Positions 1 to 64,000 of a DNA stretch of 64,000 bases are shown here, one piece after another (position 1 is the stretch's first letter; each line of letters opens with the position of its first letter). This stretch comes from Hominenteromicrobium mulieris (GTDB lineage Bacteria; Bacillota; Clostridia; Oscillospirales; Acutalibacteraceae), in contig JAJJOY010000009.1 of NCBI GenBank assembly GCA_021029595.1, forward strand, positions 1-64,000, in the 5' to 3' direction. The position numbers and the translations under genes are program-made. The notes beneath the pieces are model-generated. The model saw only the letters and a list, made by a program, of their open reading frames with translations. It was not told the DNA's origin and did no database searches.

Positions 1-186
1 GGCCAGCGCCACAAGGAAATTGTAGGTACTGTCGGTATCGCTGATACAGAAAAAAGTAGCTGTGCGTCGATCTCCCATGCGGTCAAGCTCCAGTTCGTCA
101 TAGGACATGATCTCCCGGAGCTGGGGAATATCAAAGGGAGCAAGCCGCGCACCGCAGGAAATTAAAATGCTTTTTGCCGTCTTGCC
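1..186 (-). pseudogene. VirD4/TraG coupling ATPase, distal part (split by insertion; runs off window)
   Basis: The minus strand is open through all 62 codons and reads like the middle of a clostridial VirD4/TraG type IV coupling protein. It opens with GKTAKSILISC and contains ELELDRMGDRRTATFF and ISDTDSTYNF. The matching upstream part is at 13714-14664, same strand, ending ...KLAS. Joining the two restores KLAS-GKTAKSILISC, the usual reading of the family. The coding sequence continues beyond base 1. Coupling proteins pass the relaxase-DNA complex to the conjugation channel, so the interrupted gene should be inactive while the element at 187-13713 is inserted. Confidence 0.88.
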
Positions 187-187
187 A

Positions 188-200
188 GAGACAAATTGTC
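188..200 (-). repeat. Terminal motif GACAATTTGTCTC
   Basis: This motif sits one base inside the left end of the mobilizable element. The same 13 bases occur at 15150-15168 in the host ICE, and related forms at 16490-16508 and 17516-17531. It may be part of the recombinase binding site or a dispersed palindrome. Confidence 0.5.
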
Positions 201-284
201 AAGGACTTTTTAATCAAATTCACAAAAAATCTACAAAAAAGGTGCCAGAAGCACCGTATGGCTCCTGACACCTTGTTTGATAGA

Positions 285-650
285 TTACATTTTTCCGTTC
301 AGCAGGTCTTTGCAGAGATACGCATAGTCTGGCAGCTGGTTGATATATGGCTCCCAGCACCGCTTGATTTCGGCCAATTCCAGCGGATCGGCTGCTTCCA
401 GTGCATGATCGTTGCCTGTCATATATAAAACATCCGTAGCAACATCATCCAAACACCTGCCGCAGAGATCGGCGGCTGATTCGATTCTGATACCGGTATC
501 CACATAGACTGGATTGACGCCAATCGCCAGCCAGACATAGCCTACCTTGTCCGACCAGAGCAGTTCAAAATCAGGGCTTTGCCGCAGATGTTCCGTAAAG
601 ACCTCCTTTACTCGTTCAATTTCATGCTTCTCTTTTTCTGTGTAAAGCAT
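285..650 (-). CDS. conserved hypothetical protein of the mobilizable element
   Basis: A 121-residue soluble, acidic protein without signal peptide or membrane segments. The ATG at 650 was chosen over an upstream codon because AAGGAGGA lies 8 bases before it. The product begins MLYTEKEKHE and contains a GYVWLAIGVNP segment; I do not recognise a catalytic motif or a named family. It is the last gene at the left end, downstream of tnpW and on the same strand as most of the element. It may be an accessory maintenance or host-interaction protein, but this is only inferred from position. Confidence 0.6.
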   Translation of the reverse strand: MLYTEKEKHEIERVKEVFTEHLRQSPDFELLWSDKVGYVWLAIGVNPVYVDTGIRIESAADLCGRCLDDVATDVLYMTGNDHALEAADPLELAEIKRCWEPYINQLPDYAYLCKDLLNGKM

Positions 651-727
651 TTTCGTGTCCTCCTTGACAAAAATTTTGGTGCGTACCATCATCAGTTTAG
701 CACAAGGCGGCTTCGTTTATCAGTCTG

Positions 728-922
728 TCACATCTGCTGAATTTCATTTTTGAGCATACGCTTGATTTTATCGCTCATGGTTTCTGTGCTGGTATTGCTG
801 AAATGGACATGAACCTTGTAGGTTGTCTTGCCGATTTTCTTTACCATCGCTGGCGTGTTTTCCGGCGCTCTGGACGCAGCAGCGGCGTCTGCCACCTGCA
901 TAGTACGGGGTTCTCTGTTCAT
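728..922 (-). CDS. tnpW: TnpW-like transposon-encoded protein
   Basis: A 64-residue basic protein. Its core, MVKKIGKTTYKVHVHFS, followed by a short helical tail with SDKIKRML, matches the small TnpW proteins of Tn4451-type mobilizable elements as I know them. AAAGGAGC precedes the ATG by 6 bases. TnpW has no firmly established activity. The gene sits between the left-end hypothetical gene and the DnaC-like ATPase on the same strand, probably in one operon. The residues before MVKKIG are an alanine-rich extension. Confidence 0.75.
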   Translation of the reverse strand: MNREPRTMQVADAAAASRAPENTPAMVKKIGKTTYKVHVHFSNTSTETMSDKIKRMLKNEIQQM

Positions 923-965
923 GGCGCTCCTTTCTCCGAACGGGTCTGTGCCGCCCGGTAAAAAA

Positions 966-1829
966 TCAGTCGTGCTTACTGTTTACAATGTCTTTTGCTG
1001 CCTGTCGGGTAGCACCGGCATTTTCTTCCCGGAAATTCTTCCCGTCAAAGAGAATCGGCGCACACCGTTCCAGAATACGGTCATAGATACGGGCGTGAGC
1101 CAGATCGGGCGGGTTTTTTAACTCGGACAGTTTCAAGTTTGTTGTGATAATCATGGGTCTGCGGCTGCGATAGCGGCTGTCGATGACGAAAAACATCTGC
1201 TCCATAGCATATTCGGTACTGCGCTCTACACCCAGATCGTCAATGATAAGCAGGTCATACTCGTCAAAGCTGGCAATAAACTCCGACCTGTCCTCAGAGA
1301 ACATCCCGGTCAGGCGGTTCAGGATGGTAGGAAAGTTCGTCATCAGCACCGGCACATCCCGATCAAGCAGGGCGTTGGCGATACATCCGGCGAAAAAGGA
1401 CTTGCCGGTTCCCACATCCCCAAACAACAGCAGGCCGGTGTTGTTCCTGTATGCCTCCTTCCAGTTCTCCACATAGGCGCGGGCCTTGTCCATCAATGGG
1501 TTTTCGCCGTTGTCGTTGGCAAAGGTGTAGTCATAGAGATAGCGGTCTTGCAAGCCCTGTGCCTTTCGGCGTTTGATACGCTCCATGCGGCGCTGCCGTT
1601 CTTCAGCAGCCTTGCGCTGCTCCTCAGCCTCCCGCTGGCACTGGCAGATGCAGCGCGGCATAAAGTAGCCGGATTTCCCAAAGCATGGCACAACGGTCTG
1701 CCTCTGGCCGCCGCATTTCTTACAGTGAATGAGGCCGTCTGCCGGGTCTATGTACTCGTCCCCGGCCAGTTCCACACCGGCGGCTGCCTTGTCGATCAGC
1801 GCCCGGATTTCTGCGGTAATCTCAATCAT
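966..1829 (-). CDS. DnaC/IstB-like AAA+ ATPase (helicase loader type)
   Basis: A 287-residue protein. The N-terminal region has cysteines arranged like a zinc finger (C36, C39, C49, C60, C62, C64), followed by a basic helical segment (65-95). An AAA+ core follows, with Walker A GDVGTGKS at 137-144, Walker B LLIIDDLG at 193-200 and sensor-type IITTN near 227-231. This is the DnaC/DnaI/IstB layout. By family it would load the replicative helicase onto element or plasmid-like replication origins. Its start overlaps the stop of the upstream replisome-organiser frame by 4 bases (ATGA), so the pair is translationally coupled. It probably acts in replication of the excised circular form. Confidence 0.85.
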   Translation of the reverse strand: MIEITAEIRALIDKAAAGVELAGDEYIDPADGLIHCKKCGGQRQTVVPCFGKSGYFMPRCICQCQREAEEQRKAAEERQRRMERIKRRKAQGLQDRYLYDYTFANDNGENPLMDKARAYVENWKEAYRNNTGLLLFGDVGTGKSFFAGCIANALLDRDVPVLMTNFPTILNRLTGMFSEDRSEFIASFDEYDLLIIDDLGVERSTEYAMEQMFFVIDSRYRSRRPMIITTNLKLSELKNPPDLAHARIYDRILERCAPILFDGKNFREENAGATRQAAKDIVNSKHD

Positions 1830-2558
1830 ACGGTTTCATCCTCCTTTACGCTGTAATCCCGGTTGCGGGTGGGCGAGGCTGCTTTCTTCGCGTCCTCACC
1901 GGCCCAGCGCCGGATGGTCGCTGCATGGCTCTGATAACGCTTGCCGGTAGAAGCCATGTACTCGGACAGTTTTTCGATGTACTGTTCCCATACAGCAGGA
2001 AAGCTGGCCTGCAAGTCTGCCAGTTCTTCATCCGTCAGGAAAACATTCTGGTAACGGCCATATGTGGGCGGGGTGTCCCTTCTCTATCTCTCTCTTTATC
2101 TCTATCTCTTTCTCTAACTCTATCTCTATCTCTGGTGGACGAATGTCGGACAAATGTCCGCCGTTTGTCCGGGGCGCAGAAAGAGCCTTATTTTGAAGCC
2201 TTGCAGCCCGCTTTCGCTCGGCCTCGGTAGAGGACTGGCCTATTAAAAGTTCGATGTTGCTCATGTAGAATGTGCTGCTCTCCAGCACTTCCACAAGACC
2301 CAGCTTCAAAAAGATCTGCAAGGCTCTCTCCACAGTGCCGATCTGCTGGCGGGTAATGGTGGCGATCATCTGCGCCGTGTAAGGAATGTCCTCGTCAAGT
2401 TGAAGCCGTCCACCATGTTTCAGCGATTTCAGATACAGCTTGAGCAGAATGTTGGAATACAGCACACCATCCTGCATACTTTCCAGCAGCACGATGGAAT
2501 CATCGTCAAAATAGTTTTCTTTGAGTTTCAGGTAATAATATTTTCGGTTGTCTGACAT
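1826..2558 (-). pseudogene. Phage-type replisome organiser, frameshifted
   Basis: The first frame (2558-2028, 176 residues) starts MSDNRKYYYLKLKENYF, the N-terminal domain of phage replisome organiser (DnaD-like) proteins. It then runs through an EIEIELEKEIEIKREIEKG tract encoded by an imperfect GAGATA repeat and ends after 20 unrelated residues. Another frame continues with TPPTYGRYQNVFLTDEELADL and the expected C-terminal region down to 1826, overlapping the DnaC-like start. One base is out of step just after the repeat. The gene is therefore broken, phase-variable, or affected by a sequencing error in the repeat. The intact product would work with the adjacent loader to start replication. 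Confidence 0.75.
2081..2133. repeat. Imperfect TCTATC/GAGATA hexanucleotide tract inside a coding region
   Basis: A pyrimidine-rich tract on the plus strand built from TCTATCTCTATC-like units, about 53 bases. It lies inside the replisome-organiser gene just before the frameshift. Such tracts are prone to slippage. Confidence 0.75.
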
Positions 2559-2671
2559 AGGGTTCCTCCTTGGGGTTTCTCTTGGGATTCTGTACGCATT
2601 TTAAGGCCGTTTTAGGGGTCGGAGGATAAATCTATCAGCCTGCCTTTGACACCCTCGAAAAAAGCCTTGAT

Positions 2672-3070
2672 TTACAATGGTTTTTCAGCCCCTAAAGCGT
2701 GACATTTCTCCCGTTGTTTCCGCTTGCGCTTTGCGGCGTTGATCCGCTTCATGCGTGCGGCACATTCCGGGCAGTATTTGGCCCTGTTAGAACCGGGGGT
2801 AAACAGCGCCCTACATACGGCGCAACGCTTGGCGTCCAGGCGGTGGAACAGGGCCGTTTCCAGTTCCCTATCCAGCGGTAGCACCGCCGCCCGGAACCAC
2901 CGGCATAACAGGGAATAGGAAATGGACTGGACACAGACACATTCCTCCCCATCGTCCAGGGCGATACAGTTTCCGTCGATGTAGTTACAGCACTCATGCA
3001 CCAGCCTCCGCACTCTGCGGTACTGGCGGTAATCCATGACGGAGATAGGTTCAGACTTATTGTTCTTCAT
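2672..3070 (-). CDS. Cysteine-rich VLP-type protein
   Basis: A 132-residue protein. It contains CVQSISYSLLCRWFRAAVLPLDREL, with the VLP signature, and a zinc-knuckle-like C-terminal region (CAVCRALF...KYCPECAARM) followed by a very basic KRKRKQREK tail. This matches the Cys_rich_VLP family often found on clostridial mobilizable elements; its function is unknown. The four-cysteine cluster and basic tail suggest nucleic-acid binding. It is divergent from the toxin-antitoxin pair and lies upstream of the replication genes on the same strand. Confidence 0.7.
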   Translation of the reverse strand: MKNNKSEPISVMDYRQYRRVRRLVHECCNYIDGNCIALDDGEECVCVQSISYSLLCRWFRAAVLPLDRELETALFHRLDAKRCAVCRALFTPGSNRAKYCPECAARMKRINAAKRKRKQREKCHALGAEKPL

Positions 3071-3125
3071 AAATGATTTCTTTCATAAAGTCGGTAACCT
3101 CCTTAAATGAATTTATTGTTAAATG

Positions 3126-3167
3126 TTCGTGCAAAGTATTGTTTTCTTCGTGCAAATAGCATATACT
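3126..3167 (+). promoter_or_regulatory. Promoter and paired operator-like repeats of the toxin-antitoxin operon
   Basis: TTGTTT (3139-3144), a 17-base spacer and TATACT (3162-3167) make a good sigma-A promoter. Two copies of TTCGTGCAAA (3126-3135 and 3147-3156) are 21 bases apart on either side of the -35. That places them where an antitoxin could bind for autoregulation. Confidence 0.6.
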
Positions 3168-3196
3168 ATAATTACCAGCAGAAAGGGGTTGATCGT

Positions 3197-3475
3197 ATGG
3201 CTGGAAATACCACAAACATCAGTATCCGCATGGACGCAGATTTGAAAGCGCAGGCGGACGCACTGTTTACTGAACTTGGCATGAACCTGACTACGGCGTT
3301 TAACATCTTTGTGCGCCAGTCGCTTCGTGAAGGCGGCATTCCCTTTGAAGTAAGGCTGGAACAGCCGAACAAAGAAACGGTTGCTGCCATGCTGGAAGCG
3401 GAAAGGATTGCAAAAGACCCGTCTGTAAAGGGCTACAATGACCTTGACGAGTTATTTGCTGACCTGAAAAGATGA
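3197..3475 (+). CDS. RelB/DinJ family antitoxin
   Basis: A 92-residue protein beginning MAGNTTNISIRMDADLKAQAD, the ribbon-helix-helix N-terminus of RelB/DinJ antitoxins, with TAFNIFVRQSLREGGIPFE as the second helix region. The ATG at 3197 follows GAAAGGGG; upstream codons in the same frame have no ribosome-binding site. The stop overlaps the start of the downstream toxin by 4 bases (ATGA). By family it neutralises the toxin and represses the shared promoter at 3126-3167. It is one of only three plus-strand genes in the element. Confidence 0.9.
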   Translation: MAGNTTNISIRMDADLKAQADALFTELGMNLTTAFNIFVRQSLREGGIPFEVRLEQPNKETVAAMLEAERIAKDPSVKGYNDLDELFADLKR

Positions 3476-3762
3476 AAGAAACCAAATATACCGTCAAGTA
3501 CACGACCAGTTTCAAAAAAGACTACAAACGAGCCATCAAGCGTGGCTTGAAGATCGAACTGCTGGAGCAGGTCGTAGCATTGCTGGCAATGGGCGAACCG
3601 CTGCCGGATAAGAACCGTGACCATGACCTGTCTGGCGATTGGGCAGGCCATCGAGAATGTCACATTCTCCCGGACTGGCTGCTTGTCTACCGCATAGAAG
3701 ATGATGTTCTGGTGCTGACGCTGGCCCGCACCGGCACACACAGCGACTTGTTCGGCAAATAA
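3472..3762 (+). CDS. YafQ family mRNA interferase toxin
   Basis: A 96-residue RelE-fold protein. The region HDLSGDWAGHRECHILPDWLLVY and the end RTGTHSDLF carry the residues typical of YafQ toxins, including the late catalytic histidine (THSDLF). YafQ proteins cleave mRNA on the ribosome when not held by DinJ. The start overlaps the antitoxin stop. A strong hairpin terminator follows at 3771-3803. Its likely role is stabilising the element in the host. Confidence 0.9.
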   Translation: MKETKYTVKYTTSFKKDYKRAIKRGLKIELLEQVVALLAMGEPLPDKNRDHDLSGDWAGHRECHILPDWLLVYRIEDDVLVLTLARTGTHSDLFGK

Positions 3763-3770
3763 ACAGTCTG

Positions 3771-3803
3771 CCGCCGTATGGGGAAACCTGTACGGCGGTT
3801 TTT
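3771..3803 (+). terminator. Terminator of the toxin-antitoxin operon
   Basis: Stem CCGCCGTA (3771-3778) with TACGGCGG (3791-3798), followed by five T. Confidence 0.8.
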
Positions 3804-3839
3804 CTGTGTGCAAAAGTATGTCGTGAAACGTGGTAGCCC

Positions 3840-5285
3840 TTACCGCTCCGGCTCCCGGTCGTGAGACTTGTCCCGTTCCTGTCTGGACAGCTGCTCGGCG
3901 GTTTTGCGGAGCCGTTCCACTGCTTTCAAATCCTCCCGCATGGATTTCATGGCAAGCGTGTCCGTCTGCTTTCCAGCGGCCAGCTGGTCAATTTCCAGCT
4001 GCCATGCCTTTGGGGTGATTGCCTCGCCGCTGTCTTTCAGTTCTTTCAGATACCGGGCCGCTGCGTCATACAGGATCAGTTCCCGGCTGTGGCGCTGTTC
4101 AAACTGTTCCCGTTTTTCCGGCTTTACTTTGGCAAGCTGCTTGTGGATGGACTTGTACTGGTTGTACTGTTCCCACATCTCCCCGCGCTCGGTAAGGGTA
4201 GTGATCCGGCGCTCGGCCTTGACGATCTTTCCGCGCAGGTCATAGTAACAGCTGTTCATATCAGCGATTTTTTCATGAAGCTGCTGCATAGACTGGATGC
4301 CGTTTGCCTGCAAAAAGCTGAATAGTGCAGCGCTTTCCTGCAAAGCCCGGATTTTGCCGGTGCGGGTGTGGGGAGCGTTCAACTGCTGCTGAGCCTCCCA
4401 CAAAGCTGTCAAGCTGCTTTGCTGTGTTTGTGGTTTTTCCGTTTCGGCTTTCGACCAGCGATAAAGACGGGTAATGCGGGCTTTAATTTCTTTCAGCAGT
4501 TTGTTGTCGGCGGCAATCTGTCGGTTTACTTCCCCCTTGTCGGTGCGGATACCGCGATTTTCCATTTGGCTGGCAGCTGGCCCCAGATGGACAGAGGGGA
4601 TTTTATCAATTCCCTGCCGCTTGTAACTGCGGTGGTCAATGCGCTCCGGTCTGCCGGCAGATTCCAGCGCCCGGTTGGTGCAGGCCGCCCACGCTGCCCT
4701 CCAAATCTCCACATTCCCTTTATCGTTCCAGTTGGTCGTATCCTCCCGATGATTTTTCCAGCCGCCTTTCCCATCCGGGATACGCTGCCCGTTCTCGTCC
4801 AGATCGTATGCCTTGCGGCACTTTGCACCCCACTGTCCATTTTCTTTCAGAGGCCGGAGCGTCAGCATGATATGGACATGAGGGTTGCCGGTTCCCTTGT
4901 CATGGATAGCAAAGTCAACACACATTCCTTTGTCTACAAAGTTGTCCTTCACATAGGCGCGCACAAGGGCAAGCTGCTGTTCACCGGACAGTTCACGGGG
5001 CAGAGCTGCCTCGATCTCACGGGCAAGCTGGCTGTCCCTTGCTTTCTCGATTTGCTCCACGCTGTTCCAGAGGATAGAACGGTCTGCAAATTCCGGCGGC
5101 GCGTGGGCAGGCAGCATGATCTCCGCATGGACAATGCCGCCTTTCCGGGTGTAGTCGTGGGTCATTCCATCCCATTCATTTGTCAGCTTGGTTCCGCTGC
5201 GGTAAGCAGCTGCGGCAACGGCAGAACGGCCCGCGCTGCGCTTGATGATACTAACGGGAATATGACAAAAATCTATGGGTGGCAC
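3840..5285 (-). CDS. MobA/MobL-type relaxase (MobQ)
   Basis: A relaxase of about 481 residues. The N-terminus (PIDFCHIPVSIIKRSAGRSA, then AAYRSG with the probable nicking tyrosine near residue 28) and the metal-binding NPHVHIML motif near 134-141 are typical of MobQ relaxases. Residues beyond about 230 form a long helical, charged region. The start is unclear: AAAGGAGG at about 5286-5293 leaves only a GTG (5285) inside the Shine-Dalgarno or non-ATG codons a few bases later. It would nick the oriT at 5430-5460 and lead the strand into a recipient using another element's channel. Coupled neighbours are the DUF3847 gene and oriT upstream. Confidence 0.9.
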   Translation of the reverse strand: MPPIDFCHIPVSIIKRSAGRSAVAAAAYRSGTKLTNEWDGMTHDYTRKGGIVHAEIMLPAHAPPEFADRSILWNSVEQIEKARDSQLAREIEAALPRELSGEQQLALVRAYVKDNFVDKGMCVDFAIHDKGTGNPHVHIMLTLRPLKENGQWGAKCRKAYDLDENGQRIPDGKGGWKNHREDTTNWNDKGNVEIWRAAWAACTNRALESAGRPERIDHRSYKRQGIDKIPSVHLGPAASQMENRGIRTDKGEVNRQIAADNKLLKEIKARITRLYRWSKAETEKPQTQQSSLTALWEAQQQLNAPHTRTGKIRALQESAALFSFLQANGIQSMQQLHEKIADMNSCYYDLRGKIVKAERRITTLTERGEMWEQYNQYKSIHKQLAKVKPEKREQFEQRHSRELILYDAAARYLKELKDSGEAITPKAWQLEIDQLAAGKQTDTLAMKSMREDLKAVERLRKTAEQLSRQERDKSHDREPER

Positions 5286-5429
5286 CTCCTTTCGGTAAGG
5301 GGTATTCAGGCTCCGTGGAGCCGGACAGACGCGAAGCGGGTGTCTGGCTGCGCAGAGCGCACAAGGGGTTTGGGGAGTGTAGCGCCCCATCGCGCTCGGA
5401 GAGCGCAACAGCCCCCGGCAGGGCGCACG

Positions 5430-5460
5430 ACACCGGCAACGGTGTATAAGTGCGCCCTTG
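5430..5460 (+). other. oriT, MobQ type
   Basis: Inverted repeat ACACCG-GCAA-CGGTGT (5430-5445) is followed by ATAAGTGCGCCCTTG. The hairpin next to TAAGTGCGCCCT resembles the nic region of RSF1010/MobQ plasmids (known sequence AAATGCGCCCT). It lies in the 187-base gap directly upstream of the relaxase, the usual place. Nicking would be within GCGCCC. Confidence 0.75.
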
Positions 5461-5472
5461 TAAACAAGGGAC

Positions 5473-5763
5473 TTACGGCTTGCCCCCGGATTTCGGCAGT
5501 TTTGCGGCCAGTTCTGCCGCCCCCGGAAGATGGGACAGGGCAATCAGGAACGCTTTGACCTCTACGCCGGGAAGGTCGGGGGCCAGAGGGAAAATGCCCT
5601 CCAAAACGGCCCCACGCTCAATCAGGCGGCGGGTGCGAACCCTGCGTTCTTCGTTCCGCTGCTTGTTCTCCAAAATCTTCTTTCGGTTTTCAAGCTGCCG
5701 AATCTCCTTCAGGACTTTCTCCCGTTCTTCTTTTTGGGGGTGGGCTGTAATTTTTTCGTTCAT
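5473..5763 (-). CDS. DUF3847/MobC-like relaxosome accessory protein
   Basis: A 96-residue protein. The first half is a charged helix (KEEREKVLKEIRQLENRKKIL) with basic RRVRTRRLIERGAVLEG. The second half has FLIALSHLPGAAELAAKLPKSGG. I know this architecture as DUF3847, found next to MobQ relaxases. The ATG at 5763 follows AGAGGTG. It is immediately upstream of oriT and the relaxase on the same strand, so a role in binding oriT is the best inference. Confidence 0.75.
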   Translation of the reverse strand: MNEKITAHPQKEEREKVLKEIRQLENRKKILENKQRNEERRVRTRRLIERGAVLEGIFPLAPDLPGVEVKAFLIALSHLPGAAELAAKLPKSGGKP

Positions 5764-5791
5764 GTCAGGCACCTCTTTTCTTTGAAAATAC

Positions 5792-6253
5792 TCATAGATT
5801 GACCGTCCATTTCTGTCGAGCAAAGTACCGGCGCAGCCTCCGCAGTGCGGCATGGATGGATTTTCCCGCCTGTGATGGCGTGATACCCTCCATTGCGGCA
5901 ATATCTTTCACTTTCATACCCAGCATATAGCGGGCGTGGACACGGCGAGCCTGCATAGGCGGCAGGGAGGAAATGGCTTCATACAATCGCCGTATCAGTT
6001 CTTCGTATTCGGCTAATTCTTCTTTTTCTATCAGGTAGTCCTCCGGCGATGGCTGCGCCCAGCCGATGGCGGCATTTTCGATTCCATCGTTACAATCAAG
6101 GGAATAAAACGCCTTATACCGGAACATCTTGCGATCTCTGGTGGCCTCGGCTCTCTTGTCCAGAAGAAACGTTTCGACGATCTCATCGGACACCTCCACA
6201 AAAATGTCCTCTTTGCAAAATGGATAATATTGTTTGAGATTGATGGTCTGCAT
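5792..6253 (-). CDS. Sigma-70 region 4-like protein (paralog 1)
   Basis: A 153-residue protein, start at 6253 after AGGG; the in-frame ATG at 6259 has no site. It begins MQTINLKQYYPF. The C-terminal part (LPPMQARRVHARYMLGMKVKDIAAMEGITPSQAGKSI) is a region 4-type helix-turn-helix. There is no region 2, so it is unlikely to be a full sigma factor; such proteins are common on clostridial mobile elements. It is the first of three tandem, divergent paralogs (with 6264-6716 and 6820-7233), all on the minus strand upstream of the mobilization genes. Confidence 0.8.
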   Translation of the reverse strand: MQTINLKQYYPFCKEDIFVEVSDEIVETFLLDKRAEATRDRKMFRYKAFYSLDCNDGIENAAIGWAQPSPEDYLIEKEELAEYEELIRRLYEAISSLPPMQARRVHARYMLGMKVKDIAAMEGITPSQAGKSIHAALRRLRRYFARQKWTVNL

Positions 6254-6263
6254 AGGCATGCCC

Positions 6264-6716
6264 TCACTCTGTTTGGAAAAGGCCATCATAGCAGCGGCGC
6301 ATATTCCGCAGACCCCGGCGGATGGAAACGCTGACCTTGCTGCTGTGGACGCCCTCTATCCGAGAGATTTCCGGCTGCTTGATACCAGCAATGTAGTAGG
6401 CGTGAACACGGCGGGCCTGTGTCGGAGTGGCATGAGCCAGAGCCACCGGCAGAGCTGCAATCAGGTATAGGCGGGTGGTCATTTCTTCTCGTTCCAGCAA
6501 AATATCTTCCGGCGATCTGCTGTGTTCCAGTGCGTAATTTTCCAGCCAGCTGTATGCGTCCAGAGAGTAGTAGGCGCGGTGGTAGACTTTCCGACGCTCA
6601 TAGTTCTCCATCTCCCGCTTGGCCTGATACATCGCTGCCCATACCTCGTCCGTAACATCCACAAACTCGTCATGCCGGTAGTGGGGATACATCCACCGCA
6701 GATTGATTGTTTTCAT
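6264..6716 (-). CDS. Sigma-70 region 4-like protein (paralog 2)
   Basis: A 150-residue protein; AGGAGGT lies 6 bases before the ATG at 6716. It starts MKTINLRWMYPHYRHDEFVDVTDEV, parallel to paralog 1 (MQTINLKQYYPFCKEDIFVEVSDEI). It shares the C-terminal TPTQARRVHAYYIAGIKQPEISRIEGV region 4-type helix-turn-helix. The shared layout indicates duplication. It is probably a DNA-binding regulator of element genes; there is no direct evidence for the target. Confidence 0.8.
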   Translation of the reverse strand: MKTINLRWMYPHYRHDEFVDVTDEVWAAMYQAKREMENYERRKVYHRAYYSLDAYSWLENYALEHSRSPEDILLEREEMTTRLYLIAALPVALAHATPTQARRVHAYYIAGIKQPEISRIEGVHSSKVSVSIRRGLRNMRRCYDGLFQTE

Positions 6717-6819
6717 AGGCTTACCTCCTGAAAATCGGAGAGGCGGGCAGCTCATCCGCTGTCCGCCCCTCGCTGAGATAAGGGAAATGATCCCTTTCAC
6801 TTGGTAGCCAGAAAACAGG

Positions 6820-7233
6820 TCATTCGTTAAGCCTGTTCTCAAAGAAATTTATAAATTTTTTTCTGACCGCCTCCACACTTTGATACACAGCCACTTTGGA
6901 GCAACTGCACAGCACACCGATCTCTGCAAGGCTCAGTCCGTCAAGCGCATAGAGCAAGAACCGGCGGCGCTGGGCCTCGGTACAGGTGTCCAGAACAGCC
7001 ATCAGCTCATGCAGTGTTTCCTTGCGGCAAAGGTATTCTTCCGGCGTTTCGCCGTAGGCTCCTACACCCTCAGTGGTAATGATGTACTCGTCAAACTCCC
7101 GGCCATCCCAATGCCGCCGCTGTTCATGGAACAGGTTCTCCGTTTTGTGATCGGCCCGGTCAAGAAATTCATAGACTTCCAGCGTGACCTCCACGGCCAC
7201 AGCTTGTCCGTTATAATTGATGGTAACTTCCAT
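6820..7233 (-). CDS. Sigma-70 region 4-like protein (paralog 3)
   Basis: A 137-residue protein with the ATG at 7233 downstream of GGAGG. The order is a short N-terminal beta segment (MEVTINYNGQAVAVEVTLEVYEFLDRADHK), a middle part with EEYLCRKETLHELMAVLD, and a C-terminal RRRFLLYALDGLSLAEIGVLCSCSKVAVYQSVEAVRKKF helix-turn-helix. It is more divergent than paralogs 1 and 2. It heads the tandem set, and a perfect 12-bp inverted repeat (7246-7275) lies just upstream of its start, a plausible control site. Confidence 0.8.
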   Translation of the reverse strand: MEVTINYNGQAVAVEVTLEVYEFLDRADHKTENLFHEQRRHWDGREFDEYIITTEGVGAYGETPEEYLCRKETLHELMAVLDTCTEAQRRRFLLYALDGLSLAEIGVLCSCSKVAVYQSVEAVRKKFINFFENRLNE

Positions 7234-7245
7234 CTGCCTTTCCTC

Positions 7246-7275
7246 CATTCAGATTTTTTCGGGAAAATCTGAATG
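7246..7275. promoter_or_regulatory. Perfect 12-bp inverted repeat upstream of a sigma-like gene
   Basis: CATTCAGATTTT (7246-7257), 6-base loop, AAAATCTGAATG (7264-7275). It lies 13 bases upstream of the start of the 6820-7233 gene and covers its 5' leader. It is a candidate operator or an RNA hairpin that hides the ribosome-binding site. Confidence 0.6.
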
Positions 7276-7708
7276 GGGCGGCGGAGAACGGCACCGGGGA
7301 TAAAGTTCGGGCCATGCTGACCCGATGTTCCGGCTCCATAGAGACAAAAAAGCGCCCGGACGGCATAAAGCCATACGAGCGTAATAGAGTATATTTTGCT
7401 GTTTAGTTACATGGTATAGTGCATACTTCTGACCGCATTGCTCCGCTGCTGGGAACAGACTTTTTTTAGCTGGTGCAGGTCATGGGGACTGTGAAAAAAG
7501 GCAAAAATAGACACGGCGGCAATCCTCCTATGTGCCGCCGTGGATTTACACGGTGTTAGGTCGTCGTTGGTTTAGCGTAGACGAAAAGAAACGGCGGCTC
7601 TGAAAATCAAAGCCGCCGCTTCAAATGGGCGTGTCGATATGGCTGCTGTACGACGACTTTTTTTCTTTTTTCGTCGTGTGGCAGTTTCTAAATCAACATG
7701 ATAGGCTG
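7276..7708. other. Non-coding stretch with two GC-rich hairpins
   Basis: No convincing gene. Hairpins CACGGCGGCA/TGCCGCCGTG (7512-7542) and CGGCGGCT/AGCCGCCG (7592-7618) resemble intrinsic terminators or stem-loops separating the VanRS-like cargo from the sigma-like genes. The rest shows no clear structure. Confidence 0.6.
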
Positions 7709-8245
7709 TTAGTCGGTAGTGCTGCCTACCCAATTAGGATTGAAAGTTGTCATGCACTCATCGTCCCCATTCACAGACTTAGATACGAGAAGCCCATTTT
7801 TGATGTCCTCCAGGGTCTGCTCATATTCGGCAATGTACTGGTCTGTCATTTCCTGCGTCCACTCGAAAGAGCCCTCGCTGGTTTCGGCCATTGCGTGCTC
7901 GTCGGCCATTTCCTGAAGAGTTTTCTTTTCCTGTTCCAGCCATTCCTTGTACTCGTCATAAGTCCACCACTCGTAGTTGATTGCGGGATGGCTGTTATTA
8001 TAATCTTCTTCGGACATCCAGCTTGCGCCATTGTCCTCGCTGACAAAGGTCTTTCCGCTCTCCTTGTCCTTGTAGCTCATAACGCCATCGGAATCATCCG
8101 TTGTGGACACGACCGTTTTCTGCTGTGCAGAATTGGCAACAGGTGCGTTTAGCGCATGAGCTTCTGTGACCCCATGCAAGGGACTTACTGCACCCAGTCC
8201 CATCAATACCGTCAGAGCCAATGCTCCGAATTTAGCTTTTACCAT
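7709..8245 (-). CDS. Secreted hypothetical protein downstream of a two-component system
   Basis: A 178-residue protein with a signal peptide: MVKAKFG, a hydrophobic ALALTVLMGLGAV, and a likely cleavage after the alanine-rich stretch near residue 32. The mature part is acidic and rich in Trp, Tyr and Glu (INYEWWTYDEYKEWLEQEKK). GAGG precedes the ATG at 8245. I do not recognise the family. It lies just downstream of and on the same strand as the histidine kinase, so it may be co-transcribed with or controlled by the VanRS-like pair, possibly as an exported sensor or modulator. Confidence 0.65.
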   Translation of the reverse strand: MVKAKFGALALTVLMGLGAVSPLHGVTEAHALNAPVANSAQQKTVVSTTDDSDGVMSYKDKESGKTFVSEDNGASWMSEEDYNNSHPAINYEWWTYDEYKEWLEQEKKTLQEMADEHAMAETSEGSFEWTQEMTDQYIAEYEQTLEDIKNGLLVSKSVNGDDECMTTFNPNWVGSTTD

Positions 8246-8342
8246 TTTGCTTTGCCTCGCTTTCAAAAATTATAGCTGTCCTCTTGAGGACAGCTATAAG
8301 ATAACAAAATGATTTGGATATAGTTTGCAAGGAATATGGAGT

Positions 8343-9794
8343 TTAGATGGAGTTGATAGCACCTCTTTCTTGCGGCATTTCAAGCCAGAACACCACACCT
8401 CTGCTTGTGTTTTGGATACCATATTTTGCGTGGTGCAGTTCCATGATTTCGCGGACGATATAAAGTCCTAAGCCTGTTCCCCCGGTATTACGATTACGGG
8501 AGGTATCCGCTCTGTAAAATGCTTCAAATAGATGGGGTATCATTTCCTCTGGAATATGGACGCCTGTATTTTCAACTTTGCAGGAAACGGTATTTTTATC
8601 GTTCGATAAGGATATATAGATTGCCTCACCATTCGGTGAGTAGCGAATGGCATTTACCAAAACATTTTGAATGGCTCGTTCCATCTGTGCCGGGTCTGCA
8701 TCACACAGGATTTTGTCAGGAATATCCACGGAAAGGGAGATTTCTTTTTCAGACAGCAAATCGGTCACATCAGCTATTTGTACCCGAAGAAGCTCTGCAA
8801 AATCAATCGTCTTATATTCTGTTCTCTGTTTTCCGTCTGTTTTAGATACATAGAGCAGTTCTTTCACTAATGTTTCCATTTTTTCAACAACGGCCAGCGA
8901 CCGCTCCATATACGACTCTTGATTTTCATATCCTTTGACCTTATTGAGCATCCCCATTAAATGACCTTTCAGAATTGTCAAAGGCGTTTTCAGTTCATGT
9001 GATGCCGCCGAGAAAAATTCCTGTTGCTTTTTTTCAAGTTCTCGCTCTTTTGATATTTCGGCCTCTAACTCGGAATTGCTTTTTTTCAGTTCTGCCAATG
9101 TATGCTGTAAATTATCCGACAAAGTATTTAAGCTGTCCGAGAGTATTCCTATCTCGTCTGAACGATTAGAATTTCCGTGCGGCTCAAAATTGAGCTGGGC
9201 CATTTTTTGCGATGTGCTGCTTAATTCAATAATCGGTTTTGTTATATAGCGTGAGTAAATGACAGAAAACAAGATGGACATAAAGAAGATTCCCAATATA
9301 ACCAGCGGAACGGTTTGCCAAATCGCCTCTGTTGCCTGATTGACGGACACCGTATCACTTTGCACATAAAGGGTATAGTCGCTACCTAACAGGGTGAACA
9401 CATAGCCTGCTTCTGTCAGTAATTCGTCACTTGTAATAATTGCGCTATCAGGATTTTCTTGAATCGTAGCAATAGAATCCTTGTCTGTTGTTATCGTCAA
9501 TTTGTCACTTGAATATAAAATATCTCCATAATCATCTTCAATATAGGCAGTTGCTTTTGTCTGTGCGGTGAATTGCTGAACAAGTGAATAACATTCCTCT
9601 AAGGAACCAGCCTTTTCCAATACTGGCACTAAATCATTTGCTTGCTTTTGCAATTCTGCACTAAGTCGATTGCTATAAGTTTGGGGAATATATCTCGCCA
9701 TACTGAAAACAGAAAGCAAACATACCAAAATCAAAAGAACCGTTGTCGCTAAAAAGAGCTTTGCCGTTAGGCTCGTTTTAATTTTCCTTATCAA
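8343..9794 (-). CDS. VanS-like sensor histidine kinase
   Basis: A 483-residue membrane kinase. TM1 is near 11-31; an extracellular domain of about 125 residues and TM2 near 158-180 follow. Then come HAMP, a coiled coil (ELKKSNSELEAEISKERELEKK), the H-box AASHELKTPLTIL with the phosphorylated His, N-box NVLVNAIRYS and GTGLGLYI. The start is a TTG at 9794, overlapping the end of the response regulator. The layout resembles VanS/PhoR-type kinases. The ligand is unknown. No van resistance enzymes are present in the window's element, so calling it glycopeptide-related would be unsupported. Confidence 0.9.
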   Translation of the reverse strand: MIRKIKTSLTAKLFLATTVLLILVCLLSVFSMARYIPQTYSNRLSAELQKQANDLVPVLEKAGSLEECYSLVQQFTAQTKATAYIEDDYGDILYSSDKLTITTDKDSIATIQENPDSAIITSDELLTEAGYVFTLLGSDYTLYVQSDTVSVNQATEAIWQTVPLVILGIFFMSILFSVIYSRYITKPIIELSSTSQKMAQLNFEPHGNSNRSDEIGILSDSLNTLSDNLQHTLAELKKSNSELEAEISKERELEKKQQEFFSAASHELKTPLTILKGHLMGMLNKVKGYENQESYMERSLAVVEKMETLVKELLYVSKTDGKQRTEYKTIDFAELLRVQIADVTDLLSEKEISLSVDIPDKILCDADPAQMERAIQNVLVNAIRYSPNGEAIYISLSNDKNTVSCKVENTGVHIPEEMIPHLFEAFYRADTSRNRNTGGTGLGLYIVREIMELHHAKYGIQNTSRGVVFWLEMPQERGAINSI

Positions 9795-10443
9795 TTCTGT
9801 ATCCCACCCCTCTAATTGTTTTTATATAGTCAGCATTTAACTTTTTGCGAATGTTCTTTATGTGACTATCAACGATCCGATCTTCGACCTCCAAATCGTC
9901 CGCCCACAATCGGTCAAGTAGCATTTGCCGAGTAAAGACCTTTCCCTGATTTTCAAGCATAAGCCTAAGAAGCGCAAACTCTTTGCTGGTCAAAACAACC
10001 TCGTTTCCGCCTTGATATACATGGAATCCATCAACATCCATACTCAACTCTTTATAAGTAAGCAGGGATTGATTTTGATTTTCCACAGTCCTACGGCGAA
10101 GAATAGCCGCAATCTTGCACAGCAGGATTTTGGGCGAAAAGGGCTTTGGAATGTAATCGTCAATCTGCTGTTCAAAACCCCGCAACTGGTTTTCTTCATC
10201 CGAAAGCGCAGTAAGCATAATAATAGGGACTTGTGACCTTTTGCGAATGACCTCACACACACCATAGCCGTCGATTTTAGGGAGCATGATGTCTAACAGC
10301 AAGAGGTCGATTGTATCATCAAACATTGCAATCCCCGCCACGCCGTCAGAAGCAACAGCAACTTCATATCCCGCATCAATCAGATGGTTTTTCAATATAT
10401 CCTGAATGTCAATATCATCTTCGACAATTAAAATCTTCTGCAT
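9778..10443 (-). CDS. OmpR/VanR-family response regulator
   Basis: A 221-residue two-domain regulator. The receiver starts MQKILIVEDDIDI, with the phospho-acceptor Asp in LLLLDIMLPKIDGYG (about 53) and Lys in YIPKPFSP. The C-terminal winged helix contains EFALLRLMLENQGKVFTRQMLLDRLW and ends VRGVGYRID. The kinase gene overlaps its stop by 17 bases, so the pair is translationally coupled. As element cargo it likely responds to a cell-envelope or peptide signal; targets may include the secreted protein at 7709-8245. Confidence 0.92.
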   Translation of the reverse strand: MQKILIVEDDIDIQDILKNHLIDAGYEVAVASDGVAGIAMFDDTIDLLLLDIMLPKIDGYGVCEVIRKRSQVPIIMLTALSDEENQLRGFEQQIDDYIPKPFSPKILLCKIAAILRRRTVENQNQSLLTYKELSMDVDGFHVYQGGNEVVLTSKEFALLRLMLENQGKVFTRQMLLDRLWADDLEVEDRIVDSHIKNIRKKLNADYIKTIRGVGYRIDKEN

Positions 10444-10556
10444 TGTCCCACCTCCAACTTTTCAAGTATAGCAGAGAAATATGTATCTATTATGGAGAAC
10501 TCAAGATTTAGAAAGATTATTATAATTATAAGTTACCTCTGTGTTGCAAAGCAAGC

Positions 10557-10625
10557 GCGAATATGAATTATAAACTTCAATCAACCTGCATATAGCAACA
10601 TTCCACGGGCGAAGTATGAATTATA
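10557..10625 (+). repeat. Pair of direct repeats upstream of an HTH regulator
   Basis: GCGAATATGAATTATA (10557-10572) and GCGAAGTATGAATTATA (10609-10625) are about five helical turns apart, in the gap between the divergent response regulator and XRE regulator genes. They are candidate binding sites of one of these regulators. Confidence 0.55.
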
Positions 10626-10647
10626 CAATGTAACTGGGTGATGTTAT

Positions 10648-11016
10648 ATGGCGAAAGTTGAAGATTGTCCCGGTTTTGAAACCTTCGGCGCAGATGTCAA
10701 AGCTGCACGAGAGGCAAAGCGTCTGGCACGAAAAACATTGGCAGAAATGGTTGGGATTGAATGGCGGTATCTTGCCAACATTGAGAATCAAGGTGCGATT
10801 CCGAGCCTGCCCGTGATGATCCAGTTGATTAAGGTCTGCGGACTTCCCGTAGAGCGGTATTTTAACCCGGAGATCATACGGGAAGAAAGCGAACAGCGGC
10901 AACGGGTCAGCCACAAGCTGAAGCTTTGCCCTGAAGAATACCTGCCGATTATCGAAGGTGCCATAGACGGGGCGCTCAAAATGGAACAGACTGCGAAGCA
11001 GAAGGAGGACGCATAA
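10648..11016 (+). CDS. XRE-family helix-turn-helix regulator
   Basis: A 122-residue protein. The helix-turn-helix spans about 14-70, with AAREAKRLARKTLAEMVGIEWRYLANIENQG and PSLPVMIQLIKVCGLPVERYF. The tail is helical, charged and ends KQKEDA. It is on the plus strand, divergent from the two-component pair. The paired repeats at 10557-10625 lie in its leader, so autoregulation or control of the element is likely. Confidence 0.85.
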   Translation: MAKVEDCPGFETFGADVKAAREAKRLARKTLAEMVGIEWRYLANIENQGAIPSLPVMIQLIKVCGLPVERYFNPEIIREESEQRQRVSHKLKLCPEEYLPIIEGAIDGALKMEQTAKQKEDA

Positions 11017-11043
11017 TCGCGGCCTCCTTCTGGCGTTTCTGTA

Positions 11044-11343
11044 TCATGTTTCCCTGCACTTTTCCAAAAGTTCCCGGCACCTCTGCTGGATTTCTCCGGT
11101 TTCTGTCGCAGTCAGGTCACGGTCATTTCCAGTAATCTTATCTTCCAGAAAGTTGGCGTATGTACCCAACAAAGCGTTCCGTAAATCCTCCGGGGTTTTC
11201 TGTATTTCTGCGCTGTACCAGTCATTCCGGTGGGGTTCCCATGCCATCAATGTATAACCATGACTGGTCTGAACCACCTCATACAGAGGGTCATCATCCA
11301 GATATGCCTGAAACACTTTCAAAACCTTTTCAAAGGTCAGCAT
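11044..11343 (-). CDS. conserved hypothetical protein
   Basis: A 99-residue soluble protein starting MLTFEKVLKVFQAYLDDDP. The centre has HGYTLMAWEPHRNDWYSAEIQKTPEDLRNALL and the C-terminal helix is basic and glutamate-rich. I have seen this type next to tnpV in Tn4451-like elements but know no function. It is 7 bases downstream of the tnpV start region's operon partner (11360-11713), same strand. Confidence 0.65.
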   Translation of the reverse strand: MLTFEKVLKVFQAYLDDDPLYEVVQTSHGYTLMAWEPHRNDWYSAEIQKTPEDLRNALLGTYANFLEDKITGNDRDLTATETGEIQQRCRELLEKCRET

Positions 11344-11359
11344 TTCCCGCACCTCCCAT

Positions 11360-11713
11360 TCATCTGCAAATCAGTTCCCTGATTAAAATTTCCTCAATCT
11401 GTGCCGTTAATGTGTTCATCAGCCCCACCCAGCGCATAGGGTCACAGGCTTTCAGTTCCTCCGTGACACCCGCAACTTCCATCATGTGAGGCAACATGGT
11501 TTCCACACGCCCCTGTGCTGTCCGCTCAATCTCTAACAGGTGTGGATACAGCTTCTCGCTCATCAGCAGATGGTTGTAGAGAATGGGGCGATGTTCCTTT
11601 AGGTAGGATTTTCGCATTCTGCCGTACTTGCCGATAGAAGTTTCCGGCTGTTCAGAAAGGTTTAGGTTGGGTATATCATAATCTCCACAACGAATGTAAG
11701 TCAACTTACTCAT
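11360..11713 (-). CDS. tnpV: TnpV-like transposon-encoded protein
   Basis: A 117-residue protein starting at ATG 11713, with AAAGGAG 8 bases upstream. It contains YGRMRKSYLKEHRPILYNHLLMSEKLYPHL and EEILIRELI, which I recognise as the TnpV family of Tn4451-type elements. The activity of TnpV is not established. It is directly downstream of the serine recombinase on the same strand, the same order as tnpX-tnpV in Tn4451. Confidence 0.8.
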   Translation of the reverse strand: MSKLTYIRCGDYDIPNLNLSEQPETSIGKYGRMRKSYLKEHRPILYNHLLMSEKLYPHLLEIERTAQGRVETMLPHMMEVAGVTEELKACDPMRWVGLMNTLTAQIEEILIRELICR

Positions 11714-11739
11714 ATTCATTCTCCTTTGCTCCGTGATGA

Positions 11740-13620
11740 TTAGACTGCTGCGCTGGCTGCTATGCTGCCTTTGCGCGGTTCTTCTTTTGGTAGCTGACCG
11801 ATAGTAGAAAAAACACCTTTTTTCATATCCTCAGCCCGGATCAGGGCTTTCTTAGCGTCCATTTCCGCTTTTTTCTTCGCCTTGATTTTGTCCTCATACT
11901 GTTTCTGTGCGCCGCTGGCTTTCCGCCTCAAATAATTCTGATGAAGCCTGTCCTTACGTTCTTCTTTTTTCTGCAGTTCTTCCTGCTCCTCCGTGGTTAA
12001 AGGAACCGGCCGTAAAGATGGTGGGATATAGCGCCCTAAAAAATTAAAGTAGATTTCAATTTCCTGCGTGGTGTCCTGGCTACCTTTTCGGGCGCGTTCG
12101 TGGACAAGGATTTTCTCTACAAACTCGTTGAGCATGGTGTTTGTCAGAATGTCAAAATTCTCATACTTATCAATTAGGGCTATAAATTTCTCTGCGGATT
12201 TCTGGCTCTGCTCATAGCCGGTAACAGCCTTTTCCAGCTCCGCAATTTCAATCTCAAGTGCATCCTGCTCTTTGGCATACTGTGCATCAAGCGCCTTATA
12301 TCGTGCATCCGGCAGCTTGCCGAGGGCGTTGTCCTCATAGATTTTGCAAATCAGTTTTTCCAGTTCTCCGGCTCTCTTTTGGGCAGCAGCCAGACGCCTG
12401 CGCTTTTTCGATATATCGGCACTCTGTTGAGCAACCTGCGTCTCCTGAACAGTGTGAATAAATTCCGTCCGGTCATTTCTCGAATATTCAGCGATAGCCC
12501 GGAGCGTGTCGGAAACCAATGTCAGGACAGCACTCTCATTGATACGGTGTTGTGTAGGGCATAGTGTCCCACACGGAACTTTGGTATAATTGGAACAGGT
12601 ATATTGAGAAATCCTCTTGCCATTGTTGGTGCGGTGGACATACATCTTGCCGCCGCAATCGGCACAATAGAGCAATCCTGTGAGGGGAGCCGCTTCGCCC
12701 CAGCCGTTTGGATAACGCCGTACATTGCTGCGGATTTTCTGCGCCAAATCAAAGGTCTGCTGGTCGATAATGGCTTCATGGGTATTCTCAAAGATCGTCC
12801 ATTCGTCCTCAGAAACATAGTGGCTTTTCTTGTCCTTAAAGTGCTTGCGGGTCTTGAAATTGATGGTATGCCCTAAATACTCTCGTTTTTTCAAAATGTT
12901 CACGATGGTAGATGATCCCCATCCATAGGGGTCTTTGACCGGCTTTGAACGGTTCACACCCTCGTTGAAGCGGGCAAGGTGTACGACAGGAATTTCAATC
13001 CGGTCTGTGGATAATTTGCAGGCGATCTGGTAAGGCCCATATCCCTCCAGCGTGAGGGAGAATATACGGCGTACCACTTCGGCAGCTTCCTCATCTACCA
13101 GCCAATGCTCCCGCTTTTCGTCCCATAAGTAGCCGTAAATCACAGTGCCGGTCAGGTGCTTGCCGCTCATGCCTTTTGACTTAAACACAGAGCGAATTTT
13201 CCGGCTGGTATCACGGGCGTAAAATTCATTCATGATGTTGCGGAACGGGGTAAAATCGTCATCACCTTTCAGACTGTCTACACCGTCGTTAATGGCGATC
13301 AGCCGAACGCCTCGCTGCCGCAAAACCTCCATAACTTGACCGACTTTCAGATAGTCTCGCCCCAACCGGCTCATGTCCTTGATGACGATTGCCTCTACAC
13401 GCCCTGCCTCCACTTCCTCCATCATCGCCAAAAATCCGGGGCGGTCAAAACGAGTGCCTGAGATACCATCATCGGTAAAGTGCGTAGGGTTGGGCAGCCC
13501 GTTCCGGCGGGCAAAATCCTCTAACATCTGTTTTTGGTTGGATATGGAGTTGCTCTCGCCCTGTAACTCATCGTCCCGGCTCAGGCGCTCGTACAGTGGG
13601 GTAATTTTTTCATTTCTCAT
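11740..13620 (-). CDS. TnpX-like large serine recombinase
   Basis: A 626-residue recombinase. The catalytic domain is N-terminal, with YERLSRDDELQGESNSISNQ (nucleophile Ser14) and the Arg-rich MSRLGRDYLKVGQ. The recombinase domain follows (about 155-290). A zinc ribbon (LLYCADCGGKMY...CSNY) lies near 315-355, then a coiled coil (390-475), with a basic C-terminal tail. It is the integrase/excisionase of the element and its gene ends within 100 bases of the right end. The GG/CC core inferred here differs from the GA core described for Tn4451 TnpX, so target choice may differ. Confidence 0.93.
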   Translation of the reverse strand: MRNEKITPLYERLSRDDELQGESNSISNQKQMLEDFARRNGLPNPTHFTDDGISGTRFDRPGFLAMMEEVEAGRVEAIVIKDMSRLGRDYLKVGQVMEVLRQRGVRLIAINDGVDSLKGDDDFTPFRNIMNEFYARDTSRKIRSVFKSKGMSGKHLTGTVIYGYLWDEKREHWLVDEEAAEVVRRIFSLTLEGYGPYQIACKLSTDRIEIPVVHLARFNEGVNRSKPVKDPYGWGSSTIVNILKKREYLGHTINFKTRKHFKDKKSHYVSEDEWTIFENTHEAIIDQQTFDLAQKIRSNVRRYPNGWGEAAPLTGLLYCADCGGKMYVHRTNNGKRISQYTCSNYTKVPCGTLCPTQHRINESAVLTLVSDTLRAIAEYSRNDRTEFIHTVQETQVAQQSADISKKRRRLAAAQKRAGELEKLICKIYEDNALGKLPDARYKALDAQYAKEQDALEIEIAELEKAVTGYEQSQKSAEKFIALIDKYENFDILTNTMLNEFVEKILVHERARKGSQDTTQEIEIYFNFLGRYIPPSLRPVPLTTEEQEELQKKEERKDRLHQNYLRRKASGAQKQYEDKIKAKKKAEMDAKKALIRAEDMKKGVFSTIGQLPKEEPRKGSIAASAAV

Positions 13621-13643
13621 GGCTGTACCTCCTGAAACAAAAA

Positions 13644-13704
13644 TGCTCTAAGTGATTGCTTCACTAACCATGACAAAATCATGATTAAGAAGTCACTTAA
13701 AGCA
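13644..13704. other. Imperfect inverted repeat at the right end (probable recombinase binding site and promoter region)
   Basis: TGCTCTAAGTGATTGCTTC... (from 13644) faces ...GAAGTCACTTAAAGCA (to 13704), arms of about 25 bases with small gaps around AAAAT. It lies between the recombinase start and the junction, where the att arm of a large serine recombinase is expected. Confidence 0.6.
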
Positions 13705-13713
13705 TATATCACC

Positions 13714-14664
13714 GCTTGCCAATTTGTACTTTTTATACTGTTTGACCGCGAAGCAATCCGGCTTGCGCTTTTCGAGCCCGGCAAACATATAATCCACCGC
13801 GTTCATAAAGTCCTCGTCATCCTCCTTGACCTCCATGCCGGAAATCATATCCACAAGGGTATTCATGTTCCGATCCTCGGCAGGCCCCTCGAAAATGATG
13901 TAGGCAATCAGGGCGCAGTATAAAAGCGTTTCCGATTTCGTCCAGAATGGATCGCCTTCCTTGCCTTCGCCCTTTGTGTTGGAAATCAGGGCATCCACGA
14001 ATTTCAGAATATCGGCCTCGTTGCGGATATACGCCAGCGGGTTATAGTGCATGGATTTTGAAAAATCTATGCTGTTGAATACCTTGATTTTGTACCCGCG
14101 TTTTTGCAGGAAAGCTCCGACCTGTCCCAGCACACCGCCTTTGGGATCGACCACCACATAAGAGGAATGGGCCTGTAAAAGCTGGGGCGTAAGCCAGAAG
14201 CGGGTTTTGCCGGAGCCGGATGAGCCGATAATACAGCAATTCAGGTTTCGGGCATTTGCGGGGATTTTAGGGCGGGTGTTCATCGTGAGAAACTCCGTCC
14301 CGGTCAAAATCATGTTGTTTTCAAACTTCGGATCAACAAACGGTTTGATGTCTTTTTCCGTTCCCCACCGAGCGCTGCCGTATTCTGCATCCCGCCGAAA
14401 CTTCTTAGCGTTCTTGCTTTTGAAATAGATCAGCAGCCGGAAACCAACTGCGCCTACAATACCAACAAGCCAATCCAGCGGGGCAAGACCGGGTGCAAAG
14501 TCAGCAAAGGCCGGGCCAATCGTCTGGCCCAGCCCGATGAGCTTATGTGCAAAATCGTTACCCGCTGCCAGCCGGTAGGCCGTTCCCAGCTTGAGGAACG
14601 CCCACAGGATGAACAGATAGGGAATGTTCGGAATGAGATATTTTCTGATCTTATCTGTCCTCAT
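13714..14664 (-). pseudogene. VirD4/TraG coupling ATPase, proximal part (317 codons)
   Basis: AGGAGG precedes the ATG at 14664. Residues about 10-30 and 55-80 are membrane segments. Then come AEYGSARWGTEKDI, Walker A IGSSGSGKTRF (near 160) and VVVDPKGGVLGQ. The conserved reading stops at ...KQYKKYKLAS (13714). The remaining codons GDICFK-stop come from the inserted element. The rest of the gene is at 1-186. It overlaps the upstream pcfB gene by 14 bases, as in a tra operon. If the fragment is made, it keeps the nucleotide-binding P-loop but lacks the later catalytic motifs. Confidence 0.9.
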
Positions 14665-15130
14665 GGGCCACCTCCTTTGCACGTTCTTTCTGCTTCGGCT
14701 TTTCTTTGGAAAGCTGATCTGCCGCCTGTTGCAGTTGTTCCCGGATGGGAACACGGTTCGATTTTGCTTTGTTTAACACCTTCCGGGAATACTCAGAAAA
14801 GCAGGCGGTCATTGCGTCTGCCTGTCCAGCCTTGAAAAACAGCAGGTATTTGTCCGGCCCGGTTTTATAGAACGCATAGTCTACATTCCATTTCCGGGCC
14901 ACGCGGTCAAAGGACTTGGCATCCCCGGATAGCTCAATGCTGTTGGTGGCTGTACCGTGGGCCATGAGCTTTCGCACACTTTGTTTTCCATGCGGTACTT
15001 GCCGCCCACGGTATGCCTTGCGGATCTTCCGGCCCACCATGCCCAGCACATACGCCAGTCCCCGCGCCGTCAGCTTGGTTGTTTTTACGGATATGGCTAT
15101 CGTGCGCCGGGAAATATCTTCATCAATCAG
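14651..15130 (-). CDS. PcfB family protein (DUF3801)
   Basis: A protein of about 159 residues. The middle has SIELSGDAKSFDRVARKWNVDYAFYKTGPDKYLLFFKAGQADAMTACF, typical of PcfB/DUF3801, which partners the relaxase and coupling protein in Gram-positive conjugation. The N-terminal ISRRTIAISVKTTKLTARGLAYVL is also family-like and lies upstream of the first ATG (15049). AGGAGG is followed 8 bases later by CTG (15130), so initiation probably uses CTG or the next ATT, which is unusual. Its 3' end overlaps virD4. Confidence 0.75.
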   Translation of the reverse strand: MIDEDISRRTIAISVKTTKLTARGLAYVLGMVGRKIRKAYRGRQVPHGKQSVRKLMAHGTATNSIELSGDAKSFDRVARKWNVDYAFYKTGPDKYLLFFKAGQADAMTACFSEYSRKVLNKAKSNRVPIREQLQQAADQLSKEKPKQKERAKEVAHEDR

Positions 15131-15149
15131 TTACACCGCCTCCTTCCTT

Positions 15150-15168
15150 GGGACAATTTGTCTCGAAG
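15150..15168 (+). repeat. Palindrome-like motif GGGACAATTTGTCTCGAAG
   Basis: It starts 6 bases before the ardA stop codon's downstream side, in the ardA-pcfB gap. It shares 13 bases with the left end of the mobilizable element and is related to the copies at 16490 and 17516. Confidence 0.55.
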
Positions 15169-15173
15169 TGCCA

Positions 15174-15887
15174 TCACCGATCCCCACGGTCTTTTTTCTG
15201 CATTTGACGGTAGCCCTCCAAAGAAGAACCGTCTATGATTTCCTGATAAACGGCCATTTGCTCCCGGATAGAGAGCTTCGGGAAAGAGAATACCTTATGC
15301 TCCTTGGGAATATCCTGCAAGCCGTGATACACTTCCACGAAATGATCGCTTTCTTTGACAACATAGCCGCCCGGGGCAAAATGGCCGTTTTCGTGGATGC
15401 AGGCATCCCGGCCATACGCCTCATAATCGAAATACGGTTTTACCTGATCCGGCACATCCAACATTTCCAGATCGTCCACATAAATACGCCCCAGCGTTTC
15501 CTCATCGGATACGCCGGGGTAAAAGCCGTAACAGTCCAGATTTTGTGTCAGATTGATGATGTCCCGCACCGAAGAACAGTGATCGCCGCTGTCGAGGACG
15601 GCCTCCAGTGTTTCCAGCTCCGATGAGGTAAGCTCGGAAAGCAGGCAGGCCAGATGATTAAGCTCGTCCAGATTTTCATACTCGCTCAAATGGTCATAGA
15701 GCCCCAGCACATCCCCATCGAAAGAGGTAATAAAAATTTCCTGATAGCAGACTCCATCCACGCCGATCCGTTTCAAGAGAGCCTCCACCTCCTGGGCGGT
15801 TGTGGGAAATTTCAGTGTTTCACCCACAAGCTGGCCCTCGCTGTACTTTCCGGCGTTGGTAACGTAGGCTTCAAACAGGGTTGCCAT
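15174..15887 (-). CDS. ardA: ArdA-like antirestriction protein
   Basis: A 237-residue, strongly acidic protein. It starts MATLFEAYVTNAGKYSEGQLVGE and carries the family reading SEYENLDELNHLACLLSEL. ArdA proteins mimic DNA and protect incoming DNA from type I restriction, which suits an ICE cargo gene next to transfer genes. The protein is longer than the Tn916 ArdA (about 165 residues), with an extra C-terminal region (KVFSFPKLSIREQMAVYQEI). It sits between the DUF4406-like gene (1-base overlap at 15887) and pcfB, in one operon. Confidence 0.85.
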   Translation of the reverse strand: MATLFEAYVTNAGKYSEGQLVGETLKFPTTAQEVEALLKRIGVDGVCYQEIFITSFDGDVLGLYDHLSEYENLDELNHLACLLSELTSSELETLEAVLDSGDHCSSVRDIINLTQNLDCYGFYPGVSDEETLGRIYVDDLEMLDVPDQVKPYFDYEAYGRDACIHENGHFAPGGYVVKESDHFVEVYHGLQDIPKEHKVFSFPKLSIREQMAVYQEIIDGSSLEGYRQMQKKDRGDR

Positions 15888-16228
15888 TAGCGGCGGCCCT
15901 GTCCCTTGACGGACAGGATGCCCTCAAGGGTTGTTGCCGTAATTCCCAGCCGCTGGGCCACGGCAATATCATTTTTCATGGCTTCGGTCATACTGTGCCC
16001 GCAAACAACCAGCACATGAGAACGGCGGAGCAGGTCACGGCTCATGTCGATGCCGCTTTTATGCTCCTCGGGAACAGCATCATTGAGAAACAGGGGCAAG
16101 TACAGGGTCGGGCAAATAGGAGAAAAGCCTGCCTCATACACGGTGCGGCAATACTGCGCCGCCAGTTCTGCGTTTTCGCTATCGCCGCCGAGCCATGCAG
16201 CGGTGATATAAGCAAGGGGTCGTTTCAT
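15887..16228 (-). CDS. DUF4406-like small protein (nucleoside deoxyribosyltransferase fold)
   Basis: A 113-residue protein. The N-terminal LAYITAAWLGGDSENAELAAQYCRTVYEAGFSPICPTLY and the later VLVVCGHSMTEAMKNDIAVAQRLGI fit the nucleoside 2-deoxyribosyltransferase-like DUF4406/DUF7768 group found on phages and ICEs. The substrate is unknown. Its stop overlaps the ardA start by one base, and the long structured gap 16229-16511 separates it from parB. Confidence 0.7.
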   Translation of the reverse strand: MKRPLAYITAAWLGGDSENAELAAQYCRTVYEAGFSPICPTLYLPLFLNDAVPEEHKSGIDMSRDLLRRSHVLVVCGHSMTEAMKNDIAVAQRLGITATTLEGILSVKGQGRR

Positions 16229-16277
16229 CGTTCATACCTCCGATATTTTAATAAGAAAGTTCAACCCAAACCCCACG

Positions 16278-16489
16278 CCCTTTCCCAGTCTTGGGAAAGG
16301 GGGCGGCTCTGGAGGATATACCCCCGCCGCTTGCCGGGGAAATAGCACAGCCGGGGCAGACCGTCAAGGGCGAGCCGCCGAAAACGGCGGTGCGCTGCAC
16401 CCTTGACGGCCCACTCCCGACTGTACTAAAAAACAGGCGGCGACGGGGGATATATACCACCAGAGCCTCTGCGCGAGGGCGGGGCCCTC
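16278..16489. other. Nested GC-rich inverted repeats between parB and the DUF4406 gene
   Basis: Four stems can be read. CCCTTTCCCA/TGGGAAAGGG is at 16278-16301. An outer pairing joins CCCCCGCCGC (16321-16330) with GCGGCGACGGGGG (16437-16449). Inside it, CCGTCAAGGG/CCCTTGACGG (16361-16409) holds a GCCGCCG-AAAA-CGGCGG hairpin. GAGGGC/GCCCTC is at 16475-16489. No coding sequence is convincing. It could be an oriT, a centromere-like site for the adjacent ParB, or a structured leader for the transfer operon. Confidence 0.6.
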
Positions 16490-16508
16490 GGGACAAAGTG
16501 TCTCGAAG
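16490..16508 (+). repeat. Palindrome-like motif GGGACAAAGTGTCTCGAAG
   Basis: Immediately after the parB stop codon. Same family as 15150-15168 and 17516-17531; all share GGGACA-N3-TGTCTCG or a one-base variant. Confidence 0.55.
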
Positions 16509-16511
16509 TTG

Positions 16512-17960
16512 TTACTTGTCAAGTTCCTGCTTTTTCGGGGCTTTTGCCAGCTCCGGCGGCTTTTTTTCTTTCCAGTCATCCAGCAGGGACATAATCTGTT
16601 CTTTCATTTTGGCGGGAGTGACCTCCTTGCCAAAATACTTTTCCAGTTCCGCAGTAGAAATAATCACGCCTCGATCCTCCTTTTTCTGTTCTGATAAGAT
16701 ACCGTCAATGACATCGCCGTTAAGCTTGCCTTCCTTATCCAGCTTCCGGAGCCGTTTAGCCTGGGCCAGCGAGGGCGAAGCCTGCTCCCCGTCAATGGAA
16801 ACAGCAATAAGCCTCTGATTTTTCGGTTTGATATAAGAAAGCTCCACGGCAGGCATGAAGCCCATCTTTTTATCGTCTACCTTATCCAGAAGCTCCGGCA
16901 CAAGGGAGTTGAGCCGCAAGTAGCGCATGACCTTTTTATAGTTCATTTCATGCGCCTCGCCTACAATCTCAACCGAGCGTTTCCCGACATCGCCTTCCGC
17001 AACACCTTTCAGCCGCCCGCCCTGATGCTTGATGTCCTCAACCTCGAGTTCCAGCAGCGCGGCCAATTCGCTGGGGAGCATCCCGTCACGCTGCTTGTTG
17101 CTGTCCTTCATGGCCTGTACCGCTTCGTGGTCGGTCATTTCACGGACGATAAAGGGCATTTCCTCCAGCCCCGCCAGTTCACTGCCGTGGGTACGGCGAT
17201 GGCCCGCTACAATTTCATAGCCGTTTCCATCTTTCTCCGGGCGGGCAAGACCGGGAACCATTACACCGTTTACGCGGATAGAAGCAACGATTTCCTGCAT
17301 CTTCGCATCGTCCCGTACCTTAAAGGGGTGCGGACGAAATGTGTGAAACGGATGAACCTCGGAAAGTTTCAGATAAACCAGCTTGCCTTCCTCAACCGGG
17401 CGGGGCGGTGTGGTCGGCTCGGGAGCCGTCTGTTCCGCAGCAGCAGTTTCCTTCGGTGCCGTATCCTGTACGGGCTTAATGGGCTCCTTGGCATCCGGGG
17501 CCTTTCCGTCACTTCGGGACACTTTGTCTCGTTTGGACGGCTTGGGCTTGTCAGGGGCCGCCTTATCCGCCTTGGGTGGGCGGCCCTTGCGGGCCCCAGC
17601 CGATTTATCCGCTTTCTGATTTTCAGTCGCAGCCTTTTCCGCTTTCGGCGGACGGCCACGGCGCGGCTTTTTCGGTTCCTCCGTATTGGCGGGCTGCGGT
17701 GTTTCTCCGGGGGCTGCCGCCTCTGGCGTTTCGGGGGTTTCCGCCTTTTCGACTTCGGCGCGGGCGTTCTGCCTCTTTTCCGCCATAAGTTCATTGATTT
17801 TGTCAAAGGACACAACTACATCGTCGGACTCAGGTATGGCAGGCCCGGTCTGTTCCTGCTGGGGCTCAGACGCTGCGGCCTGTTCGGGTGTGGTGATAGG
17901 CCCGGCGGCCTCCGGGGAAGTATTCACCGCAGGGCCAGTATTCAATTTTTCATCGGCCAT
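16512..17960 (-). CDS. ParB-like partition/nuclease-fold protein of the ICE
   Basis: A 482-residue protein. Residues 1-185 are low-complexity Pro/Ala/Glu/Lys with two AT-hook-like PRRGRPPK and ARKGRPPK motifs. A ParB N-terminal domain follows (LVYLKLSEVHPFHTFRPHPF, then GYEIVAGHRRTHGSELAGLE). A helix-turn-helix-like middle and a charged C-terminus complete it. ParB proteins bind parS-type sites; on ICEs they help maintain or transfer the circular form. No ParA gene is adjacent. It contains one GGGACACTTTGTCTCG motif in frame (17516-17531), giving the residues RDKVSR. Confidence 0.88.
   Translation of the reverse strand: MADEKLNTGPAVNTSPEAAGPITTPEQAAASEPQQEQTGPAIPESDDVVVSFDKINELMAEKRQNARAEVEKAETPETPEAAAPGETPQPANTEEPKKPRRGRPPKAEKAATENQKADKSAGARKGRPPKADKAAPDKPKPSKRDKVSRSDGKAPDAKEPIKPVQDTAPKETAAAEQTAPEPTTPPRPVEEGKLVYLKLSEVHPFHTFRPHPFKVRDDAKMQEIVASIRVNGVMVPGLARPEKDGNGYEIVAGHRRTHGSELAGLEEMPFIVREMTDHEAVQAMKDSNKQRDGMLPSELAALLELEVEDIKHQGGRLKGVAEGDVGKRSVEIVGEAHEMNYKKVMRYLRLNSLVPELLDKVDDKKMGFMPAVELSYIKPKNQRLIAVSIDGEQASPSLAQAKRLRKLDKEGKLNGDVIDGILSEQKKEDRGVIISTAELEKYFGKEVTPAKMKEQIMSLLDDWKEKKPPELAKAPKKQELDK
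17516..17531 (+). repeat. Motif GGGACACTTTGTCTCG inside parB
   Basis: An in-frame copy of the motif family, encoding RDKVSR on the minus strand within the low-complexity linker. This suggests the motif can insert into coding regions. Confidence 0.5.
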
Positions 17961-18045
17961 TTACGATCCTCCTTTTCATTAAAGTTGCACAAATTTGAAC
18001 GCTAAAATTTTGTAGTTATTTTTGTGCCTCCTTTCCGTCTATCCA

Positions 18046-18088
18046 CGCAAAAAAGCCGCCCGTTTTTCATGCCGGACGGCTTTTTGCG
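18046..18088. terminator. Bidirectional terminator upstream of parB
   Basis: CGCAAAAAAGCCG faces CGGCTTTTTGCG, with T-runs on both strands. It lies between parB and the truncated ATPase. Confidence 0.7.
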
Positions 18089-18174
18089 TAATGTGATAGA
18101 TCAAATATTATTTTTTCTGATTTGTAGGCTCCGAAAAGCCTTGTATTTACAGTGTTCCTAATAGGAGGTAATCA

Positions 18175-18816
18175 TATGAAGACGACATGGTGAAATACGC
18201 GGAAAAGAAAGACAAGTCCCGCATCAAGGAGTGCTTCCAGTCCATCCCCCGTCAGTTAGCCAAGGAAAATAAGAAATTCCAGTATTCTGTTGTCCGAAAA
18301 GGCTCCACAGCTGCAAAATATGCCGGGAGCCTGCAATGGATCGAGGATGCGGGAATCATCTCCCGCTGCTATAACCTCTCCATTACCGAACTGCCGCTAG
18401 ACGGCAACGCTGAAGAGGACACTTTCAAGGTATATATGCGCGATATGGGTCTGTTCGTCAGTATGCTGGAAGACGGCACGCAGTATGACATTCTGCAGGG
18501 TAATCTTTTCGGCTACAAAGGTGCCATCTTTGAAAACCTGATTGCCGATATTTTTACAAAGATGGGACGGAAGCTCTATTATTTTCACAAGGATTCCGGC
18601 TTGGAAGTAGATTTTGTAATCCGCTACAAAGGCGAGTGTACGCTCGTGGAAGTAAAAGCGGCGACCGGCAACATCAAGAGTACAAAAACGATTTTGAATC
18701 ATCCGGAAAAATATCACGTCAGCAGCGCCATCAAGCTTGGAGACTATAATGTTGGTCGCATGGGGCAAGTTCTGACGCTTCCATTGTATATGGCATTTCT
18801 GCTGAGGGCACTGTAA
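18175..18816 (+). pseudogene. DUF4143/AAA ATPase, C-terminal fragment
   Basis: Reading from 18175 gives YEDDMVKYAEKKDKSRIKECF and then the full C-terminal half of a large AAA_14/DUF4143 ATPase (GNLFGYKGAIFENLIADIF, DSGLEVDFVIRY, LVEVKAATGN). The N-terminal P-loop domain is missing, and an in-frame stop lies just upstream at 18169-18171. An unrelated AGGAGGTAATCATATG sits at the junction but initiates a different, 5-codon frame. The break marks an ICE end or a deletion. The missing half may lie left of the window. Confidence 0.8.
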
Positions 18817-19258
18817 TACCTTTCTTACCACTTTATTTAATATTGGCTGATTTCAGAAAAAATTGCTTATCGCGCAGAGATTCGTATTATAGCAATCGAA
18901 TACATCTGTATATCTTCCGTCGAAAAAAGGGTTCGCGCAAATTCTAATTTTTTGACAAAGGCACATTCTCCAATACTTGCCACATACAACAGAATAGATT
19001 TGCAAATAAAACAGTCAACGCCTATGCAGATAACTACATAGCCGAGGGATTTTCACTATGAAAGCCCCTCGGCTTTTTTATGTCAGAATGTAGGTGAAAC
19101 ATATACCATATATCCCGCCGAAAGTGGTGGCAAACACCTATAAAGCCCTCGCCGTCAGTATCGGGTTATGGGATAAATGCTGAAAACATAAAAACTTTGT
19201 TTTTATTTGTTATCCGGTACAAGTAAGCTCCCATATACTTGCACCGCGAGGTGGTAAT
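18817..19258. other. AT-rich intergenic stretch with a mazF tail
   Basis: No intact gene. The reading KALAVSIGLWDKC-stop (ending near 19182) is the C-terminus of a MazF-like toxin, also present in the copy at 41271. It is preceded by a terminator at 19041-19079. Confidence 0.55.
19041..19079 (+). terminator. Intrinsic terminator
   Basis: GCCGAGGG (19041-19048) pairs with CCCTCGGC (19066-19073), followed by six T. Confidence 0.75.
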
Positions 19259-19521
19259 TTGGCGCACAGAGAATTTATCTATATCGGTAAACCGCTTCCA
19301 AAATTGGATGAAAAGGAGCATGCCGCTTTCTTTCTGAACTTGCAGAAAGGCATTCTTCTCTCCCTAAAGCAGCGAAATCTGCTGACACCCGCTCAATACC
19401 AAGAGTGTTTAGCCGAACTGGGAAAAAGAGAAAGCAAAAATCAAATTCGGAATACCATAAAACAGAAACATTCATTGTGAAAGAAAATTTCACCGATTTT
19501 TACACAAATATTAAATTGCCA
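19140..19521 (+). repeat. Long direct repeat, copy A (mazF tail plus small ORF)
   Basis: Nearly the same sequence as 41228-41603 in the same orientation, with scattered substitutions and one short length difference near 19190. Copy B is followed by a serine recombinase; copy A is not. Confidence 0.85.
19259..19480 (+). CDS. Small recombinase-associated protein (copy A)
   Basis: 73 residues starting with TTG after GAGGTGG. It reads (M)AHREFIYIGKPLPKLDEKEHAAFFLNLQ, followed by GILLSLKQRNLLTPAQYQECLAEL, which looks like a SHOCT-type short helical tail. An almost identical gene (41341-41562) lies directly upstream of the serine recombinase at 41768. Here the recombinase is absent, so this copy is probably a relic of the same kind of module. 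Its role is unknown; its steady position suggests a recombination accessory factor. Confidence 0.6.
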   Translation: MAHREFIYIGKPLPKLDEKEHAAFFLNLQKGILLSLKQRNLLTPAQYQECLAELGKRESKNQIRNTIKQKHSL

Positions 19522-19579
19522 TTGGGAATCGGAGCGTGACACCGATAATAGACTCACAACTTGGTATATTATGAATCTA

Positions 19580-19795
19580 TTATGCTGTGATCACGGCATT
19601 TCGGGACTTCAGATAGATATCAATATCGTGGTTGATATACTGATAGCCCGTTGTGTGAAGAACATCGTAAAACTCGTTCAAGTAGTCAAATACGCCATAC
19701 TGGCGAAACAATTCTGCCGTCTGTTTGCCCGTCAGAGACTTATATGCTTTATAGTTTTCGAGGCAAAACACCGAAAAAGCAGCTTCTTTGCTCAT
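19580..19795 (-). CDS. DUF3791 domain protein
   Basis: 71 residues: MSKEAAFSVFCLENYKAYKSLTGKQTAELFRQYGVFDYLNEFYDVLHTTG and then a short C-terminal helix. This matches DUF3791, which usually sits beside DUF3990 genes in an apparent toxin-antitoxin-like or ADP-ribosyltransferase-like pair. GGAGGAGC precedes the ATG. The DUF3990 partner is upstream on the same strand but only as a fragment (19808-19917), so this gene is probably an orphan. Confidence 0.75.
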   Translation of the reverse strand: MSKEAAFSVFCLENYKAYKSLTGKQTAELFRQYGVFDYLNEFYDVLHTTGYQYINHDIDIYLKSRNAVITA

Positions 19796-19807
19796 GCTTG
19801 CTCCTCC

Positions 19808-19917
19808 TTACACATCGGGAAATTCAATTTTCCCCGTTTTTTCTTCCTGCTTAAAAAGCAGATACAGCATACCCGTACTGAATCGTTCTCGCCGCCGGTA
19901 CCATTCAAAAGCATAAA
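19808..19917 (-). pseudogene. DUF3990 protein, C-terminal fragment
   Basis: The minus strand reads QIYAFEWYRRRERFSTGMLYLLF and then KQEEKTGKIEFPDV-stop, the end of a DUF3990 protein. A stop codon lies directly upstream of QIYAF and the rest of the gene is absent. It lies 12 bases upstream of the DUF3791 gene. Confidence 0.65.
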
Positions 19918-20065
19918 TTTGTCAAAGATTAACAGGCACTCGCCCTATCTCTCCATAACTCTCCATAAGTGTTACCCGTATTACCTTTTTGGGATTTCTA
20001 CTTTCCCTAGCTCGGTCTATCACTCCATAGCACTCCGTAAGTTTAGTATTACGATAGTATAAAGA

Positions 20066-20099
20066 AAAGCCTTAACCATTCATTCGTGGTCAAGGCTTT
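20066..20099. terminator. Terminator after the membrane protein gene
   Basis: AAAGCCTTAACCA (20066-20078) pairs with TGGTCAAGGCTTT (20087-20099). It has T-rich flanks on both strands and lies just downstream of the 20105-20629 stop. Confidence 0.75.
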
Positions 20100-20104
20100 C
20101 GTTT

Positions 20105-20629
20105 TTACTGTATTTCTTCTATTTCGCCAGTATCTTTGTTTACATGGTATTCTTTAAGGAGCATACCGCTGAAAAGCAATTTTGCATCATGTTCTTCTTT
20201 GTCAACATATTCATACACAGACACATCGAGCAGATTTCCCATGACAGAGATTTTAGTTGTTGTCTTGTAATTGAAGTTGACTATTGCATGGATTTCATCA
20301 TCGCTCTTGAAATACTCTTTGTAGTAGTCCAAAGCATAGTCCTGCATTTCAATGTTTTCTGCGATTGAGGCAATTCTCCAATTACCTGTCACATCATTAG
20401 GAACATTGGTAACCACAAAGGAAATATCATCTTTTGCTGTGCTTTCGTTTTGCTTTTCCTCTGTCTGCTGTTCTGCTGAACTGATAGTGTCCTTTGTTCC
20501 GTCCTCAACGCTGTCTTTTGTTCCAGTATTTCCGAAGATAGCGGCCAGAATAACGACAACGATTACCCAAAACCACCACTTCTTGAAAATCGGCTTTTTG
20601 ACTCCGTTTTTGGTTGCTTTATCTTTCAT
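20105..20629 (-). CDS. Membrane-anchored hypothetical protein
   Basis: 174 residues, with the start at ATG 20629 after GGAGG. A basic N-terminus (KDKATKNGVKKPIFKK) is followed by one membrane helix (WWFWVIVVVILAAIFG). Then come a Thr/Ser/Glu-rich spacer and an extracytoplasmic domain with VNFNYKTTTKISVMGNLLDVSVYEYV. The layout resembles small membrane-tethered proteins carried by Gram-positive integrative elements. Function unknown. It marks the left border of the AT-rich element. Confidence 0.7.
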   Translation of the reverse strand: MKDKATKNGVKKPIFKKWWFWVIVVVILAAIFGNTGTKDSVEDGTKDTISSAEQQTEEKQNESTAKDDISFVVTNVPNDVTGNWRIASIAENIEMQDYALDYYKEYFKSDDEIHAIVNFNYKTTTKISVMGNLLDVSVYEYVDKEEHDAKLLFSGMLLKEYHVNKDTGEIEEIQ

Positions 20630-20778
20630 AATGCCATACCTCCAAGTTTTGGTTGATATTAGCATTATAGCAGAGCGTAACACAAAAGTACAGTATAATT
20701 TTAACTCACTATTGTGTCATAGTTTTATGTGCCTTGTCAATACTATAATGTAATTAAAATCAATGGAGGAATTGCATT

Positions 20779-20958
20779 ATGGAGAAATTTATCGTAACAC
20801 CTAAAGAAGATAAATCTGTCACCATGACGATACGCATAGATAGAGCCTTGCAAGAAGAATATAACGATTTAGCAGCTAAAACGAATCGTTCTCGTAATGA
20901 ACTAATCAGTATGGCTTTACAATATGCCCTTGACCACATGGAATTGAAAGATGAATGA
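20779..20958 (+). CDS. Ribbon-helix-helix protein (Arc/CopG type)
   Basis: 59 residues: MEKFIVTPKEDKSVTMTIRIDR followed by ALQEEYNDLAAKTNRSRNELISMALQYALDHMEL. The beta strand (VTMTIRID), two helices and the SRNELI turn fit a ribbon-helix-helix DNA-binding protein. TGGAGGA precedes the ATG. It sits convergently to the integrase gene, 46 bases from its end, near the probable att site. It may regulate excision or transcription of the element. Confidence 0.75.
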   Translation: MEKFIVTPKEDKSVTMTIRIDRALQEEYNDLAAKTNRSRNELISMALQYALDHMELKDE

Positions 20959-21004
20959 TGACTAAATGAGAGCCTTTGGATTTTTTCCTCTGGCTCTCAA
21001 TTAT

Positions 21005-22318
21005 TTATGCGTTCAATCGTAAGAACTCATTTACCTTTGTTGCTACTTCCTCTTGCTGTTCCTCAAAGCTATGAGCATAGATGTTCATTGTAGTGGAACA
21101 GGTTGAATGTCCTAATGTCTTTGATATTTCAATGATGTTGACTTCCAGATAATTGAGCAGGGTAGCACATGAATGTCTCAACCCATGAAGCGGAATAATC
21201 GGTAATTCCTCTAATCCCTCGGCCTTTGCTTTGTCTGGATTATTCTGCACCCATTCATTATAGCGGTGTAAATGCTTTGTGAAATACTGATAAGGTGTTG
21301 TATGCCCCATAAGCTTTCCGTCTGCTTGAATGAACAGATTACCGCCATTGCTCAAATCGCCTTGCCATGCAGTACCATGACTAAATCGTGTCTGTATGTA
21401 CTCAAAGTGATACTGCTTCAAAAGTGGGATTACATCATCTGGAATAGATACCTTTCTGACAGATTTCTTTGTCTTAGGTTCTTTATAATCAAATCCGTTT
21501 TCTGTCATACCCACAGACTTTGAAATAGAGATTTTCTTTTCCTTAAAGTCAATGTCATTCCAGTGCAAAGCAAGTGTTTCGCCTTTTCTGAATCCACAGA
21601 ACAATGAGAGAGTAAAGAACACTTTGTATTGTGTAGGCACAGTATAGGATTCTGTGTACTCATTCACATAGTATGGTTTACCTGTATCATCAATACGCTG
21701 ATGGCCTTTGTAGGTTACCTCGTATGACATATCCAGAGATTTCATAAACATCAATGCTTGCTTTGGAGTAAAGAACTTTAAGCCCTCGTCCTCGTCTTTT
21801 CTCTTTGGTTTTTGTGCGTCTTGGCAAGGATTGTTCTCAATCATGCTGTAACGCTTGGCTGTCTTAAAAATCAGATTCAACACATTAGCAAATCTCTTTA
21901 TTGTACCTGCGGAATAATCGTCAACCAGAGTTCTATAAAAGGCTTCAATGTGTGGTGTTTTGATATGAGCAATCTTGTCTCCCTTAAAGTAGGGAATTAT
22001 TCTGCTTTCCAAAACCTGTTTATATCCTGCATAGGTGCCATAAGCAATGTTATCTTTAACACTCTCAAGCCATTTGTATGCAAAATCTTCAAATGACATT
22101 TTTTCTGCGTTGTAGTCGTAGCCATATTTCAGTTTATCTTCCATATCCATGGCATACTTCTTCGCTTCTCGTTCTTGTTGTTTGGGTGTTGCTGACTGAT
22201 TGACTGAATATGTAAGATTCTTAACCAATTTGTTTCCCTTTTTATCGTATCCTTGACAGATAACTATGCGATAAACAACTCTACCGCTTTTGTACTCAAC
22301 TCTTTTAACAGATGCCAT
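21005..22318 (-). CDS. Tyrosine-type integrase
   Basis: 437 residues; ATG at 22318 after AAGGGTG. Domains: N-terminal AP2-like arm-binding domain (5-60), SAM-like core-binding domain (72-170), catalytic domain (185-430). The catalytic set is visible: R244 (CGFRKGE), a Lys in the beta hairpin near 285-290, H378/R381 (LHGLRHS), H404 (LGHS) and Tyr414 (MNIYAHS). It integrates and excises the 20.8-27.5 kb element. The 3' end is at 21005, so the attachment site is expected within about 20960-21005. A GAGAGCC/GGCTCTC hairpin lies there. Confidence 0.92.
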   Translation of the reverse strand: MASVKRVEYKSGRVVYRIVICQGYDKKGNKLVKNLTYSVNQSATPKQQEREAKKYAMDMEDKLKYGYDYNAEKMSFEDFAYKWLESVKDNIAYGTYAGYKQVLESRIIPYFKGDKIAHIKTPHIEAFYRTLVDDYSAGTIKRFANVLNLIFKTAKRYSMIENNPCQDAQKPKRKDEDEGLKFFTPKQALMFMKSLDMSYEVTYKGHQRIDDTGKPYYVNEYTESYTVPTQYKVFFTLSLFCGFRKGETLALHWNDIDFKEKKISISKSVGMTENGFDYKEPKTKKSVRKVSIPDDVIPLLKQYHFEYIQTRFSHGTAWQGDLSNGGNLFIQADGKLMGHTTPYQYFTKHLHRYNEWVQNNPDKAKAEGLEELPIIPLHGLRHSCATLLNYLEVNIIEISKTLGHSTCSTTMNIYAHSFEEQQEEVATKVNEFLRLNA

Positions 22319-22320
22319 TC

Positions 22321-22962
22321 TTAACACCCTTTCTCAATTTGATTTTTGTAACGATAGAAGGTCGGCTTCGTCATACCTAATTCTTTCATCAGTTCAAATG
22401 GTTTCTTTTCCCCTTGCTGTACTAAGCGATAGTGGGTAGCAAATTCTTCAAGGTCCATAACTCTTGGTCTGCCATAATCGTCCCATTCTCCACGAGCTTT
22501 TTTCTGTTCAATGCCTTCTCGCTGTCTTTTCTCTTTTTTCTCAATCTCAGCCTGTGCCATGCTTGCATACAACTCAATCATCATATTATTGATAGTCTCT
22601 AACATCATACGAGCCATTGAGTTTTCCATAGCTGACAGGTCAATCAATGTTGTGGGTAATTCTAACACCATAACACGAATACCGTTGTCCTTAAAGAATC
22701 GTAATTCCTTTAGTGTGGCTTCCTTGTTTCGTCCTAATCGGTCAAGCTCTGTGACGATCAGCACATCACCACTTTCAAGGATTTCATCTTTCAGCATTGT
22801 GTAGCGTGGTCGGTTGAAGTTCTTTCCTGTCTGTTGGTCTGTGTAGACCTTGCCCTTATACAGAGAAATTGCATTATCAGCACAATACTTGGTGAGTTCT
22901 GCAATTCCTCTGTCTAAGTGCTGGTCCTTTGTGCTTGTCCTGTGATAAGCTACATATTTCAT
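22321..22962 (-). CDS. Small serine resolvase/invertase
   Basis: 213 residues. The N-terminal resolvase domain starts MKYVAYHRTSTKDQHLDRGIAEL (nucleophile in YHRTST) and includes VTELDRLGRN. A helical linker and a C-terminal helix-turn-helix (PFELMKELGMTKPTFYRYKNQ) complete it. It lies 2 bases upstream of the integrase start and overlaps the small Cys-rich gene by 4 bases. One element therefore encodes both tyrosine and serine recombinases. The resolvase may resolve multimers or regulate inversion. Confidence 0.9.
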   Translation of the reverse strand: MKYVAYHRTSTKDQHLDRGIAELTKYCADNAISLYKGKVYTDQQTGKNFNRPRYTMLKDEILESGDVLIVTELDRLGRNKEATLKELRFFKDNGIRVMVLELPTTLIDLSAMENSMARMMLETINNMMIELYASMAQAEIEKKEKRQREGIEQKKARGEWDDYGRPRVMDLEEFATHYRLVQQGEKKPFELMKELGMTKPTFYRYKNQIEKGC

Positions 22963-23159
22963 TCAGACACCCCCTTATCGTATAAATCACAGTTTCCACC
23001 ATCAATAACGGTAGAGGGCTTTTCTTCGTACATCTCACATTTAGAAACATTGCATGGCATATTCGTATCGTCATATTTGTATAGGCAATCCGTACACACC
23101 AAATCAGCGTTTCTGATAAGCTCAAACTTTAGCTTGTCATTCTTAAACTTATCGTTCAT
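22959..23159 (-). CDS. Small cysteine-rich protein
   Basis: 66 residues with GAGGTG 6 bases before the ATG. It contains CTDCLYKYDDTNMPCNVSKCEMY and a further Cys (NCDLY), five cysteines in 36 residues, suggesting a metal site. The stop overlaps the resolvase start (ATGA). I know no family. Function is unclear; co-expression with the resolvase is likely. Confidence 0.65.
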   Translation of the reverse strand: MNDKFKNDKLKFELIRNADLVCTDCLYKYDDTNMPCNVSKCEMYEEKPSTVIDGGNCDLYDKGVSE

Positions 23160-23335
23160 CTGAACACCTCATTTCTTTATAGAACATCTGTTCGTTTCTG
23201 ATTCAATCATATCAGGCAAGTCTCAAAAAGTACACACTTTTTATGAGAATAATCAAAAGTTTTTACGCATACTTTCTGATACTTATTTGAGGTTTCATTT
23301 GCATGGTTTCAAAAAGTATAAATTCTGATACCACA

Positions 23336-23746
23336 TCAACAAGCGGCCATTTTTCTCTTTTCTTGCCAGTACCTTTTAACGCTTTCGCTCCGTCTAATGG
23401 AAGCACTTCCATAATGAATATTCTGTTTTGGTGTGACAACTTCAAGATTCTCAATACAGTTATTTGTTTTGTCCTCGTCCTTATGATTGATTTGCATACC
23501 CTTTGGAATAGGACCAACATGAGCCATATACACCAAGCGATGAACCAAAGTCTGTTTATACTCATTTTCATCATTGTATAAGGGAACTCTTACATAACCA
23601 GAACTATTCCTATTTGGCTTTAAGATTTTGTCATTGTCGATACTGTAAACCTGCCCGTCAGTAGAAATAAGATACCTTGAAAATCCCTCTGCCTGTTCCC
23701 ATTCAACAGGGGTATTGCTTTTATGCTGTGTTGCTCTCTTTGTCAT
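23336..23746 (-). CDS. NUMOD4/HNH homing-type endonuclease
   Basis: 136 residues, starting MTKRATQHKSNTPVEWEQAEGF. The NUMOD4-like part (GFSRYLISTDGQVYSIDNDKIL) is followed by an HNH core (LVHRLVYMAHVGPIPKGMQINHKDEDKTNNCIENLEVV). The normal C-terminal NUMOD helix-turn-helix is missing. After the stop at 23336 another frame continues ...VVSEFILFETMQMKPQISI, which may be a decayed remnant of it. The start lies inside the upstream HTH gene (26-base overlap). HNH genes of this kind often invade mobile elements. Confidence 0.8.
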   Translation of the reverse strand: MTKRATQHKSNTPVEWEQAEGFSRYLISTDGQVYSIDNDKILKPNRNSSGYVRVPLYNDENEYKQTLVHRLVYMAHVGPIPKGMQINHKDEDKTNNCIENLEVVTPKQNIHYGSASIRRSESVKRYWQEKRKMAAC

Positions 23747-24002
23747 TGCTCTCAACCTCCGTTTCGCCGGTATTGAGAAACTCAATGAATTTATCCACAT
23801 TCACAAGAAACTTATTACCGGACTTAATATGCACGATTTTGTTCTGTTTGCACATCTGCCAAAGTGCTTTATATGAAATACCAGATTCATCTGCAAGAGT
23901 CTGTAAAGGCACCATACGAGGAATGCGTACATCTGATACAATAAAGTTAAACTCCTGCTCTGGTAAAGTGTTCGTATTGTTTGCATTATTCTTCTTTGCC
24001 AT
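23721..24002 (-). CDS. Excisionase-like helix-turn-helix protein
   Basis: 93 residues. After an Asn-rich N-terminus, the centre PRMVPLQTLADESGISYKALWQMCKQNKIVHIKSGNKFLVNVDKFIEFL is a MerR/Xis-type winged helix. Excisionases of this type bend DNA at att sites and direct a tyrosine integrase toward excision. It lies about 1.4 kb upstream of the integrase in the same direction, fitting that role. Confidence 0.75.
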   Translation of the reverse strand: MAKKNNANNTNTLPEQEFNFIVSDVRIPRMVPLQTLADESGISYKALWQMCKQNKIVHIKSGNKFLVNVDKFIEFLNTGETEVESNDKESNTA

Positions 24003-24261
24003 TTTGTATTCTCCCTTTCGATTAGGGACACGAATACAAATTCATCTGAACTATTGTATTGTTGTCCATGTTTTTGTGTTTGCTCCGTCTGGACAACTGG
24101 ACTATTCTTTAGTGACCGATTTATTTTATTCTCAATTTTATGTTTATCCCCAGAGGTTCTCTGTTGACTTCTGGTGAACTTTTATCCTATACCATAGGAA
24201 TACATTACCTTATGACTTCTGATTCAATCTGGATTATCCTGTGTTATTCTGGGATTATCCT
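24003..24261. other. AT-rich gap with CTGGATTATCC-like repeats
   Basis: No gene. Repeated CTGGATTATC / CTGGGATTATCC units lie at about 24231-24260, and similar CAGATTAAC/CAGATTGAC units at 27541-27572. They could be iteron-like or integrase-arm sites. Confidence 0.4.
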
Positions 24262-24945
24262 TTATGCTGTCTGTTCGTCTGGATTCCATGCGGAAGGCTT
24301 CTTAAACGCATTAACCTGTTTTTCAATGTTTCTAAGGTGGAATCCCTGCATATACACAGAAGCAAGCCCTTGTTCAGCTTCTTTCAGTTCAGATTCTTTC
24401 AATCTGTCAAAAGCCTGTTCAGCAGAAGATTTACTACCCTCAAAAGCACGCTCCCTAATCTTTGCAGATACCATATCAGCATAAGCAGGATATTTAAGCA
24501 GTTCCAGAACAGCCTTGCTACCGATAACACCAGAATTGATAGAATCTGTCAAAACCTTAGTAATACGGTTTGCATGATTGCTGTTCATCACTTTAGGCAT
24601 CTGAGACATAAGCTGAAGTGCTTTGCTCTGTACTGCCTGTGTATCGTCCTGTTCGTTTGCATAGTCATAACCACGATTGCGGATTTCCTCAACCCTGTTA
24701 TTCATACGGTCATACACAAAAGCATTTTCAGCAACCATATCCTGTAATTTGCTCTGGAGTTTGTCATAGATTTCATTTACCATGTTCTTATCTACACGCT
24801 TATACACAGAAATAAAATCCTTAGCACTTGCAACCAGAATACGCACATCATCAATGGTCTTTGTTTTTCTGAACTGTTCAAGCAGTTTATTATAGTTCTC
24901 AACGATAGTTAGTCCGTTGTTTGCAACTGTATTGATTTTAGTCAT
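24262..24945 (-). CDS. Helical hypothetical protein
   Basis: 227 residues; GGAGGAAG precedes ATG 24945. It is almost entirely helical and charged (KTKTIDDVRILVASAKDFIS, AFDRLKESELKEAEQGL), with no membrane segment or known catalytic motif. Its start overlaps the stop of the 24938-25075 gene, indicating coupled translation. The operon also holds the DUF5681, Rep-like and PC4-like genes. I do not recognise the family. Confidence 0.6.
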   Translation of the reverse strand: MTKINTVANNGLTIVENYNKLLEQFRKTKTIDDVRILVASAKDFISVYKRVDKNMVNEIYDKLQSKLQDMVAENAFVYDRMNNRVEEIRNRGYDYANEQDDTQAVQSKALQLMSQMPKVMNSNHANRITKVLTDSINSGVIGSKAVLELLKYPAYADMVSAKIRERAFEGSKSSAEQAFDRLKESELKEAEQGLASVYMQGFHLRNIEKQVNAFKKPSAWNPDEQTA

Positions 24946-25075
24946 TTTCTTCTTCCTCCCATTCGATATTTTCGTTTTCGTCTGACACAACCACAAAGCC
25001 TTGTTCCTTGTAGAATGTATCATACGCACCTTTGGTTACCTCTGTGGTAACTGTTCCGTTTGTAATCTTAACCAT
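24938..25075 (-). CDS. Small acidic protein
   Basis: 45 residues: MVKITNGTVTTEVTKGAYDT and then FYKEQGFVVV, with an acidic SDENENIEWEEEEND tail. It is 2 bases downstream of the DUF5681 stop and overlaps the next gene by 8 bases. The tight packing supports a real gene. The pattern resembles small phage head-tail-like proteins, but I cannot assign it. Confidence 0.55.
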   Translation of the reverse strand: MVKITNGTVTTEVTKGAYDTFYKEQGFVVVSDENENIEWEEEEND

Positions 25076-25077
25076 AG

Positions 25078-25431
25078 TTATTCGTCCTCATTTTCATCTG
25101 GGGCATTGTTCCATTCCTGTTCCCAAGCCCAATCTTCATCGTCCTCGTTTTCTTTACCGTATGGAACAATCCTAATCACAGTAGGAGCAGTATCTTCTGT
25201 ACCGTCTAAAAGAAAAGCAGTATTTGCACCATAAGCTTTGTCAATGATGTACTTACAAGCATTAAATCGGTCCTTGTTATATCTGTCATTGGCAATCTGG
25301 ATTATGCTTTGCAGAGCTTCAACGGTAGAAGATTTAAGCAACCTCTGAAATTGCTCCTTTTGTGATTTCTGCTCTGCGGTTTGCTTAGGTCTGCCTTTTG
25401 GATTGCCGCTTTGTCCTTTAGCATAAGGCAT
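25078..25431 (-). CDS. DUF5681 protein
   Basis: 117 residues starting MPYAKGQSGNPKGRPKQT, the signature of DUF5681 proteins, which are often annotated near phage terminases. The middle is helical (FQRLLKSSTVEALQSIIQIAND) and the C-terminal third is strongly acidic with several Trp. The GNPKGRPK start suggests DNA binding. In this element it lies between two hypothetical genes; no terminase or capsid genes are present, so a phage role is not supported. Confidence 0.75.
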   Translation of the reverse strand: MPYAKGQSGNPKGRPKQTAEQKSQKEQFQRLLKSSTVEALQSIIQIANDRYNKDRFNACKYIIDKAYGANTAFLLDGTEDTAPTVIRIVPYGKENEDDEDWAWEQEWNNAPDENEDE

Positions 25432-25447
25432 AGAAAATCACTCCTTC

Positions 25448-25657
25448 CTACATATCATAGATGTTCACGCTCCTTGTTGTAGGATTCCAGTTCTCTATGA
25501 ATTTCTGTTTTATTTTGTCTTGTGAGAGATGAGATAAAATCTCTTGTTTTTCCTGTATCTCTGCTTTGAGAGATTCAATCAGCATATTGTAAGCCTGTGT
25601 TCCCGTTCTGGGTTTGTGCTTCAATGTAATGTCTGCTGATATGCGTTCTACCTGCAT
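25448..25657 (-). CDS. Small hypothetical protein
   Basis: 69 residues. It contains KPRTGTQAYNMLIESLKAEIQEKQEILSHL (helix, coiled-coil-like) and WNPTTRSVNIYDM at the end. It follows GGGGGTGTT-type spacing rather than a strong ribosome-binding site. Co-directional with the DUF5681 gene 16 bases downstream. Unknown function. Confidence 0.5.
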   Translation of the reverse strand: MQVERISADITLKHKPRTGTQAYNMLIESLKAEIQEKQEILSHLSQDKIKQKFIENWNPTTRSVNIYDM

Positions 25658-25873
25658 TAGTGAACACCCCCTTACTGTTAATGTACTGTTATCTGTTTGT
25701 ATCTCTGTCTCATATAATTATGGACAAGATTTGATTTTTGCAATTTGCTCAAATGCCTTGTGAAACACCTTTTACACCCCAATGAATAGTGGTTTATGCT
25801 CAATTTATGAGATTTTCAGTTTTTCAAGTTTGGGGTCACAGGGTAACATCGAATGTTACTTTTCAGACCTGTT

Positions 25874-26866
25874 TTATCCTAAAGAGTTGTGCATGAGTTT
25901 GAGCGTTCTAAGCACATCTTCTGGAAAACCCATATTTTTCTCTCGATAAAATGAAACAATTCGTTTTGAGCTATCAGGCTGTTTCTTGAATACATACCAC
26001 TTCTTTAATGCCTTGCGTAATACCTCAGTATCTACAATGAGTTCCTTACACTTAATCAAAGTTTCGCTTACTTCCTTTCGTGGAGTAGAGTAAGTTAAAC
26101 TTTCAAATATCTCTTGCACACAAGCATTCAGCATAGGTGTAATATTCTTTTTGCATATCTCGTCAAAGGTTTCTTGGTACTGGTCAATCAGCGTTTTGAT
26201 TGCTTTCCTTGTGAGAATGTCCTCTAATGATTTCTTGCTTGAATACATACGGTCAAGCATTCTGTCTAAGAACACCAATTCCACACGAATCAGATTTGAC
26301 TCAACTTTAAGATTGCCTGCTTGCCTTTGCTGAAAGGTTTTGTCATACACCTTTAACACCCATTCATGGGGCTTGGTTGTTGTGATTCCTCGTTCTGGTT
26401 TCCTGTGTGTTTTTCCGTTTGGGTCAGTTTCCTTATAAACAGTAACCTTTGCAAATGACCTTTCAAACAATCTAATCACATCCTTTGGCTTACAATCCCC
26501 AACGCATTTTATCGTTAGATTGCACTCCATTTTTGTGACACTCATCATTGAGAGAAATTCATCAGAATACTTATCCTTTAAGTGCTTTTGCAAATATGAC
26601 CTCATGTGCTCAATGACTTGGTTTCTTACCAATTCGATTTTAATACAATCAGATAGTTGAAATGGCTGCACATTGTTTGGCCTGATTGCGTTAGGCAAAT
26701 TCACATAAGCAGACAGTTTGCCGCCCCAACAAGATATTTTCATTATGTCATTTCCAGATTCATTCGTGAGATTTTCCTCTGGAAGATTTATACTCTCTAA
26801 GCCTTTTATTGTAAGTTGCAGTTGAAAATTCATTCCGTCTGCACCTTGTAGTTTTTTCTTTCCCAT
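25874..26866 (-). CDS. Rep-like protein (phage II/X-type replication initiator, tentative)
   Basis: 330 residues; GAGGTG precedes ATG 26866. The stretch HEWVLKVYDKTFQQRQ, then NLIRVELVFLDRMLDRM, resembles the Y-K-rich 'LRVYDK...LRIEL' region of filamentous-phage gene II/X-like rolling-circle initiators. The N-terminal part has repeated beta strands and Cys (MECNLTIKCVGDC). If correct, it nicks a double-strand origin to replicate the excised circle. No canonical HUH motif is obvious, so confidence is moderate. A gap of about 215 bases follows it (25658-25873). Confidence 0.5.
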   Translation of the reverse strand: MGKKKLQGADGMNFQLQLTIKGLESINLPEENLTNESGNDIMKISCWGGKLSAYVNLPNAIRPNNVQPFQLSDCIKIELVRNQVIEHMRSYLQKHLKDKYSDEFLSMMSVTKMECNLTIKCVGDCKPKDVIRLFERSFAKVTVYKETDPNGKTHRKPERGITTTKPHEWVLKVYDKTFQQRQAGNLKVESNLIRVELVFLDRMLDRMYSSKKSLEDILTRKAIKTLIDQYQETFDEICKKNITPMLNACVQEIFESLTYSTPRKEVSETLIKCKELIVDTEVLRKALKKWYVFKKQPDSSKRIVSFYREKNMGFPEDVLRTLKLMHNSLG

Positions 26867-26868
26867 TT

Positions 26869-26994
26869 TCACACCTCGCCCATTGCTTTCTTTATGTCTT
26901 TGATTATTGAAGCTGTTTCCTTGATAATTGCTTCGATTAAAGCAATGTAGCTTTCAGCATAATAATTCCTTTCGTCAGTCTTTGCTCCGTTCAT
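26869..26994 (-). CDS. Small hypothetical protein upstream of the Rep-like gene
   Basis: 41 residues: MNGAKTDERNYYAESYIALIEAIIKETASIIKDIKKAMGEV. ATG at 26994 with GAGGT 8 bases upstream. Its last codons supply the ribosome-binding site of the Rep-like gene. A single amphipathic helix. It may couple translation or act as a small regulator. Confidence 0.55.
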   Translation of the reverse strand: MNGAKTDERNYYAESYIALIEAIIKETASIIKDIKKAMGEV

Positions 26995-27017
26995 ATTCAA
27001 TACCTCACATTCTTTGC

Positions 27018-27314
27018 TCACATATATTCATCAATGCAATTCACATCAATGCTGTTCAAGATTTCCCTTAACTTGATAAACTCTTCCTTAGAGAAAGTGA
27101 TACCACGCAAAGGATATTGCAATCCGTCTCTGTCAGATACTCGCCATGCTCTAATATCAAACACAGGCTTCTTGTCGTTCCACTTTACAATCGACACTTC
27201 CTTTGAGAATCCACGAAAGCCCACCATGATAGTGTCAATATGTTCCTTTACTTCATACTCGGTAACCTTACCAGCATTACACGCAAATTCATGCTTATTT
27301 GTTTTGTTATCCAT
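27018..27314 (-). CDS. PC4/YdbC-like single-stranded DNA-binding protein
   Basis: 98 residues; ATG 27314 after AAGGA. The C-terminal two-thirds, VSIVKWNDKKPVFDIRAWR...LRGITFSKEEFIKLREIL, reads like the PC4/YdbC family (four-stranded sheet plus helix), which binds single-stranded DNA. This is the first gene of the long leftward operon, following the attenuator at 27354-27454. It may assist replication or strand transfer of the element. Confidence 0.75.
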   Translation of the reverse strand: MDNKTNKHEFACNAGKVTEYEVKEHIDTIMVGFRGFSKEVSIVKWNDKKPVFDIRAWRVSDRDGLQYPLRGITFSKEEFIKLREILNSIDVNCIDEYM

Positions 27315-27353
27315 TTTCCTTGTTCCTTTCCTTTTGATTTTAGGCAACAAAAA

Positions 27354-27454
27354 AGAGAAGCCAGTTAAACCTCGTCTAAAGGTAACTTTGCTTCTCTAAG
27401 CATTCAAATTATTAAATTAACTGGTCTTTTCCGACCTGTATATATTATACCACA
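27354..27454 (-). promoter_or_regulatory. Extended -10 promoter and attenuator leader
   Basis: On the minus strand TGG-TATAAT (27444-27452) forms an extended -10 promoter. The leader has four segments. CCAGTTAA (27417-27424) pairs with TTAACTGG (27361-27368). AGAGAAGC (27390-27397) pairs with GCTTCTCT (27354-27361), followed by TTTTTT. The two pairings cross and are mutually exclusive, so one is a terminator and the other an antiterminator. A 12-codon reading frame (27365-27403) covers segments 2 and 3. This is the logic of leader-peptide attenuators such as tet(M). Confidence 0.7.
27365..27403 (-). CDS. Candidate leader peptide MLREAKLPLDEV
   Basis: 12 residues and stop, inside the attenuator. 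Its codons overlap the terminator's left arm and it stops within the antiterminator's right arm. Ribosome position would therefore choose the fold. There is no strong ribosome-binding site upstream, which is the main doubt. Confidence 0.5.
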   Translation of the reverse strand: MLREAKLPLDEV

Positions 27455-27928
27455 TTATTTCCTGAAAGTACATAGGCAAAATAAACTTTTTTCCTTATTT
27501 TTCCGACTATTTTCTTGAGGTCCTTTTTATATATAATCCTCAGATTAACCAGATTGACCCCAGATTGATTTTAATGGATTAACCTATATTTTATATATCC
27601 TATTCCTAAAAATCAATTCTGGATTATCTGGGAACTTCTGATGATACCCCTTAAATAAACAGTAATACAATAGTATAAAGTTGTTATGCCTATCCACAAA
27701 ATACAAAGAGAATTAAGGGCAAATAAACCGAAACTCATTTGTTCAGCTTTGCATTGTGCAGTATGAGAGATAATTGTCATAAAAGCCTTTAACTGCAATA
27801 CTTTGTTGACCTTTTCTGCCTTGCCAAAAGTGAAACTCAATGCTATGCTTTTTCTATATTGCTTGTGATGTCAGTATTACGCTTGCTGAACAAACAAGCA
27901 CAATCTTTAAAATATTAACATGTAAATT
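27455..27928. other. AT-rich non-coding end of the integrative element
   Basis: CAGATT units recur at 27541-27572. One minus-strand frame (27613-27840, ending GIIRSSQIIQN) is open, but its composition and hydrophobic, repeat-like reading make a real gene doubtful. The right end of the element probably lies in this stretch. Confidence 0.4.
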
Positions 27929-28243
27929 TCAAAATTGTGGACCTCTATAATAAGCTGATTCTTCTATTCTGGATCTTTCAAATGCATCGTATTCCTCTGG
28001 ATCAAACCCTTGAAATTCGAAATACTCTTTAACACTGTTGTATGGTAATTTCTGACCCAATTCAGTCATAATTTCTAAATAGCAAAGAATCATATTATTG
28101 GCAGCAACTGCTGAAAAATGAGGATCTTCTTTTGAATCCATCAAAATTTCTTGTATAAACTGCATCAAATACACATCAAAAAAATCCAAAATGTAAAGAA
28201 GTTTATCTTTATTTATAGTAATTTTTTCTTTACGGTCCCACAT
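27929..28243 (-). CDS. Helical hypothetical protein
   Basis: 104 residues: MWDRKEKITINKDKLLYILD, then FFDVYLMQFIQEILMD and a C-terminal acidic YFEFQGFDPEEYDAFERSR. No membrane segment. It overlaps the end of the upstream lipoprotein remnant by 14 bases. Looks like a cytosolic immunity- or regulator-type protein from its size and charge, but I do not recognise it. Confidence 0.5.
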   Translation of the reverse strand: MWDRKEKITINKDKLLYILDFFDVYLMQFIQEILMDSKEDPHFSAVAANNMILCYLEIMTELGQKLPYNSVKEYFEFQGFDPEEYDAFERSRIEESAYYRGPQF

Positions 28244-28455
28244 AAATTACAGCCCCACATTCTTCACATACTTGTTTTTCTAATCCAACATTCATACCAT
28301 AAAACACACACATTACACTTCCTGGTAGTAAAAAATCGTTGACTACACCTACTCCTGTCAAATCATCTGCCAATAACAATGCTGTGGATTCATAACAATG
28401 TCCTACCCACCTGCGCACAGGAAGTTAGTGCAACGACTATAAAGATAGCAAACAT
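28230..28455 (-). pseudogene. Lipoprotein gene with a frameshift
   Basis: One frame reads MFAIFIVVALTSCAQV (lipobox LTSC, from ATG 28455 or slightly upstream). The frame one base over continues VGHCYESTALLLADDLTGVG and ends GLEKQVCEECGAVIYVGP at 28230. An extra G in a GGG run around 28408 explains the break. There is no strong ribosome-binding site at the ATG. The intact product would be a small lipoprotein with a CEEC motif. Confidence 0.55.
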
Positions 28456-28502
28456 CGATATACTGAGTCGATTTATTTTAAGATTCCCTTCAATGCAGAG
28501 AT

Positions 28503-29198
28503 TTATTGCGATTTTCGCCCATTCTTTTGCCAATAAATGACAATCGTAAACATTATCAAGAAACACATGATAATCAAAACAATTATTGTGGGTGTCTCGC
28601 TACTGTATTGCGCAGTACAATCGTATAATATCGTCTCTCTCCCCGTGTTGTCTATTTTTACCATCTGGGTATATTTGTACCCTGATAATAACTCGAGTAT
28701 TGGTCTGCCTTTTTGAATTTTGTAAGTTACGCCTGAAATCTCGCATGTTGTTTTGTGCTCTAACTTTTGAATACTCGTTTCGTTTGTTGCTCTGTCAGGG
28801 TTAACCGCTATGCACGAAACCAATTCTCCATCTTGCGTAACAGTCAGTAAAGAATCACCTCGCACAAAGTAAATCTGAATGTCGTCTCCGCACCACTGTA
28901 CATAATAATTGCCATATGTTTGAAATTCAAATGCCTTTAAAATTTTTCCGCTTGTGTCACAGACTGCTATTTTCTGTGAGCTAAATGCCAATAGAATTTG
29001 ATTTGCAACGTCAAAACTTACGATTTTTCCCATATTCTCCGTTGGCTCAATCTCCCGAAAAGAAATAGAATCATAAAACTCTTTTGCATCGGAATCAAAA
29101 TAATAATCCCCAGAAAGCGCAGCCTCCGCTGGCATGCATAAAAGCGAAAAGGTCACAGTCATCAACAGAAATACTAGAACTTTGCTTATTCTTTTCAT
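28503..29198 (-). CDS. Exported protein with C-terminal membrane anchor
   Basis: 231 residues; AAGGAG 7 bases before ATG 29198. Signal peptide MKRISKVLVFLLMTVTFSLLCMPAEAA. The extracellular part has repeated WD/beta-propeller-like strands (KIVSFDVANQILLAFSSQKIAVCDTSGKILKAFEF). It ends with a membrane helix (IIVLIIMCFLIMFTIVIYW) and a short basic tail. No family recognised. Neighbours are fragments, so the cluster seems to be decaying. Confidence 0.65.
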   Translation of the reverse strand: MKRISKVLVFLLMTVTFSLLCMPAEAALSGDYYFDSDAKEFYDSISFREIEPTENMGKIVSFDVANQILLAFSSQKIAVCDTSGKILKAFEFQTYGNYYVQWCGDDIQIYFVRGDSLLTVTQDGELVSCIAVNPDRATNETSIQKLEHKTTCEISGVTYKIQKGRPILELLSGYKYTQMVKIDNTGRETILYDCTAQYSSETPTIIVLIIMCFLIMFTIVIYWQKNGRKSQ

Positions 29199-29211
29199 AG
29201 TCACACTCCTT

Positions 29212-29448
29212 TTATGACTTTATCTTATCCAGCAATTTAAAGATGTTAAACACAAACACATTATTTGTATCGCTCCAACCAGTGTGAATTTCTCCACCTG
29301 CACCCGTTCCTATACCTATGAAGCTGCCTAATCCATTATAAAAGCGATTCTTTTGTCCCAGAACAGGGAGCGCATACCAATCTCCTCCACCGCCTATTGC
29401 TAATGCCCCGATAACTGGTTCTGTAATTGAAGCTCCTGAATTATATTT
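29212..29448 (-). pseudogene. C-terminal fragment of an exported or phage-like protein
   Basis: Open frame without a start codon: KYNSGASITEPVIGALAIGG, then GGDWYALPVLGQKNRFYNGLGS, ending FNIFKLLDKIKS. A stop codon lies just upstream. It is 14 bases upstream of the exported-protein gene. Glycine-rich; family unknown. Confidence 0.5.
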
Positions 29449-29466
29449 TCACTTCTCCATTCTTGT

Positions 29467-30156
29467 TTATAGTTCGGTCAAAACACCACCGTTGAATCCA
29501 TATATATTTTCCTTTTTGTATCCGTATAAAGACCCAGGCAAACTGATATGCGGTTCAAAAGTGAACGCTTCGACAGCGGACAGTTTTTCCGTGTTTCCTT
29601 TTTCAATGTAGATACGGTGCTTTTTATCCTTAACTATGGAATGACCCAAATTTCCAAGAAAATCAAGGTTGACGTACCCACGAGCTTTAATCTGATCGTT
29701 TATGTAGTAGAACAGCGCCTCAAAATTAGTGTTCTCATTCACGAAACCAAGCATAGCTTCATGCAGATAGACTTCCATTTTAAGACCATTTCGCCATTCA
29801 TCATTCTGTATTTGCTCTACGTCTTTGACGATCTTACCGTTTTCTACAATCAGAGTTCTTGCGTAATCGCCCCAAATGCAGTTGCTCTGTGGACTTAAAT
29901 CTATTGTAATAATATCGTTTGGCTCAATTATGTGGTCATCTGTTTTATACTCACGACCGGATACGGATACAGTAGTCTTATCACCGGCGAAAACAAAAGC
30001 ACCTACATCCCAATACCAAAAGGAATCCGCACCGTGGGAGAGCATATATTCCTCACATAGTTTACGAAGCTCAATGAGCGTCATGCCGGGCACGATAACT
30101 TTTGAAGCATGTTCAATAGTGGCTCTGTTCAAGTTTTGCATTTCATGAATAGTCAT
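29467..30156 (-). CDS. M24-family metallopeptidase (Xaa-Pro aminopeptidase/methionine aminopeptidase fold)
   Basis: 229 residues. All five metal ligands of the pita-bread fold can be placed: D86 (TIDLSP), D97 (GDYAR), H172 (NLGHSI), E201 (TFEPH) and E216 (KKENIY). The N-terminal non-catalytic domain of classic aminopeptidase P is absent, so the enzyme is the catalytic domain only. It lies 25 bases downstream of the ABC exporter operon on the same strand. It may cut peptides handled by that transporter; this link is inference. Confidence 0.85.
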   Translation of the reverse strand: MTIHEMQNLNRATIEHASKVIVPGMTLIELRKLCEEYMLSHGADSFWYWDVGAFVFAGDKTTVSVSGREYKTDDHIIEPNDIITIDLSPQSNCIWGDYARTLIVENGKIVKDVEQIQNDEWRNGLKMEVYLHEAMLGFVNENTNFEALFYYINDQIKARGYVNLDFLGNLGHSIVKDKKHRIYIEKGNTEKLSAVEAFTFEPHISLPGSLYGYKKENIYGFNGGVLTEL

Positions 30157-30181
30157 GTTTTCCTCCCAAAATCCAGTGTCG

Positions 30182-32035
30182 CTATTTGTTCAGCATTTCA
30201 ATTAATTCATATTTCAGACTTCGGTTGACCAAAATCACGGATAATCCCGCCGTCAGCAAAATCATCGCCGCCGGGATGACGACTTCCAAAACGCCCGTGT
30301 CCGCTGCGTCCTCCGTCTCCACCGCATTTTCGTCGCGCGCCCAAAGGCTGTATTCCGTGCTAAATGTGTGCTCGTTCTGCCCGGTTAAATCGAGCGTCTG
30401 CACTTTGTCGAACAGCACTGTGCTCGCGGTCGTGCCCAAAATCACCGCCACAGCGCTCAAGACCACCACGCCCGAAACAAGCGACATCCTGCACTGATTT
30501 TTGCTCATACCTAAACTCCGCTCGATCGCCGTGCGCTTCTTCTGCTTTACGATAAAGAAATAGAGCAGCAGCACCAAAATCGCCAGTGCCGAAAGCAATC
30601 CTGCCGCGAACAGAATGATCGCCGCCGTGCGCAGATTTTCCAGCCCGCCGACGACTTTGCTGTACCCGTTGTCGTCAAAGGTCAACTGCAAATGCGTGCG
30701 CACGCTTTCCGGCACATTTTGCTCATACGCTGTCCTATATTCGTCGATCGTGCCGTTCGGGATTTGAAACGAAGTGGTATACCGGTTCATTGCACCGAAC
30801 GCGCCTATATTCTCCGCATCGGACGCTGTCACCGAGGCCGTCGGCACAATAAACATGTTCCGCGCGATCTCCCCCGTGCCGTTTTTGCTACCCGCAAGGC
30901 GAAACGTATCATATAGCCCGACGATCTCATACGCCTGCTCGAAGAAGACCGAATACGGCTCGCCCGCCGCGTTTAACAGCCCGGGGCTTCGGCCGCCGCG
31001 CCACTGCACCTGAAAGCCGAATTCCCACTGCGGGCTCTCTGCCTTGTTCGCAAGGTACAGCGAGAGCGGCACGCGGTCGCCGACCGCAAGCCCTGCGCTG
31101 CGCGCAAACTCCGCGCTGACCATGCACACAGCCGCGCCGTCTGCGAACTCCGCGTCTGTAATCTCTCGCCCTGCCGATAAAAACACCGTGTTTTCGTGAA
31201 ACGACGGCAGCAGATCGAGGCTTTCCGCTGCGAGCACGGGGTAGCTTTGCCACCGCGTGTACAGCGCCTGCGCCCAGTTTCGGACGATCTCCCACGTCTC
31301 GGAATCATAAAACTCCGGCGTGACCTCCATAATCGTCGGCAGCGTTACGCCGTCGTTCAGCCGGTTCCCCTCGGCATCCACCTGCGGCGTACCGGTGATG
31401 CTCTGCGGCACGAAAAACATGTCGCCCGCGCGAAACGATTGCAAGCTTTCCGCACTTAACGTGGCATACGCGAGATAACGTTTTCCCGCTTCCAAATTCA
31501 CTGTGTTTTCGGAAAGCATGTCGCAAAGCTTCATCTCGTCGCCGCTGTATGTGCCGTACAGCACGCGGTTCACCTGCACGGTTTGGCGGCGATCGGCCCT
31601 CCCGCTTTCAAGCGGTGTGAACTCGATGACGCACCTGCTGCCGTTAAACGGCGGTGTGTCCTGCCGCTCCGGCGCGGTGTATTCTTCCGGCAGAAGCGCC
31701 GCGTAATACGTGCGCTTTTCGGGCCCGTGCACGTATGCGGCGCCCGGAAAATCGAGCACGCTTTCATCATACACTGTGCCGTATACCGACTCTGTTTCCT
31801 CCGCGCCAAGCCACAGGCTGTCTAACGTTTTAGTTTTCACCGGCGCTTCATAGTCCGGCAGCTGCTCTACCGTGCCAAGCGTTGTGAATTGCTTTTCCAC
31901 AGCATCCATTTGCGCCTGTGTCTGTGCCCACAAATTTGCCCCCAACACCAAGAGCGCCGTGGCGGCGGTCATCAGGAGGAAGAACAAGCAAGTTTTCATC
32001 GGCGTGCGAAGGAGTTGTTTTAAGCTGTTTTTCAT
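30182..32035 (-). CDS. ABC transporter permease, FtsX/MacB type (copy 1)
   Basis: 617 residues. TM1 is near 15-35 (CLFFLLMTAATALLVLGANLW). A large extracellular domain follows, then the FtsX-type membrane block near 480-600 (RTAAIILFAAGLLSALAILVLLLYFF; AVAVILGTTAS; VVIPAAMILLTAGLSVILVNR). The first about 50 and last about 130 residues are nearly identical to the next gene (32037-33881), while the extracellular middle has diverged. Stop to start spacing is one base. Works with the ATPase at 33875-34546, probably exporting peptides or removing envelope-active compounds. Confidence 0.88.
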   Translation of the reverse strand: MKNSLKQLLRTPMKTCLFFLLMTAATALLVLGANLWAQTQAQMDAVEKQFTTLGTVEQLPDYEAPVKTKTLDSLWLGAEETESVYGTVYDESVLDFPGAAYVHGPEKRTYYAALLPEEYTAPERQDTPPFNGSRCVIEFTPLESGRADRRQTVQVNRVLYGTYSGDEMKLCDMLSENTVNLEAGKRYLAYATLSAESLQSFRAGDMFFVPQSITGTPQVDAEGNRLNDGVTLPTIMEVTPEFYDSETWEIVRNWAQALYTRWQSYPVLAAESLDLLPSFHENTVFLSAGREITDAEFADGAAVCMVSAEFARSAGLAVGDRVPLSLYLANKAESPQWEFGFQVQWRGGRSPGLLNAAGEPYSVFFEQAYEIVGLYDTFRLAGSKNGTGEIARNMFIVPTASVTASDAENIGAFGAMNRYTTSFQIPNGTIDEYRTAYEQNVPESVRTHLQLTFDDNGYSKVVGGLENLRTAAIILFAAGLLSALAILVLLLYFFIVKQKKRTAIERSLGMSKNQCRMSLVSGVVVLSAVAVILGTTASTVLFDKVQTLDLTGQNEHTFSTEYSLWARDENAVETEDAADTGVLEVVIPAAMILLTAGLSVILVNRSLKYELIEMLNK

Positions 32036-32036
32036 G

Positions 32037-33881
32037 TTATTCCACCCGTGCGCTCAAAAGCTCTATCGGCTCCTGCTTTAGGTTTCGGTTCACCAAAATC
32101 ACGGATAATCCCGCCGTCAATACTGTCATCGCTGCAGGAATGACGACTTTCAAAACGCCCGTGTTCTCTGCGTCTTCTGTCTCCACCGCATTTTCGTCGC
32201 GCGCCCAAAGGCTGTATTCCGTGCTGAATGTGTGCTCGCTCTGCCCGGTTAAATCGAGCGTCTGCACTTTGTCAAACAGCACCGTACTCGCGACCGTGCC
32301 CAAAATCACCGCCACAGCGCTCAAGACCACCACGCCCGAGGCAAGCGACACGCGGCACTGATTTTTGCTCATACCCAAACTCCGCTCAATTGCCGTGCGC
32401 TTCTTCTGCTTTACGATGAAGAAATAGAGCAGCAACACCAAAATCGCCAGTGCCGAAAGCAGTCCTGCCGCGAACAGAATGATCGCCACGTACCGCATAT
32501 TGAGTAAACCGCCGATGATCTGGCTGTACCCATTGTCGTCAAACGTGATCTCCAAATTTTCCCGAACCTCCGCCGGAACATTTCGGTTATACGCTGCCAT
32601 GTAGTCGTCGATCGTGCCGTTTGGGATTTGGAAGGAGGTCGTTGCGCGCTGCATCGGCCCGTTGTCTACGATATTGCCGGCAAAATCTGCCTTGACCGAA
32701 TTTGCGGGAATGAGGAACAAATTCAGCGCCATTTCGATGGAGCCCGCCGGTTTTCCGTATGTGCCCACACTGTAATACGTGCCGATGATCTCATACTTTG
32801 CCGTCCAAAACGGCGTGTATGCCCGGTTCTGTGCGTTTAAAAGCGAAAACGTGCGCAGGCCACTACCGTCGCCGAACGTCCTATGCGGCGAGTCTTTTTC
32901 GTTCACGCCGTAAAGCGGCAGCTCCACTTTATCGCCGATGGAAAGCCCGTTTTTCCGCGCGAATTCTTCGGAAACAAGACATACCGCCGCACCGTTTTCG
33001 AGGTCTTCCGCGGAAAACGTCCGCCCCTCCCGCACATACACCGTGCGGTCGTGAAAGCTCGGCAGCAGCGCCGTATCTGTAACCGGCAAAACGGGCGCGG
33101 TCGTGTCCCACATGGAAAGCGCCTTTGAAAGCTCCAGCCAATATTGCCCGCGCTCGGTCTCGTAAAAGCCTGCCGTCACTTCGTCAAATGTCCGTGCCTG
33201 CATATCGCTTTCAAGCAAATTTCCGCCTGCGTCGCACTGTGTGGAGCGCTCCGCCGCGATCAGTGCGTATTCAATGGAGCTTTTCGCGTTTTCGTGGTGA
33301 TTGACGATCACATTTGTATACGCCACATATGTTTTCCCTGCCTCCAGTGGCGCGGGATTTTCCGTCCAGTGGTCGCAAACGTAAATTTCGTATTCATTGT
33401 TCTGATTTTCCGCTTCCGGGTACAAAAATCGCTGCACATACACTTTTATGGGGTGATCCGGCACCGCCGTTTCGGCAGGCGTGAATTCGACCACCGGGTA
33501 AAACAGCGCCGTGCCGCCGTCGCGCACCGCAAGCCCCTGCAAATCCGCAAGGTAATACAGGCGTTTTTCAGGCGCTTTCAAATAATTCGCGCCGTCAAAA
33601 TCCAGAACATCGGCAGAGATCACCGAATCATACACGGGTTCGGCTTCGCTATAATACGCCCCATCGGCGGCATTCCACCCCGTGCGCATCTGCGTGCGGT
33701 TCGGCTTTTGCTCTACCGTGCCGAGCGTTGTGAATTGCTTTTCCACAGCATCTATTTGCGCCTGTGTCTGTGCCCACAAATTTGCCCCCAACACCAAAAG
33801 CGCCGTGGCGGCGGTCATCAGGAGGAAGAACAAGCAAGTTTTCATCGGCGTGCGAAGGAGTTGTTTGAGGCTCTTTAACAT
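32037..33881 (-). CDS. ABC transporter permease, FtsX/MacB type (copy 2)
   Basis: 614 residues with the same architecture as copy 1. The N-terminal membrane segment, the long extracellular domain and the C-terminal FtsX block (YVAIILFAAGLLSALAILVLLLYFF; KKRTAIERSLGMSKNQCR) are shared. The ends match copy 1 almost residue for residue; the central part (about 55-400) differs widely. Its start overlaps the ATPase stop by 7 bases. The pair arose by tandem duplication and could form a heterodimer around one ATPase. Confidence 0.88.
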   Translation of the reverse strand: MLKSLKQLLRTPMKTCLFFLLMTAATALLVLGANLWAQTQAQIDAVEKQFTTLGTVEQKPNRTQMRTGWNAADGAYYSEAEPVYDSVISADVLDFDGANYLKAPEKRLYYLADLQGLAVRDGGTALFYPVVEFTPAETAVPDHPIKVYVQRFLYPEAENQNNEYEIYVCDHWTENPAPLEAGKTYVAYTNVIVNHHENAKSSIEYALIAAERSTQCDAGGNLLESDMQARTFDEVTAGFYETERGQYWLELSKALSMWDTTAPVLPVTDTALLPSFHDRTVYVREGRTFSAEDLENGAAVCLVSEEFARKNGLSIGDKVELPLYGVNEKDSPHRTFGDGSGLRTFSLLNAQNRAYTPFWTAKYEIIGTYYSVGTYGKPAGSIEMALNLFLIPANSVKADFAGNIVDNGPMQRATTSFQIPNGTIDDYMAAYNRNVPAEVRENLEITFDDNGYSQIIGGLLNMRYVAIILFAAGLLSALAILVLLLYFFIVKQKKRTAIERSLGMSKNQCRVSLASGVVVLSAVAVILGTVASTVLFDKVQTLDLTGQSEHTFSTEYSLWARDENAVETEDAENTGVLKVVIPAAMTVLTAGLSVILVNRNLKQEPIELLSARVE

Positions 33882-34546
33882 TCTACCGCCAGCCTTCCGT
33901 CCTGCATTTTGTAGACGACATCCGCCTGCGCCGCGATGCCCAGGTCGTGCGTGACGACGATCACGCAGTAATTTTCGTCTTTCACGAGCTTTTTCAGCAG
34001 ATCAATGACGACCTTGCCGTTCTCCGTATCGAGGTTGCCCGTCGGTTCATCCGCGAGGATAACTTTCGCGTCGGACGCCAGCGCCCGCGCGATGGCGACG
34101 CGCTGCTGCTGACCGCCGGAGAGCATCGCCGGCAGCTTTCTCGGGTCAACGTCACCGAGACCAACCGAGCTTAAAAGCTCTTTGGCTTTGATTTTTGCCT
34201 CTTTCGTCGGCTTTTTTGAAATTTGCATCGGGTACATCACATTTTCGAGTATGTTCAAAGTGGGAAGTAGGTTGAAAGATTGGTAGATCACCGTCACGTT
34301 CTCGCGTCGGTGCCGTTCGCTTCCGATCTCTTTCAGCGTTTTTCCGTTCACAATGATCTCGCCCTCGCTCGGCGTGCCGAGACCCGCGAGCATCGAAAGC
34401 AGCGTCGTTTTGCCACTGCCGGACTGCCCGATGATCGCGTAGAATTTTCCCGCCTCAAACGTGCAGGAGACGTTTTTCAACGCCTGCACCTTCTGGTATT
34501 TGCTCTGGTAGGTATAGCTCACATTTTCCGCCGCTAAAACAGCCAT
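33875..34546 (-). CDS. ABC transporter ATPase (MacB/LolD type)
   Basis: 223 residues from ATG 34546 (an upstream GTG is also in frame). Walker [14 protein letters not shown]-loop [11 protein letters not shown], signature [15 protein letters not shown], Walker [13 protein letters not shown] and the H-loop VTHD are all present. It energises the three permeases in the same operon. The mechanotransmission-type MacB class moves peptides or lipids across or within the envelope. It lies between permeases 33881 and 35784 on the same strand. Confidence 0.95.
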
Positions 34547-34563
34547 ATTCACGCCGCCTTTCG

Positions 34564-35784
34564 TTAATCGATTTTTGTCAAAAGCTCCAGCGCGTCAAAC
34601 CGCAGGAGCAAAATGAGCGCCAGCAAAACGCCCACGCACGAGGACGCAAGGTACAGCCCGCAGATCGTCAGAATCTGCCCGAGCGCAAGCCCCGCCGTGC
34701 AAAGCAATATGGGCACCGCCACCGCGCAGCCGCACACATTTGCGATGAGCATACCGAAAAAGCACGCGCACCCGCTTAAAATCTTCGGCCGCCCAAGCGA
34801 AAGCGAGATCGCCATGTCCCGCCGCGTGCTGCGCAGCAAAAGAAACGTCACCAGCGTGACAAGCACAATGACGAGCGCGAAAAACGGCGCTAAAAACCAC
34901 CGCAGCACCTTCAAATTCTGCTCCAACTTCTCTGCCGTCTCAATGAAAAGCTGGTCGTCCACCACAAGCGTGTCGCCGTGGCGCTCATCAAGCGCGTTCG
35001 GGTCGGGCTTTGCAAAGCCTGCGCCGCGCATGGCATCTTTAAAATCGTTGAGTTTCATCGGGTCGCGCAGCGCACAGCGGAACGAGCTGTAATAAAATCG
35101 CAGATTATTTTCCTTAACGACCGTTTGCAGCCACGGCACAGAGACGATCATGCTGCACGGCACCGCGCTGCCCGAGGCGCTGTCCGCGTACACGCCGATG
35201 ATCTTCACGCCCTGCATGCCGAGGTGCTCGTACCGCAGCGAAAAGCCGTCGTCGTTATAGCGCGTCACGTAAAACGGCATCGAGAGCGTGTCGCCCGAAT
35301 TCAACCCGTACTGCGCCGCGTAGCTTTGGCTCACCACGCACAGCGGCTCTGCGTTTTCCAAAAACGAGAGGTCATACCCGTTTTCAAACGCGATGCTCTC
35401 CTCCGTCACGCCGACGAGCGCCGAAAGCCCGCTCACCGCCGTCACGGACGTGTCCGCGCCCTGCACGTCCTCCGCGCGGTACTGCTCCTGAAAATTCGCG
35501 CACGCCGAGGCCGTGTACACTGCGTCTTTGATGTCCGCCTTCATGAGGTTCGCAAAGTGATTTTCGTCGATCTCGAACCCCACGGTGCGCGCACCGCTGC
35601 GGCTGACCACCTGCGCCGTCACCGGGATGACCTGCGCCAGATTTTCCTCCGCGCTCTCCGCCGTCTGGATGCTGCCGAGGTAAAACGACATGCAGCACAC
35701 AAGCAGCGCCGCAATGCAAACAGAAAGCGCCGTCCGCCCGCGGTTGCGAAAAACAATGTAGTTCATTTCTTTCAAAATCACCAT
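34564..35784 (-). CDS. ABC transporter permease, FtsX type (third permease)
   Basis: 406 residues. It begins MVILKEMNYIVFRNRGRTAL with TM1 (SVCIAALLVCCMSFYLG). An extracellular domain follows, then three membrane segments near 290-400 (FFALVIVLVTLVTFLLL; FFGMLIANVCGCAVAVPILL; LYLASSCVGVLLALILLL). GGAG precedes the ATG. This is the first gene of the operon. It is shorter than the other two permeases, suggesting alternative pairing. The -35/-10 promoter is at 35910-35938. Confidence 0.88.
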   Translation of the reverse strand: MVILKEMNYIVFRNRGRTALSVCIAALLVCCMSFYLGSIQTAESAEENLAQVIPVTAQVVSRSGARTVGFEIDENHFANLMKADIKDAVYTASACANFQEQYRAEDVQGADTSVTAVSGLSALVGVTEESIAFENGYDLSFLENAEPLCVVSQSYAAQYGLNSGDTLSMPFYVTRYNDDGFSLRYEHLGMQGVKIIGVYADSASGSAVPCSMIVSVPWLQTVVKENNLRFYYSSFRCALRDPMKLNDFKDAMRGAGFAKPDPNALDERHGDTLVVDDQLFIETAEKLEQNLKVLRWFLAPFFALVIVLVTLVTFLLLRSTRRDMAISLSLGRPKILSGCACFFGMLIANVCGCAVAVPILLCTAGLALGQILTICGLYLASSCVGVLLALILLLRFDALELLTKID

Positions 35785-36095
35785 ATATATTTCTCCATAT
35801 CATAAACAAGATACCGTAATTCCATCACAAACCGCGTTACCTTTAAAGTCAAATGACACTCTGGCCAAACCTCAAATTTCAAAATTTCTCATATGGTTAA
35901 CTTGCTGTTAATATATCTTATTAACGGAAACCAGTCAATACATTTATCACGAAACGACAAAAAAGCGCTTATTTTGATTGATTTATTGGCGAATTTGATT
36001 TTTTAAAAGCAAAAAAAGACAAGCGTTTTTAACGCTGGTCTTTCTTTGCTTAAACTTCAATATCTATTAATTGAACCTATGTTAAATTTCAATTA
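35785..36095. promoter_or_regulatory. Promoter region of the ABC exporter operon
   Basis: On the minus strand TTGACT (35933-35938), 17 bases, TATATT (35910-35915) form a good promoter. GTTAAT/ATTAAC-type inverted repeats overlap it. A leader of about 120 bases precedes the first permease. A hairpin (AAAGACAAGCGTT/AACGCTGGTCTTT, 36015-36043) separates the operon from the LytTR fragment upstream. Confidence 0.6.
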
Positions 36096-36506
36096 TCACA
36101 TAAAATTTTCTTTTCTCATCTTCATAAAACGCGTGAAAGCTTCCGCCTTTTTGGCGAACGACCCTTTATTTTTTCTTCTCTCAACACAAATGATCTCGTC
36201 GGCGCGAAGCTTTAGACCACCGTCCACTGTACACACATGAATATATACAGTTTCCATATGAAGCTGCTTTAGCGCCGCCGACAAGCTGCGGCAAAATCTG
36301 TTTTCGTCAATAGGTTTGGATAAATACCGATAAACATGGAAATTCATTGCTTCATCAAGATAATCGGGGAATGAAGTGATAATAATGATCTTAACATACG
36401 CGTTTTTTTGCATCAATTCCGCACCGACGTGAATCCCACTTCGCCCCGGCATTTCGACATCCAAAAAAGCAATATCAGGTGTGATTCCCGAATAGATCAG
36501 CTCCTT
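36096..36506 (-). pseudogene. LytTR-type response regulator, truncated at both ends
   Basis: The receiver part reads ELIYSGITPDIAFLDVEMPGRSGIHVGAEL...IIIITSFPDY..YRYLSKPID (phospho-Asp in FLDVEMPG, Lys in LSKPI). The first about 45 residues are lost at 36506, just after the end of the next gene. The LytTR DNA-binding domain stops after VDGGLKLRADEIICVERR and continues into unrelated residues. A LytTR regulator may once have controlled the neighbouring ABC exporter. Confidence 0.75.
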
Positions 36507-36526
36507 AAAAAATAATGATAATATAG

Positions 36527-37543
36527 TTATTGTTTCTCTTTCTTAACCGATTTATTTCTTACCAATCTTTCTATCAAAATAAATATAACGCCTAAAAATA
36601 TACCGAACCCAACAATTACAAGAGTCATTGCTTGCATTTTTCCCGCATATTGAAGTAGCTCTGTTGATTCCCTACTCGATTTTGCCAGTATGTTCAATGC
36701 GGAAAAAATCTCTCCAAACTCCCGCATATAATAGGCGGCGTCCGTAATGCGGTATTGCGGCAGGAGAGAGGACGGCAGATCGATGTGCAGCAGGATAAGC
36801 GGCACGGCGAACAGGGCGAGAACACCTAAAACACCGTGGAAAATGAGCTTTGCACGGTTCTCTTTCGCTTTGCGCGAGAGAACGAAAGAATAAACCCACA
36901 GAATCAAGACGAAAAGCGAGCGCGAAAGCAATGCGGCCAAAAGCGGCAACTGCGAAAGAAAGCTTTTAACGTCTGAAAGACTGTAAAAGCTGCCGGCGTT
37001 TTCATTTGCGAGTTCCGTCACGAGTAAAATTGTGCTTTTCGCGCGGTCTGCCATAAACGGCTGCGGGGTGTCCGTCACGTTAAACAGCAATGCGTTTTCG
37101 GCTTCTGCGGTCGGTGTGAGGGCGCCTGAAAGCTGCGGGATGCCCTCCGGGAATATGGCAAGCCATGTGTCGTCCCGGTTCTCCAAATCGGATTTGATTG
37201 AAATTTCGTCGCCGCTGCGCAGGGGCTTTGAAGCGTAACGGACATAGCTGCCGAAAAACTTCAAATTAAGCTGATTTTCGCCCACGGAATAATTATTGAT
37301 TTCTTCTTCATAAATGCGCGTGCCAGTCTCCCAGCCGGTGCCTTCTCTCGGGCGGTAGAGGTGCATGCCCGTATCGTCGAAGAAAAGGGAGTCGAGCGCG
37401 ATGTGCGGGGAGGGTTCGCTTTCGTCCGCTTGCGTGAGCACCACTTCCGGGATCATGAGCTGCTCAATGCGCACGGAAAGCATCGTGCAGAAAACGAGGC
37501 CCCATAAGATCAAAACAAAAATGCAGAGAACGCGGCGTTTCAT
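36527..37543 (-). CDS. Membrane protein of the sugar ABC operon
   Basis: 338 residues. The signal-anchor MKRRVLCIFVLILWGLVFCTMLS is followed by an extracellular beta-rich domain (35-205). Then come membrane segments near 210-235, 245-265 and 305-325, and a basic tail. I do not recognise the domain. It lies one base downstream of the UgpE-type permease, so it is co-transcribed with the sugar transporter. It may be a sensor or an accessory component. Confidence 0.6.
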   Translation of the reverse strand: MKRRVLCIFVLILWGLVFCTMLSVRIEQLMIPEVVLTQADESEPSPHIALDSLFFDDTGMHLYRPREGTGWETGTRIYEEEINNYSVGENQLNLKFFGSYVRYASKPLRSGDEISIKSDLENRDDTWLAIFPEGIPQLSGALTPTAEAENALLFNVTDTPQPFMADRAKSTILLVTELANENAGSFYSLSDVKSFLSQLPLLAALLSRSLFVLILWVYSFVLSRKAKENRAKLIFHGVLGVLALFAVPLILLHIDLPSSLLPQYRITDAAYYMREFGEIFSALNILAKSSRESTELLQYAGKMQAMTLVIVGFGIFLGVIFILIERLVRNKSVKKEKQ

Positions 37544-37544
37544 A

Positions 37545-38309
37545 TCACTTCACCTCCGCTAAAACGATGCCTTCCACAAGCTCGCGGTTGAAGAAGGTGA
37601 AGAGGAACAGCGCGGGCAGCACAACCAGAATGCAGCAGACGAGCTGCACGGAGGTCTCGCTCGGCGGTGTATAGGCGAGCGCCACCGAGATGGGGTACTG
37701 CTCGGCTTCTTTCAAAAATGCGATGGGCTGCTCCACCATGTTCCATGCGTCGAGGAAGGAGAGCAGCAAAACGCACACAAGGCCGCTTTTGTTCATCGGC
37801 GAGACGACGTAAAACAACATGCGCAGCACGCCGCAGCCGTCCAGCATGGCGGCATCCAGAACGGTGTCCGGCACCGATTTAAAGCTTTGCGTTAAAATAA
37901 ACGTGCCGAGCGGCACGATAATAGACGGTAAGATCAGCGCTGCGTAGGTATTCAGCAGGTTCATGTAGCCCAGCATGATGAAATCGGGCACGAGCGTGAC
38001 CTGCACAGGCAGCGTCATGAGGATCATTAAGAGGAAGAAAAGGAAGTTGCGGCCCGGGAACTTATACTTTGCAAACCCGAACCCGGCAAAAACGGAGATC
38101 AAAAGCTGCCCCGCGGCGATGCACACGGCCATGCCGATGCTTTTCCAAAAGCGGAAAAGATATTTTGGGGAAGCCAGAAAAACGTCATAATAATACTGGA
38201 ACGTAACGCCGCCAGGCGACAGAAAACTACGCACGAACACGTACAAAAACGGCGCAGCGGATAACACCACGACCAAAGCGGCAAACAGCCCGGAGAAAAA
38301 CCGTTTCAC
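37545..38309 (-). CDS. Carbohydrate ABC transporter permease (MalG/UgpE type)
   Basis: 254 residues with six predicted membrane helices. The MalG-type EAA motif lies near 175-205 (FKSVPDTVLDAAMLDGCGVLRMLFYVVSPM), the contact loop for the ATPase. Start overlaps the upstream permease by 4 bases. No ATPase gene is present in this operon; Clostridia often use a shared MsmK-like ATPase encoded elsewhere. Confidence 0.9.
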   Translation of the reverse strand: MKRFFSGLFAALVVVLSAAPFLYVFVRSFLSPGGVTFQYYYDVFLASPKYLFRFWKSIGMAVCIAAGQLLISVFAGFGFAKYKFPGRNFLFFLLMILMTLPVQVTLVPDFIMLGYMNLLNTYAALILPSIIVPLGTFILTQSFKSVPDTVLDAAMLDGCGVLRMLFYVVSPMNKSGLVCVLLLSFLDAWNMVEQPIAFLKEAEQYPISVALAYTPPSETSVQLVCCILVVLPALFLFTFFNRELVEGIVLAEVK

Positions 38310-39160
38310 TCGCGGAACGCCTCCTTTCGGCTGACAAACGCATAGAATAAGCCAAAGAATACGATAATGACGATCAACAATAAGACCGAAGCCACGGAGA
38401 GCTTCTGGTAATTGAGGTTGCTGAAGCAGTTGTTGATGAAATGCTGGAGCATGTAGAGCTCATCCACGGGGTGCTCGCCGCCGATAAGAAAGATCTCGCG
38501 GAAGCACTTAAATGCGTTGATGACGGAGAAGATCAGGGCGAAAAACACGGAATACCACATTTGCGGCGTGGTGATGTAGCGGAACTTCTGAAACGCCGAA
38601 GCGCCGTCGAGATCGGCGGATTCGTACTGCTCCGCGGGGACGGTGACGAGCCCTGCGAGCAGCAGAATAACGCTGTACCCCGTGTTTTTCCAGAGGTACA
38701 TGAGGATCATGACCCAGAAGGCGTATTTGCCGTTCAGCCACTCGACGATGGGCAGGTTTAACACGGCAAACAAGCCGTTTACAGCGCCCTTTTCGCCGAA
38801 AAGCAGATCGATGAGCAAGACTGCACCGGCGACGGGCATGATATACGGAAACAAAAAGACAGATTTTAATAGCTTATGCTTGCCCGCCTGCTTTTGCATG
38901 AGGAGTGCCAAAAGATAGGAGAGCAGCATGATGAGCGGCAGCCCTATGGCTAAAAACTTCATCGTGTTGAAAAACGCCAGACGGAAAAGGTCGTTTTGGA
39001 ACATCTTCGTATAATGCTCCATGCCGACGAACATGCCGGCGGCGCCGTAGCCCTGCGTAAACGAATAGCGCAGCACAATGCCGAACGGGATGAGCGTGAA
39101 CACAAGGCAGCCGATCATCACCGGGGCGATCAGGATATATCCGTGAAATGCTTTTCTCAT
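38306..39160 (-). CDS. Carbohydrate ABC transporter permease (MalF/UgpA type)
   Basis: 284 residues, six membrane helices, with an EAA-like loop VPAEQYESADLDGASAFQKFRYITTPQM near 175-205. MRKAFHGYILIAPVMIGCLVF begins TM1. Typical partner of the downstream MalG-type subunit. The binding-protein gene upstream (39298-40568) is frameshifted, so the system may lack its receptor. Confidence 0.92.
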   Translation of the reverse strand: MRKAFHGYILIAPVMIGCLVFTLIPFGIVLRYSFTQGYGAAGMFVGMEHYTKMFQNDLFRLAFFNTMKFLAIGLPLIMLLSYLLALLMQKQAGKHKLLKSVFLFPYIMPVAGAVLLIDLLFGEKGAVNGLFAVLNLPIVEWLNGKYAFWVMILMYLWKNTGYSVILLLAGLVTVPAEQYESADLDGASAFQKFRYITTPQMWYSVFFALIFSVINAFKCFREIFLIGGEHPVDELYMLQHFINNCFSNLNYQKLSVASVLLLIVIIVFFGLFYAFVSRKEAFRE

Positions 39161-39178
39161 AAGGCACCGCCTTTTATT

Positions 39179-39298
39179 TTATTCCTGCACCCACTGCTCC
39201 ATGGTCTTGTACCATTCGGCAATGATGGGCGCGAGGTCGGCATTACTATACTTTTCTAATCTTATAAACGAGTTTTGCATAAATTTTGTAAAACGCAT
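39179..39298 (-). CDS. Short ORF between binding-protein and permease genes
   Basis: 39 residues, MRFTKFMQNSFIRLEKYSNA followed by DLAPIIAEWYKTMEQWVQE. Its ATG overlaps the stop of the preceding binding-protein frame (TAATG). It may be a detached C-terminal helix of a binding protein rather than an independent gene. Confidence 0.4.
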   Translation of the reverse strand: MRFTKFMQNSFIRLEKYSNADLAPIIAEWYKTMEQWVQE

Positions 39299-40568
39299 TA
39301 TTCAGAGAGTCTGGTTTGCAGCGCTTCTATCACGCTGTGCGCAGCGGCAGCGCAATCCGGGTTTTCTTCCCACGTCAGGGTCGTGGCGGTATCGTAAATG
39401 GTGTAGTCCATCACGGAGTAGAACCGCACAGCGTTGACGCGGCTTTGCACGCTTTCAAGCAGTTCGGGCTGCAGATAGGCGTTTTTGTGCGTCAAGAAAC
39501 TGTTTAGGTTGCCGAGCATCAAAAGCGTACCGCGCGCATCGTTCACGGTTTCCGTGTCGATTTGCGCTTCGTCGCTGAACAGCAGCTCGAAGAAGCGGAA
39601 TACCTCATCGGCCTTTGGGCTGTTGCGATTGATGGCTGCGTAGGAGGTAATAAACGCGGTCACGCCCCTTCGGTGTTCGGAATGGCAAGGGCGTTCACGG
39701 TGTCTTGATTCTGTGCGTAATACGCCATGCCTTCATCGGTCTGCGCATAGGATCCGCTTTGGATCAGTGCGGTCTCCTCGTCAAAGCTTTCCGACGCAGG
39801 CATGGCAAGAAGATCTTCAAACTGCGCGGTGAGGTTTTCCTCGGTGAGAATTGTTTTTTCGGTGGCGTAATCTGCAATACGAGGAATTCCGGCGCCGCAC
39901 CAAGTGTAGAGATTGTTGCGCACAACTTTCAGAACGGCCGTGTCATCACAGTTTACAAGCTCGTCCCATGTTTTGGGGGTGAAATCGGGGTCGGCAAGCT
40001 GTGCTTTATCGAGGAGAAAAACGCTTGCGTAGTACGTGATAGGCAGCACGACCTGTCCTTCGTCGGTTTTTCCGGTATCGAAAACAGAGGCAAAGTGGTC
40101 TTCGGAGCAGAGGTATTCGCTTTCTTTTATATAATCGTCAAGCGGCAGAAAAGCGCCGGCCTGCATGGTGCGCTGCACATCCGGGAACAACGTGGCCGGG
40201 TGACCTTCACCATTGAAAGTCATGTTTGAGGTCGGGGAAGAAAGCAGATAGCCGTCCGGCCCGCCACCTGCCATGATCTCCACGCGCAAGGAGGAGATCT
40301 GCGTTTCGCGCTCCTGCGTATCCTCGGAGAGGACGAAAAACTCAACATTCAAATCGCCGTAGATTTCTTTTGCAAGCCGCGTTATGCCGTTTTCGTGCGT
40401 AAATTCCTGCTCATCCGTCACGATCACCGCTTTTTCGCTCGATTTGCTCGCGGTGCTGTCCGTTGAAGCCGAAGCGGAAGACGTAGCCGAAGGCGCCGCG
40501 CCGCCGCAGCCGCAGACCGCCTGCGTGAGCAGCATGGCAGACAAAAGAATGGCAAATTTGCGTTTCAT
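39298..40568 (-). pseudogene. Sugar ABC solute-binding lipoprotein, frameshifted
   Basis: Part 1 (40568-39660): MKRKFAILLSAMLLTQAVCGCGG (lipobox), a Ser/Ala/Thr linker, and the N-terminal lobe of an extracellular solute-binding protein, ending ...ALAIPNTEGA. Part 2 (39663-39298): VTAFITSYAAINRNSPKADEVF, the hinge and C-terminal lobe. One missing G in the run GAAGGGGCG near 39664 explains the split. Part 2 could be started at an overlapping GTG, but a split binding protein is unlikely to work. Heads the sugar-transport operon. Confidence 0.8.
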
Positions 40569-40689
40569 AGATTTTCCTCCTCTAAATTCGTGACGTATTG
40601 TAAACTAAAATGAAAATTGAGAACCACTCAGACCCTCTGGTATAATGGTTTCACCACAAAACACATATCTCCCAAAAAAGAGGGTTCTC

Positions 40690-40818
40690 ATGATGAAATC
40701 ATACCATATTTAGTGTCCAAAATGCAACAAAAATCATTCATTTTATCGTTACGGCAAAAATCCTGATGGGTATTAGAAGTATCTCTGCAAGAGGGGCGGC
40801 TTTTAGCTTCATATTATC
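40690..40818 (+). pseudogene. Insertion-sequence transposase, N-terminal remnant with stops
   Basis: The plus strand reads MMKSYHI-stop-CPKCNKNHSFYRYGKNPDGY-stop-KYLCKRGGF-stop. The zinc-ribbon CPKCN...Y..G....GYQKYLCK pattern is the N-terminus of an IS transposase. Three in-frame stops and the loss of the rest show decay. Confidence 0.6.
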
Positions 40819-40951
40819 ATTCTTCTTTAATTTTGTACGTATTTTTTGCGCGAATTGATTATTTTGTTGATTTAGTCCATAATTAGCAAATTCAAATCAA
40901 GCTTTTTTGTAGGCCAAGCATTTTTAATGCTTTTAGAGAAAAATAAAAAAC

Positions 40952-40987
40952 AACGCTATGATGATTCATAAAAATCGCCATAGCGTT
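40952..40987. terminator. Intrinsic terminator
   Basis: AACGCTATG (40952-40960) with CATAGCGTT (40979-40987), flanked by A and T runs, working in either direction. Confidence 0.7.
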
Positions 40988-41106
40988 ATTTTACTCTTAT
41001 TAAAATTAAACTTTATAACACCTTTAATTAGCACATTTCTCAAAACAGTACATACCAGATGATCTTCATTAACCAGAGGAATGCCCATGCTTTCCTTTGC
41101 AATCTC

Positions 41107-41271
41107 CAAAAACATCTTTATCTCACCACAGATTCCGTCGTTCTGCTTGAGCAAATACGTGTTTTGGATAAGCAACGGCTGCAAGCCCGATTAGGCAGAC
41201 TGCCGTATTCCTATATTCAGAAAATCGATAAAGCCCTCGCCGTAAGTATCGGGTTATGGGATAAATGCTGA
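41107..41271 (+). pseudogene. MazF/PemK-type toxin, C-terminal fragment
   Basis: Reads KHLYLTTDSVVLLEQIRVLD, then KQRLQARLGRLPYSYIQKIDKALAVSIGLWDKC-stop, the C-terminal third of a MazF toxin (LLEQIRxxDKxRL motif). The catalytic N-terminal part is missing, so it should be inactive. The last 14 residues recur before copy A near 19140-19182. Confidence 0.65.
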
Positions 41272-41603
41272 AAACACAAAGATTTTGTTTGTTATCCGGT
41301 ACAAGTAAGCTCCCATATACTTGCACCACGAGGTGGTAATTTGGCGCACAGAGAATTTATCTATATCGGTGAACCGCTTCCAAAATTGGATGAAAAGGAG
41401 CATGCAGCTTTCTTTCTGAACTTGCAGAAAGGCATCCTTCTCTCCCTAAAGCAGCGAAATCTGCTGACACCCGCTCAATACCAAGAGTGTTTAGCCGAAT
41501 TGGAAAAAAGAGAAAGCAAAAATCAAATCTGTAATACCATAAAACAGAAACATTCCTTGTGAAAGAAAATTTCACCGATTTTTACACGAATATTTAACTG
41601 CCA
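41228..41603 (+). repeat. Long direct repeat, copy B
   Basis: Same orientation as copy A at 19140-19521. The two copies flank about 22 kb, so homologous recombination between them would delete the intervening DNA. Confidence 0.85.
41341..41562 (+). CDS. Small recombinase-associated protein (copy B)
   Basis: 73 residues with a TTG start after GAGGTGG. It differs from copy A at a few positions (E for K near 13, E for G near 53, C for R near 61). It lies 205 bases upstream of the recombinase. The helical C-terminal part (LTPAQYQECLAELEKRES) resembles SHOCT-type helices. Function unknown. Confidence 0.6.
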   Translation: MAHREFIYIGEPLPKLDEKEHAAFFLNLQKGILLSLKQRNLLTPAQYQECLAELEKRESKNQICNTIKQKHSL

Positions 41604-41767
41604 ACAGCATTCTCTAATGTGATCGAGAAAATTAACAACTTCAGGGGGCGGGATTGTGGAAAGCTCTCCGGAACAAACTGTAAAAACAAATTTGCACATT
41701 CGACAAACCAATTTTCGCTTTCTATAATAATAGGCACAGAAACATTCACTGTAAAAGGAGGACTTAT

Positions 41768-43447
41768 ATGAACCGATATGAACGCATGAATCAAGAGCGA
41801 AAAATAGTCGATATGCGAAAGCGTGTGGCTGCCTATTGCCGCGTTTCCACCGACCACGAAGATCAGGCAAATTCCTTTGAGAGCCAGCAGCGGTATTTCA
41901 GGCAATATATTGAGCGCAACCCCGATTGGGAGCTTTACGAGATTTTCGCAGACGAAGGCATCTCCGGCACCAACACCAAAAAGCGCAGCGAATTCAAGCG
42001 CATGATCGCCTGCGCCAAAGAGGGCGATTTCGATTTGATCATCACGAAAGAGATTTCCCGTTTTGCGAGAAATACGCTCGACAGCATCTATTACACGCGT
42101 GACCTCAAAAAGCACGGCGTCGGCGTGATTTTTATGAACGACAACATCAACACCTTAGACGGAGATGCAGAGCTTCGCTTGGCAATCATGTCTTCCATTG
42201 CGCAGGAGGAAAGCCGTAAGACGTCCGAACGTGTGAAGTGGGGGCAAAAACGCCAGATGGAACAAGGCGTTGTGTTCGGCAGAAGCATGTTGGGCTACGA
42301 TGTTAAAGACGGCAAAATGACGGTAAATGAAGACGGCGCCAAAATCGTGCGGCTTATCTTCCATAAGTTTGCAAACGAAAACAAGGGCACACACGTCATC
42401 GCACGCGAGCTTCGCGAAGCAGGCATCACGCCTATGCGCGTCAAAGAGTGGAGCAACACCGTCATTTTGCGCGTGATCCGCAACGAAAAGTATTGCGGCG
42501 ACCTCGTGCAAAAGAAAACTTTCACGCCGGATTTTCTCTCTCACGAAAAGAAATATAACCGCGGCGAAGAAGAATTTGTCATCATCAAAGACCACCACGA
42601 ACCCATCGTTTCCCGAGAGCTTTTTGAGAAAGCCAATCGTATTTTAGATGAAAAATCCCTAACGCAGGAAGGCAAGGCAAAGCACAGCAACCGTTATCCG
42701 TTCTCCGGCAAAATCAAGTGCGGCTGCTGCGGCTCCAGCTATGTGGCAAGATATAAAAATCGAAATAACGGAACCCGCTACAAAGCATGGCGATGCTACA
42801 AGTCCGCTACACAAGGCAGCCCGCACACCGATAAAGCCGGGAATCCGCTTGGCTGCTCAAATCCAAGCATCCGCAATGAAGATGCCGTTCATATCATGTA
42901 CCTCGTGACCCGCAGCCTGCAATTAGAGGAAAAGAAAATCACCGCTAATTTGCTTTCGGTCATTCAATCCGTGCTTTCCGTAAACACCGACTATTCGCAT
43001 ATTGAAAAACTCAAAGAGCAAATTCAATCCGTCGAAGATAAGCGCACGCAGCTGATCGACCTGTGCATATCCGGCGCGATCACCAAGCAGGAATTCATCA
43101 CGAAACGCGAAGCCTGCGATAAGGAGATCTCCGAGCTGCAAGATACGATCAGCGGCATAGACCAGCAGCACCTCCTCGCCGATCAGCAGGAAAGCGTGAT
43201 GAAAGAAATCACCGCTGCCATTCATGAAATCGTCAGCGGTGTGGAATATGAAGATGCGTTTTATTCGCAGATTTTAGAAAAAATGGTGGTTCAAAGTAAG
43301 GATACCGTCGATGTTTACCTGAATTTGCTCCCGATTAAGTGGAGTTACGCCGTCGCAAAGGCCTCAAAAGGCGTTTTAGACCCCAAAAGCGGCATTTCTG
43401 AAACAGAGATACCGATATCCGTCAATATCGCCCGAAGCTCCGGGTAG
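41768..43447 (+). CDS. Large serine recombinase ending in cotJC
   Basis: 559 residues; AAAAGGAGG before ATG 41768. Catalytic domain: RVAAYCRVSTDHEDQANSFESQQ (Ser27), then ISRFARN. A recombinase domain follows (190-300), a zinc ribbon near 316-365 (IKCGCCGSS...GNPLGC), and a coiled coil (385-480). The last about 11 residues (PISVNIARSSG) are encoded by antisense cotJC, so the recombinase gene crosses the junction. Excision would change its C-terminus. Recombinases placed like this in sporulation genes can act as developmental excision enzymes, as SpoIVCA does for skin in Bacillus. Confidence 0.92.
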   Translation: MNRYERMNQERKIVDMRKRVAAYCRVSTDHEDQANSFESQQRYFRQYIERNPDWELYEIFADEGISGTNTKKRSEFKRMIACAKEGDFDLIITKEISRFARNTLDSIYYTRDLKKHGVGVIFMNDNINTLDGDAELRLAIMSSIAQEESRKTSERVKWGQKRQMEQGVVFGRSMLGYDVKDGKMTVNEDGAKIVRLIFHKFANENKGTHVIARELREAGITPMRVKEWSNTVILRVIRNEKYCGDLVQKKTFTPDFLSHEKKYNRGEEEFVIIKDHHEPIVSRELFEKANRILDEKSLTQEGKAKHSNRYPFSGKIKCGCCGSSYVARYKNRNNGTRYKAWRCYKSATQGSPHTDKAGNPLGCSNPSIRNEDAVHIMYLVTRSLQLEEKKITANLLSVIQSVLSVNTDYSHIEKLKEQIQSVEDKRTQLIDLCISGAITKQEFITKREACDKEISELQDTISGIDQQHLLADQQESVMKEITAAIHEIVSGVEYEDAFYSQILEKMVVQSKDTVDVYLNLLPIKWSYAVAKASKGVLDPKSGISETEIPISVNIARSSG

Positions 43448-43596
43448 GGCATGGAGTAGCGCTGGCTGAGGTAGCGCAGGGAAGCGCCTAATTCTCCGTG
43501 AGGGCCGCCGTATTGGCTTATGATGAGCTTTGCGAGCGCGGGGTTCGGGTTTTTGATGCGTACGGGGTACTGCAGCTTTTTCTCATAAATCCACAT
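43411..43596 (-). pseudogene. cotJC: Spore coat protein CotJC, first 62 codons
   Basis: From ATG 43596: MWIYEKKLQYPVRIKNPNPA, LAKLIISQYGGPHGELGASL, RYLSQRYSMPYPELRAILTDIG. This is the N-terminus of CotJC, a manganese-catalase-like coat protein. The normal continuation (TEELAHLE..., with metal ligands) is replaced by recombinase-module DNA at 43411. The ATG overlaps the cotJB stop (TAATG). The C-terminal part is not found elsewhere in the window. Confidence 0.9.
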
Positions 43597-43850
43597 TACT
43601 CGTTCGCCTCCGTTTCCCACGGCCACGGGTCGCTGATCCACGCCCAGCGGCTCGTTGCGCGCGAAGTCTCGTTTAAGGGGCCGTACGCTTTTTCGTACTC
43701 GACCGTAAGCTTATCGTATTCCTCGCGGTAAGCAGCAAGCTTTTTCGCCGCTTCTTTGCAATACGGATGCGAATCCAGATACAAATGCAGCTCCCACATC
43801 GCGAACTGCACGGCGGAAATGTGCCGCCTTAAACGCTGCTGTTCGTTCAC
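43596..43850 (-). CDS. cotJB: Spore coat protein CotJB
   Basis: 84 residues: MNEQQRLRRHISAVQFAMWELHLYLDSHP then KKLAAYREEYDKLTVEYEKAYGPLN and WAWISDPWPWE, the conserved CotJB signature. It is part of the inner spore coat assembled in the mother cell. Overlaps cotJA by 4 bases and cotJC by 3 bases, so the three genes formed a cotJABC operon. Its presence indicates that the organism belongs to a spore-forming lineage. Confidence 0.92.
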   Translation of the reverse strand: MNEQQRLRRHISAVQFAMWELHLYLDSHPYCKEAAKKLAAYREEYDKLTVEYEKAYGPLNETSRATSRWAWISDPWPWETEANE

Positions 43851-44044
43851 CGCGGCTCACCCCGCCTTCCGTAAAACGGTTTATTCAAAACCGGGAACAG
43901 TGTACCGTCATCGAGCGCGCGCGCCGGCTCGTAGGTTTCGCTCCACTGCTGAAACGGCACGTAGGCTATGCCGGGCACAGGGTCCTCGGGCAGCGGCGTA
44001 CAGGTGGTGCGGCAGCCGCGCAGCATGGTGTTTTCATCTGCCAT
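43847..44044 (-). CDS. cotJA: Spore coat-associated protein CotJA
   Basis: 65 residues with the Pro/Cys-rich CotJA pattern GCRTTCTPLPEDPVPGIAYVPFQQW and ...FPVLNKPFYG. Ribosome-binding site AAGGAGAC precedes the ATG. First gene of the cotJ operon. In Bacillus the operon is transcribed by sigma-E in the mother cell; no clear sigma-E promoter could be picked out here. Confidence 0.9.
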   Translation of the reverse strand: MADENTMLRGCRTTCTPLPEDPVPGIAYVPFQQWSETYEPARALDDGTLFPVLNKPFYGRRGEPR

Positions 44045-44122
44045 GTGCTGTGTCTCCTTTCAAACTATACTTGCAAGACAAGCTTGCAGTTCATAGTATG
44101 AAAACGGAGCGCAGCGTGTGCA

Positions 44123-45211
44123 TCATGCGCCGTGGCGCGGACCGGACTTTTCCCCCTTCTTTTCGGAAACACGCTGCCACAAAACGGCGAGCATAAAGCC
44201 AAACGCCACCGCAAGCAGCACGATGGCGGCCGTAACAAGACGGTCTGTCTGTGCCGCACGGGCGTTTTTCTCCGCTTCCGTCTGGGTCAGATCCGCGTCG
44301 CGCGCTTCTCCTGTCACAACGGTTGTTTCGGCCGGTGCTTCTTCTACATTGGCTTCGGCGGCTTCACTTTCTGCAGGCTTTTCACTGCTTGCCGCGTCTT
44401 TTCCCTTTGCGGCGGACGACGTGCCCGTCTTTCCTGTCACCGCCGTCACGGGTTTTTTCTCACGCGTGACGGCCACGGTGTACACTGCCGTTTCGCCACT
44501 TTCGGGCGTCACGGTGAATTCAAAATCGACTGTACTGCCGCCCGCGCCGAGATTTTTGCGGTTCACGCGCACAGCGCAGCCCTCTGTCGGCTGGGCGTCG
44601 AAAACGAGTGACGTGACGGAAAACGGCACCGAGAGCGAATATTGGAACATCTCCGGGTCAAAACTCGGGGAAAGCGTGCCCGTCGGCGGGATGAGCGAAA
44701 GCAGTGCCGCGCCGATCTCCGGCTCTTTCACGTAAGTGAACGTCTTTTCCGTCGTCTGCACCGTATCTATTAGTTCTTGCCCCACAGCATTCGCCGCATC
44801 GGTCACGGAAAAGCTGACCGTCACCGCATCAAACTCCGCGCCGCGCTCCGTGCGGAACACCAGCGTGAACGGCTCCGTGAGTACGCCGCCGTCCTTCGCC
44901 GTGTAAACGAGCGCAAAACGTCCGTCCTGCTGCGAGGTATACACGTGGCGCGATTTCACACTTTCCGGCAACTCGGCCTTCGCATTGGCTATGACTTCCG
45001 CGTCAAAATCCGCAAACAACACGAACGCGCCGATGTCCCCGCGCGCCGGCGTGCAGGTCACGGCGAACGATCCGCCGGGACGCACCTCTTCTGCCTGTGC
45101 TGCGAATGCGAACAGCGGCTCCATCTCTTCTGCCATGGCCGAAACACCCGGCGCAAAAAGAAACAGGAGCGCGCACAGAAGAAACCACGCGCCAAAGTCG
45201 TGCTTCTTCAT
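44123..45211 (-). CDS. Exported protein with cohesin-like and cadherin-like beta-sandwich domains
   Basis: 362 residues from ATG 45211 (AGGAGGTG upstream). Signal peptide FLLCALLFLFAPGVSAMAE. A cohesin-like domain spans about 40-150 (VRPGGSFAVTCTPARGDIGAFVLFADFDAEV). A cadherin-like beta sandwich spans 180-265 (LLSLIPPTGTLSPSFDPEMFQYSLSV...VAVTR). A Glu/Ala/Thr linker, one membrane helix (LVTAAIVLLAVAFGFMLAVLW) and a basic tail follow. It is anchored by the C-terminal helix rather than by LPXTG. Likely a surface protein that binds partner domains; partner unknown. Confidence 0.75.
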   Translation of the reverse strand: MKKHDFGAWFLLCALLFLFAPGVSAMAEEMEPLFAFAAQAEEVRPGGSFAVTCTPARGDIGAFVLFADFDAEVIANAKAELPESVKSRHVYTSQQDGRFALVYTAKDGGVLTEPFTLVFRTERGAEFDAVTVSFSVTDAANAVGQELIDTVQTTEKTFTYVKEPEIGAALLSLIPPTGTLSPSFDPEMFQYSLSVPFSVTSLVFDAQPTEGCAVRVNRKNLGAGGSTVDFEFTVTPESGETAVYTVAVTREKKPVTAVTGKTGTSSAAKGKDAASSEKPAESEAAEANVEEAPAETTVVTGEARDADLTQTEAEKNARAAQTDRLVTAAIVLLAVAFGFMLAVLWQRVSEKKGEKSGPRHGA

Positions 45212-45595
45212 AGTGCACCTCCTGCAAATCATTTTTATATTGCTTTTAGTATAGAAACCGCCGAGCACACTGTCAATAAGTTGTGAACTTTAATCACTTT
45301 TTCTGTTCAAAAGTTCTATCAGCTTCTGCTCCCTTTCTGCGGGGCTGCACCCGTTTTTTTCAGTATAGCACAGCGTCATTTTCCGTGCAATGTTTTTTCA
45401 AAAGAAAAAAGTGTAGGTTTAACAATTTCGTAAAAAACGCATAACACAAAAAGCGAAAAGTACCACTATACTGATAATCGAAAAGAAAAGATGAATACAA
45501 AGAGGTGGTTCCCTTGGAACATAAAGTGAACACGATAAACGTGAAAACATGCAGCTTTTAAGACGAAAACATCACAACAAAGAGGAGAATGACTT
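45212..45595. other. Intergenic region upstream of hsp20
   Basis: A TTG-initiated 15-codon frame at about 45514-45561 (EHKVNTINVKTCSF) follows AAAGAGGTGG, possibly a leader peptide. No CIRCE or clear promoter is seen. Confidence 0.4.
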
Positions 45596-46063
45596 ATGTT
45601 TGACATGAGACCGTATCGTAACAATAATGATAGAAGAAACAACCTGAGTGCTTACAACCCGTTCCGTGAAATGGACGCGTTTGAGCGTAATTTCTTTAAC
45701 GATCCGTTCGGCAGCTGGTTCGACCACAGCGCGCTCGCATCGTTCAAGACCGACATCAAGGATAACGGCGACAGCTACACGCTGGAGGCCGACCTGCCGG
45801 GCTTTGACAAGAAGGACATCCATCTCGATGTCAACGGCGACACGCTGACCATTCACGCCGAGCGCAAGGCAGAGCAGGAAGAAAAGGACGACAAGAACAA
45901 CTACGTCCGCTGCGAGCGCTCCTTTGGCTCGTACAGCCGTCAGTTTGACCTGAGCAGCGTAGACGCCGACCACATGAAGGCGACCTACGACAACGGCGTT
46001 TTGAAGCTTGAAATGCCGAAGAAGGCCCTGCCGGACAGCGCGCGCCACATTGAAATTGAATAA
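45596..46063 (+). CDS. Hsp20/alpha-crystallin small heat-shock protein
   Basis: 155 residues, with AAGAGGAG before the ATG. A flexible N-terminus (NNNDRRNNLSAYNPFREMDAFERNFF) precedes the alpha-crystallin domain (about 48-140; FKTDIKDNGDSYTLEADLPGFDKKDIHLDV ... DNGVLKLEMPK). ATP-independent chaperone that holds unfolding proteins. The C-terminal I-X-I anchor appears as IEIE. Single-gene unit closed by a strong terminator. Confidence 0.95.
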   Translation: MFDMRPYRNNNDRRNNLSAYNPFREMDAFERNFFNDPFGSWFDHSALASFKTDIKDNGDSYTLEADLPGFDKKDIHLDVNGDTLTIHAERKAEQEEKDDKNNYVRCERSFGSYSRQFDLSSVDADHMKATYDNGVLKLEMPKKALPDSARHIEIE

Positions 46064-46097
46064 GCCTACCGTCCTTTGACGCAGAATAATATAGAAT

Positions 46098-46140
46098 GAA
46101 ACGGGGAGCCGTGCGTGTACCTTGCGCGGCTCCCCGTTTC
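46098..46140. terminator. Shared terminator of hsp20 and the kinase gene
   Basis: GAAACGGGGAGCCG pairs with CGGCTCCCCGTTTC, T-rich on the plus side. It lies between the convergent hsp20 and FGGY kinase genes. Confidence 0.85.
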
Positions 46141-46144
46141 TGTT

Positions 46145-47746
46145 TTATTTCAGCGTTTCCACTGCGGATTTCTCCACCGGCAGTGTTGCCTTATAGCGCT
46201 CCAGGAACTTCTCAAAGCCCTGCATGTCGGCTTCATCCGGCTCTGCGGTCTCGCTCTTTGCCTCGGCAAAAATGTTCTTATTGAGGTAATCCTCCAGCGT
46301 TTCGCCGTCCTCTGCGTTCACAAGGTAAGAAGCCAGCAGCGCCATGCCCCACGGGCCGCCCTCGCCCGCCGTTTCCATCACGGAGACCGGCGTATGCAGC
46401 GCACCTGCCATCAGCTTTTGACCCACACCCTTCGCCTTGAAGAACCCGCCGTGGCCAAGCAGCGAATCAACCTCCGCGTGCTCCTTTTCAATCAGAATAT
46501 CCATGCCGATTTTCAATGTCGCCATCGCGGAGTAAAGCTGCGTGCGCGCAAAGTTCTGGAACGTGAACGCGCTGTCCGGCAGGCGCATAAACAGCGGTCT
46601 GCCCTCCTCCATGCCGGTGATCGGCTCGCCGGAGAAGTAGTTGCACGAAACGAGCCCGCCGCAATCGGCGTCGCCCTTTAAAGCCTCAAAGAACATCGTA
46701 TCAAGCGCCTGCGGCATGGAGCACTTCGCGCCGATGAGCTCCGCAAACGACTTAAACAGCCCCGCCCACGCGTTGATGTCGGACGTGCAGTTGTTGCAAT
46801 GCACCATCGCAACGGGCTTGCCGGTCGGCGTCGTCACCATGTCGATCTCCGTATGTACTTTAGAAAGTGCCTTTTCGAGCACGATCATCGCAAAAACAGA
46901 CGTGCCTGCGGAGATATTGCCCGTGCGCACACGGACGCTGTTTGTTGCCGTCATGCCCGTGCCGGCGTCACCTTCCGGCGGGCACAGCGGCGCACCGGGC
47001 TTTAAGGTGCCGGTGGGGTCAAGCAAAAGCGCACCCGCGTCGGTCAGCTCGCCCGCGTCCTCGCCCGCAAGGCGAATCTGCGGCAGAATGTCGCGCAGCC
47101 GCCACGGCAGGTTGTGCTCCTTGTGCAGAATATCAAACGTGTCCATCATGCCGGAATCGTACACGTTGTGCTCGCTGTCAATGGGGAACATGCCGGAGGC
47201 ATCGCCGATGCCGAGCACCTTCTCACCCGTCAGCTTCCAGTGCACATAGCCCGCAAGCGTCGTGATGAACGCAATGTCCTTCACATGCGGCTCGTTGTTT
47301 AAAATCGCCTGATGCAGATGTGCAATGCTCCAGCGCTGCGGAATGTTGAAGCCAAAGCGCGACGTAAGGTCGGCAGCGGCCTCCTCCGTCATGGTATTGC
47401 GCCATGTGCGGAACGGCACAAGCAGCTCGCCCTCGCGGTCAAACGCCAAATAGCCGTGCATCATCGCGGAAAACCCCAGCGCCTTCAAATGCGTAATCTT
47501 CTCGCCGTATTTCTCCTCTACCGATGCCGCAAGGTTCTTGTAGCTCTCCTGAATGCCGTGCCAAACGTCGTCCATGTGGTACGTCCACACACCTTGCTCC
47601 AAGCGGTTTTCCCAGTCATAGCTGCCGGAAGCCAGCACCTCGCCGTGCGGCCCGATGAGCACCGCCTTGATGCGTGTAGAGCCAAGCTCCAAACCGAATA
47701 CCGCTTCGCCCCCGCGGATCAGCGCGGCAGTCTCGTTGCGTTCCAT
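46145..47746 (-). CDS. FGGY-family carbohydrate kinase
   Basis: 533 residues from ATG 47746 (AAAGGACG upstream). Domain I starts with [18 protein letters not shown] (phosphate-1 loop). The middle has [10 protein letters not shown], and the second domain ends with [24 protein letters not shown] and [13 protein letters not shown]. It transfers phosphate from ATP to a sugar, probably a pentose, in the xylulokinase/ribulokinase-like group. Substrate cannot be read from the sequence. No sugar transporter lies next to it. Confidence 0.85.
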
Positions 47747-47955
47747 ATATACCCGTCCTTTCACGGCAAACCCGCCGTTTGTGTGATTTTCTCATTCCGT
47801 CACTCGTATCACTTGTACGAACAACTCTATATAATCATACCGAAAATCATCGCATTTTTCAAGAGAAAACTTTGCCGAAATTCCTCTGCGGAATTTGTAT
47901 CGTGTGTGAAACCGTTTGCTTCAAAACAAAAAATGTTCCAAAACGAACTTCCCTC

Positions 47956-47984
47956 TTGATTTTTTCCTCAATTTATATTAGAAT
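47956..47984 (+). promoter_or_regulatory. tRNA-Gly promoter
   Basis: TTGATT (47956-47961), 17 bases, TAGAAT (47979-47984), about 24 bases upstream of the tRNA. Confidence 0.65.
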
Positions 47985-48007
47985 AGATAACACAGCAAAA
48001 TGAATAC

Positions 48008-48081
48008 GCGGGCGTAGTTTAATGGTAGAACATCAGCTTCCCAAGCTGAATACGAGGGTTCGATTCCCTTCGCCCGCTCCA
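48008..48081 (+). tRNA. tRNA-Gly(CCC)
   Basis: Acceptor GCGGGCG pairs with CGCCCGC (7 bp). The anticodon stem TCAGC/GCTGA encloses loop TTCCCAA, giving anticodon CCC, read for GGG. T-arm AGGG-TTCGATT-CCCT. CCA is encoded. Isolated gene followed by a terminator at 48084-48114. Confidence 0.95.
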
Positions 48082-48083
48082 AA

Positions 48084-48114
48084 AACCACGAGTCTTTTTG
48101 ATTCGTGGTTTTTT
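48084..48114 (+). terminator. Terminator of tRNA-Gly
   Basis: AACCACGA (48084-48091) with TCGTGGTT (48103-48110), followed by a T run. Confidence 0.85.
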
Positions 48115-48313
48115 CTTTTGAAAAAAGCTTTTGCACATTTCAAAGCTTCTTCTTTTCCAAAATCGTTAGTGAATGCCGTTTCGTTTCTAAAACTATTCAT
48201 CAAAATATTTTTTGCAGAAAATGCAGCGAAAGTTTCCTTTTTCAGGGAAACTTTTGCCGTGTTTTCCTCTATAGGTAGAAAGACTTCATTTTACTTATAG
48301 AGGAGATGTAAAA

Positions 48314-49678
48314 ATGACTGAAGAGAATCGAGAATATCGCACAAGTCAAATCATGCTAAGAAACCAGTTTCATGGCAAAGACAAATTTAAGATTCCTATT
48401 ATTCCCAAAGGAAATTTCGGGGATAAAGACTTTCAAAATCTGCTGTTAATCGGCTTTGACCGCACCAACATCAGAGATGAGCATCACTTAAACCGCATGG
48501 TTCATTTCTTTTTATATGATTATAAATTTGAACGGATATGGAAAAAACCGGACTATGATATAGAAAAACTGAAACGCTACAGAGCCGTTCTATCTCCAGA
48601 TTTCAGTATCTATAGAGAGATGAACCCTTCAATGCAGCTTTATAACACTTTTAGAAACCGCTGGTGCGGCGCATATTTTGCTTCAAAAGGAATTCGGGTT
48701 ATTCCAACCGTAAGTTGGGGAGACGAAAATACCTTTGATTTCTGTTTCAAGGGCATTCCAAAGGGGAGTGTTGTGGCGGTATCCACTTACATGGTTTCTG
48801 AGCATGGCAATCACGCCGATCAAAAAGACTTTTTCCTAAAAGGTTATCGCGAAATGCTTCGGCAAATCGAACCCGAACGGATTATTTGTTACAATACCCC
48901 ATTTCCTGAAATGGAAGGCAACATCATTTTTGTAGATTATGAACTTTCTTCTTGGAAATATCAAAACCATAGCAAGTCTTCAAAATATGCAAAATATCTC
49001 ACAGGACAGTTGTCTCCTGTCAAAAGCCGTGCTATACTGATAAAAAGAGGTTATGTATTCCCCCAGCAAGAAGAAAAAGGCATGGGCAGTGCTTATGGCG
49101 GCGAATGGAAACCTAAGAAACCGGACGATGAAAGATTTATAGGTAAACCGGGAGAAATTAAAACTACCAAAGACAAAAATGGAAATCTTCGACTTACCAA
49201 AATCGGTGAAGATGGCAAAGCGGTTTCAGAACGACATTTTTCGGATCACGGTTACCCACGCCACCATTCCATACCGCACGACCACGAACTAGTCTGGGAA
49301 CACAACCATTTTCATTGGGGCGACACTAAAAATTATTGGGACGGAAATGTCCCCGAATTCAAACAATATGGAGGTAACGATATGGACACTATTTTTCCTG
49401 CTTGCAACACTCTGGAAGACGATCGTTTTGAATCTATTGCGGAATTCAAGGACTGCATAGGGCGCGGAGATGAAATTGAATTCGAATGGAAAGGCGTTCA
49501 TTTCGGAATGAGCGGCTGCCAACCGAAACCGGAGCATCGGATCATGGCCTATCTCTGGAACCAGCCGGATACCGAACAATACTTTGATACGCCGGACGAC
49601 GCGCTGGAATACATCGTTGCCGGAGACCGCCTGCGCGACATCATCACACAGATAGACGTTCTCTCGCGTGCTTTTTGA
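48314..49678 (+). CDS. DUF4417 protein with a polymorphic toxin-like tail
   Basis: 454 residues; AGAGGAG before ATG 48314. Residues about 1-245 are DUF4417 (FSIYREMNPSMQLYNTFRNRWCGAYFASKG, IPTVSWGDENTFDFCFKGIPKGSVVAVST). A linker reads GEIKTTKDKNGNLRLTKIG with DHGYPRHHSIPHDHELVWEHNHF, similar to sequences that join toxin modules in polymorphic systems. The last about 90 residues (CNTLEDDRFESIAEFKDCIGRGDEIEFEWKG...) look like a small separate domain. No neighbour immunity gene is recognised, so the role is unknown. Confidence 0.65.
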   Translation: MTEENREYRTSQIMLRNQFHGKDKFKIPIIPKGNFGDKDFQNLLLIGFDRTNIRDEHHLNRMVHFFLYDYKFERIWKKPDYDIEKLKRYRAVLSPDFSIYREMNPSMQLYNTFRNRWCGAYFASKGIRVIPTVSWGDENTFDFCFKGIPKGSVVAVSTYMVSEHGNHADQKDFFLKGYREMLRQIEPERIICYNTPFPEMEGNIIFVDYELSSWKYQNHSKSSKYAKYLTGQLSPVKSRAILIKRGYVFPQQEEKGMGSAYGGEWKPKKPDDERFIGKPGEIKTTKDKNGNLRLTKIGEDGKAVSERHFSDHGYPRHHSIPHDHELVWEHNHFHWGDTKNYWDGNVPEFKQYGGNDMDTIFPACNTLEDDRFESIAEFKDCIGRGDEIEFEWKGVHFGMSGCQPKPEHRIMAYLWNQPDTEQYFDTPDDALEYIVAGDRLRDIITQIDVLSRAF

Positions 49679-49725
49679 TTAACCAAGCGAAATATTCCGA
49701 AGCTCAACCCAAAACCAATCATACA

Positions 49726-49760
49726 AAAAGCTCCCGCAAGTTTTCTCCGCGGGAGCTTTT
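49726..49760. terminator. Terminator between DUF4417 and HD genes
   Basis: AAAAGCTCCCGC (49726-49737) pairs with GCGGGAGCTTTT (49749-49760). Serves the convergent genes. Confidence 0.85.
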
Positions 49761-49767
49761 GCTATTA

Positions 49768-50229
49768 TCACTTATTCTCTTTTTTCCGCTGCAAAACGGT
49801 CTCGCGCAGCGCGCAATATTTATCGGCAAGGCACAAAACAGCCGTTTCTTTGAACCGCGGCGGGGCGGGATTTAACGGAAACATGTGCTTTTTGATCATG
49901 TCTCGCTCCGTGTCATTCAGCTCAAAGTCGCGGTCGGCATTGCGCAGGGCCGTTCTGGCGTGCCGAAACCCGTGCAGCCTGTGCGCGGGATCGGGCGTGT
50001 GCCAATCGTAGAGGAAATAATCGTGCAGCAAAGCGCCGCGCACAAGAGCGCGCTGGTTCACTTTTAGGTGCAGCCGATGCACAAGCCACAGGCACACAAG
50101 CGCCACGCACACGGAGTGCTCAAACACGCTCACAGACCCGTGCTGCATGTTCTCTTTTGCAATCTGCATACCCGGGGATTTCAAAATATCACCGCCGTGC
50201 AAAAACAGCGTGCGCAAAGTGGGGCGCAT
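49768..50229 (-). CDS. HD-domain phosphohydrolase
   Basis: 153 residues. Metal-binding residues are in FEHSVCVALVCLWL (His), RGALLHDYFLYDWH (His-Asp pair) and ..LADKYCAL (Asp). The layout fits small HD-superfamily hydrolases acting on nucleotides or phosphates. Its start overlaps the NUDIX stop (TGATG), so the two are translationally coupled, suggesting a shared role in nucleotide housekeeping. Confidence 0.85.
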   Translation of the reverse strand: MRPTLRTLFLHGGDILKSPGMQIAKENMQHGSVSVFEHSVCVALVCLWLVHRLHLKVNQRALVRGALLHDYFLYDWHTPDPAHRLHGFRHARTALRNADRDFELNDTERDMIKKHMFPLNPAPPRFKETAVLCLADKYCALRETVLQRKKENK

Positions 50230-50645
50230 CAGTTTGCTCCCCCGGCAGGAAACTCCGCCTTGATCTTCGCGAGCACATCGACATCTGCGGGGCAGAACAC
50301 AACGTCGTCGATCTCCCCGGGCGTGATCCAGCGAAAATCCTGATGCTCAAGCCGCTGCGGTTCGCCCTCTGTGATCTTCGCGTTATAGACAAACAGGTGC
50401 ACGAACAGATCCGGGTAATCATGCAGCACGTCCGTAAAAAGCGTGCCCACTTCTACCGTAACGCCGATCTCTTCCCTGCACTCGCGGATGAGGGCTTCCT
50501 CGTTCGTTTCATTCGGCTCCGTTTTGCCGCCGATGAATTCCCACATGCCTGCGCGGGCTTTGCCTTCCGGCCGCTGCCCGATGAGAAATTTATTTCCCTC
50601 ACGCACAAACGCCGCCACTACGGTGACGCTTCTTTTATTCTCCAC
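50229..50645 (-). CDS. NUDIX hydrolase (MutT type)
   Basis: 138 residues starting with GTG at 50645, downstream of GGGAGGTC. Complete NUDIX box GGKTEPNETNEEALIRECREEIGV near 38-61. VEVGTLFTDVLHDYPDLFVHLFVY follows, as in MutT/8-oxo-dGTP diphosphatases. It likely cleans oxidised nucleoside triphosphates. Upstream stretch 50646-50760 is non-coding. Confidence 0.88.
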   Translation of the reverse strand: MENKRSVTVVAAFVREGNKFLIGQRPEGKARAGMWEFIGGKTEPNETNEEALIRECREEIGVTVEVGTLFTDVLHDYPDLFVHLFVYNAKITEGEPQRLEHQDFRWITPGEIDDVVFCPADVDVLAKIKAEFPAGGAN

Positions 50646-50760
50646 TAAGAAGACCTCCCGTCTTTTGTAAAACAAACCGAATGCAGCGCATATCTCTGCA
50701 TTTTCATTATAGCACGCAAAACCGGGAATTCAACTGAAAAGTTTCTTACAATACGCAAAA

Positions 50761-50790
50761 CGGGCACAACCTGTTTCCAAGTTGTGCCCG
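50761..50790. terminator. Hairpin terminator
   Basis: CGGGCACAAC (50761-50770) with GTTGTGCCCG (50781-50790). Just downstream lies a partial copy of the dispersed repeat (CAAAGAACGCCT near 50818-50829). Confidence 0.7.
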
Positions 50791-50876
50791 CCTTTCAGGA
50801 GGTAGAGGCAACACCGAACAAAGAACGCCTATCGGTGCTGCCTCCATGTTTATGGTTAACGGAGGCCTCGCGGTCT

Positions 50877-51047
50877 TTACTTCTGTGCGTGCATACAGCC
50901 GCCGCGGCAAGCCGCGCAGTTGCCGCCGCAGGAGGACTTGCCGTTTTTCTTATCCCGCCTCATTGATTTTACGATCGCAGCGACGATGAGAACAACGACC
51001 AGTAACACGATTATCGTTCCTATGTTTTGCGAAAGCCAAGTCAGCAT
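50877..51047 (-). CDS. FeoB-associated Cys-rich membrane protein
   Basis: 56 residues, MLTWLSQNIGTIIVLLVVVL and then IVAAIVKSMRRDKKNGKSSC with CGGNCAACRGGC. One membrane helix then a cytosolic cysteine cluster (C40, C44, C47, C51). This is the FeoB-associated family found 3' of feoB in Clostridia. Same strand as feoB and about 60 bases downstream of it; presumably an accessory factor in ferrous iron uptake. Confidence 0.85.
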   Translation of the reverse strand: MLTWLSQNIGTIIVLLVVVLIVAAIVKSMRRDKKNGKSSCGGNCAACRGGCMHAQK

Positions 51048-51109
51048 AACGATCTCTCCTTTCGGCTTGGATAATTCCTGAATTTGCGAATTTAAATTAC
51101 GGAGTAAAA

Positions 51110-53602
51110 TTACTTAACCTTAACGGCTCTGTTGGACAGCGTGGTGCTCTCCTTATACGGGCGAACCAGCAGGAAGATAAAGAGCACGATGAGCACGATG
51201 GAAACGATGATGCCGAAGACATTCGCCGTGCCGAGTGCAATGCTGCCGAGCTGGTTGATGACGAACGCTACAAGATAAGCAAAGCCGCACTGATAACCGA
51301 TTGCGAACCAGGTCCACTTTGCGTTGTTCATCTCACGCTTGATTGCACCGATTGCCGCAAAGCAAGGCGCGCACAGGAGGTTGAACGCAAGGAACGCATA
51401 GCCGCTGACCACCGTGAAGTGGGAAGCCATGTTGCTGTAAACCGTGCCGTCACCGCCGCCATAGAGGATACCAAGCGTACCGACAATGTTCTCCTTCGCA
51501 ACAAGACCGGTGATGGAAGCCACAGCGGCCTGCCAGTTGCCCCAGCCAAGCGGTGCAAAGATCCAAGCAATCGCGTTGCCGATGGTAGCAAGAATGCTGT
51601 TGCTGATCTCGTCTTCGGTGAGCATTCTGAACGCGCCGTCAACAACACCGAAATAGGTGGTGAACCAAACAATGATGGTAGACAGAAGGATGATGGTGCC
51701 TGCCTTCTTAATGAAGGACCAGCCGCGCTCCCACATAGAACGGAGCACATTGCTGACGGTCGGCCAGTGGTAAGCCGGCAGTTCCATAACGAACGGAGCC
51801 GGATCGCCCGCAAACATCTTCGTCTTCTTCAGAATGATACCGGAGCAGATAATCGCTACAATGCCGAGGAAATATGCGCTCGGAGCAACCCACGGTGCGC
51901 CGCCGAAGATAGCACCCGCGATCATTGCGATGAACGGAAGCTTGGCGCCGCAGGGGATGAACGTGGTCGTCATGATGGTCATACGGCGGTCACGCTCGTT
52001 TTCAATCGTACGGGAAGCCATGATGCCCGGCACGCCGCAGCCTGTACCGATGAGGATCGGAATGAAGGACTTGCCGGAAAGGCCGAACTTACGGAAGATA
52101 CGGTCCATAACGAACGCGATACGCGCCATGTAACCGCAAGACTCGAGGAATGCAAGGAAGATGAACAGAACGAGCATCTGCGGAACGAAGCCGAGAACTG
52201 CGCCAACACCGGCTACGATACCGTCCAGGATGAGGCCCTTCAGCCAGTCTGCGCAATTTACAGCGTCCAGACCGCTTTCGATGATACCCGGCAGACCCGG
52301 AACCCAAACGCCGTAATCGGCCGGATCCGGCTCTTCGCAGCCGTAGGACGTATAGGTTGCAACCGCTTCCTTGAGCTCTGCGCCTGTGTAAGTGACATCC
52401 TCTTCCGCCAGCGTTTCTTCATCAACGAGGGTGTAATCCGCTGTTGCGTCGTCAGAAACGGAAGCTGCAAACGTATCCAGCGCAGAAGCCGCTGCCGACG
52501 CGTCAAACGTGTCGCTCTCGGTGTCGATGGCGTCTGCAACGTCGTCCGCACCTTCAGCCGTTACGAATGCGTCGATGACATTTGCCGCATCGCCGAACTC
52601 ACCGGAAACGTCTTCGTACTCGCCTGCGCCGATGCCGAACAGATGCCAACCGTCGCCGAACACGCCGTCGTTCGCCCAGTCTGTCGCAACCGTACCGACC
52701 GTCGTAACGGAAATGTAATAAACAATAAACATCACAACTGCAAAGATCGGCAGAGCCAGAATACGGTTCGTTACGACCTTATCGATCTTATCGGAAACGG
52801 TAAGACCGCCGTTGTTCTTTTTCTTGTAGCACTGCTTGATGATGGAAGCAATGTAAACATAGCGCTCGTTCGTGATGATGCTTTCCGCGTCGTCGTCAAG
52901 CTCTTTTTCAGCCGCTTCAATGTCCGTTTCAATGTGCTTGCGATTGTCCTGCGTAAGGCCCAGCTGCTCAATGATTTTCTCGTCGCGCTCAAAGATCTTA
53001 ATCGCGAAGAAGCGCTGCTGCTCCTCGGGGAGGGTATGTACGGCAACCTCTTCAATGTGTGCAATCGCATGCTCAACCACACCGCTGAAGCTGTGCTGCG
53101 GAATCGTCTTCGTGTTCTGGGCTGCATGGATAGCGGCTTCTGCTGCTTCCTCAATGCCGGTGCCCTTCAAAGCGGAAATCTCAACGACCTTGCAGCCGAG
53201 CGCCTTGCCCAGTGCGTTGGTGTCGATCTTGTCGCCGTTCTTATTTACGACGTCCATCATGTTGACCGCAACAACGACCGGAATACCGAGCTCAACGAGC
53301 TGGGTGGTCAGGTAGAGGTTGCGCTCAAGGTTCGTACCATCGATAATATTAAGGATGGCTTCAGGTCTCTCCTGAATGAGGTAGTTACGTGCAACAACTT
53401 CTTCCAGCGTGTACGGAGAAAGGGAGTAGATACCCGGCAAGTCCGTGATCACAACGTCGTCGTGCTTCTTCAGCTTGCCTTCCTTCTTCTCGACCGTAAC
53501 GCCCGGCCAGTTGCCGACGAACTGGTTGGAGCCGGTCAGCGCGTTGAACAGCGTTGTTTTACCGCAGTTCGGGTTGCCGGCAAGGGCAATTTTGATCTTC
53601 AT
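51110..53602 (-). CDS. feoB: Ferrous iron transporter FeoB
   Basis: 830 residues. The N-terminal G domain has G1 GNPNCGKTTLFN (8-19), G3 DLPGIYSL and G4 NMMD. The GDI-like helical linker spans 170-270. An unusual acidic insert of about 130 residues (about 315-445, rich in Asp, Ala, Glu) lies after TM1. The transmembrane core has two Gate motifs (CGYMARIAFVMDR, GTGCGVPGIMASR; later GLVAKE). It transports Fe(II) driven by GTP. Operator-like palindrome at 53640-53657 lies 38 bases upstream. Confidence 0.95.
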   Translation of the reverse strand: MKIKIALAGNPNCGKTTLFNALTGSNQFVGNWPGVTVEKKEGKLKKHDDVVITDLPGIYSLSPYTLEEVVARNYLIQERPEAILNIIDGTNLERNLYLTTQLVELGIPVVVAVNMMDVVNKNGDKIDTNALGKALGCKVVEISALKGTGIEEAAEAAIHAAQNTKTIPQHSFSGVVEHAIAHIEEVAVHTLPEEQQRFFAIKIFERDEKIIEQLGLTQDNRKHIETDIEAAEKELDDDAESIITNERYVYIASIIKQCYKKKNNGGLTVSDKIDKVVTNRILALPIFAVVMFIVYYISVTTVGTVATDWANDGVFGDGWHLFGIGAGEYEDVSGEFGDAANVIDAFVTAEGADDVADAIDTESDTFDASAAASALDTFAASVSDDATADYTLVDEETLAEEDVTYTGAELKEAVATYTSYGCEEPDPADYGVWVPGLPGIIESGLDAVNCADWLKGLILDGIVAGVGAVLGFVPQMLVLFIFLAFLESCGYMARIAFVMDRIFRKFGLSGKSFIPILIGTGCGVPGIMASRTIENERDRRMTIMTTTFIPCGAKLPFIAMIAGAIFGGAPWVAPSAYFLGIVAIICSGIILKKTKMFAGDPAPFVMELPAYHWPTVSNVLRSMWERGWSFIKKAGTIILLSTIIVWFTTYFGVVDGAFRMLTEDEISNSILATIGNAIAWIFAPLGWGNWQAAVASITGLVAKENIVGTLGILYGGGDGTVYSNMASHFTVVSGYAFLAFNLLCAPCFAAIGAIKREMNNAKWTWFAIGYQCGFAYLVAFVINQLGSIALGTANVFGIIVSIVLIVLFIFLLVRPYKESTTLSNRAVKVK

Positions 53603-53639
53603 CTGTTACTCATATCCTTCCGATAAGATTAAACCCAAA

Positions 53640-53657
53640 GGTTAGAATTTACTAACC
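53640..53657. promoter_or_regulatory. DtxR-type palindrome before feoB
   Basis: GGTTAG-AATTTA-CTAACC. It matches the half-site of the DtxR consensus TWAGGTTAGSCTAACCTWA, with a wider centre. Located 38 bases upstream of the feoB start, where an iron-dependent repressor could block transcription. Confidence 0.65.
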
Positions 53658-53714
53658 TTCGAGCAAAAATTAACACATTAAACTGACAAAGGCAGCAGCA
53701 AACGGGGATGGTGC

Positions 53715-53868
53715 TCGAGATGCGCCGTCAGATTTTTCGTCAGGCTGTACGGAAAGCCCGCAGGCAGGCTGACGCCTGTCAAGGGATTTACGTCCGGCAT
53801 GGCGGAAAATATGCAAGCAGATCGAGTACCAAGCCGTCAGGCGTGCCCTGTTTGGTGGTGCCTTACTC
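53715..53868 (+). repeat. Dispersed intergenic repeat, copy 1
   Basis: Contains AGATTTTTCGTCAGGC, CCGCAGGCAGGCTG and GCCTGTCAAGGGATTTA, also found in copy 2 (55085-55262) in inverse orientation. Lies between feoA and feoB. Open on one strand but non-coding. Confidence 0.75.
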
Positions 53869-54084
53869 GACCTCGATCATCTCGGCATCCGCTTTGCGCA
53901 GGGAAAGCTCATAGCCGCGAACCGTTACTTCCACCGGGTCGCCGAGCGGCGCAACCTTGCGGACGAAAACGTCCACGCCCTTCGTGATGCCCATGTCCAT
54001 GATGCGGCGCTTTACGGCACCCTCGCCATGCAGACGAACAACCTTGCAGGTCTCGCCGATCTTGACTTCTTTCAGTGTCTTCAT
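53863..54084 (-). CDS. feoA: FeoA-like protein (first)
   Basis: 73 residues, MKTLKEVKIGETCKVVRLHGEGAVKRRIMDMGITKGVDVFVRKVAPLGDPVEVTVRGYELSLRKADAEMIEVE in family form: SH3-like fold with RRIMDMG and RGYELSLR. FeoA stimulates FeoB, probably through its G domain. AGGAGGAAG precedes the ATG. 13 bases from the second FeoA gene on the same strand. Confidence 0.92.
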   Translation of the reverse strand: MKTLKEVKIGETCKVVRLHGEGAVKRRIMDMGITKGVDVFVRKVAPLGDPVEVTVRGYELSLRKADAEMIEVE

Positions 54085-54097
54085 TGGTTCTTCCTCC

Positions 54098-54307
54098 TTA
54101 TATCATGATCTTAGCGGCCATCTCGCGGCTGATTGCTACACGAGAGTCCTTAATGTTAACAATGATATTTCCGCCCATGGAGGTGATGACCTTCACGGCG
54201 GCGCCGGCTACAAAGCCGAGGTTTTCGAGGTGAGCACGGACTTCCGCTTTTCCGCCTACCTGCTTGATGATGTTTTCTTCGCCCTCTGTGGCAAATGACA
54301 ACGGCAT
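54098..54307 (-). CDS. FeoA-like protein (second)
   Basis: 69 residues starting MPLSFATEGEENIIKQVGG, then AEVRAHLENLGFVAGAAVKV and NIIVNIKDSRVAISREMAAKIMI. Same SH3-like FeoA fold, different in sequence from the next gene. Two feoA genes before feoB are common in Clostridia. It is the first gene after the promoter at 54428-54456. Start at ATG 54307 after GAGGG; the upstream part of the frame has no site. Confidence 0.9.
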   Translation of the reverse strand: MPLSFATEGEENIIKQVGGKAEVRAHLENLGFVAGAAVKVITSMGGNIIVNIKDSRVAISREMAAKIMI

Positions 54308-54370
54308 CACAGTTTTTCCCTCTTTCCTGAAAATTCTCCGCGCCGAGACGGCACGGTTAGGCTGCACAAA

Positions 54371-54456
54371 TTAGTTTTTGCTAACCCAGATGCTGTAAAA
54401 TAGGTTAGATTTCTCTAACCGTCACTAATCATACCGCCCCATTCAAAATTTGTCAA
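54371..54456 (-). promoter_or_regulatory. feo promoter with DtxR-type palindromes
   Basis: Minus strand: TTGACA (54451-54456), exactly 17 bases, TATGAT (54428-54433). GGTTAGATTTCTCTAACC (54403-54420) covers the expected start of transcription. A weaker second site TTAG-TTTTTG-CTAA lies at 54371-54384. This supports iron-dependent repression of the feo operon. Confidence 0.75.
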
Positions 54457-54814
54457 CACTTTTTGCCCCAAAAAGACGCGCTCAGCCCCATTTTCGGCGT
54501 TTAGACAAACACAAAGTTAGTTGTAGCAAACACCTTTGTGCAGACTGCGCAATTTTTTCGGTTCAAAGCCGCATAACGCGTCTGTTCGGGGCCAAACTGT
54601 GTTATTGTACATGAAAATGTCGCCTTTTGCCCCTTTGGCATAAACCGTGCCGCGGCAGAAAATTTGCATACCTGCCTGCCCAAATAAGCAGGAAGCAGCG
54701 ATGCAACTTGTAAATTCAAAGTGTTTTTTGATGAAATCCACAAATAAATGCAATTTCGGTTTAAACATCTTTCAAATTATGATGCTTGTTTTTTTGCCGG
54801 AAGACGTATAGAAT
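54457..54814. other. Non-coding region upstream of the feo promoter
   Basis: Overlapping open frames exist on the minus strand (54501-54743, 54517-54768) but have no ribosome-binding sites. Their Cys-rich reading resembles intergenic repeats. No clear gene. Confidence 0.5.
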
Positions 54815-55084
54815 AATAGGCACAAAGTGTTGATGGAGACAAGCGCACGGCATCTTCCTCAAAGCGAGCGGCGGGTGGTGAAAGCGCCGCAGGCAACCCC
54901 GTGTGATCATCCCTCCGGAGCAGCAGCTTCCAAAGAGAACGAGTAGAGGCTGACGGGTTCTTCCCGTTACAGAAGAAGGAATTGCTGGATTCCGTTAAGT
55001 GCAGGGCAAACGCCCTGAATTCAGGTGGTACCGCGTGACTTACACGTCCTGAAGGTCTTAAAGAGACTTTCAGGATTTTTTTAT
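54815..55084 (+). ncRNA. T-box riboswitch leader
   Basis: Plus strand. The conserved T-box AGGTGGTACCGCG is at 55023-55035. An intrinsic terminator TCCTGAAGGTCTT-AAAG-AGACTTTCAGGA plus T run follows at 55047-55084. The upstream part holds GATGGAGACAAG- and CAAAGCGAGC-type Stem I motifs. The specifier cannot be read with certainty (ATC or TCA at about 54906-54912 are candidates). It senses uncharged tRNA to permit read-through. Normally it precedes aminoacyl-tRNA or amino-acid genes, but here a repeat and the dehydrogenase operon follow. Confidence 0.8.
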
Positions 55085-55262
55085 TTTGAAGCAGTACCGC
55101 GCAAAGAACGCCTGACGGCTCAGCACACAATATGCTTGCATATTTTCCGCCATTCCGCACATAAATCCCTTGACAGGCGCCAGCCTGCCTGCGGAATTTC
55201 TGTACGCCCTGACGAAAAATCTGTTTACGCATCTTGTGCACTGTCTTCGCGTGGTACTGCTT
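55085..55262 (-). repeat. Dispersed intergenic repeat, copy 2
   Basis: Inverted relative to copy 1 at 53715-53868. Sits directly between the T-box terminator and the start of the dehydrogenase operon. Confidence 0.75.
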
Positions 55263-55369
55263 CTTTACTCCACTGTTCCACACCCTAACTTCCAGTAAAG
55301 CGTTTTTTTCATTTTCTTATTTCAATTTATTTAAGCGATCTCAAAAGGAGATCCAAAGGAGCGTTTATC

Positions 55370-56482
55370 ATGGAAAACTACAATGTCAATTACAGCGTAC
55401 ATCTGCCGAGCTATTCCATCGGCCCGGATTGCTACAACGAAGTGCCGTATGTCACACGCTTCTTCGGCAAAACGGCTGTTGTCCTCGGCGGCGAGACCGC
55501 TATGGAAAAAGCAAAGCCGGCGCTGCTTAAAGGCGTAGAAGGCTCCGACGTCGAGCTTTTGGGCTTCCTCCCCTACGGCGGCGATTCCACCTACGAAAAC
55601 GGCGATGCGCTTATCGCAAACCCGCTCGTGCAAAAAGCCGACATGATTTTTGCCATGGGCGGCGGCCGCGCCTGCGATACCGGCAAGTATGTCGCCGATA
55701 AGCTCGATAAGCCGCTTTTCACCTTCCCGACCGTTGCGTCGAACTGCGCTTCCGTCACCGCCATCTCCGTGATCTATAATACAGACGGCTCCTTCCGCGA
55801 GTATTATTACCCGAAGCTCACAAACCACTGCTTCATCAATTCCGCCGTCATTGCAGATTCCCCGGAGCAGCTCCTTTGGGCCGGCATCGGCGACGCGCTG
55901 AGCAAGGAGTGTGAAGCCATCTTCTCATCGAAAGACGACACGCTCGCCCACACCCCGCTCATGGGCCGACAGGTCAGCCGCGTCTGCACCGATCCGCTCG
56001 TGCAGTACGGCAAAGAGGCGCTCACTTCCATCCGCAACAAAACGGCATCCTTCGCGCTCGACCAGGTCACGCTCGATATCATCGTTTCCACCGGCATCGT
56101 CTCCAACATGATGACCACCGTAAATGATTATTATTACAACTCCACGCTCGCCCACTGCGTCTACTACGGCTCCACCGTCACAGAGCACGGCCACCATCAC
56201 CTGCACGGCGAGGTCGTTTCGCTCGGCGTGCTGTGCCTCTTAGAGCATGCCGGCCAGTTCGAGGAAGAAGACCGCCTGATGCAGTTCAACGATTCCATCG
56301 GCCTGCCGGTCTGCTTCGACGACGTGGAAATCCAGGAATCCGAGTTCGACAAAATGGCGGATAAATTCATGCAGACGACCGAGTGGGCGCACATGCCGCA
56401 GGGCGTTACGCGTGAGAACTTCCTCGAGTCCATGCGCCGCGAAAACGCCAAGGGTCGTGCTTTCAAAGCCGCAAAGAAATGA
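55370..56482 (+). CDS. Iron-containing alcohol dehydrogenase-like enzyme (glycerol dehydrogenase group)
   Basis: 370 residues. NAD-binding N-terminal domain with MGGGRACDTGKYVAD near 95-110. Metal-binding residues appear in GIGDALSKECEA (Asp) and in two His motifs (STLAHCVYYG; HHHLHGEVVSLG). AGGAG precedes the ATG. The reaction is reversible oxidation of a polyol or alcohol with NAD; substrate not readable. It is first in an operon with the BASS transporter and LrgAB, so the product or substrate may be exported by those. Confidence 0.85.
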   Translation: MENYNVNYSVHLPSYSIGPDCYNEVPYVTRFFGKTAVVLGGETAMEKAKPALLKGVEGSDVELLGFLPYGGDSTYENGDALIANPLVQKADMIFAMGGGRACDTGKYVADKLDKPLFTFPTVASNCASVTAISVIYNTDGSFREYYYPKLTNHCFINSAVIADSPEQLLWAGIGDALSKECEAIFSSKDDTLAHTPLMGRQVSRVCTDPLVQYGKEALTSIRNKTASFALDQVTLDIIVSTGIVSNMMTTVNDYYYNSTLAHCVYYGSTVTEHGHHHLHGEVVSLGVLCLLEHAGQFEEEDRLMQFNDSIGLPVCFDDVEIQESEFDKMADKFMQTTEWAHMPQGVTRENFLESMRRENAKGRAFKAAKK

Positions 56483-56574
56483 TTTAAGGATCCTATAAAA
56501 GGTAAGAAAACGAAACAGGGCGGCACGAGTTCGTCTCTGCCGCCTGTTTTACGCTCAAAAAGAGGTAATTTCCT

Positions 56575-57660
56575 ATGTCCGCATTACAGAAATTCAAAAC
56601 ATTCTTCTCCAAAAATGTGCTCTTGTGTTTGACGGTCCCCATGGTCGTCTTCTCCCTGCTTGTTCCGCAGCCGTTTGTGTGGATGGGCCAGAACATCTCG
56701 ATTGACCTTTCCGGCATCCCGTTCCTGAAAGAAAACTTCCCGAGCTTCGGCTTCGTCAACATGCTCCTGTGCGTCATCATGTTCGGTATGGGCATGACGC
56801 TTAAAGCCGACGACTTCAAGTACATCCTCAAAAAGCCGACCGATGTGCTTATCGGCATTTGCAGCCAGTACGTCTTCATGGCAGGCTTCGGCTGGCTTGT
56901 CGCATCGCTGCTGTCCCTCACGGGTGTGGGTGACCCCACCGTCCGCGCACAGATTGCCGTCGGCCTCGTTCTGCTCGGCTGCGTACCCGGCGGCACCGCG
57001 TCAAACGTCATGACGTTCCTTGCAAAGGGTGACGTGGCGCTCTCCATCACCATCACCATGTGCACCACATTGCTTGCGCCGGTGCTCACCCCGTCCCTCA
57101 CGCTCATGCTCGCCGGTCAGTGGATTGACGTCAACTTCTGGAACATGTTCATCAGCATCGTGCTCGTCGTCCTGCTGCCGATCCTCCTCGGTATCGCCGT
57201 ACACACCGCGCTCGGCGACCGCGTAAACGGCCTTAAAGATTTCCTTGTCAAGGCTTCCACCGCCTGCATCATCCTCGTGGAAGGTCTGTGCGTCGGCCCA
57301 AACCGAGACCAGTTCACAACCCACGGCGTCACCGTCGTGCTCGTTACCGTGCTCGCCGTTGCGCTGCACCATGTGCTCGGTCTGCTCGCGGGCTACGTCA
57401 CCGCCAAGGTGTTCCGCTTCAACGAAAAGAAGGTCCGCACGCTGTCGCTTGAGGTTGGTCTGCAGAACTCCGGCCTTTCCTGCACGCTCGCAAAGACCGC
57501 GTTCCCGGATACCATGGCCATCCTGCCCTGCGTCATCGCAACGGTCGTCCACCAGATCATCGGGCCTATCGTTGCCAGCATGTTCGCCGCAAAGCCGCTG
57601 CCTGAAGAGGCCGAGCCTGTTTCCGAAAAGAAAAAAGCAAAGGAGGCCGTCACCGCGTGA
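56575..57660 (+). CDS. BASS-family organic anion:sodium symporter
   Basis: 361 residues with about ten membrane helices. Family features include MFGMGMTLKADDFKYIL, GCVPGGTASNVMTFLAKGD (crossover motif), and LEVGLQNSGLS. The family moves bile acids, pantoate or keto acids; bacterial members often take small organic acids. Its stop overlaps the lrgA start (GTGA). In the operon it may import or export the acid linked to the alcohol dehydrogenase. Hydrophilic C-terminus (EEAEPVSEKKKAKEA). Confidence 0.9.
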   Translation: MSALQKFKTFFSKNVLLCLTVPMVVFSLLVPQPFVWMGQNISIDLSGIPFLKENFPSFGFVNMLLCVIMFGMGMTLKADDFKYILKKPTDVLIGICSQYVFMAGFGWLVASLLSLTGVGDPTVRAQIAVGLVLLGCVPGGTASNVMTFLAKGDVALSITITMCTTLLAPVLTPSLTLMLAGQWIDVNFWNMFISIVLVVLLPILLGIAVHTALGDRVNGLKDFLVKASTACIILVEGLCVGPNRDQFTTHGVTVVLVTVLAVALHHVLGLLAGYVTAKVFRFNEKKVRTLSLEVGLQNSGLSCTLAKTAFPDTMAILPCVIATVVHQIIGPIVASMFAAKPLPEEAEPVSEKKKAKEAVTA

Positions 57661-58073
57661 AGCACTTTTCCGAAATTTCCCTGATCGCAACGGTCTCGTT
57701 TATCGGTGAACTGCTGCACTACCTCATTCCCCTGCCCGTGCCGAGCAGCATCTACGGGCTTTTGCTCATGCTGCTCCTGCTCGTCACACATATCGTAAGG
57801 CTTGACCACGTAAAAGCCACGGCCGATTGGCTCATCGGCCTCATGCCCGTCATGTTCGTCGGTCCCACTGTCGGTCTCATTACGAGCTATGACAGCTACA
57901 AAGACATTCTCATCCCCATCGTTGTCATCTCCATCGCGACTACCGTCCTCACCATGGCGGTCTCCGGCCTGACCACACAGGGACTCATCCGTTTACAGAC
58001 CAAAGAAGAAAAGGAAGAGCGCGCAGAAGCGCTTGAAGCATGCGAAAAGGAGGAACAAACCGATGTTAAATGA
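57657..58073 (+). CDS. lrgA: CidA/LrgA family membrane protein
   Basis: 138 residues starting with GTG. Four membrane helices (LIATVSFIGELLHYLIPLPVPSS, GLLLMLLLLVTHIV, LMPVMFVGPTVGL, IVVISIATTVLTMAVSG) and an acidic tail. Partner of LrgB. In Bacillus the homologous PftAB transports pyruvate; in Staphylococcus LrgAB affects lysis. Here, next to a dehydrogenase, a small-acid role fits better. Overlaps lrgB by 11 bases. Confidence 0.88.
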   Translation: MKHFSEISLIATVSFIGELLHYLIPLPVPSSIYGLLLMLLLLVTHIVRLDHVKATADWLIGLMPVMFVGPTVGLITSYDSYKDILIPIVVISIATTVLTMAVSGLTTQGLIRLQTKEEKEERAEALEACEKEEQTDVK

Positions 58074-58797
58074 TATTGCGTCGAATACCTCGTTTTTCGG
58101 CATCTTCATCACCGGCGTCGCCTATGTGCTCGCCTGCGCCATTCAAAAGCGCTTTAAGTCGTCCATTTTGAACCCGCTGCTCGTCTCCTGCGTGATTCTC
58201 ATCATCTTCATGCTCGTCAGCGGCATCGATTACAACGTCTACCTGTATGGCAAGCCGAAAGCCGACGGCACATACGACGGCACGGGTGCCATTTTCTTTC
58301 AGAACATGCTCACCCCCACCACCGTTTGCCTTGCCATCCCGTTGTATGAAAAGCTCGTGTACCTCAAAAAGTACCCGGTCGCCATCATCGGCGGCATTTT
58401 GGCCGGCATGTTTGCGTGCCTCGGCGGCGTACTTGTTTTGAGCATGGCATTCGGGCTTGACCACACCCAGTACGTCACACTGCTGCCGAAGTCCATCACC
58501 ACCGCCATCGGCATGGGTCTTTCGGAAGAGCTCGGCGGCATGGTGTCCGTCACCGTCGCGTCCATCATCGTGACGGGTCTCTTCGGCAACGTCGCGGCGG
58601 CCGCCATCTTCAAGCTGTTCCGCATCAAGCACCCGGTCGCCATCGGCGTGTCCTGCGGCACCGGTGCGCACGCCATGGGCACCTCCCGTGCGCGTGAGTT
58701 CGGCGAGATTGAAGAAGCCATGAGCGGTCTCTCCATCGCCGTGTGCGGCCTTTTAACCGTCGTCGGCGCATCCATATTTGCAATGATCCGGTTTTAA
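58063..58797 (+). CDS. lrgB: LrgB family membrane protein
   Basis: 244 residues; ATG 58063, AAAGGAGG upstream. About seven helices, with the family motifs LLPKSITTAIGMGLSEELGG and GVSCGTGAHAMGTSRAREFGE. Works with LrgA as one transporter. Last gene of the operon, followed by two terminator hairpins. Confidence 0.92.
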   Translation: MLNDIASNTSFFGIFITGVAYVLACAIQKRFKSSILNPLLVSCVILIIFMLVSGIDYNVYLYGKPKADGTYDGTGAIFFQNMLTPTTVCLAIPLYEKLVYLKKYPVAIIGGILAGMFACLGGVLVLSMAFGLDHTQYVTLLPKSITTAIGMGLSEELGGMVSVTVASIIVTGLFGNVAAAAIFKLFRIKHPVAIGVSCGTGAHAMGTSRAREFGEIEEAMSGLSIAVCGLLTVVGASIFAMIRF

Positions 58798-58820
58798 ACC
58801 AGTCAATTCAATTACGAGTA

Positions 58821-58911
58821 AATCCGCACCGGCCCCTGTTAAACGCTCAGACCGTGCGGATTTTTTATAAGCAAAGCCGCGCTCCCGGAAAACTCCCGAG
58901 GGCGCGGTTTT
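58821..58911. terminator. Two terminators closing lrgAB and the convergent esterase gene
   Basis: AATCCGCAC (58821-58829) with GTGCGGATT (58854-58862) and a T run. Then CCGCGC (58877-58882) with GCGCGG (58902-58907) and TTTT. The second lies just before the esterase stop. Confidence 0.8.
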
Positions 58912-58921
58912 GTCTATTCTT

Positions 58922-60427
58922 TTATTTTCTTACCGATTCCATAAACACCATGTACGCGGTTTTATAGGTGGAGATAAATGCCGGCTCGCCGAAATTCATC
59001 GGGAACGGCTTCGCTTCGATTTTCTTTTCCAAAATGAGGTCGCACAGCGTCAGCATGTCGTCAATCTTCTCATAGCTGTTCGGCACATATTTGTCCTGCG
59101 GATCCTCGCCGCCCTCCTGCCGCCTGTGGCCGCCGAGGAACGCAAGCTCCGTATAGCCGGGCTTCTGCAATTTTTCTTTCAGACGCAGCACCGCAGCTTT
59201 ATACTCCGAAATCGGTCGTGCAAGCGGCACCTGCATCCAAAGGCCGAATGCGTCTCCGGTAAACATGCACTTATGCGCGCGGTCAATGAACACGACGCTG
59301 CCCGGCGTGTGCCCCTCCACCTCGGCAACTTCAATTTTCACATCGCCGCCAAGGTCGATGACATCGCCGTCTTTGATGTCGATAACGTCCTTTTCCGTAA
59401 AATTCTTGCCCGTACCGTCGTTCAAACGCGGCAGCAGCGGCACGTCTTTTTTGCTCATGTAGTATTTTTCGAACACATCGCCGCTCAGGAGATGGTCAAT
59501 ATGCGCGTGCGTCACGGCAAGCTCCACGGGCAGTGATGTCAGGCTCTCCGCCATTTTCCTCACGTTGCCGCCGCCAAGGCCGGTATCGATAAGCAGCGCC
59601 TTTTCTTTGCCCTCCACAAGGTACATGGAGTCGTTGTTGTAGTCCTCGATATAGAACACGCCCGGGCAGATGAACTCGATTTCATAGCGGTCAAAGCGCG
59701 TTTTGCCGAACATCCACTCCAGCGCTTCTTTGTTTTGGTACGCCGCCGTCCAAGAACCGTGCGGGTGCGTGTGGTACACGTTTTCCATTTCGCCCGCGGG
59801 ATACTCCGTGTAGTGCGCGTCACGGTTGCCGGAGGAGCGCAGCGAGGACATCGCCATACGCGAGCCCACACCCACCGCGCCGTGCGGCGAGTGGTAATAG
59901 CCCGTCACCGGCACCACGGGGTCGTCTTCGGCATGGAACGCCCACACAGGCACATCTTTTGCCGCGCGCAGCTTAAACGGCTCCGCATAGCCGCAAATCG
60001 GCATGGCCGCCGCAATCTTATGCGGGTAGCGCGTGAGCAGCTCCCACGTGCCCGCGCCGCCCATGGAAACACCCGTCACGTACAAGCGGCAGATGTCCAC
60101 CGGGTACTGCGCCGCCATCTCGAGCAGCGATTGCGCCAGTAAATCAACATACGGCACCCAGCACTGGTTTTCCGGGCACTGCGGCGCGAGGACAAAACAC
60201 GGGTGCTCCGCCTGCCACGCGTCCGTCATAAATGTGTCCGCGCCCGGCGTGAAATCGAGCACCAAATTTAAATCGTCCCCGCGCTCGCCCGCACCATGCA
60301 AAAACAGCACCAGCGGGTACGTTTTGCCGGGCTCCGTCTTCGGCGTGTACAGCGCGGCGTTTAAGTACCGCCCGTCTTTTTTCAGTTCTTTTACGGAAAT
60401 GTTCTTTTTTTCAATACCGTTGATCAT
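58922..60427 (-). CDS. Fusion of alpha/beta-hydrolase esterase and metallo-beta-lactamase
   Basis: 501 residues; AGGAGG before ATG 60427. Residues 1-245 are a prolyl-oligopeptidase/feruloyl-type hydrolase: LVLFLHGAGERG (oxyanion), nucleophile in YVTGVSMGGAGTW, Asp in HAEDDPVVP and a late His (HTHPHGSW). Residues 255-500 are a metallo-beta-lactamase fold with THAHIDHL, later EGHTPGSVVFID, FTGDAFG and GGHRRQEG. No signal peptide, so it acts in the cytoplasm. Two hydrolases in one chain could act in sequence on a two-part ester. I do not know this pairing as a named family. Confidence 0.85.
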   Translation of the reverse strand: MINGIEKKNISVKELKKDGRYLNAALYTPKTEPGKTYPLVLFLHGAGERGDDLNLVLDFTPGADTFMTDAWQAEHPCFVLAPQCPENQCWVPYVDLLAQSLLEMAAQYPVDICRLYVTGVSMGGAGTWELLTRYPHKIAAAMPICGYAEPFKLRAAKDVPVWAFHAEDDPVVPVTGYYHSPHGAVGVGSRMAMSSLRSSGNRDAHYTEYPAGEMENVYHTHPHGSWTAAYQNKEALEWMFGKTRFDRYEIEFICPGVFYIEDYNNDSMYLVEGKEKALLIDTGLGGGNVRKMAESLTSLPVELAVTHAHIDHLLSGDVFEKYYMSKKDVPLLPRLNDGTGKNFTEKDVIDIKDGDVIDLGGDVKIEVAEVEGHTPGSVVFIDRAHKCMFTGDAFGLWMQVPLARPISEYKAAVLRLKEKLQKPGYTELAFLGGHRRQEGGEDPQDKYVPNSYEKIDDMLTLCDLILEKKIEAKPFPMNFGEPAFISTYKTAYMVFMESVRK

Positions 60428-60451
60428 ACAAAACAACCTCCTCTAAAGGGT

Positions 60452-61087
60452 TCATTCCTCCAGCAGATACGGCATCAGCTTTTCGAGCACTACTGCGTAG
60501 CCGTTTGCGTACATGTGCATACCCTCAATGGTGTATTCCGCTTTCAAATTGCCCTTTTCATCCAGCAGACAGTCGAACACATTGATGTATGTGCAGCCGA
60601 GCTCCTCTGCCATTTTTTCCACTTCGGCGTTCACTTCTTTCAGCTCCGCATTCGTGCGCGCGCCGAACTGTGCCTTTACCGCTTCCGGGTCTGCGCCGGG
60701 CAGCTCGCGGTTCACGGGGTAATAGCTCATCACGTAAATTTTCGTCTCGGGCAGACGCGCCTGAATTTGCATCAAAATTTTTCTGTACTGGCTCATCAGG
60801 CGCTCGCGCTTATATTCCGGGCGGCTGATGTCATTTGTGCCGATGTTGATGAACACCTTTTTCGGCTCGAGGTCAAAAATCGATTCATCCATGCGCTCCA
60901 AAAGTCCGTCTGTCACGTCGCCGCCGATGCCGCGGTTGTACACGCGGATGCGCGGCTCCACGTTTTGCAGCATCTCGTTGATCGGGAACAGCTCGCACAG
61001 CGAGGAGCCCGTAAATACGATCTCGCCCTTTTTCACGAATTTATTGAGGCACATAAAATTATGCACTTTCATTTCCCAGTCCGTCAT
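60452..61087 (-). CDS. SGNH/GDSL-family esterase
   Basis: 211 residues from ATG 61087. Block I GEIVFTGSSLCELFP (Ser), block II NRGIGGDVTDG (Gly), block III FINIGTNDIS (Asn), block V EGMHMYANGY (His). All four SGNH residues are present. It probably removes acyl groups from small molecules or sugars. It lies 24 bases upstream of the esterase-MBL fusion on the same strand, so the two may form a deacylation operon. Confidence 0.92.
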   Translation of the reverse strand: MTDWEMKVHNFMCLNKFVKKGEIVFTGSSLCELFPINEMLQNVEPRIRVYNRGIGGDVTDGLLERMDESIFDLEPKKVFINIGTNDISRPEYKRERLMSQYRKILMQIQARLPETKIYVMSYYPVNRELPGADPEAVKAQFGARTNAELKEVNAEVEKMAEELGCTYINVFDCLLDEKGNLKAEYTIEGMHMYANGYAVVLEKLMPYLLEE

Positions 61088-61178
61088 ATAAAGCACCTGA
61101 CTTCATTCGTTTTATTTCACAGTCATTTTAGCACAAAATCCGCACAGATACAACCTGTATTCTAAACATTTTCCCCTC

Positions 61179-61207
61179 TTGACGTGAAAAACCGCAGCAT
61201 ATATAAT
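61179..61207 (+). promoter_or_regulatory. Promoter of the dehydrogenase gene
   Basis: TTGACG (61179-61184), 17 bases, TATAAT (61202-61207). A 5' leader of about 115 bases leads to ATG 61330. Confidence 0.75.
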
Positions 61208-61329
61208 AATCACATAGTAACACACTAACACACGAAAATTTGCACTAAAGCGCTGTGGTGTAAGCACTTCAACGCGCAAAAGCAGACGTTGTAAACCGCT
61301 TGCGCATTACCGAAAAGAGGAATATAAAA

Positions 61330-62313
61330 ATGAAAATTGCCGCTTATGAAGTCCGCCGGGACGAACAGAAAGACTTTGCCTTCATCGCCGAAAAGCGCGG
61401 CGTGGAGCTCACCGAAACAGAGGATAACCTGACGCTCGAAAACATCGATACGGTAAACGGGGCCGAGGGCGTCACAATACTCGGTCGCACACGTTTTGAC
61501 CGCGCCCTGCTCACCGCCGTCCAGGAGCGCGGCGTAAAATACATCTCCACGCGCACCATCGGCGCCGACCACATCGACCTCACCGCCGCAAAGGAGCTCG
61601 GCCTCAAGGTGTGCAACTCCAACTACGCGCCGAACGGCGTGGCAGATTACACCGTCATGCTCATGCTTCTTAGCCTGCGCAAGTATAAGCCCGCCCTGTG
61701 GCGCGCACAGGTCAACGACTACTCCCTTGCGGGTCTTCAGGGCCGCGAGCTGCGCAACCTCACCGTCGGCATTCTCGGCACCGGCAAAATCGGCGCGGCG
61801 GTCATCAAAAATTTGAGCGGCTTCGGCTGCCGCATTTTAGCAAGCGACATCCGCGAAAACCCGTCGCTCAAGGGACTTTGCACCTATGTGGATAACGAAA
61901 CGCTCTACAAAGCGTGCGACATCATCTCGCTGCACATGCCGCTTTTAGAGAGCACCCGCCACTTTGTGAACGCCGAGACCATCGCCAAAATGAAGGACGG
62001 CGTCACCATCATCAACTGCGCCCGCGGCGAGCTGATGAATATTCCGGATATGATCCGCGGCATTGAAACGCAGAAGATCGGCGCGCTCGCGCTGGACGTT
62101 TTCGATAAAGAAGACGGCATCTACCACGAGAACCGCCGCGACGACATCCTCTCGAACCGCGATATGGCCTACCTGCGCCAGTTCCCGAACGTCATCATGA
62201 CGCAGCACATGGCGTTTTACACCGACGCCGCCGTGCAGAGTATGGTGTTCTGCGGCATAGAAGGTCTGTGCGATTTCGCCAAGACCGGTCACACCGAGAC
62301 CGAGCTTGTATAA
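61330..62313 (+). CDS. D-isomer-specific 2-hydroxyacid dehydrogenase (D-lactate dehydrogenase type)
   Basis: 327 residues. The Rossmann motif GILGTGKIG is near 148-156. Catalytic set: Arg in NCARGEL, Glu in LDVFDKEDG and His in MTQHMAFYTDAA. STRTIGADHIDL is typical of the D-LDH/VanH group. It would reduce pyruvate or a related 2-oxoacid with NADH. GAGGAAT precedes ATG 61330; the first ATG at 61300 has no site. Single gene with its own promoter and terminator. Confidence 0.9.
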   Translation: MKIAAYEVRRDEQKDFAFIAEKRGVELTETEDNLTLENIDTVNGAEGVTILGRTRFDRALLTAVQERGVKYISTRTIGADHIDLTAAKELGLKVCNSNYAPNGVADYTVMLMLLSLRKYKPALWRAQVNDYSLAGLQGRELRNLTVGILGTGKIGAAVIKNLSGFGCRILASDIRENPSLKGLCTYVDNETLYKACDIISLHMPLLESTRHFVNAETIAKMKDGVTIINCARGELMNIPDMIRGIETQKIGALALDVFDKEDGIYHENRRDDILSNRDMAYLRQFPNVIMTQHMAFYTDAAVQSMVFCGIEGLCDFAKTGHTETELV

Positions 62314-62378
62314 ATGTCAAATATGACGATGAAATCGAGCTCGTGCTCAACCTCTAAAATCAAATAATGCGTATAGAA

Positions 62379-62426
62379 AAAGAGAAAACGTGTACCGAGC
62401 TTGCCCCGGCGCACGCTTTCTCTTTT
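62379..62426. terminator. Terminator after the D-LDH gene
   Basis: AAAGAGAAAACGTG pairs with CACGCTTTCTCTTTT across a 19-base loop. Shared with the convergent small gene. Confidence 0.75.
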
Positions 62427-62430
62427 CTTT

Positions 62431-62628
62431 TTACCTTTTCTGGTTATACGTGCGGACTAAGCGGTCCACGTCATTTTCGCTGTGAATTTCGTACTCGTGC
62501 TGTGTGAGGTATTCCTTCACTTCCTCGGGCAGGTCGTCGAAATCCTTGTGCCAGTCGAAAAGCGCCGCGCCCAAAACGTAGTTTTCCGGCCCCCAGTAGC
62601 CGTTCATGCCAAAACCGTTCGGAAACAT
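62431..62628 (-). CDS. Small hypothetical protein
   Basis: 65 residues: an aromatic/Gly N-terminus (MFPNGFGMNGYWGPENYVLG) and a charged C-terminus (DFDDLPEEVKEYLTQHEYEIHSENDVDRL). GGGGGTGA-like sequence before the ATG. Between the terminator at 62379-62426 and the TCACCCC/GGGGTGA hairpin (62633-62666) upstream. No family recognised; could be a spore-related small protein by composition, but unsupported. Confidence 0.55.
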   Translation of the reverse strand: MFPNGFGMNGYWGPENYVLGAALFDWHKDFDDLPEEVKEYLTQHEYEIHSENDVDRLVRTYNQKR

Positions 62629-62720
62629 AAAATCACCCCCGGCGCTTAGTATGCGCCAAGGGGTGACTTCAAATTCATTTCCCTACAATTTCAAAAAATG
62701 CCGTGCGTGTTTACGTCAGC

Positions 62721-63938
62721 TCACTGACCGATCTGCTCAAAGAACTTCGCGTGGATGGCGGCAACCGCCTTGTTCGCGTCTTCCTTCTTGATGAGCACGG
62801 AAATTTTAATCTCGCTCGTCGAGATCATCTGAATGTTCACGTTCGCCTCAAACAGCGCCTCGAACATATCGGAAGCAACGCCCGGGTGAGACTCCATGCC
62901 CGCGCCGACAATGGAAACCTTTGCCACGTCGTCGTCAAACACAACGCTGCTCGCGCCGATGGTCTCTACGTAAGACTGCATGAGCTCGATGGTTGCATCC
63001 ATCTTGTCCTTTTCCACGGTGAAGCTGATGTCCTTCGTGCCGTTTCTGCCGATGGACTGCAAAATAATATCGACGTTTACGTTCTTCTGTGCAAGCTTAG
63101 AGAAAATGCGGAACGCAAGGCCCGGCTTATCCGGCACGCCGATGACAGAGATTCTGGCGACGTTTTCGTCCTTTGCAACACCGCTGATGAGCATTTTTTC
63201 CACGTTGGTAGCCTCCTTAACGATCGTTCCCTTAGCCCGTGTCAGGCTGGAAAGAACCTCTAATTCAATATGATATTTTTTAGCCATTTCAACCGAGCGG
63301 TTATTCAGCACCTGCGCGCCCAGCGTCGCAAGCTCCAGCATCTCGTCGTAGGAGATGACGTCGAGCTTCCTCGCCGCCGGAATTTTGCGCGGGTCTGCCG
63401 TGTAAACGCCGTCCACATCCGTATAGATCTGGCACAGGTCGGCGTGCATGGAAGCTGCAATGGCCACCGCGCTCGTATCGCTGCCGCCGCGGCCCAGCGT
63501 CGTCATGTCGTCATACTTGTTGACGCCCTGAAAGCCCGTTACAACAACGATGTTGCGCTTTGAAAGCTCCGCCTTAATACGTTCCGGATTCACACGCTTA
63601 ATGCGCGCGCTGCCGTAAGCCGTAGAGGTGGAAAAGCCCGCCTGCCAGCCAAGCAAAGAGACCACCGGGTAGCCCAAATCTTCAATCGTCATAGCAAGCA
63701 GCGAAGCAGAGATCTGCTCGCCCGCCGTCAAAAGCTGGTCCATTTCGCGCTTAGACGGGTTTCGGTTGATCTCTTTTGCTTTATCAATGAGGTCGTCCGT
63801 TGTATCGCCCTGCGCAGAAACCACAACGACCACGTCGTTGCCGTTCTTATATGTGCCGGTCACGATATCGGCGACATTTCTCAAATGCTCGGCGTCCTTA
63901 ACGGAGGAACCGCCGAACTTCTGAACGATCAATGCCAT
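62721..63938 (-). CDS. lysC: Aspartate kinase
   Basis: 405 residues. The kinase domain has KFGGSSV at the N-terminus, GFQGVNKYDDMTTLGRGGSDTSAVA, and DVDGVYTADPR. Two C-terminal ACT domains (about 265-400) carry the IGVPDKPGLAFRIF and SIVGAGMESHPGVASDMFEAL motifs. First step of the aspartate pathway to lysine, threonine and methionine. The ACT pair is the usual site of lysine feedback. Single gene; upstream 63939-64000 is non-coding. Confidence 0.97.
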   Translation of the reverse strand: MALIVQKFGGSSVKDAEHLRNVADIVTGTYKNGNDVVVVVSAQGDTTDDLIDKAKEINRNPSKREMDQLLTAGEQISASLLAMTIEDLGYPVVSLLGWQAGFSTSTAYGSARIKRVNPERIKAELSKRNIVVVTGFQGVNKYDDMTTLGRGGSDTSAVAIAASMHADLCQIYTDVDGVYTADPRKIPAARKLDVISYDEMLELATLGAQVLNNRSVEMAKKYHIELEVLSSLTRAKGTIVKEATNVEKMLISGVAKDENVARISVIGVPDKPGLAFRIFSKLAQKNVNVDIILQSIGRNGTKDISFTVEKDKMDATIELMQSYVETIGASSVVFDDDVAKVSIVGAGMESHPGVASDMFEALFEANVNIQMISTSEIKISVLIKKEDANKAVAAIHAKFFEQIGQ

Positions 63939-64000
63939 AGAAACACTTCCCTTTCCATAACCCCTGTGGGATAATTCTCGTTATTCAATGATGATGCGCG

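Follow-up and report, generated by a model that had tools for sequence, protein, structure and literature searches.

A recombinase-bearing element splits the coat protein gene cotJC in Hominenteromicrobium mulieris and is predicted to restore it by excision during sporulation

In Hominenteromicrobium mulieris, the sporulation gene cotJC breaks off after codon 62 and runs into foreign DNA, which raises the question of whether the gene is dead or is carried in pieces that can be put back together. Only a few genes are known to be rejoined in a programmed way during sporulation, and most of the work on them has dealt with single strains. The window analysed here comprises 64,000 nucleotides (bases 1-64000 of contig C25, from a genome of 2.97 Mb in 25 contigs). 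In it, cotJA, cotJB and the start of cotJC follow one another on the minus strand, with neighbouring genes overlapping.

43847-44044, minus strand: cotJA (PF11007)
43596-43850, minus strand: cotJB (PF12652)
43411-43596, minus strand: N-terminal piece of cotJC, codons 1-62, matching PF05067 positions 1-63 and cut at site A (..D-I-G/T, the slash marking the cut)
41768-43447, plus strand: large serine recombinase, 559 aa, with Resolvase, Recombinase and Zn_ribbon domains (Pfam)

From 43412-43413 on, cotJC is replaced by the antisense 3' end of the large serine recombinase, so that a site-specific recombinase encoded by the element directly adjoins the joint. The original prediction had codons 1-62 intact behind, and overlapping with, cotJB, and had the last recombinase residues encoded by cotJC; the coordinates and Pfam matches bear out the former, and the latter holds for the last 36 bp of the recombinase gene, which are cotJC antisense. 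The chromosomal flank carries a tRNA-Gly(ccc) (48008-48081, plus strand) and a T-box leader (54821-55054, plus strand).

The rest of cotJC is present in the same genome. A PF05067 search of the whole assembly gives two matches, positions 1-63 in the window and positions 59-197 on contig C21 (93312-93689, minus strand), and no intact or third copy; the in-frame remainder of the gene is C21:93267-93675 (minus strand). A C-terminal half beginning with TEELAHLE on the minus strand had been predicted and is thus in hand, and the suggestion that it might have been lost falls away. Its proposed position left of base 1 does not hold on C25, where base 1 is the contig end, and survives in another form, because exact overlaps lead from there via contig C6 towards C21. 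The two parts of one sporulation gene therefore stand in frame at the borders of the element, as in a sporulation gene-intervening element, and the host genome encodes both SpoIIID and SpoIVA. In two genomes of the same genus (G001 and G003), cotJA-cotJB-cotJC is uncut at the equivalent place. Relatives of the glycosyltransferase on the C21 flank adjoin this gene trio in these genomes, but upstream and divergent rather than downstream, and the gene order around cotJC is unlike that of the window; synteny within the genus thus backs the joining of the two halves only loosely.

Recombination sites could be delineated at both joints.

43388-43437: attL at the cotJC N-terminal half, GG core at 43412-43413 (CC on the plus strand), with common core and inverted-repeat arms
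C21, core at 93676-93677: partner site attR, with the GG core common to both joints

GG- or GGT-centred att repeats had been anticipated, and a GG-core site indeed borders the C-terminal half, with the same core at the window joint. The C21 joint reads ..GTAGG/CACCGAAGAACTC (TEEL..) and the window joint ..GATATCGG/TATCTCTG. Joining the flanks in silico at the common GG yields a CotJC of 197 aa that runs LTDIG-TEELAHLEM across the junction. The element-side arms pair as an inverted-repeat attP at 15 of 24 positions, a score attained in 7 of 100,000 shuffles; five other elements likewise have an inverted-repeat attP. The locus thus has the common core in attL and attR and the inverted-repeat attP of a skin-like element. 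Given this att anatomy and the recurrence of the split in other genomes, a chance split is unlikely. The skin-like reading of the locus is supported: neither result set to refute it, a complete cotJC elsewhere or an assembly devoid of the C-terminal half, was obtained. In genome G002, a scaffold gap at the C-side of its element lies between attR and a rejoined-type joint (CTGACCGATGTCGGTACAGAAGAACTGG), so part of the DNA in this assembly was uncut at that place, either excised or from element-free cells, which we take as a hint of excision.

Contig overlaps and one interrupted gene bear on the size of the element.

1-43411: window part of the cotJC element, which probably runs on through C6 into C21:93678-164190
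13693-14664, minus strand: first part of virD4 (coupling protein, CD1115 family), model positions 1-207
1-195, minus strand: middle of virD4, model positions 206-268

The terminal 150 bp of C6 (9,706 bp) are identical to window positions 1-150, and the final 200 bp of C21 recur twice without mismatch on C6, at C6:8877-9076 and C6:8676-8875. Model positions 220-441 of virD4 lie on C6, so the gene follows the path from C25 to C6, and because of the orientation of cotJC the left end of C25 must face the right end of C21. Ordered by these overlaps, C25, C6 and C21 suggest a single element of about 114-124 kb: ~114.4 kb if C6 is crossed only at its end and up to ~123.5 kb with all of C6, the tandem 200-bp repeat in this order leaving the middle ambiguous. 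The proposal that the whole 43 kb island lies in one excisable unit fits this picture and was probably too modest, as the unit seems to extend via C6 into 70.5 kb of C21.

The scanned genes of the probable element are conjugative or cargo. Its content includes VirB4 (CD1110 family), TrbL, two MobA/VirD2-type and two MobA/MobL relaxases, ParB, ArdA and a tyrosine integrase, along with four more large serine recombinases, of which three were scanned. VirB4, VirD4, a relaxase and an integrase are what an integrative conjugative element of the CD1110/CD1115 type comprises, here with virD4 interrupted and the contig order taken from overlaps. The large element thus looks like an integrative conjugative element, composite with other conjugative or mobilisable elements inside it. 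One nested element (window ~196-13692) is inserted in virD4 at model position 207 and has its own serine recombinase (11740-13620, minus strand) and a MobA/MobL relaxase; a low-GC stretch (about 37-38%, window ~20000-28000) with a tyrosine integrase (21005-22318, minus strand) looks like a further one. Within the probable element, C21:161175-163094 (minus strand) encodes a ribosomal protection protein of the Tet(M)/Tet(W) family. Four IMG/VR contigs encode related recombinases, two of which adjoin a cotJC fragment, so phage-borne versions of the element may exist.

Relatives were collected from named genomes by recombinase resemblance alone: 141 stretches matched a pattern, 102 encoded relatives, and we retained the best 80 together with 3 kb of flanking sequence. 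Among these best 80 of 102, the 3' end of the recombinase lies <=200 bp from a cotJC N-terminal half, cut after residue 62, in 63 loci and abuts a C-terminal half in 4, so that either half is adjacent in 67. Three further loci of the best 80 have the N-terminal half farther away (249 bp to 2.8 kb), one has the C-terminal half only, elsewhere, and nine are without visible cotJC. Two of these nine reach a contig end (L043, L076), three have a single attP arm joined to other DNA (L035, L038, L045), one has attR and a cotJC stub (L077) and one shows nothing clear (L058). At L036 and L078 the recombinase adjoins a complete attP, which would correspond to tandem elements or circular forms at cotJC. 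In seven of the 66 loci with an N-terminal half, the start of that half is absent as well, which would suggest a further cut near codon 31; L088 is a doubtful case. The att arms in most of the kept loci follow GGAACATTT..TGCTTCT.TAGG/TAGAGAAGC..GAAATGTTCC, and the hosts include Lachnospiraceae, Oscillospiraceae and a Pelotomaculum.

Two further features lie just upstream of the window recombinase.

41341-41562, plus strand: small ORF, 73 aa, candidate recombination directionality factor by position
41291-41321, plus strand: promoter-like block TTAT..GGTACAA..CATATACT, conserved before the small ORF

Relatives of the small ORF occur in 67 of the best 80 of 102 loci, and at 62 of these the ORF precedes the recombinase by <=500 nt and shares its strand; none is detectable in the other 13 of these 80, nor in the 5 kb element of G002. 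One set of small-ORF rows was compiled without L025, L059, L066, L068 and L072. The protein has no Pfam match. Its predicted fold consists of two helices (mean pLDDT 85), for which a fold search gave no match at E <= 0.001, and a single PDB sequence match (E 0.57) was taken as chance. From its position, the small ORF probably encodes the directionality factor.

The upstream block, TTAT..ACAA..CATA, is found in 34 of 45 aligned stretches. Of 68 loci, 51 have CATAnnnT (CATANNNT) within the 60 nt that precede the small ORF, versus 7.3% of random 60-mers (loci with <60 nt of upstream sequence being left out), a count that drops to 21 of 37 once near copies are removed; upstream of cotJA, 48 of 73 stretches, each 220 nt long, contain the same motif. 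An inverted repeat encloses the block in 28 of the 45 aligned sequences, with the ribosome site in its right arm, while the window has the block without the repeat. Such a repeat might hide the ribosome site in read-through RNA and leave it free in a shorter transcript. Inspection by eye of the region before the small ORF found no convincing SpoIIID box. In the skin element of C. difficile, the small directionality factor CD1234 is made under sigma-E and SpoIIID, as described in part of PMC5025042, and the block fits, without proving, a mother-cell promoter like that of CD1234. Assigning it to the sigma-E type is a guess, and it may be a plain sigma-A promoter.

Elements at cotJC can be far smaller than that of the window. 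Site-A examples measure 2.95 kb (L065), 3.0 kb (L025), 3.8 kb (L016, L062 and L068), 4.3 kb (L053), 4.5 kb (L071), 5.0 kb (G002) and 6.9 kb (L041), and two at site B measure, from coordinates, 2.9 kb (G254) and 3.3 kb (G275). All nine of these site-A elements encode the recombinase and eight of them, all but G002, a small ORF of roughly 45-90 aa; most also carry other ORFs.

Splitting of cotJC recurs widely in the class. The family is present in 31 of 40 relatives, among which cotJC is cut at site A (codon 62) and at two more places, site B (codons 30-31) and site C (about codon 136-138). Of 243 genomes drawn evenly from the class, 168 have the cotJC family. We inspected 33 class genomes, 31 picked among those with only partial best matches and re-searched, plus G036 and G037; four (G096, G266, G250 and G171) were discarded because a frameshift, divergence or a contig break accounted for the partial match, and six were left out as ambiguous (G107, G153, G189, G053, G095, with a weakly matching N-terminal piece, and G185, whose N-terminal piece is at a contig end). 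In at least 23 of the 168 genomes, cotJC is present only as complementary separate pieces that meet at the three sites, with no intact copy; 23 is a lower bound because genomes with an intact second copy lay outside the count. Site A is used in 18 of the 23, site B in 6 and site C in 5, and in five genomes (G157, G177, G191, G249 and G273) the gene is interrupted at two of the sites or at all three. G177 has three cuts and four pieces, and in single-contig G157 the three pieces keep their order, separated by about 10.6 and 4.7 kb. In G069, also single-contig, two pieces on one strand are ~157 kb apart (C1:2541492-2698788), and a recombinase of another lineage adjoins the C-terminal half. The control gene rsmH (PF01795), found in 117 of 118 class genomes, is near full length in one piece in 116 and partial in one.

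A tree of 58 recombinases, for which 27 of the 80 named loci were selected (L130, being too short, was dropped), groups 37 of 38 site-A proteins into a single starred clade, in which the window recombinase is joined by 36 others; one site-A protein (L158) stands apart. Three site-C proteins form another clade and the site-B proteins fall in at least three places, in a tree built by a quick method whose long branches make deep joins unsure. Recombinase lineages thus appear mostly to track the cut site.

Within the window lies one end of an element that encodes a recombinase and interrupts cotJC after codon 62; we consider it probable that this element is excised by its own recombinase, likely with the small protein, so that cotJC would be rejoined in the mother cell during sporulation. 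On this model, (i) the large serine recombinase of the element would excise it at attL and attR; (ii) the small protein encoded just upstream would act as directionality factor; (iii) the small ORF would be expressed from a sporulation promoter of sigma-E type, which would time excision to sporulation; (iv) excision in the mother cell would rejoin cotJC, and the forespore would hand on the intact element; and (v) elsewhere the element would have shrunk to hardly more than recombinase, small ORF and att sites.

The strongest competitor, which we nevertheless regard as unlikely, is that the element leaves only for its own transfer, under stress or in conjugation and unrelated to sporulation, and that cotJC is a dispensable attachment gene made whole only on chance departure. 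The large element does have conjugation genes, and cotJC-type genes of C. difficile are singly dispensable for coat formation according to a portion of PMC11222575; however, small elements persist without conjugation genes, CATAnnnT is conserved before the small ORF, several recombinase lineages have chosen the same mother-cell gene, and both halves remain open under apparent purifying selection. The state of the halves also bears on whether the insertion is dead, with cotJC inactivated and its halves mere remnants. Stubs or degenerate sites at some loci (L077, L058) and the fact that excision has not been seen would agree with this, but no internal stop occurs in 72 N-terminal and 29 C-terminal halves from recombinase/cotJC loci, and summed dN over summed dS comes to 0.214 across 26 disjoint pairs of N-terminal halves and to 0.185 across 4 pairs of C-terminal halves. 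A ratio of about 0.2 points to purifying selection, part of the divergence possibly predating insertion, and with the window recombinase and att arms intact we hold a dead insertion to be very improbable. That the halves reflect a contig break or misjoin is scarcely credible, even with those of the window gene on separate contigs, given splits at three fixed codons with matching att arms, pieces on one contig in 10 of the 23 split class genomes (four of them single-contig) and a control gene split in 0 of 117.

Beyond excision of the window's own element, a broader reading seems to us somewhat favoured, with less assurance. cotJC would be a clostridial hotspot gene in which some six serine recombinase lineages, acting at three fixed sites, make two to four DNA pieces that are spliced in the dying mother cell; conjugative elements would enter and shrink to a unit of recombinase and directionality factor that the host keeps, and the small protein would represent a new directionality-factor family.

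Like skin in sigK of B. subtilis and C. difficile, the locus has a serine recombinase gene adjoining the cut 5' part of a mother-cell gene. It differs from skin in that cotJC encodes a coat protein rather than a sigma factor, has three sites and conjugative cargo, and has its excision predicted from sequence. Genes are also rejoined in a terminal cell in cyanobacteria, where the heterocyst elements concern nifD, fdxN and hupL. The cotJC element would share with these the rejoining of a gene in a terminal cell, but the hosts and genes are different; the window recombinase matches the model of the fdxN recombinase XisF, far below its cut-off. The introduction of PMC6957869 names the heterocyst elements, and that article, in part, also describes an engineered integrative conjugative element that could reside in spsM. 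The small cotJC elements look like a pared-down version of the system treated in that article. Its conjugative element in a sporulation gene was engineered, whereas the one in cotJC appears to be natural.

Passages of PMC10747680 and PMC5595907 describe sporulation genes cut by site-specific-recombinase elements, namely spsM by SPbeta, spoVFB by vfbin, gerE by gin and yabG by yin. Those passages do not name cotJC among the interrupted genes and describe no element cutting one gene several times; the majority of these elements are prophage-like, but not gin. By analogy with the systems in parts of PMC5025042, PMC5595907 and PMC10747680, the cotJC element would resemble skin, SPbeta in spsM, gin and yin in its working. 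A C. difficile prophage adjoins a cotJC-like gene, according to part of PMC11222575. We did not find cotJC as an intervened gene in the open-licence literature, and the 2020 survey of regulated gene integrity (Mageeney et al.) may list it. As far as our searches go, the gene, the three sites, the repeated cutting of one gene, the host breadth and the conjugative cargo are new within that literature.

Within the class draw, cotJC is interrupted in about one in seven genomes that bear the family (at least 23 of 168), up to three times per gene, and dozens of other clostridia have it cut at the same three fixed places, apparently by several unrelated recombinase lineages. Annotation of cotJC as absent or broken in split genomes may accordingly be wrong. 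The smallest elements, with recombinase, small ORF and att sites, are natural units suited to assay, and thanks to the conserved attP and attB sites they may enlarge the set of orthogonal serine integrases. The system makes it possible to test what draws mobile elements to mother-cell genes and whether their retention by hosts serves regulation.
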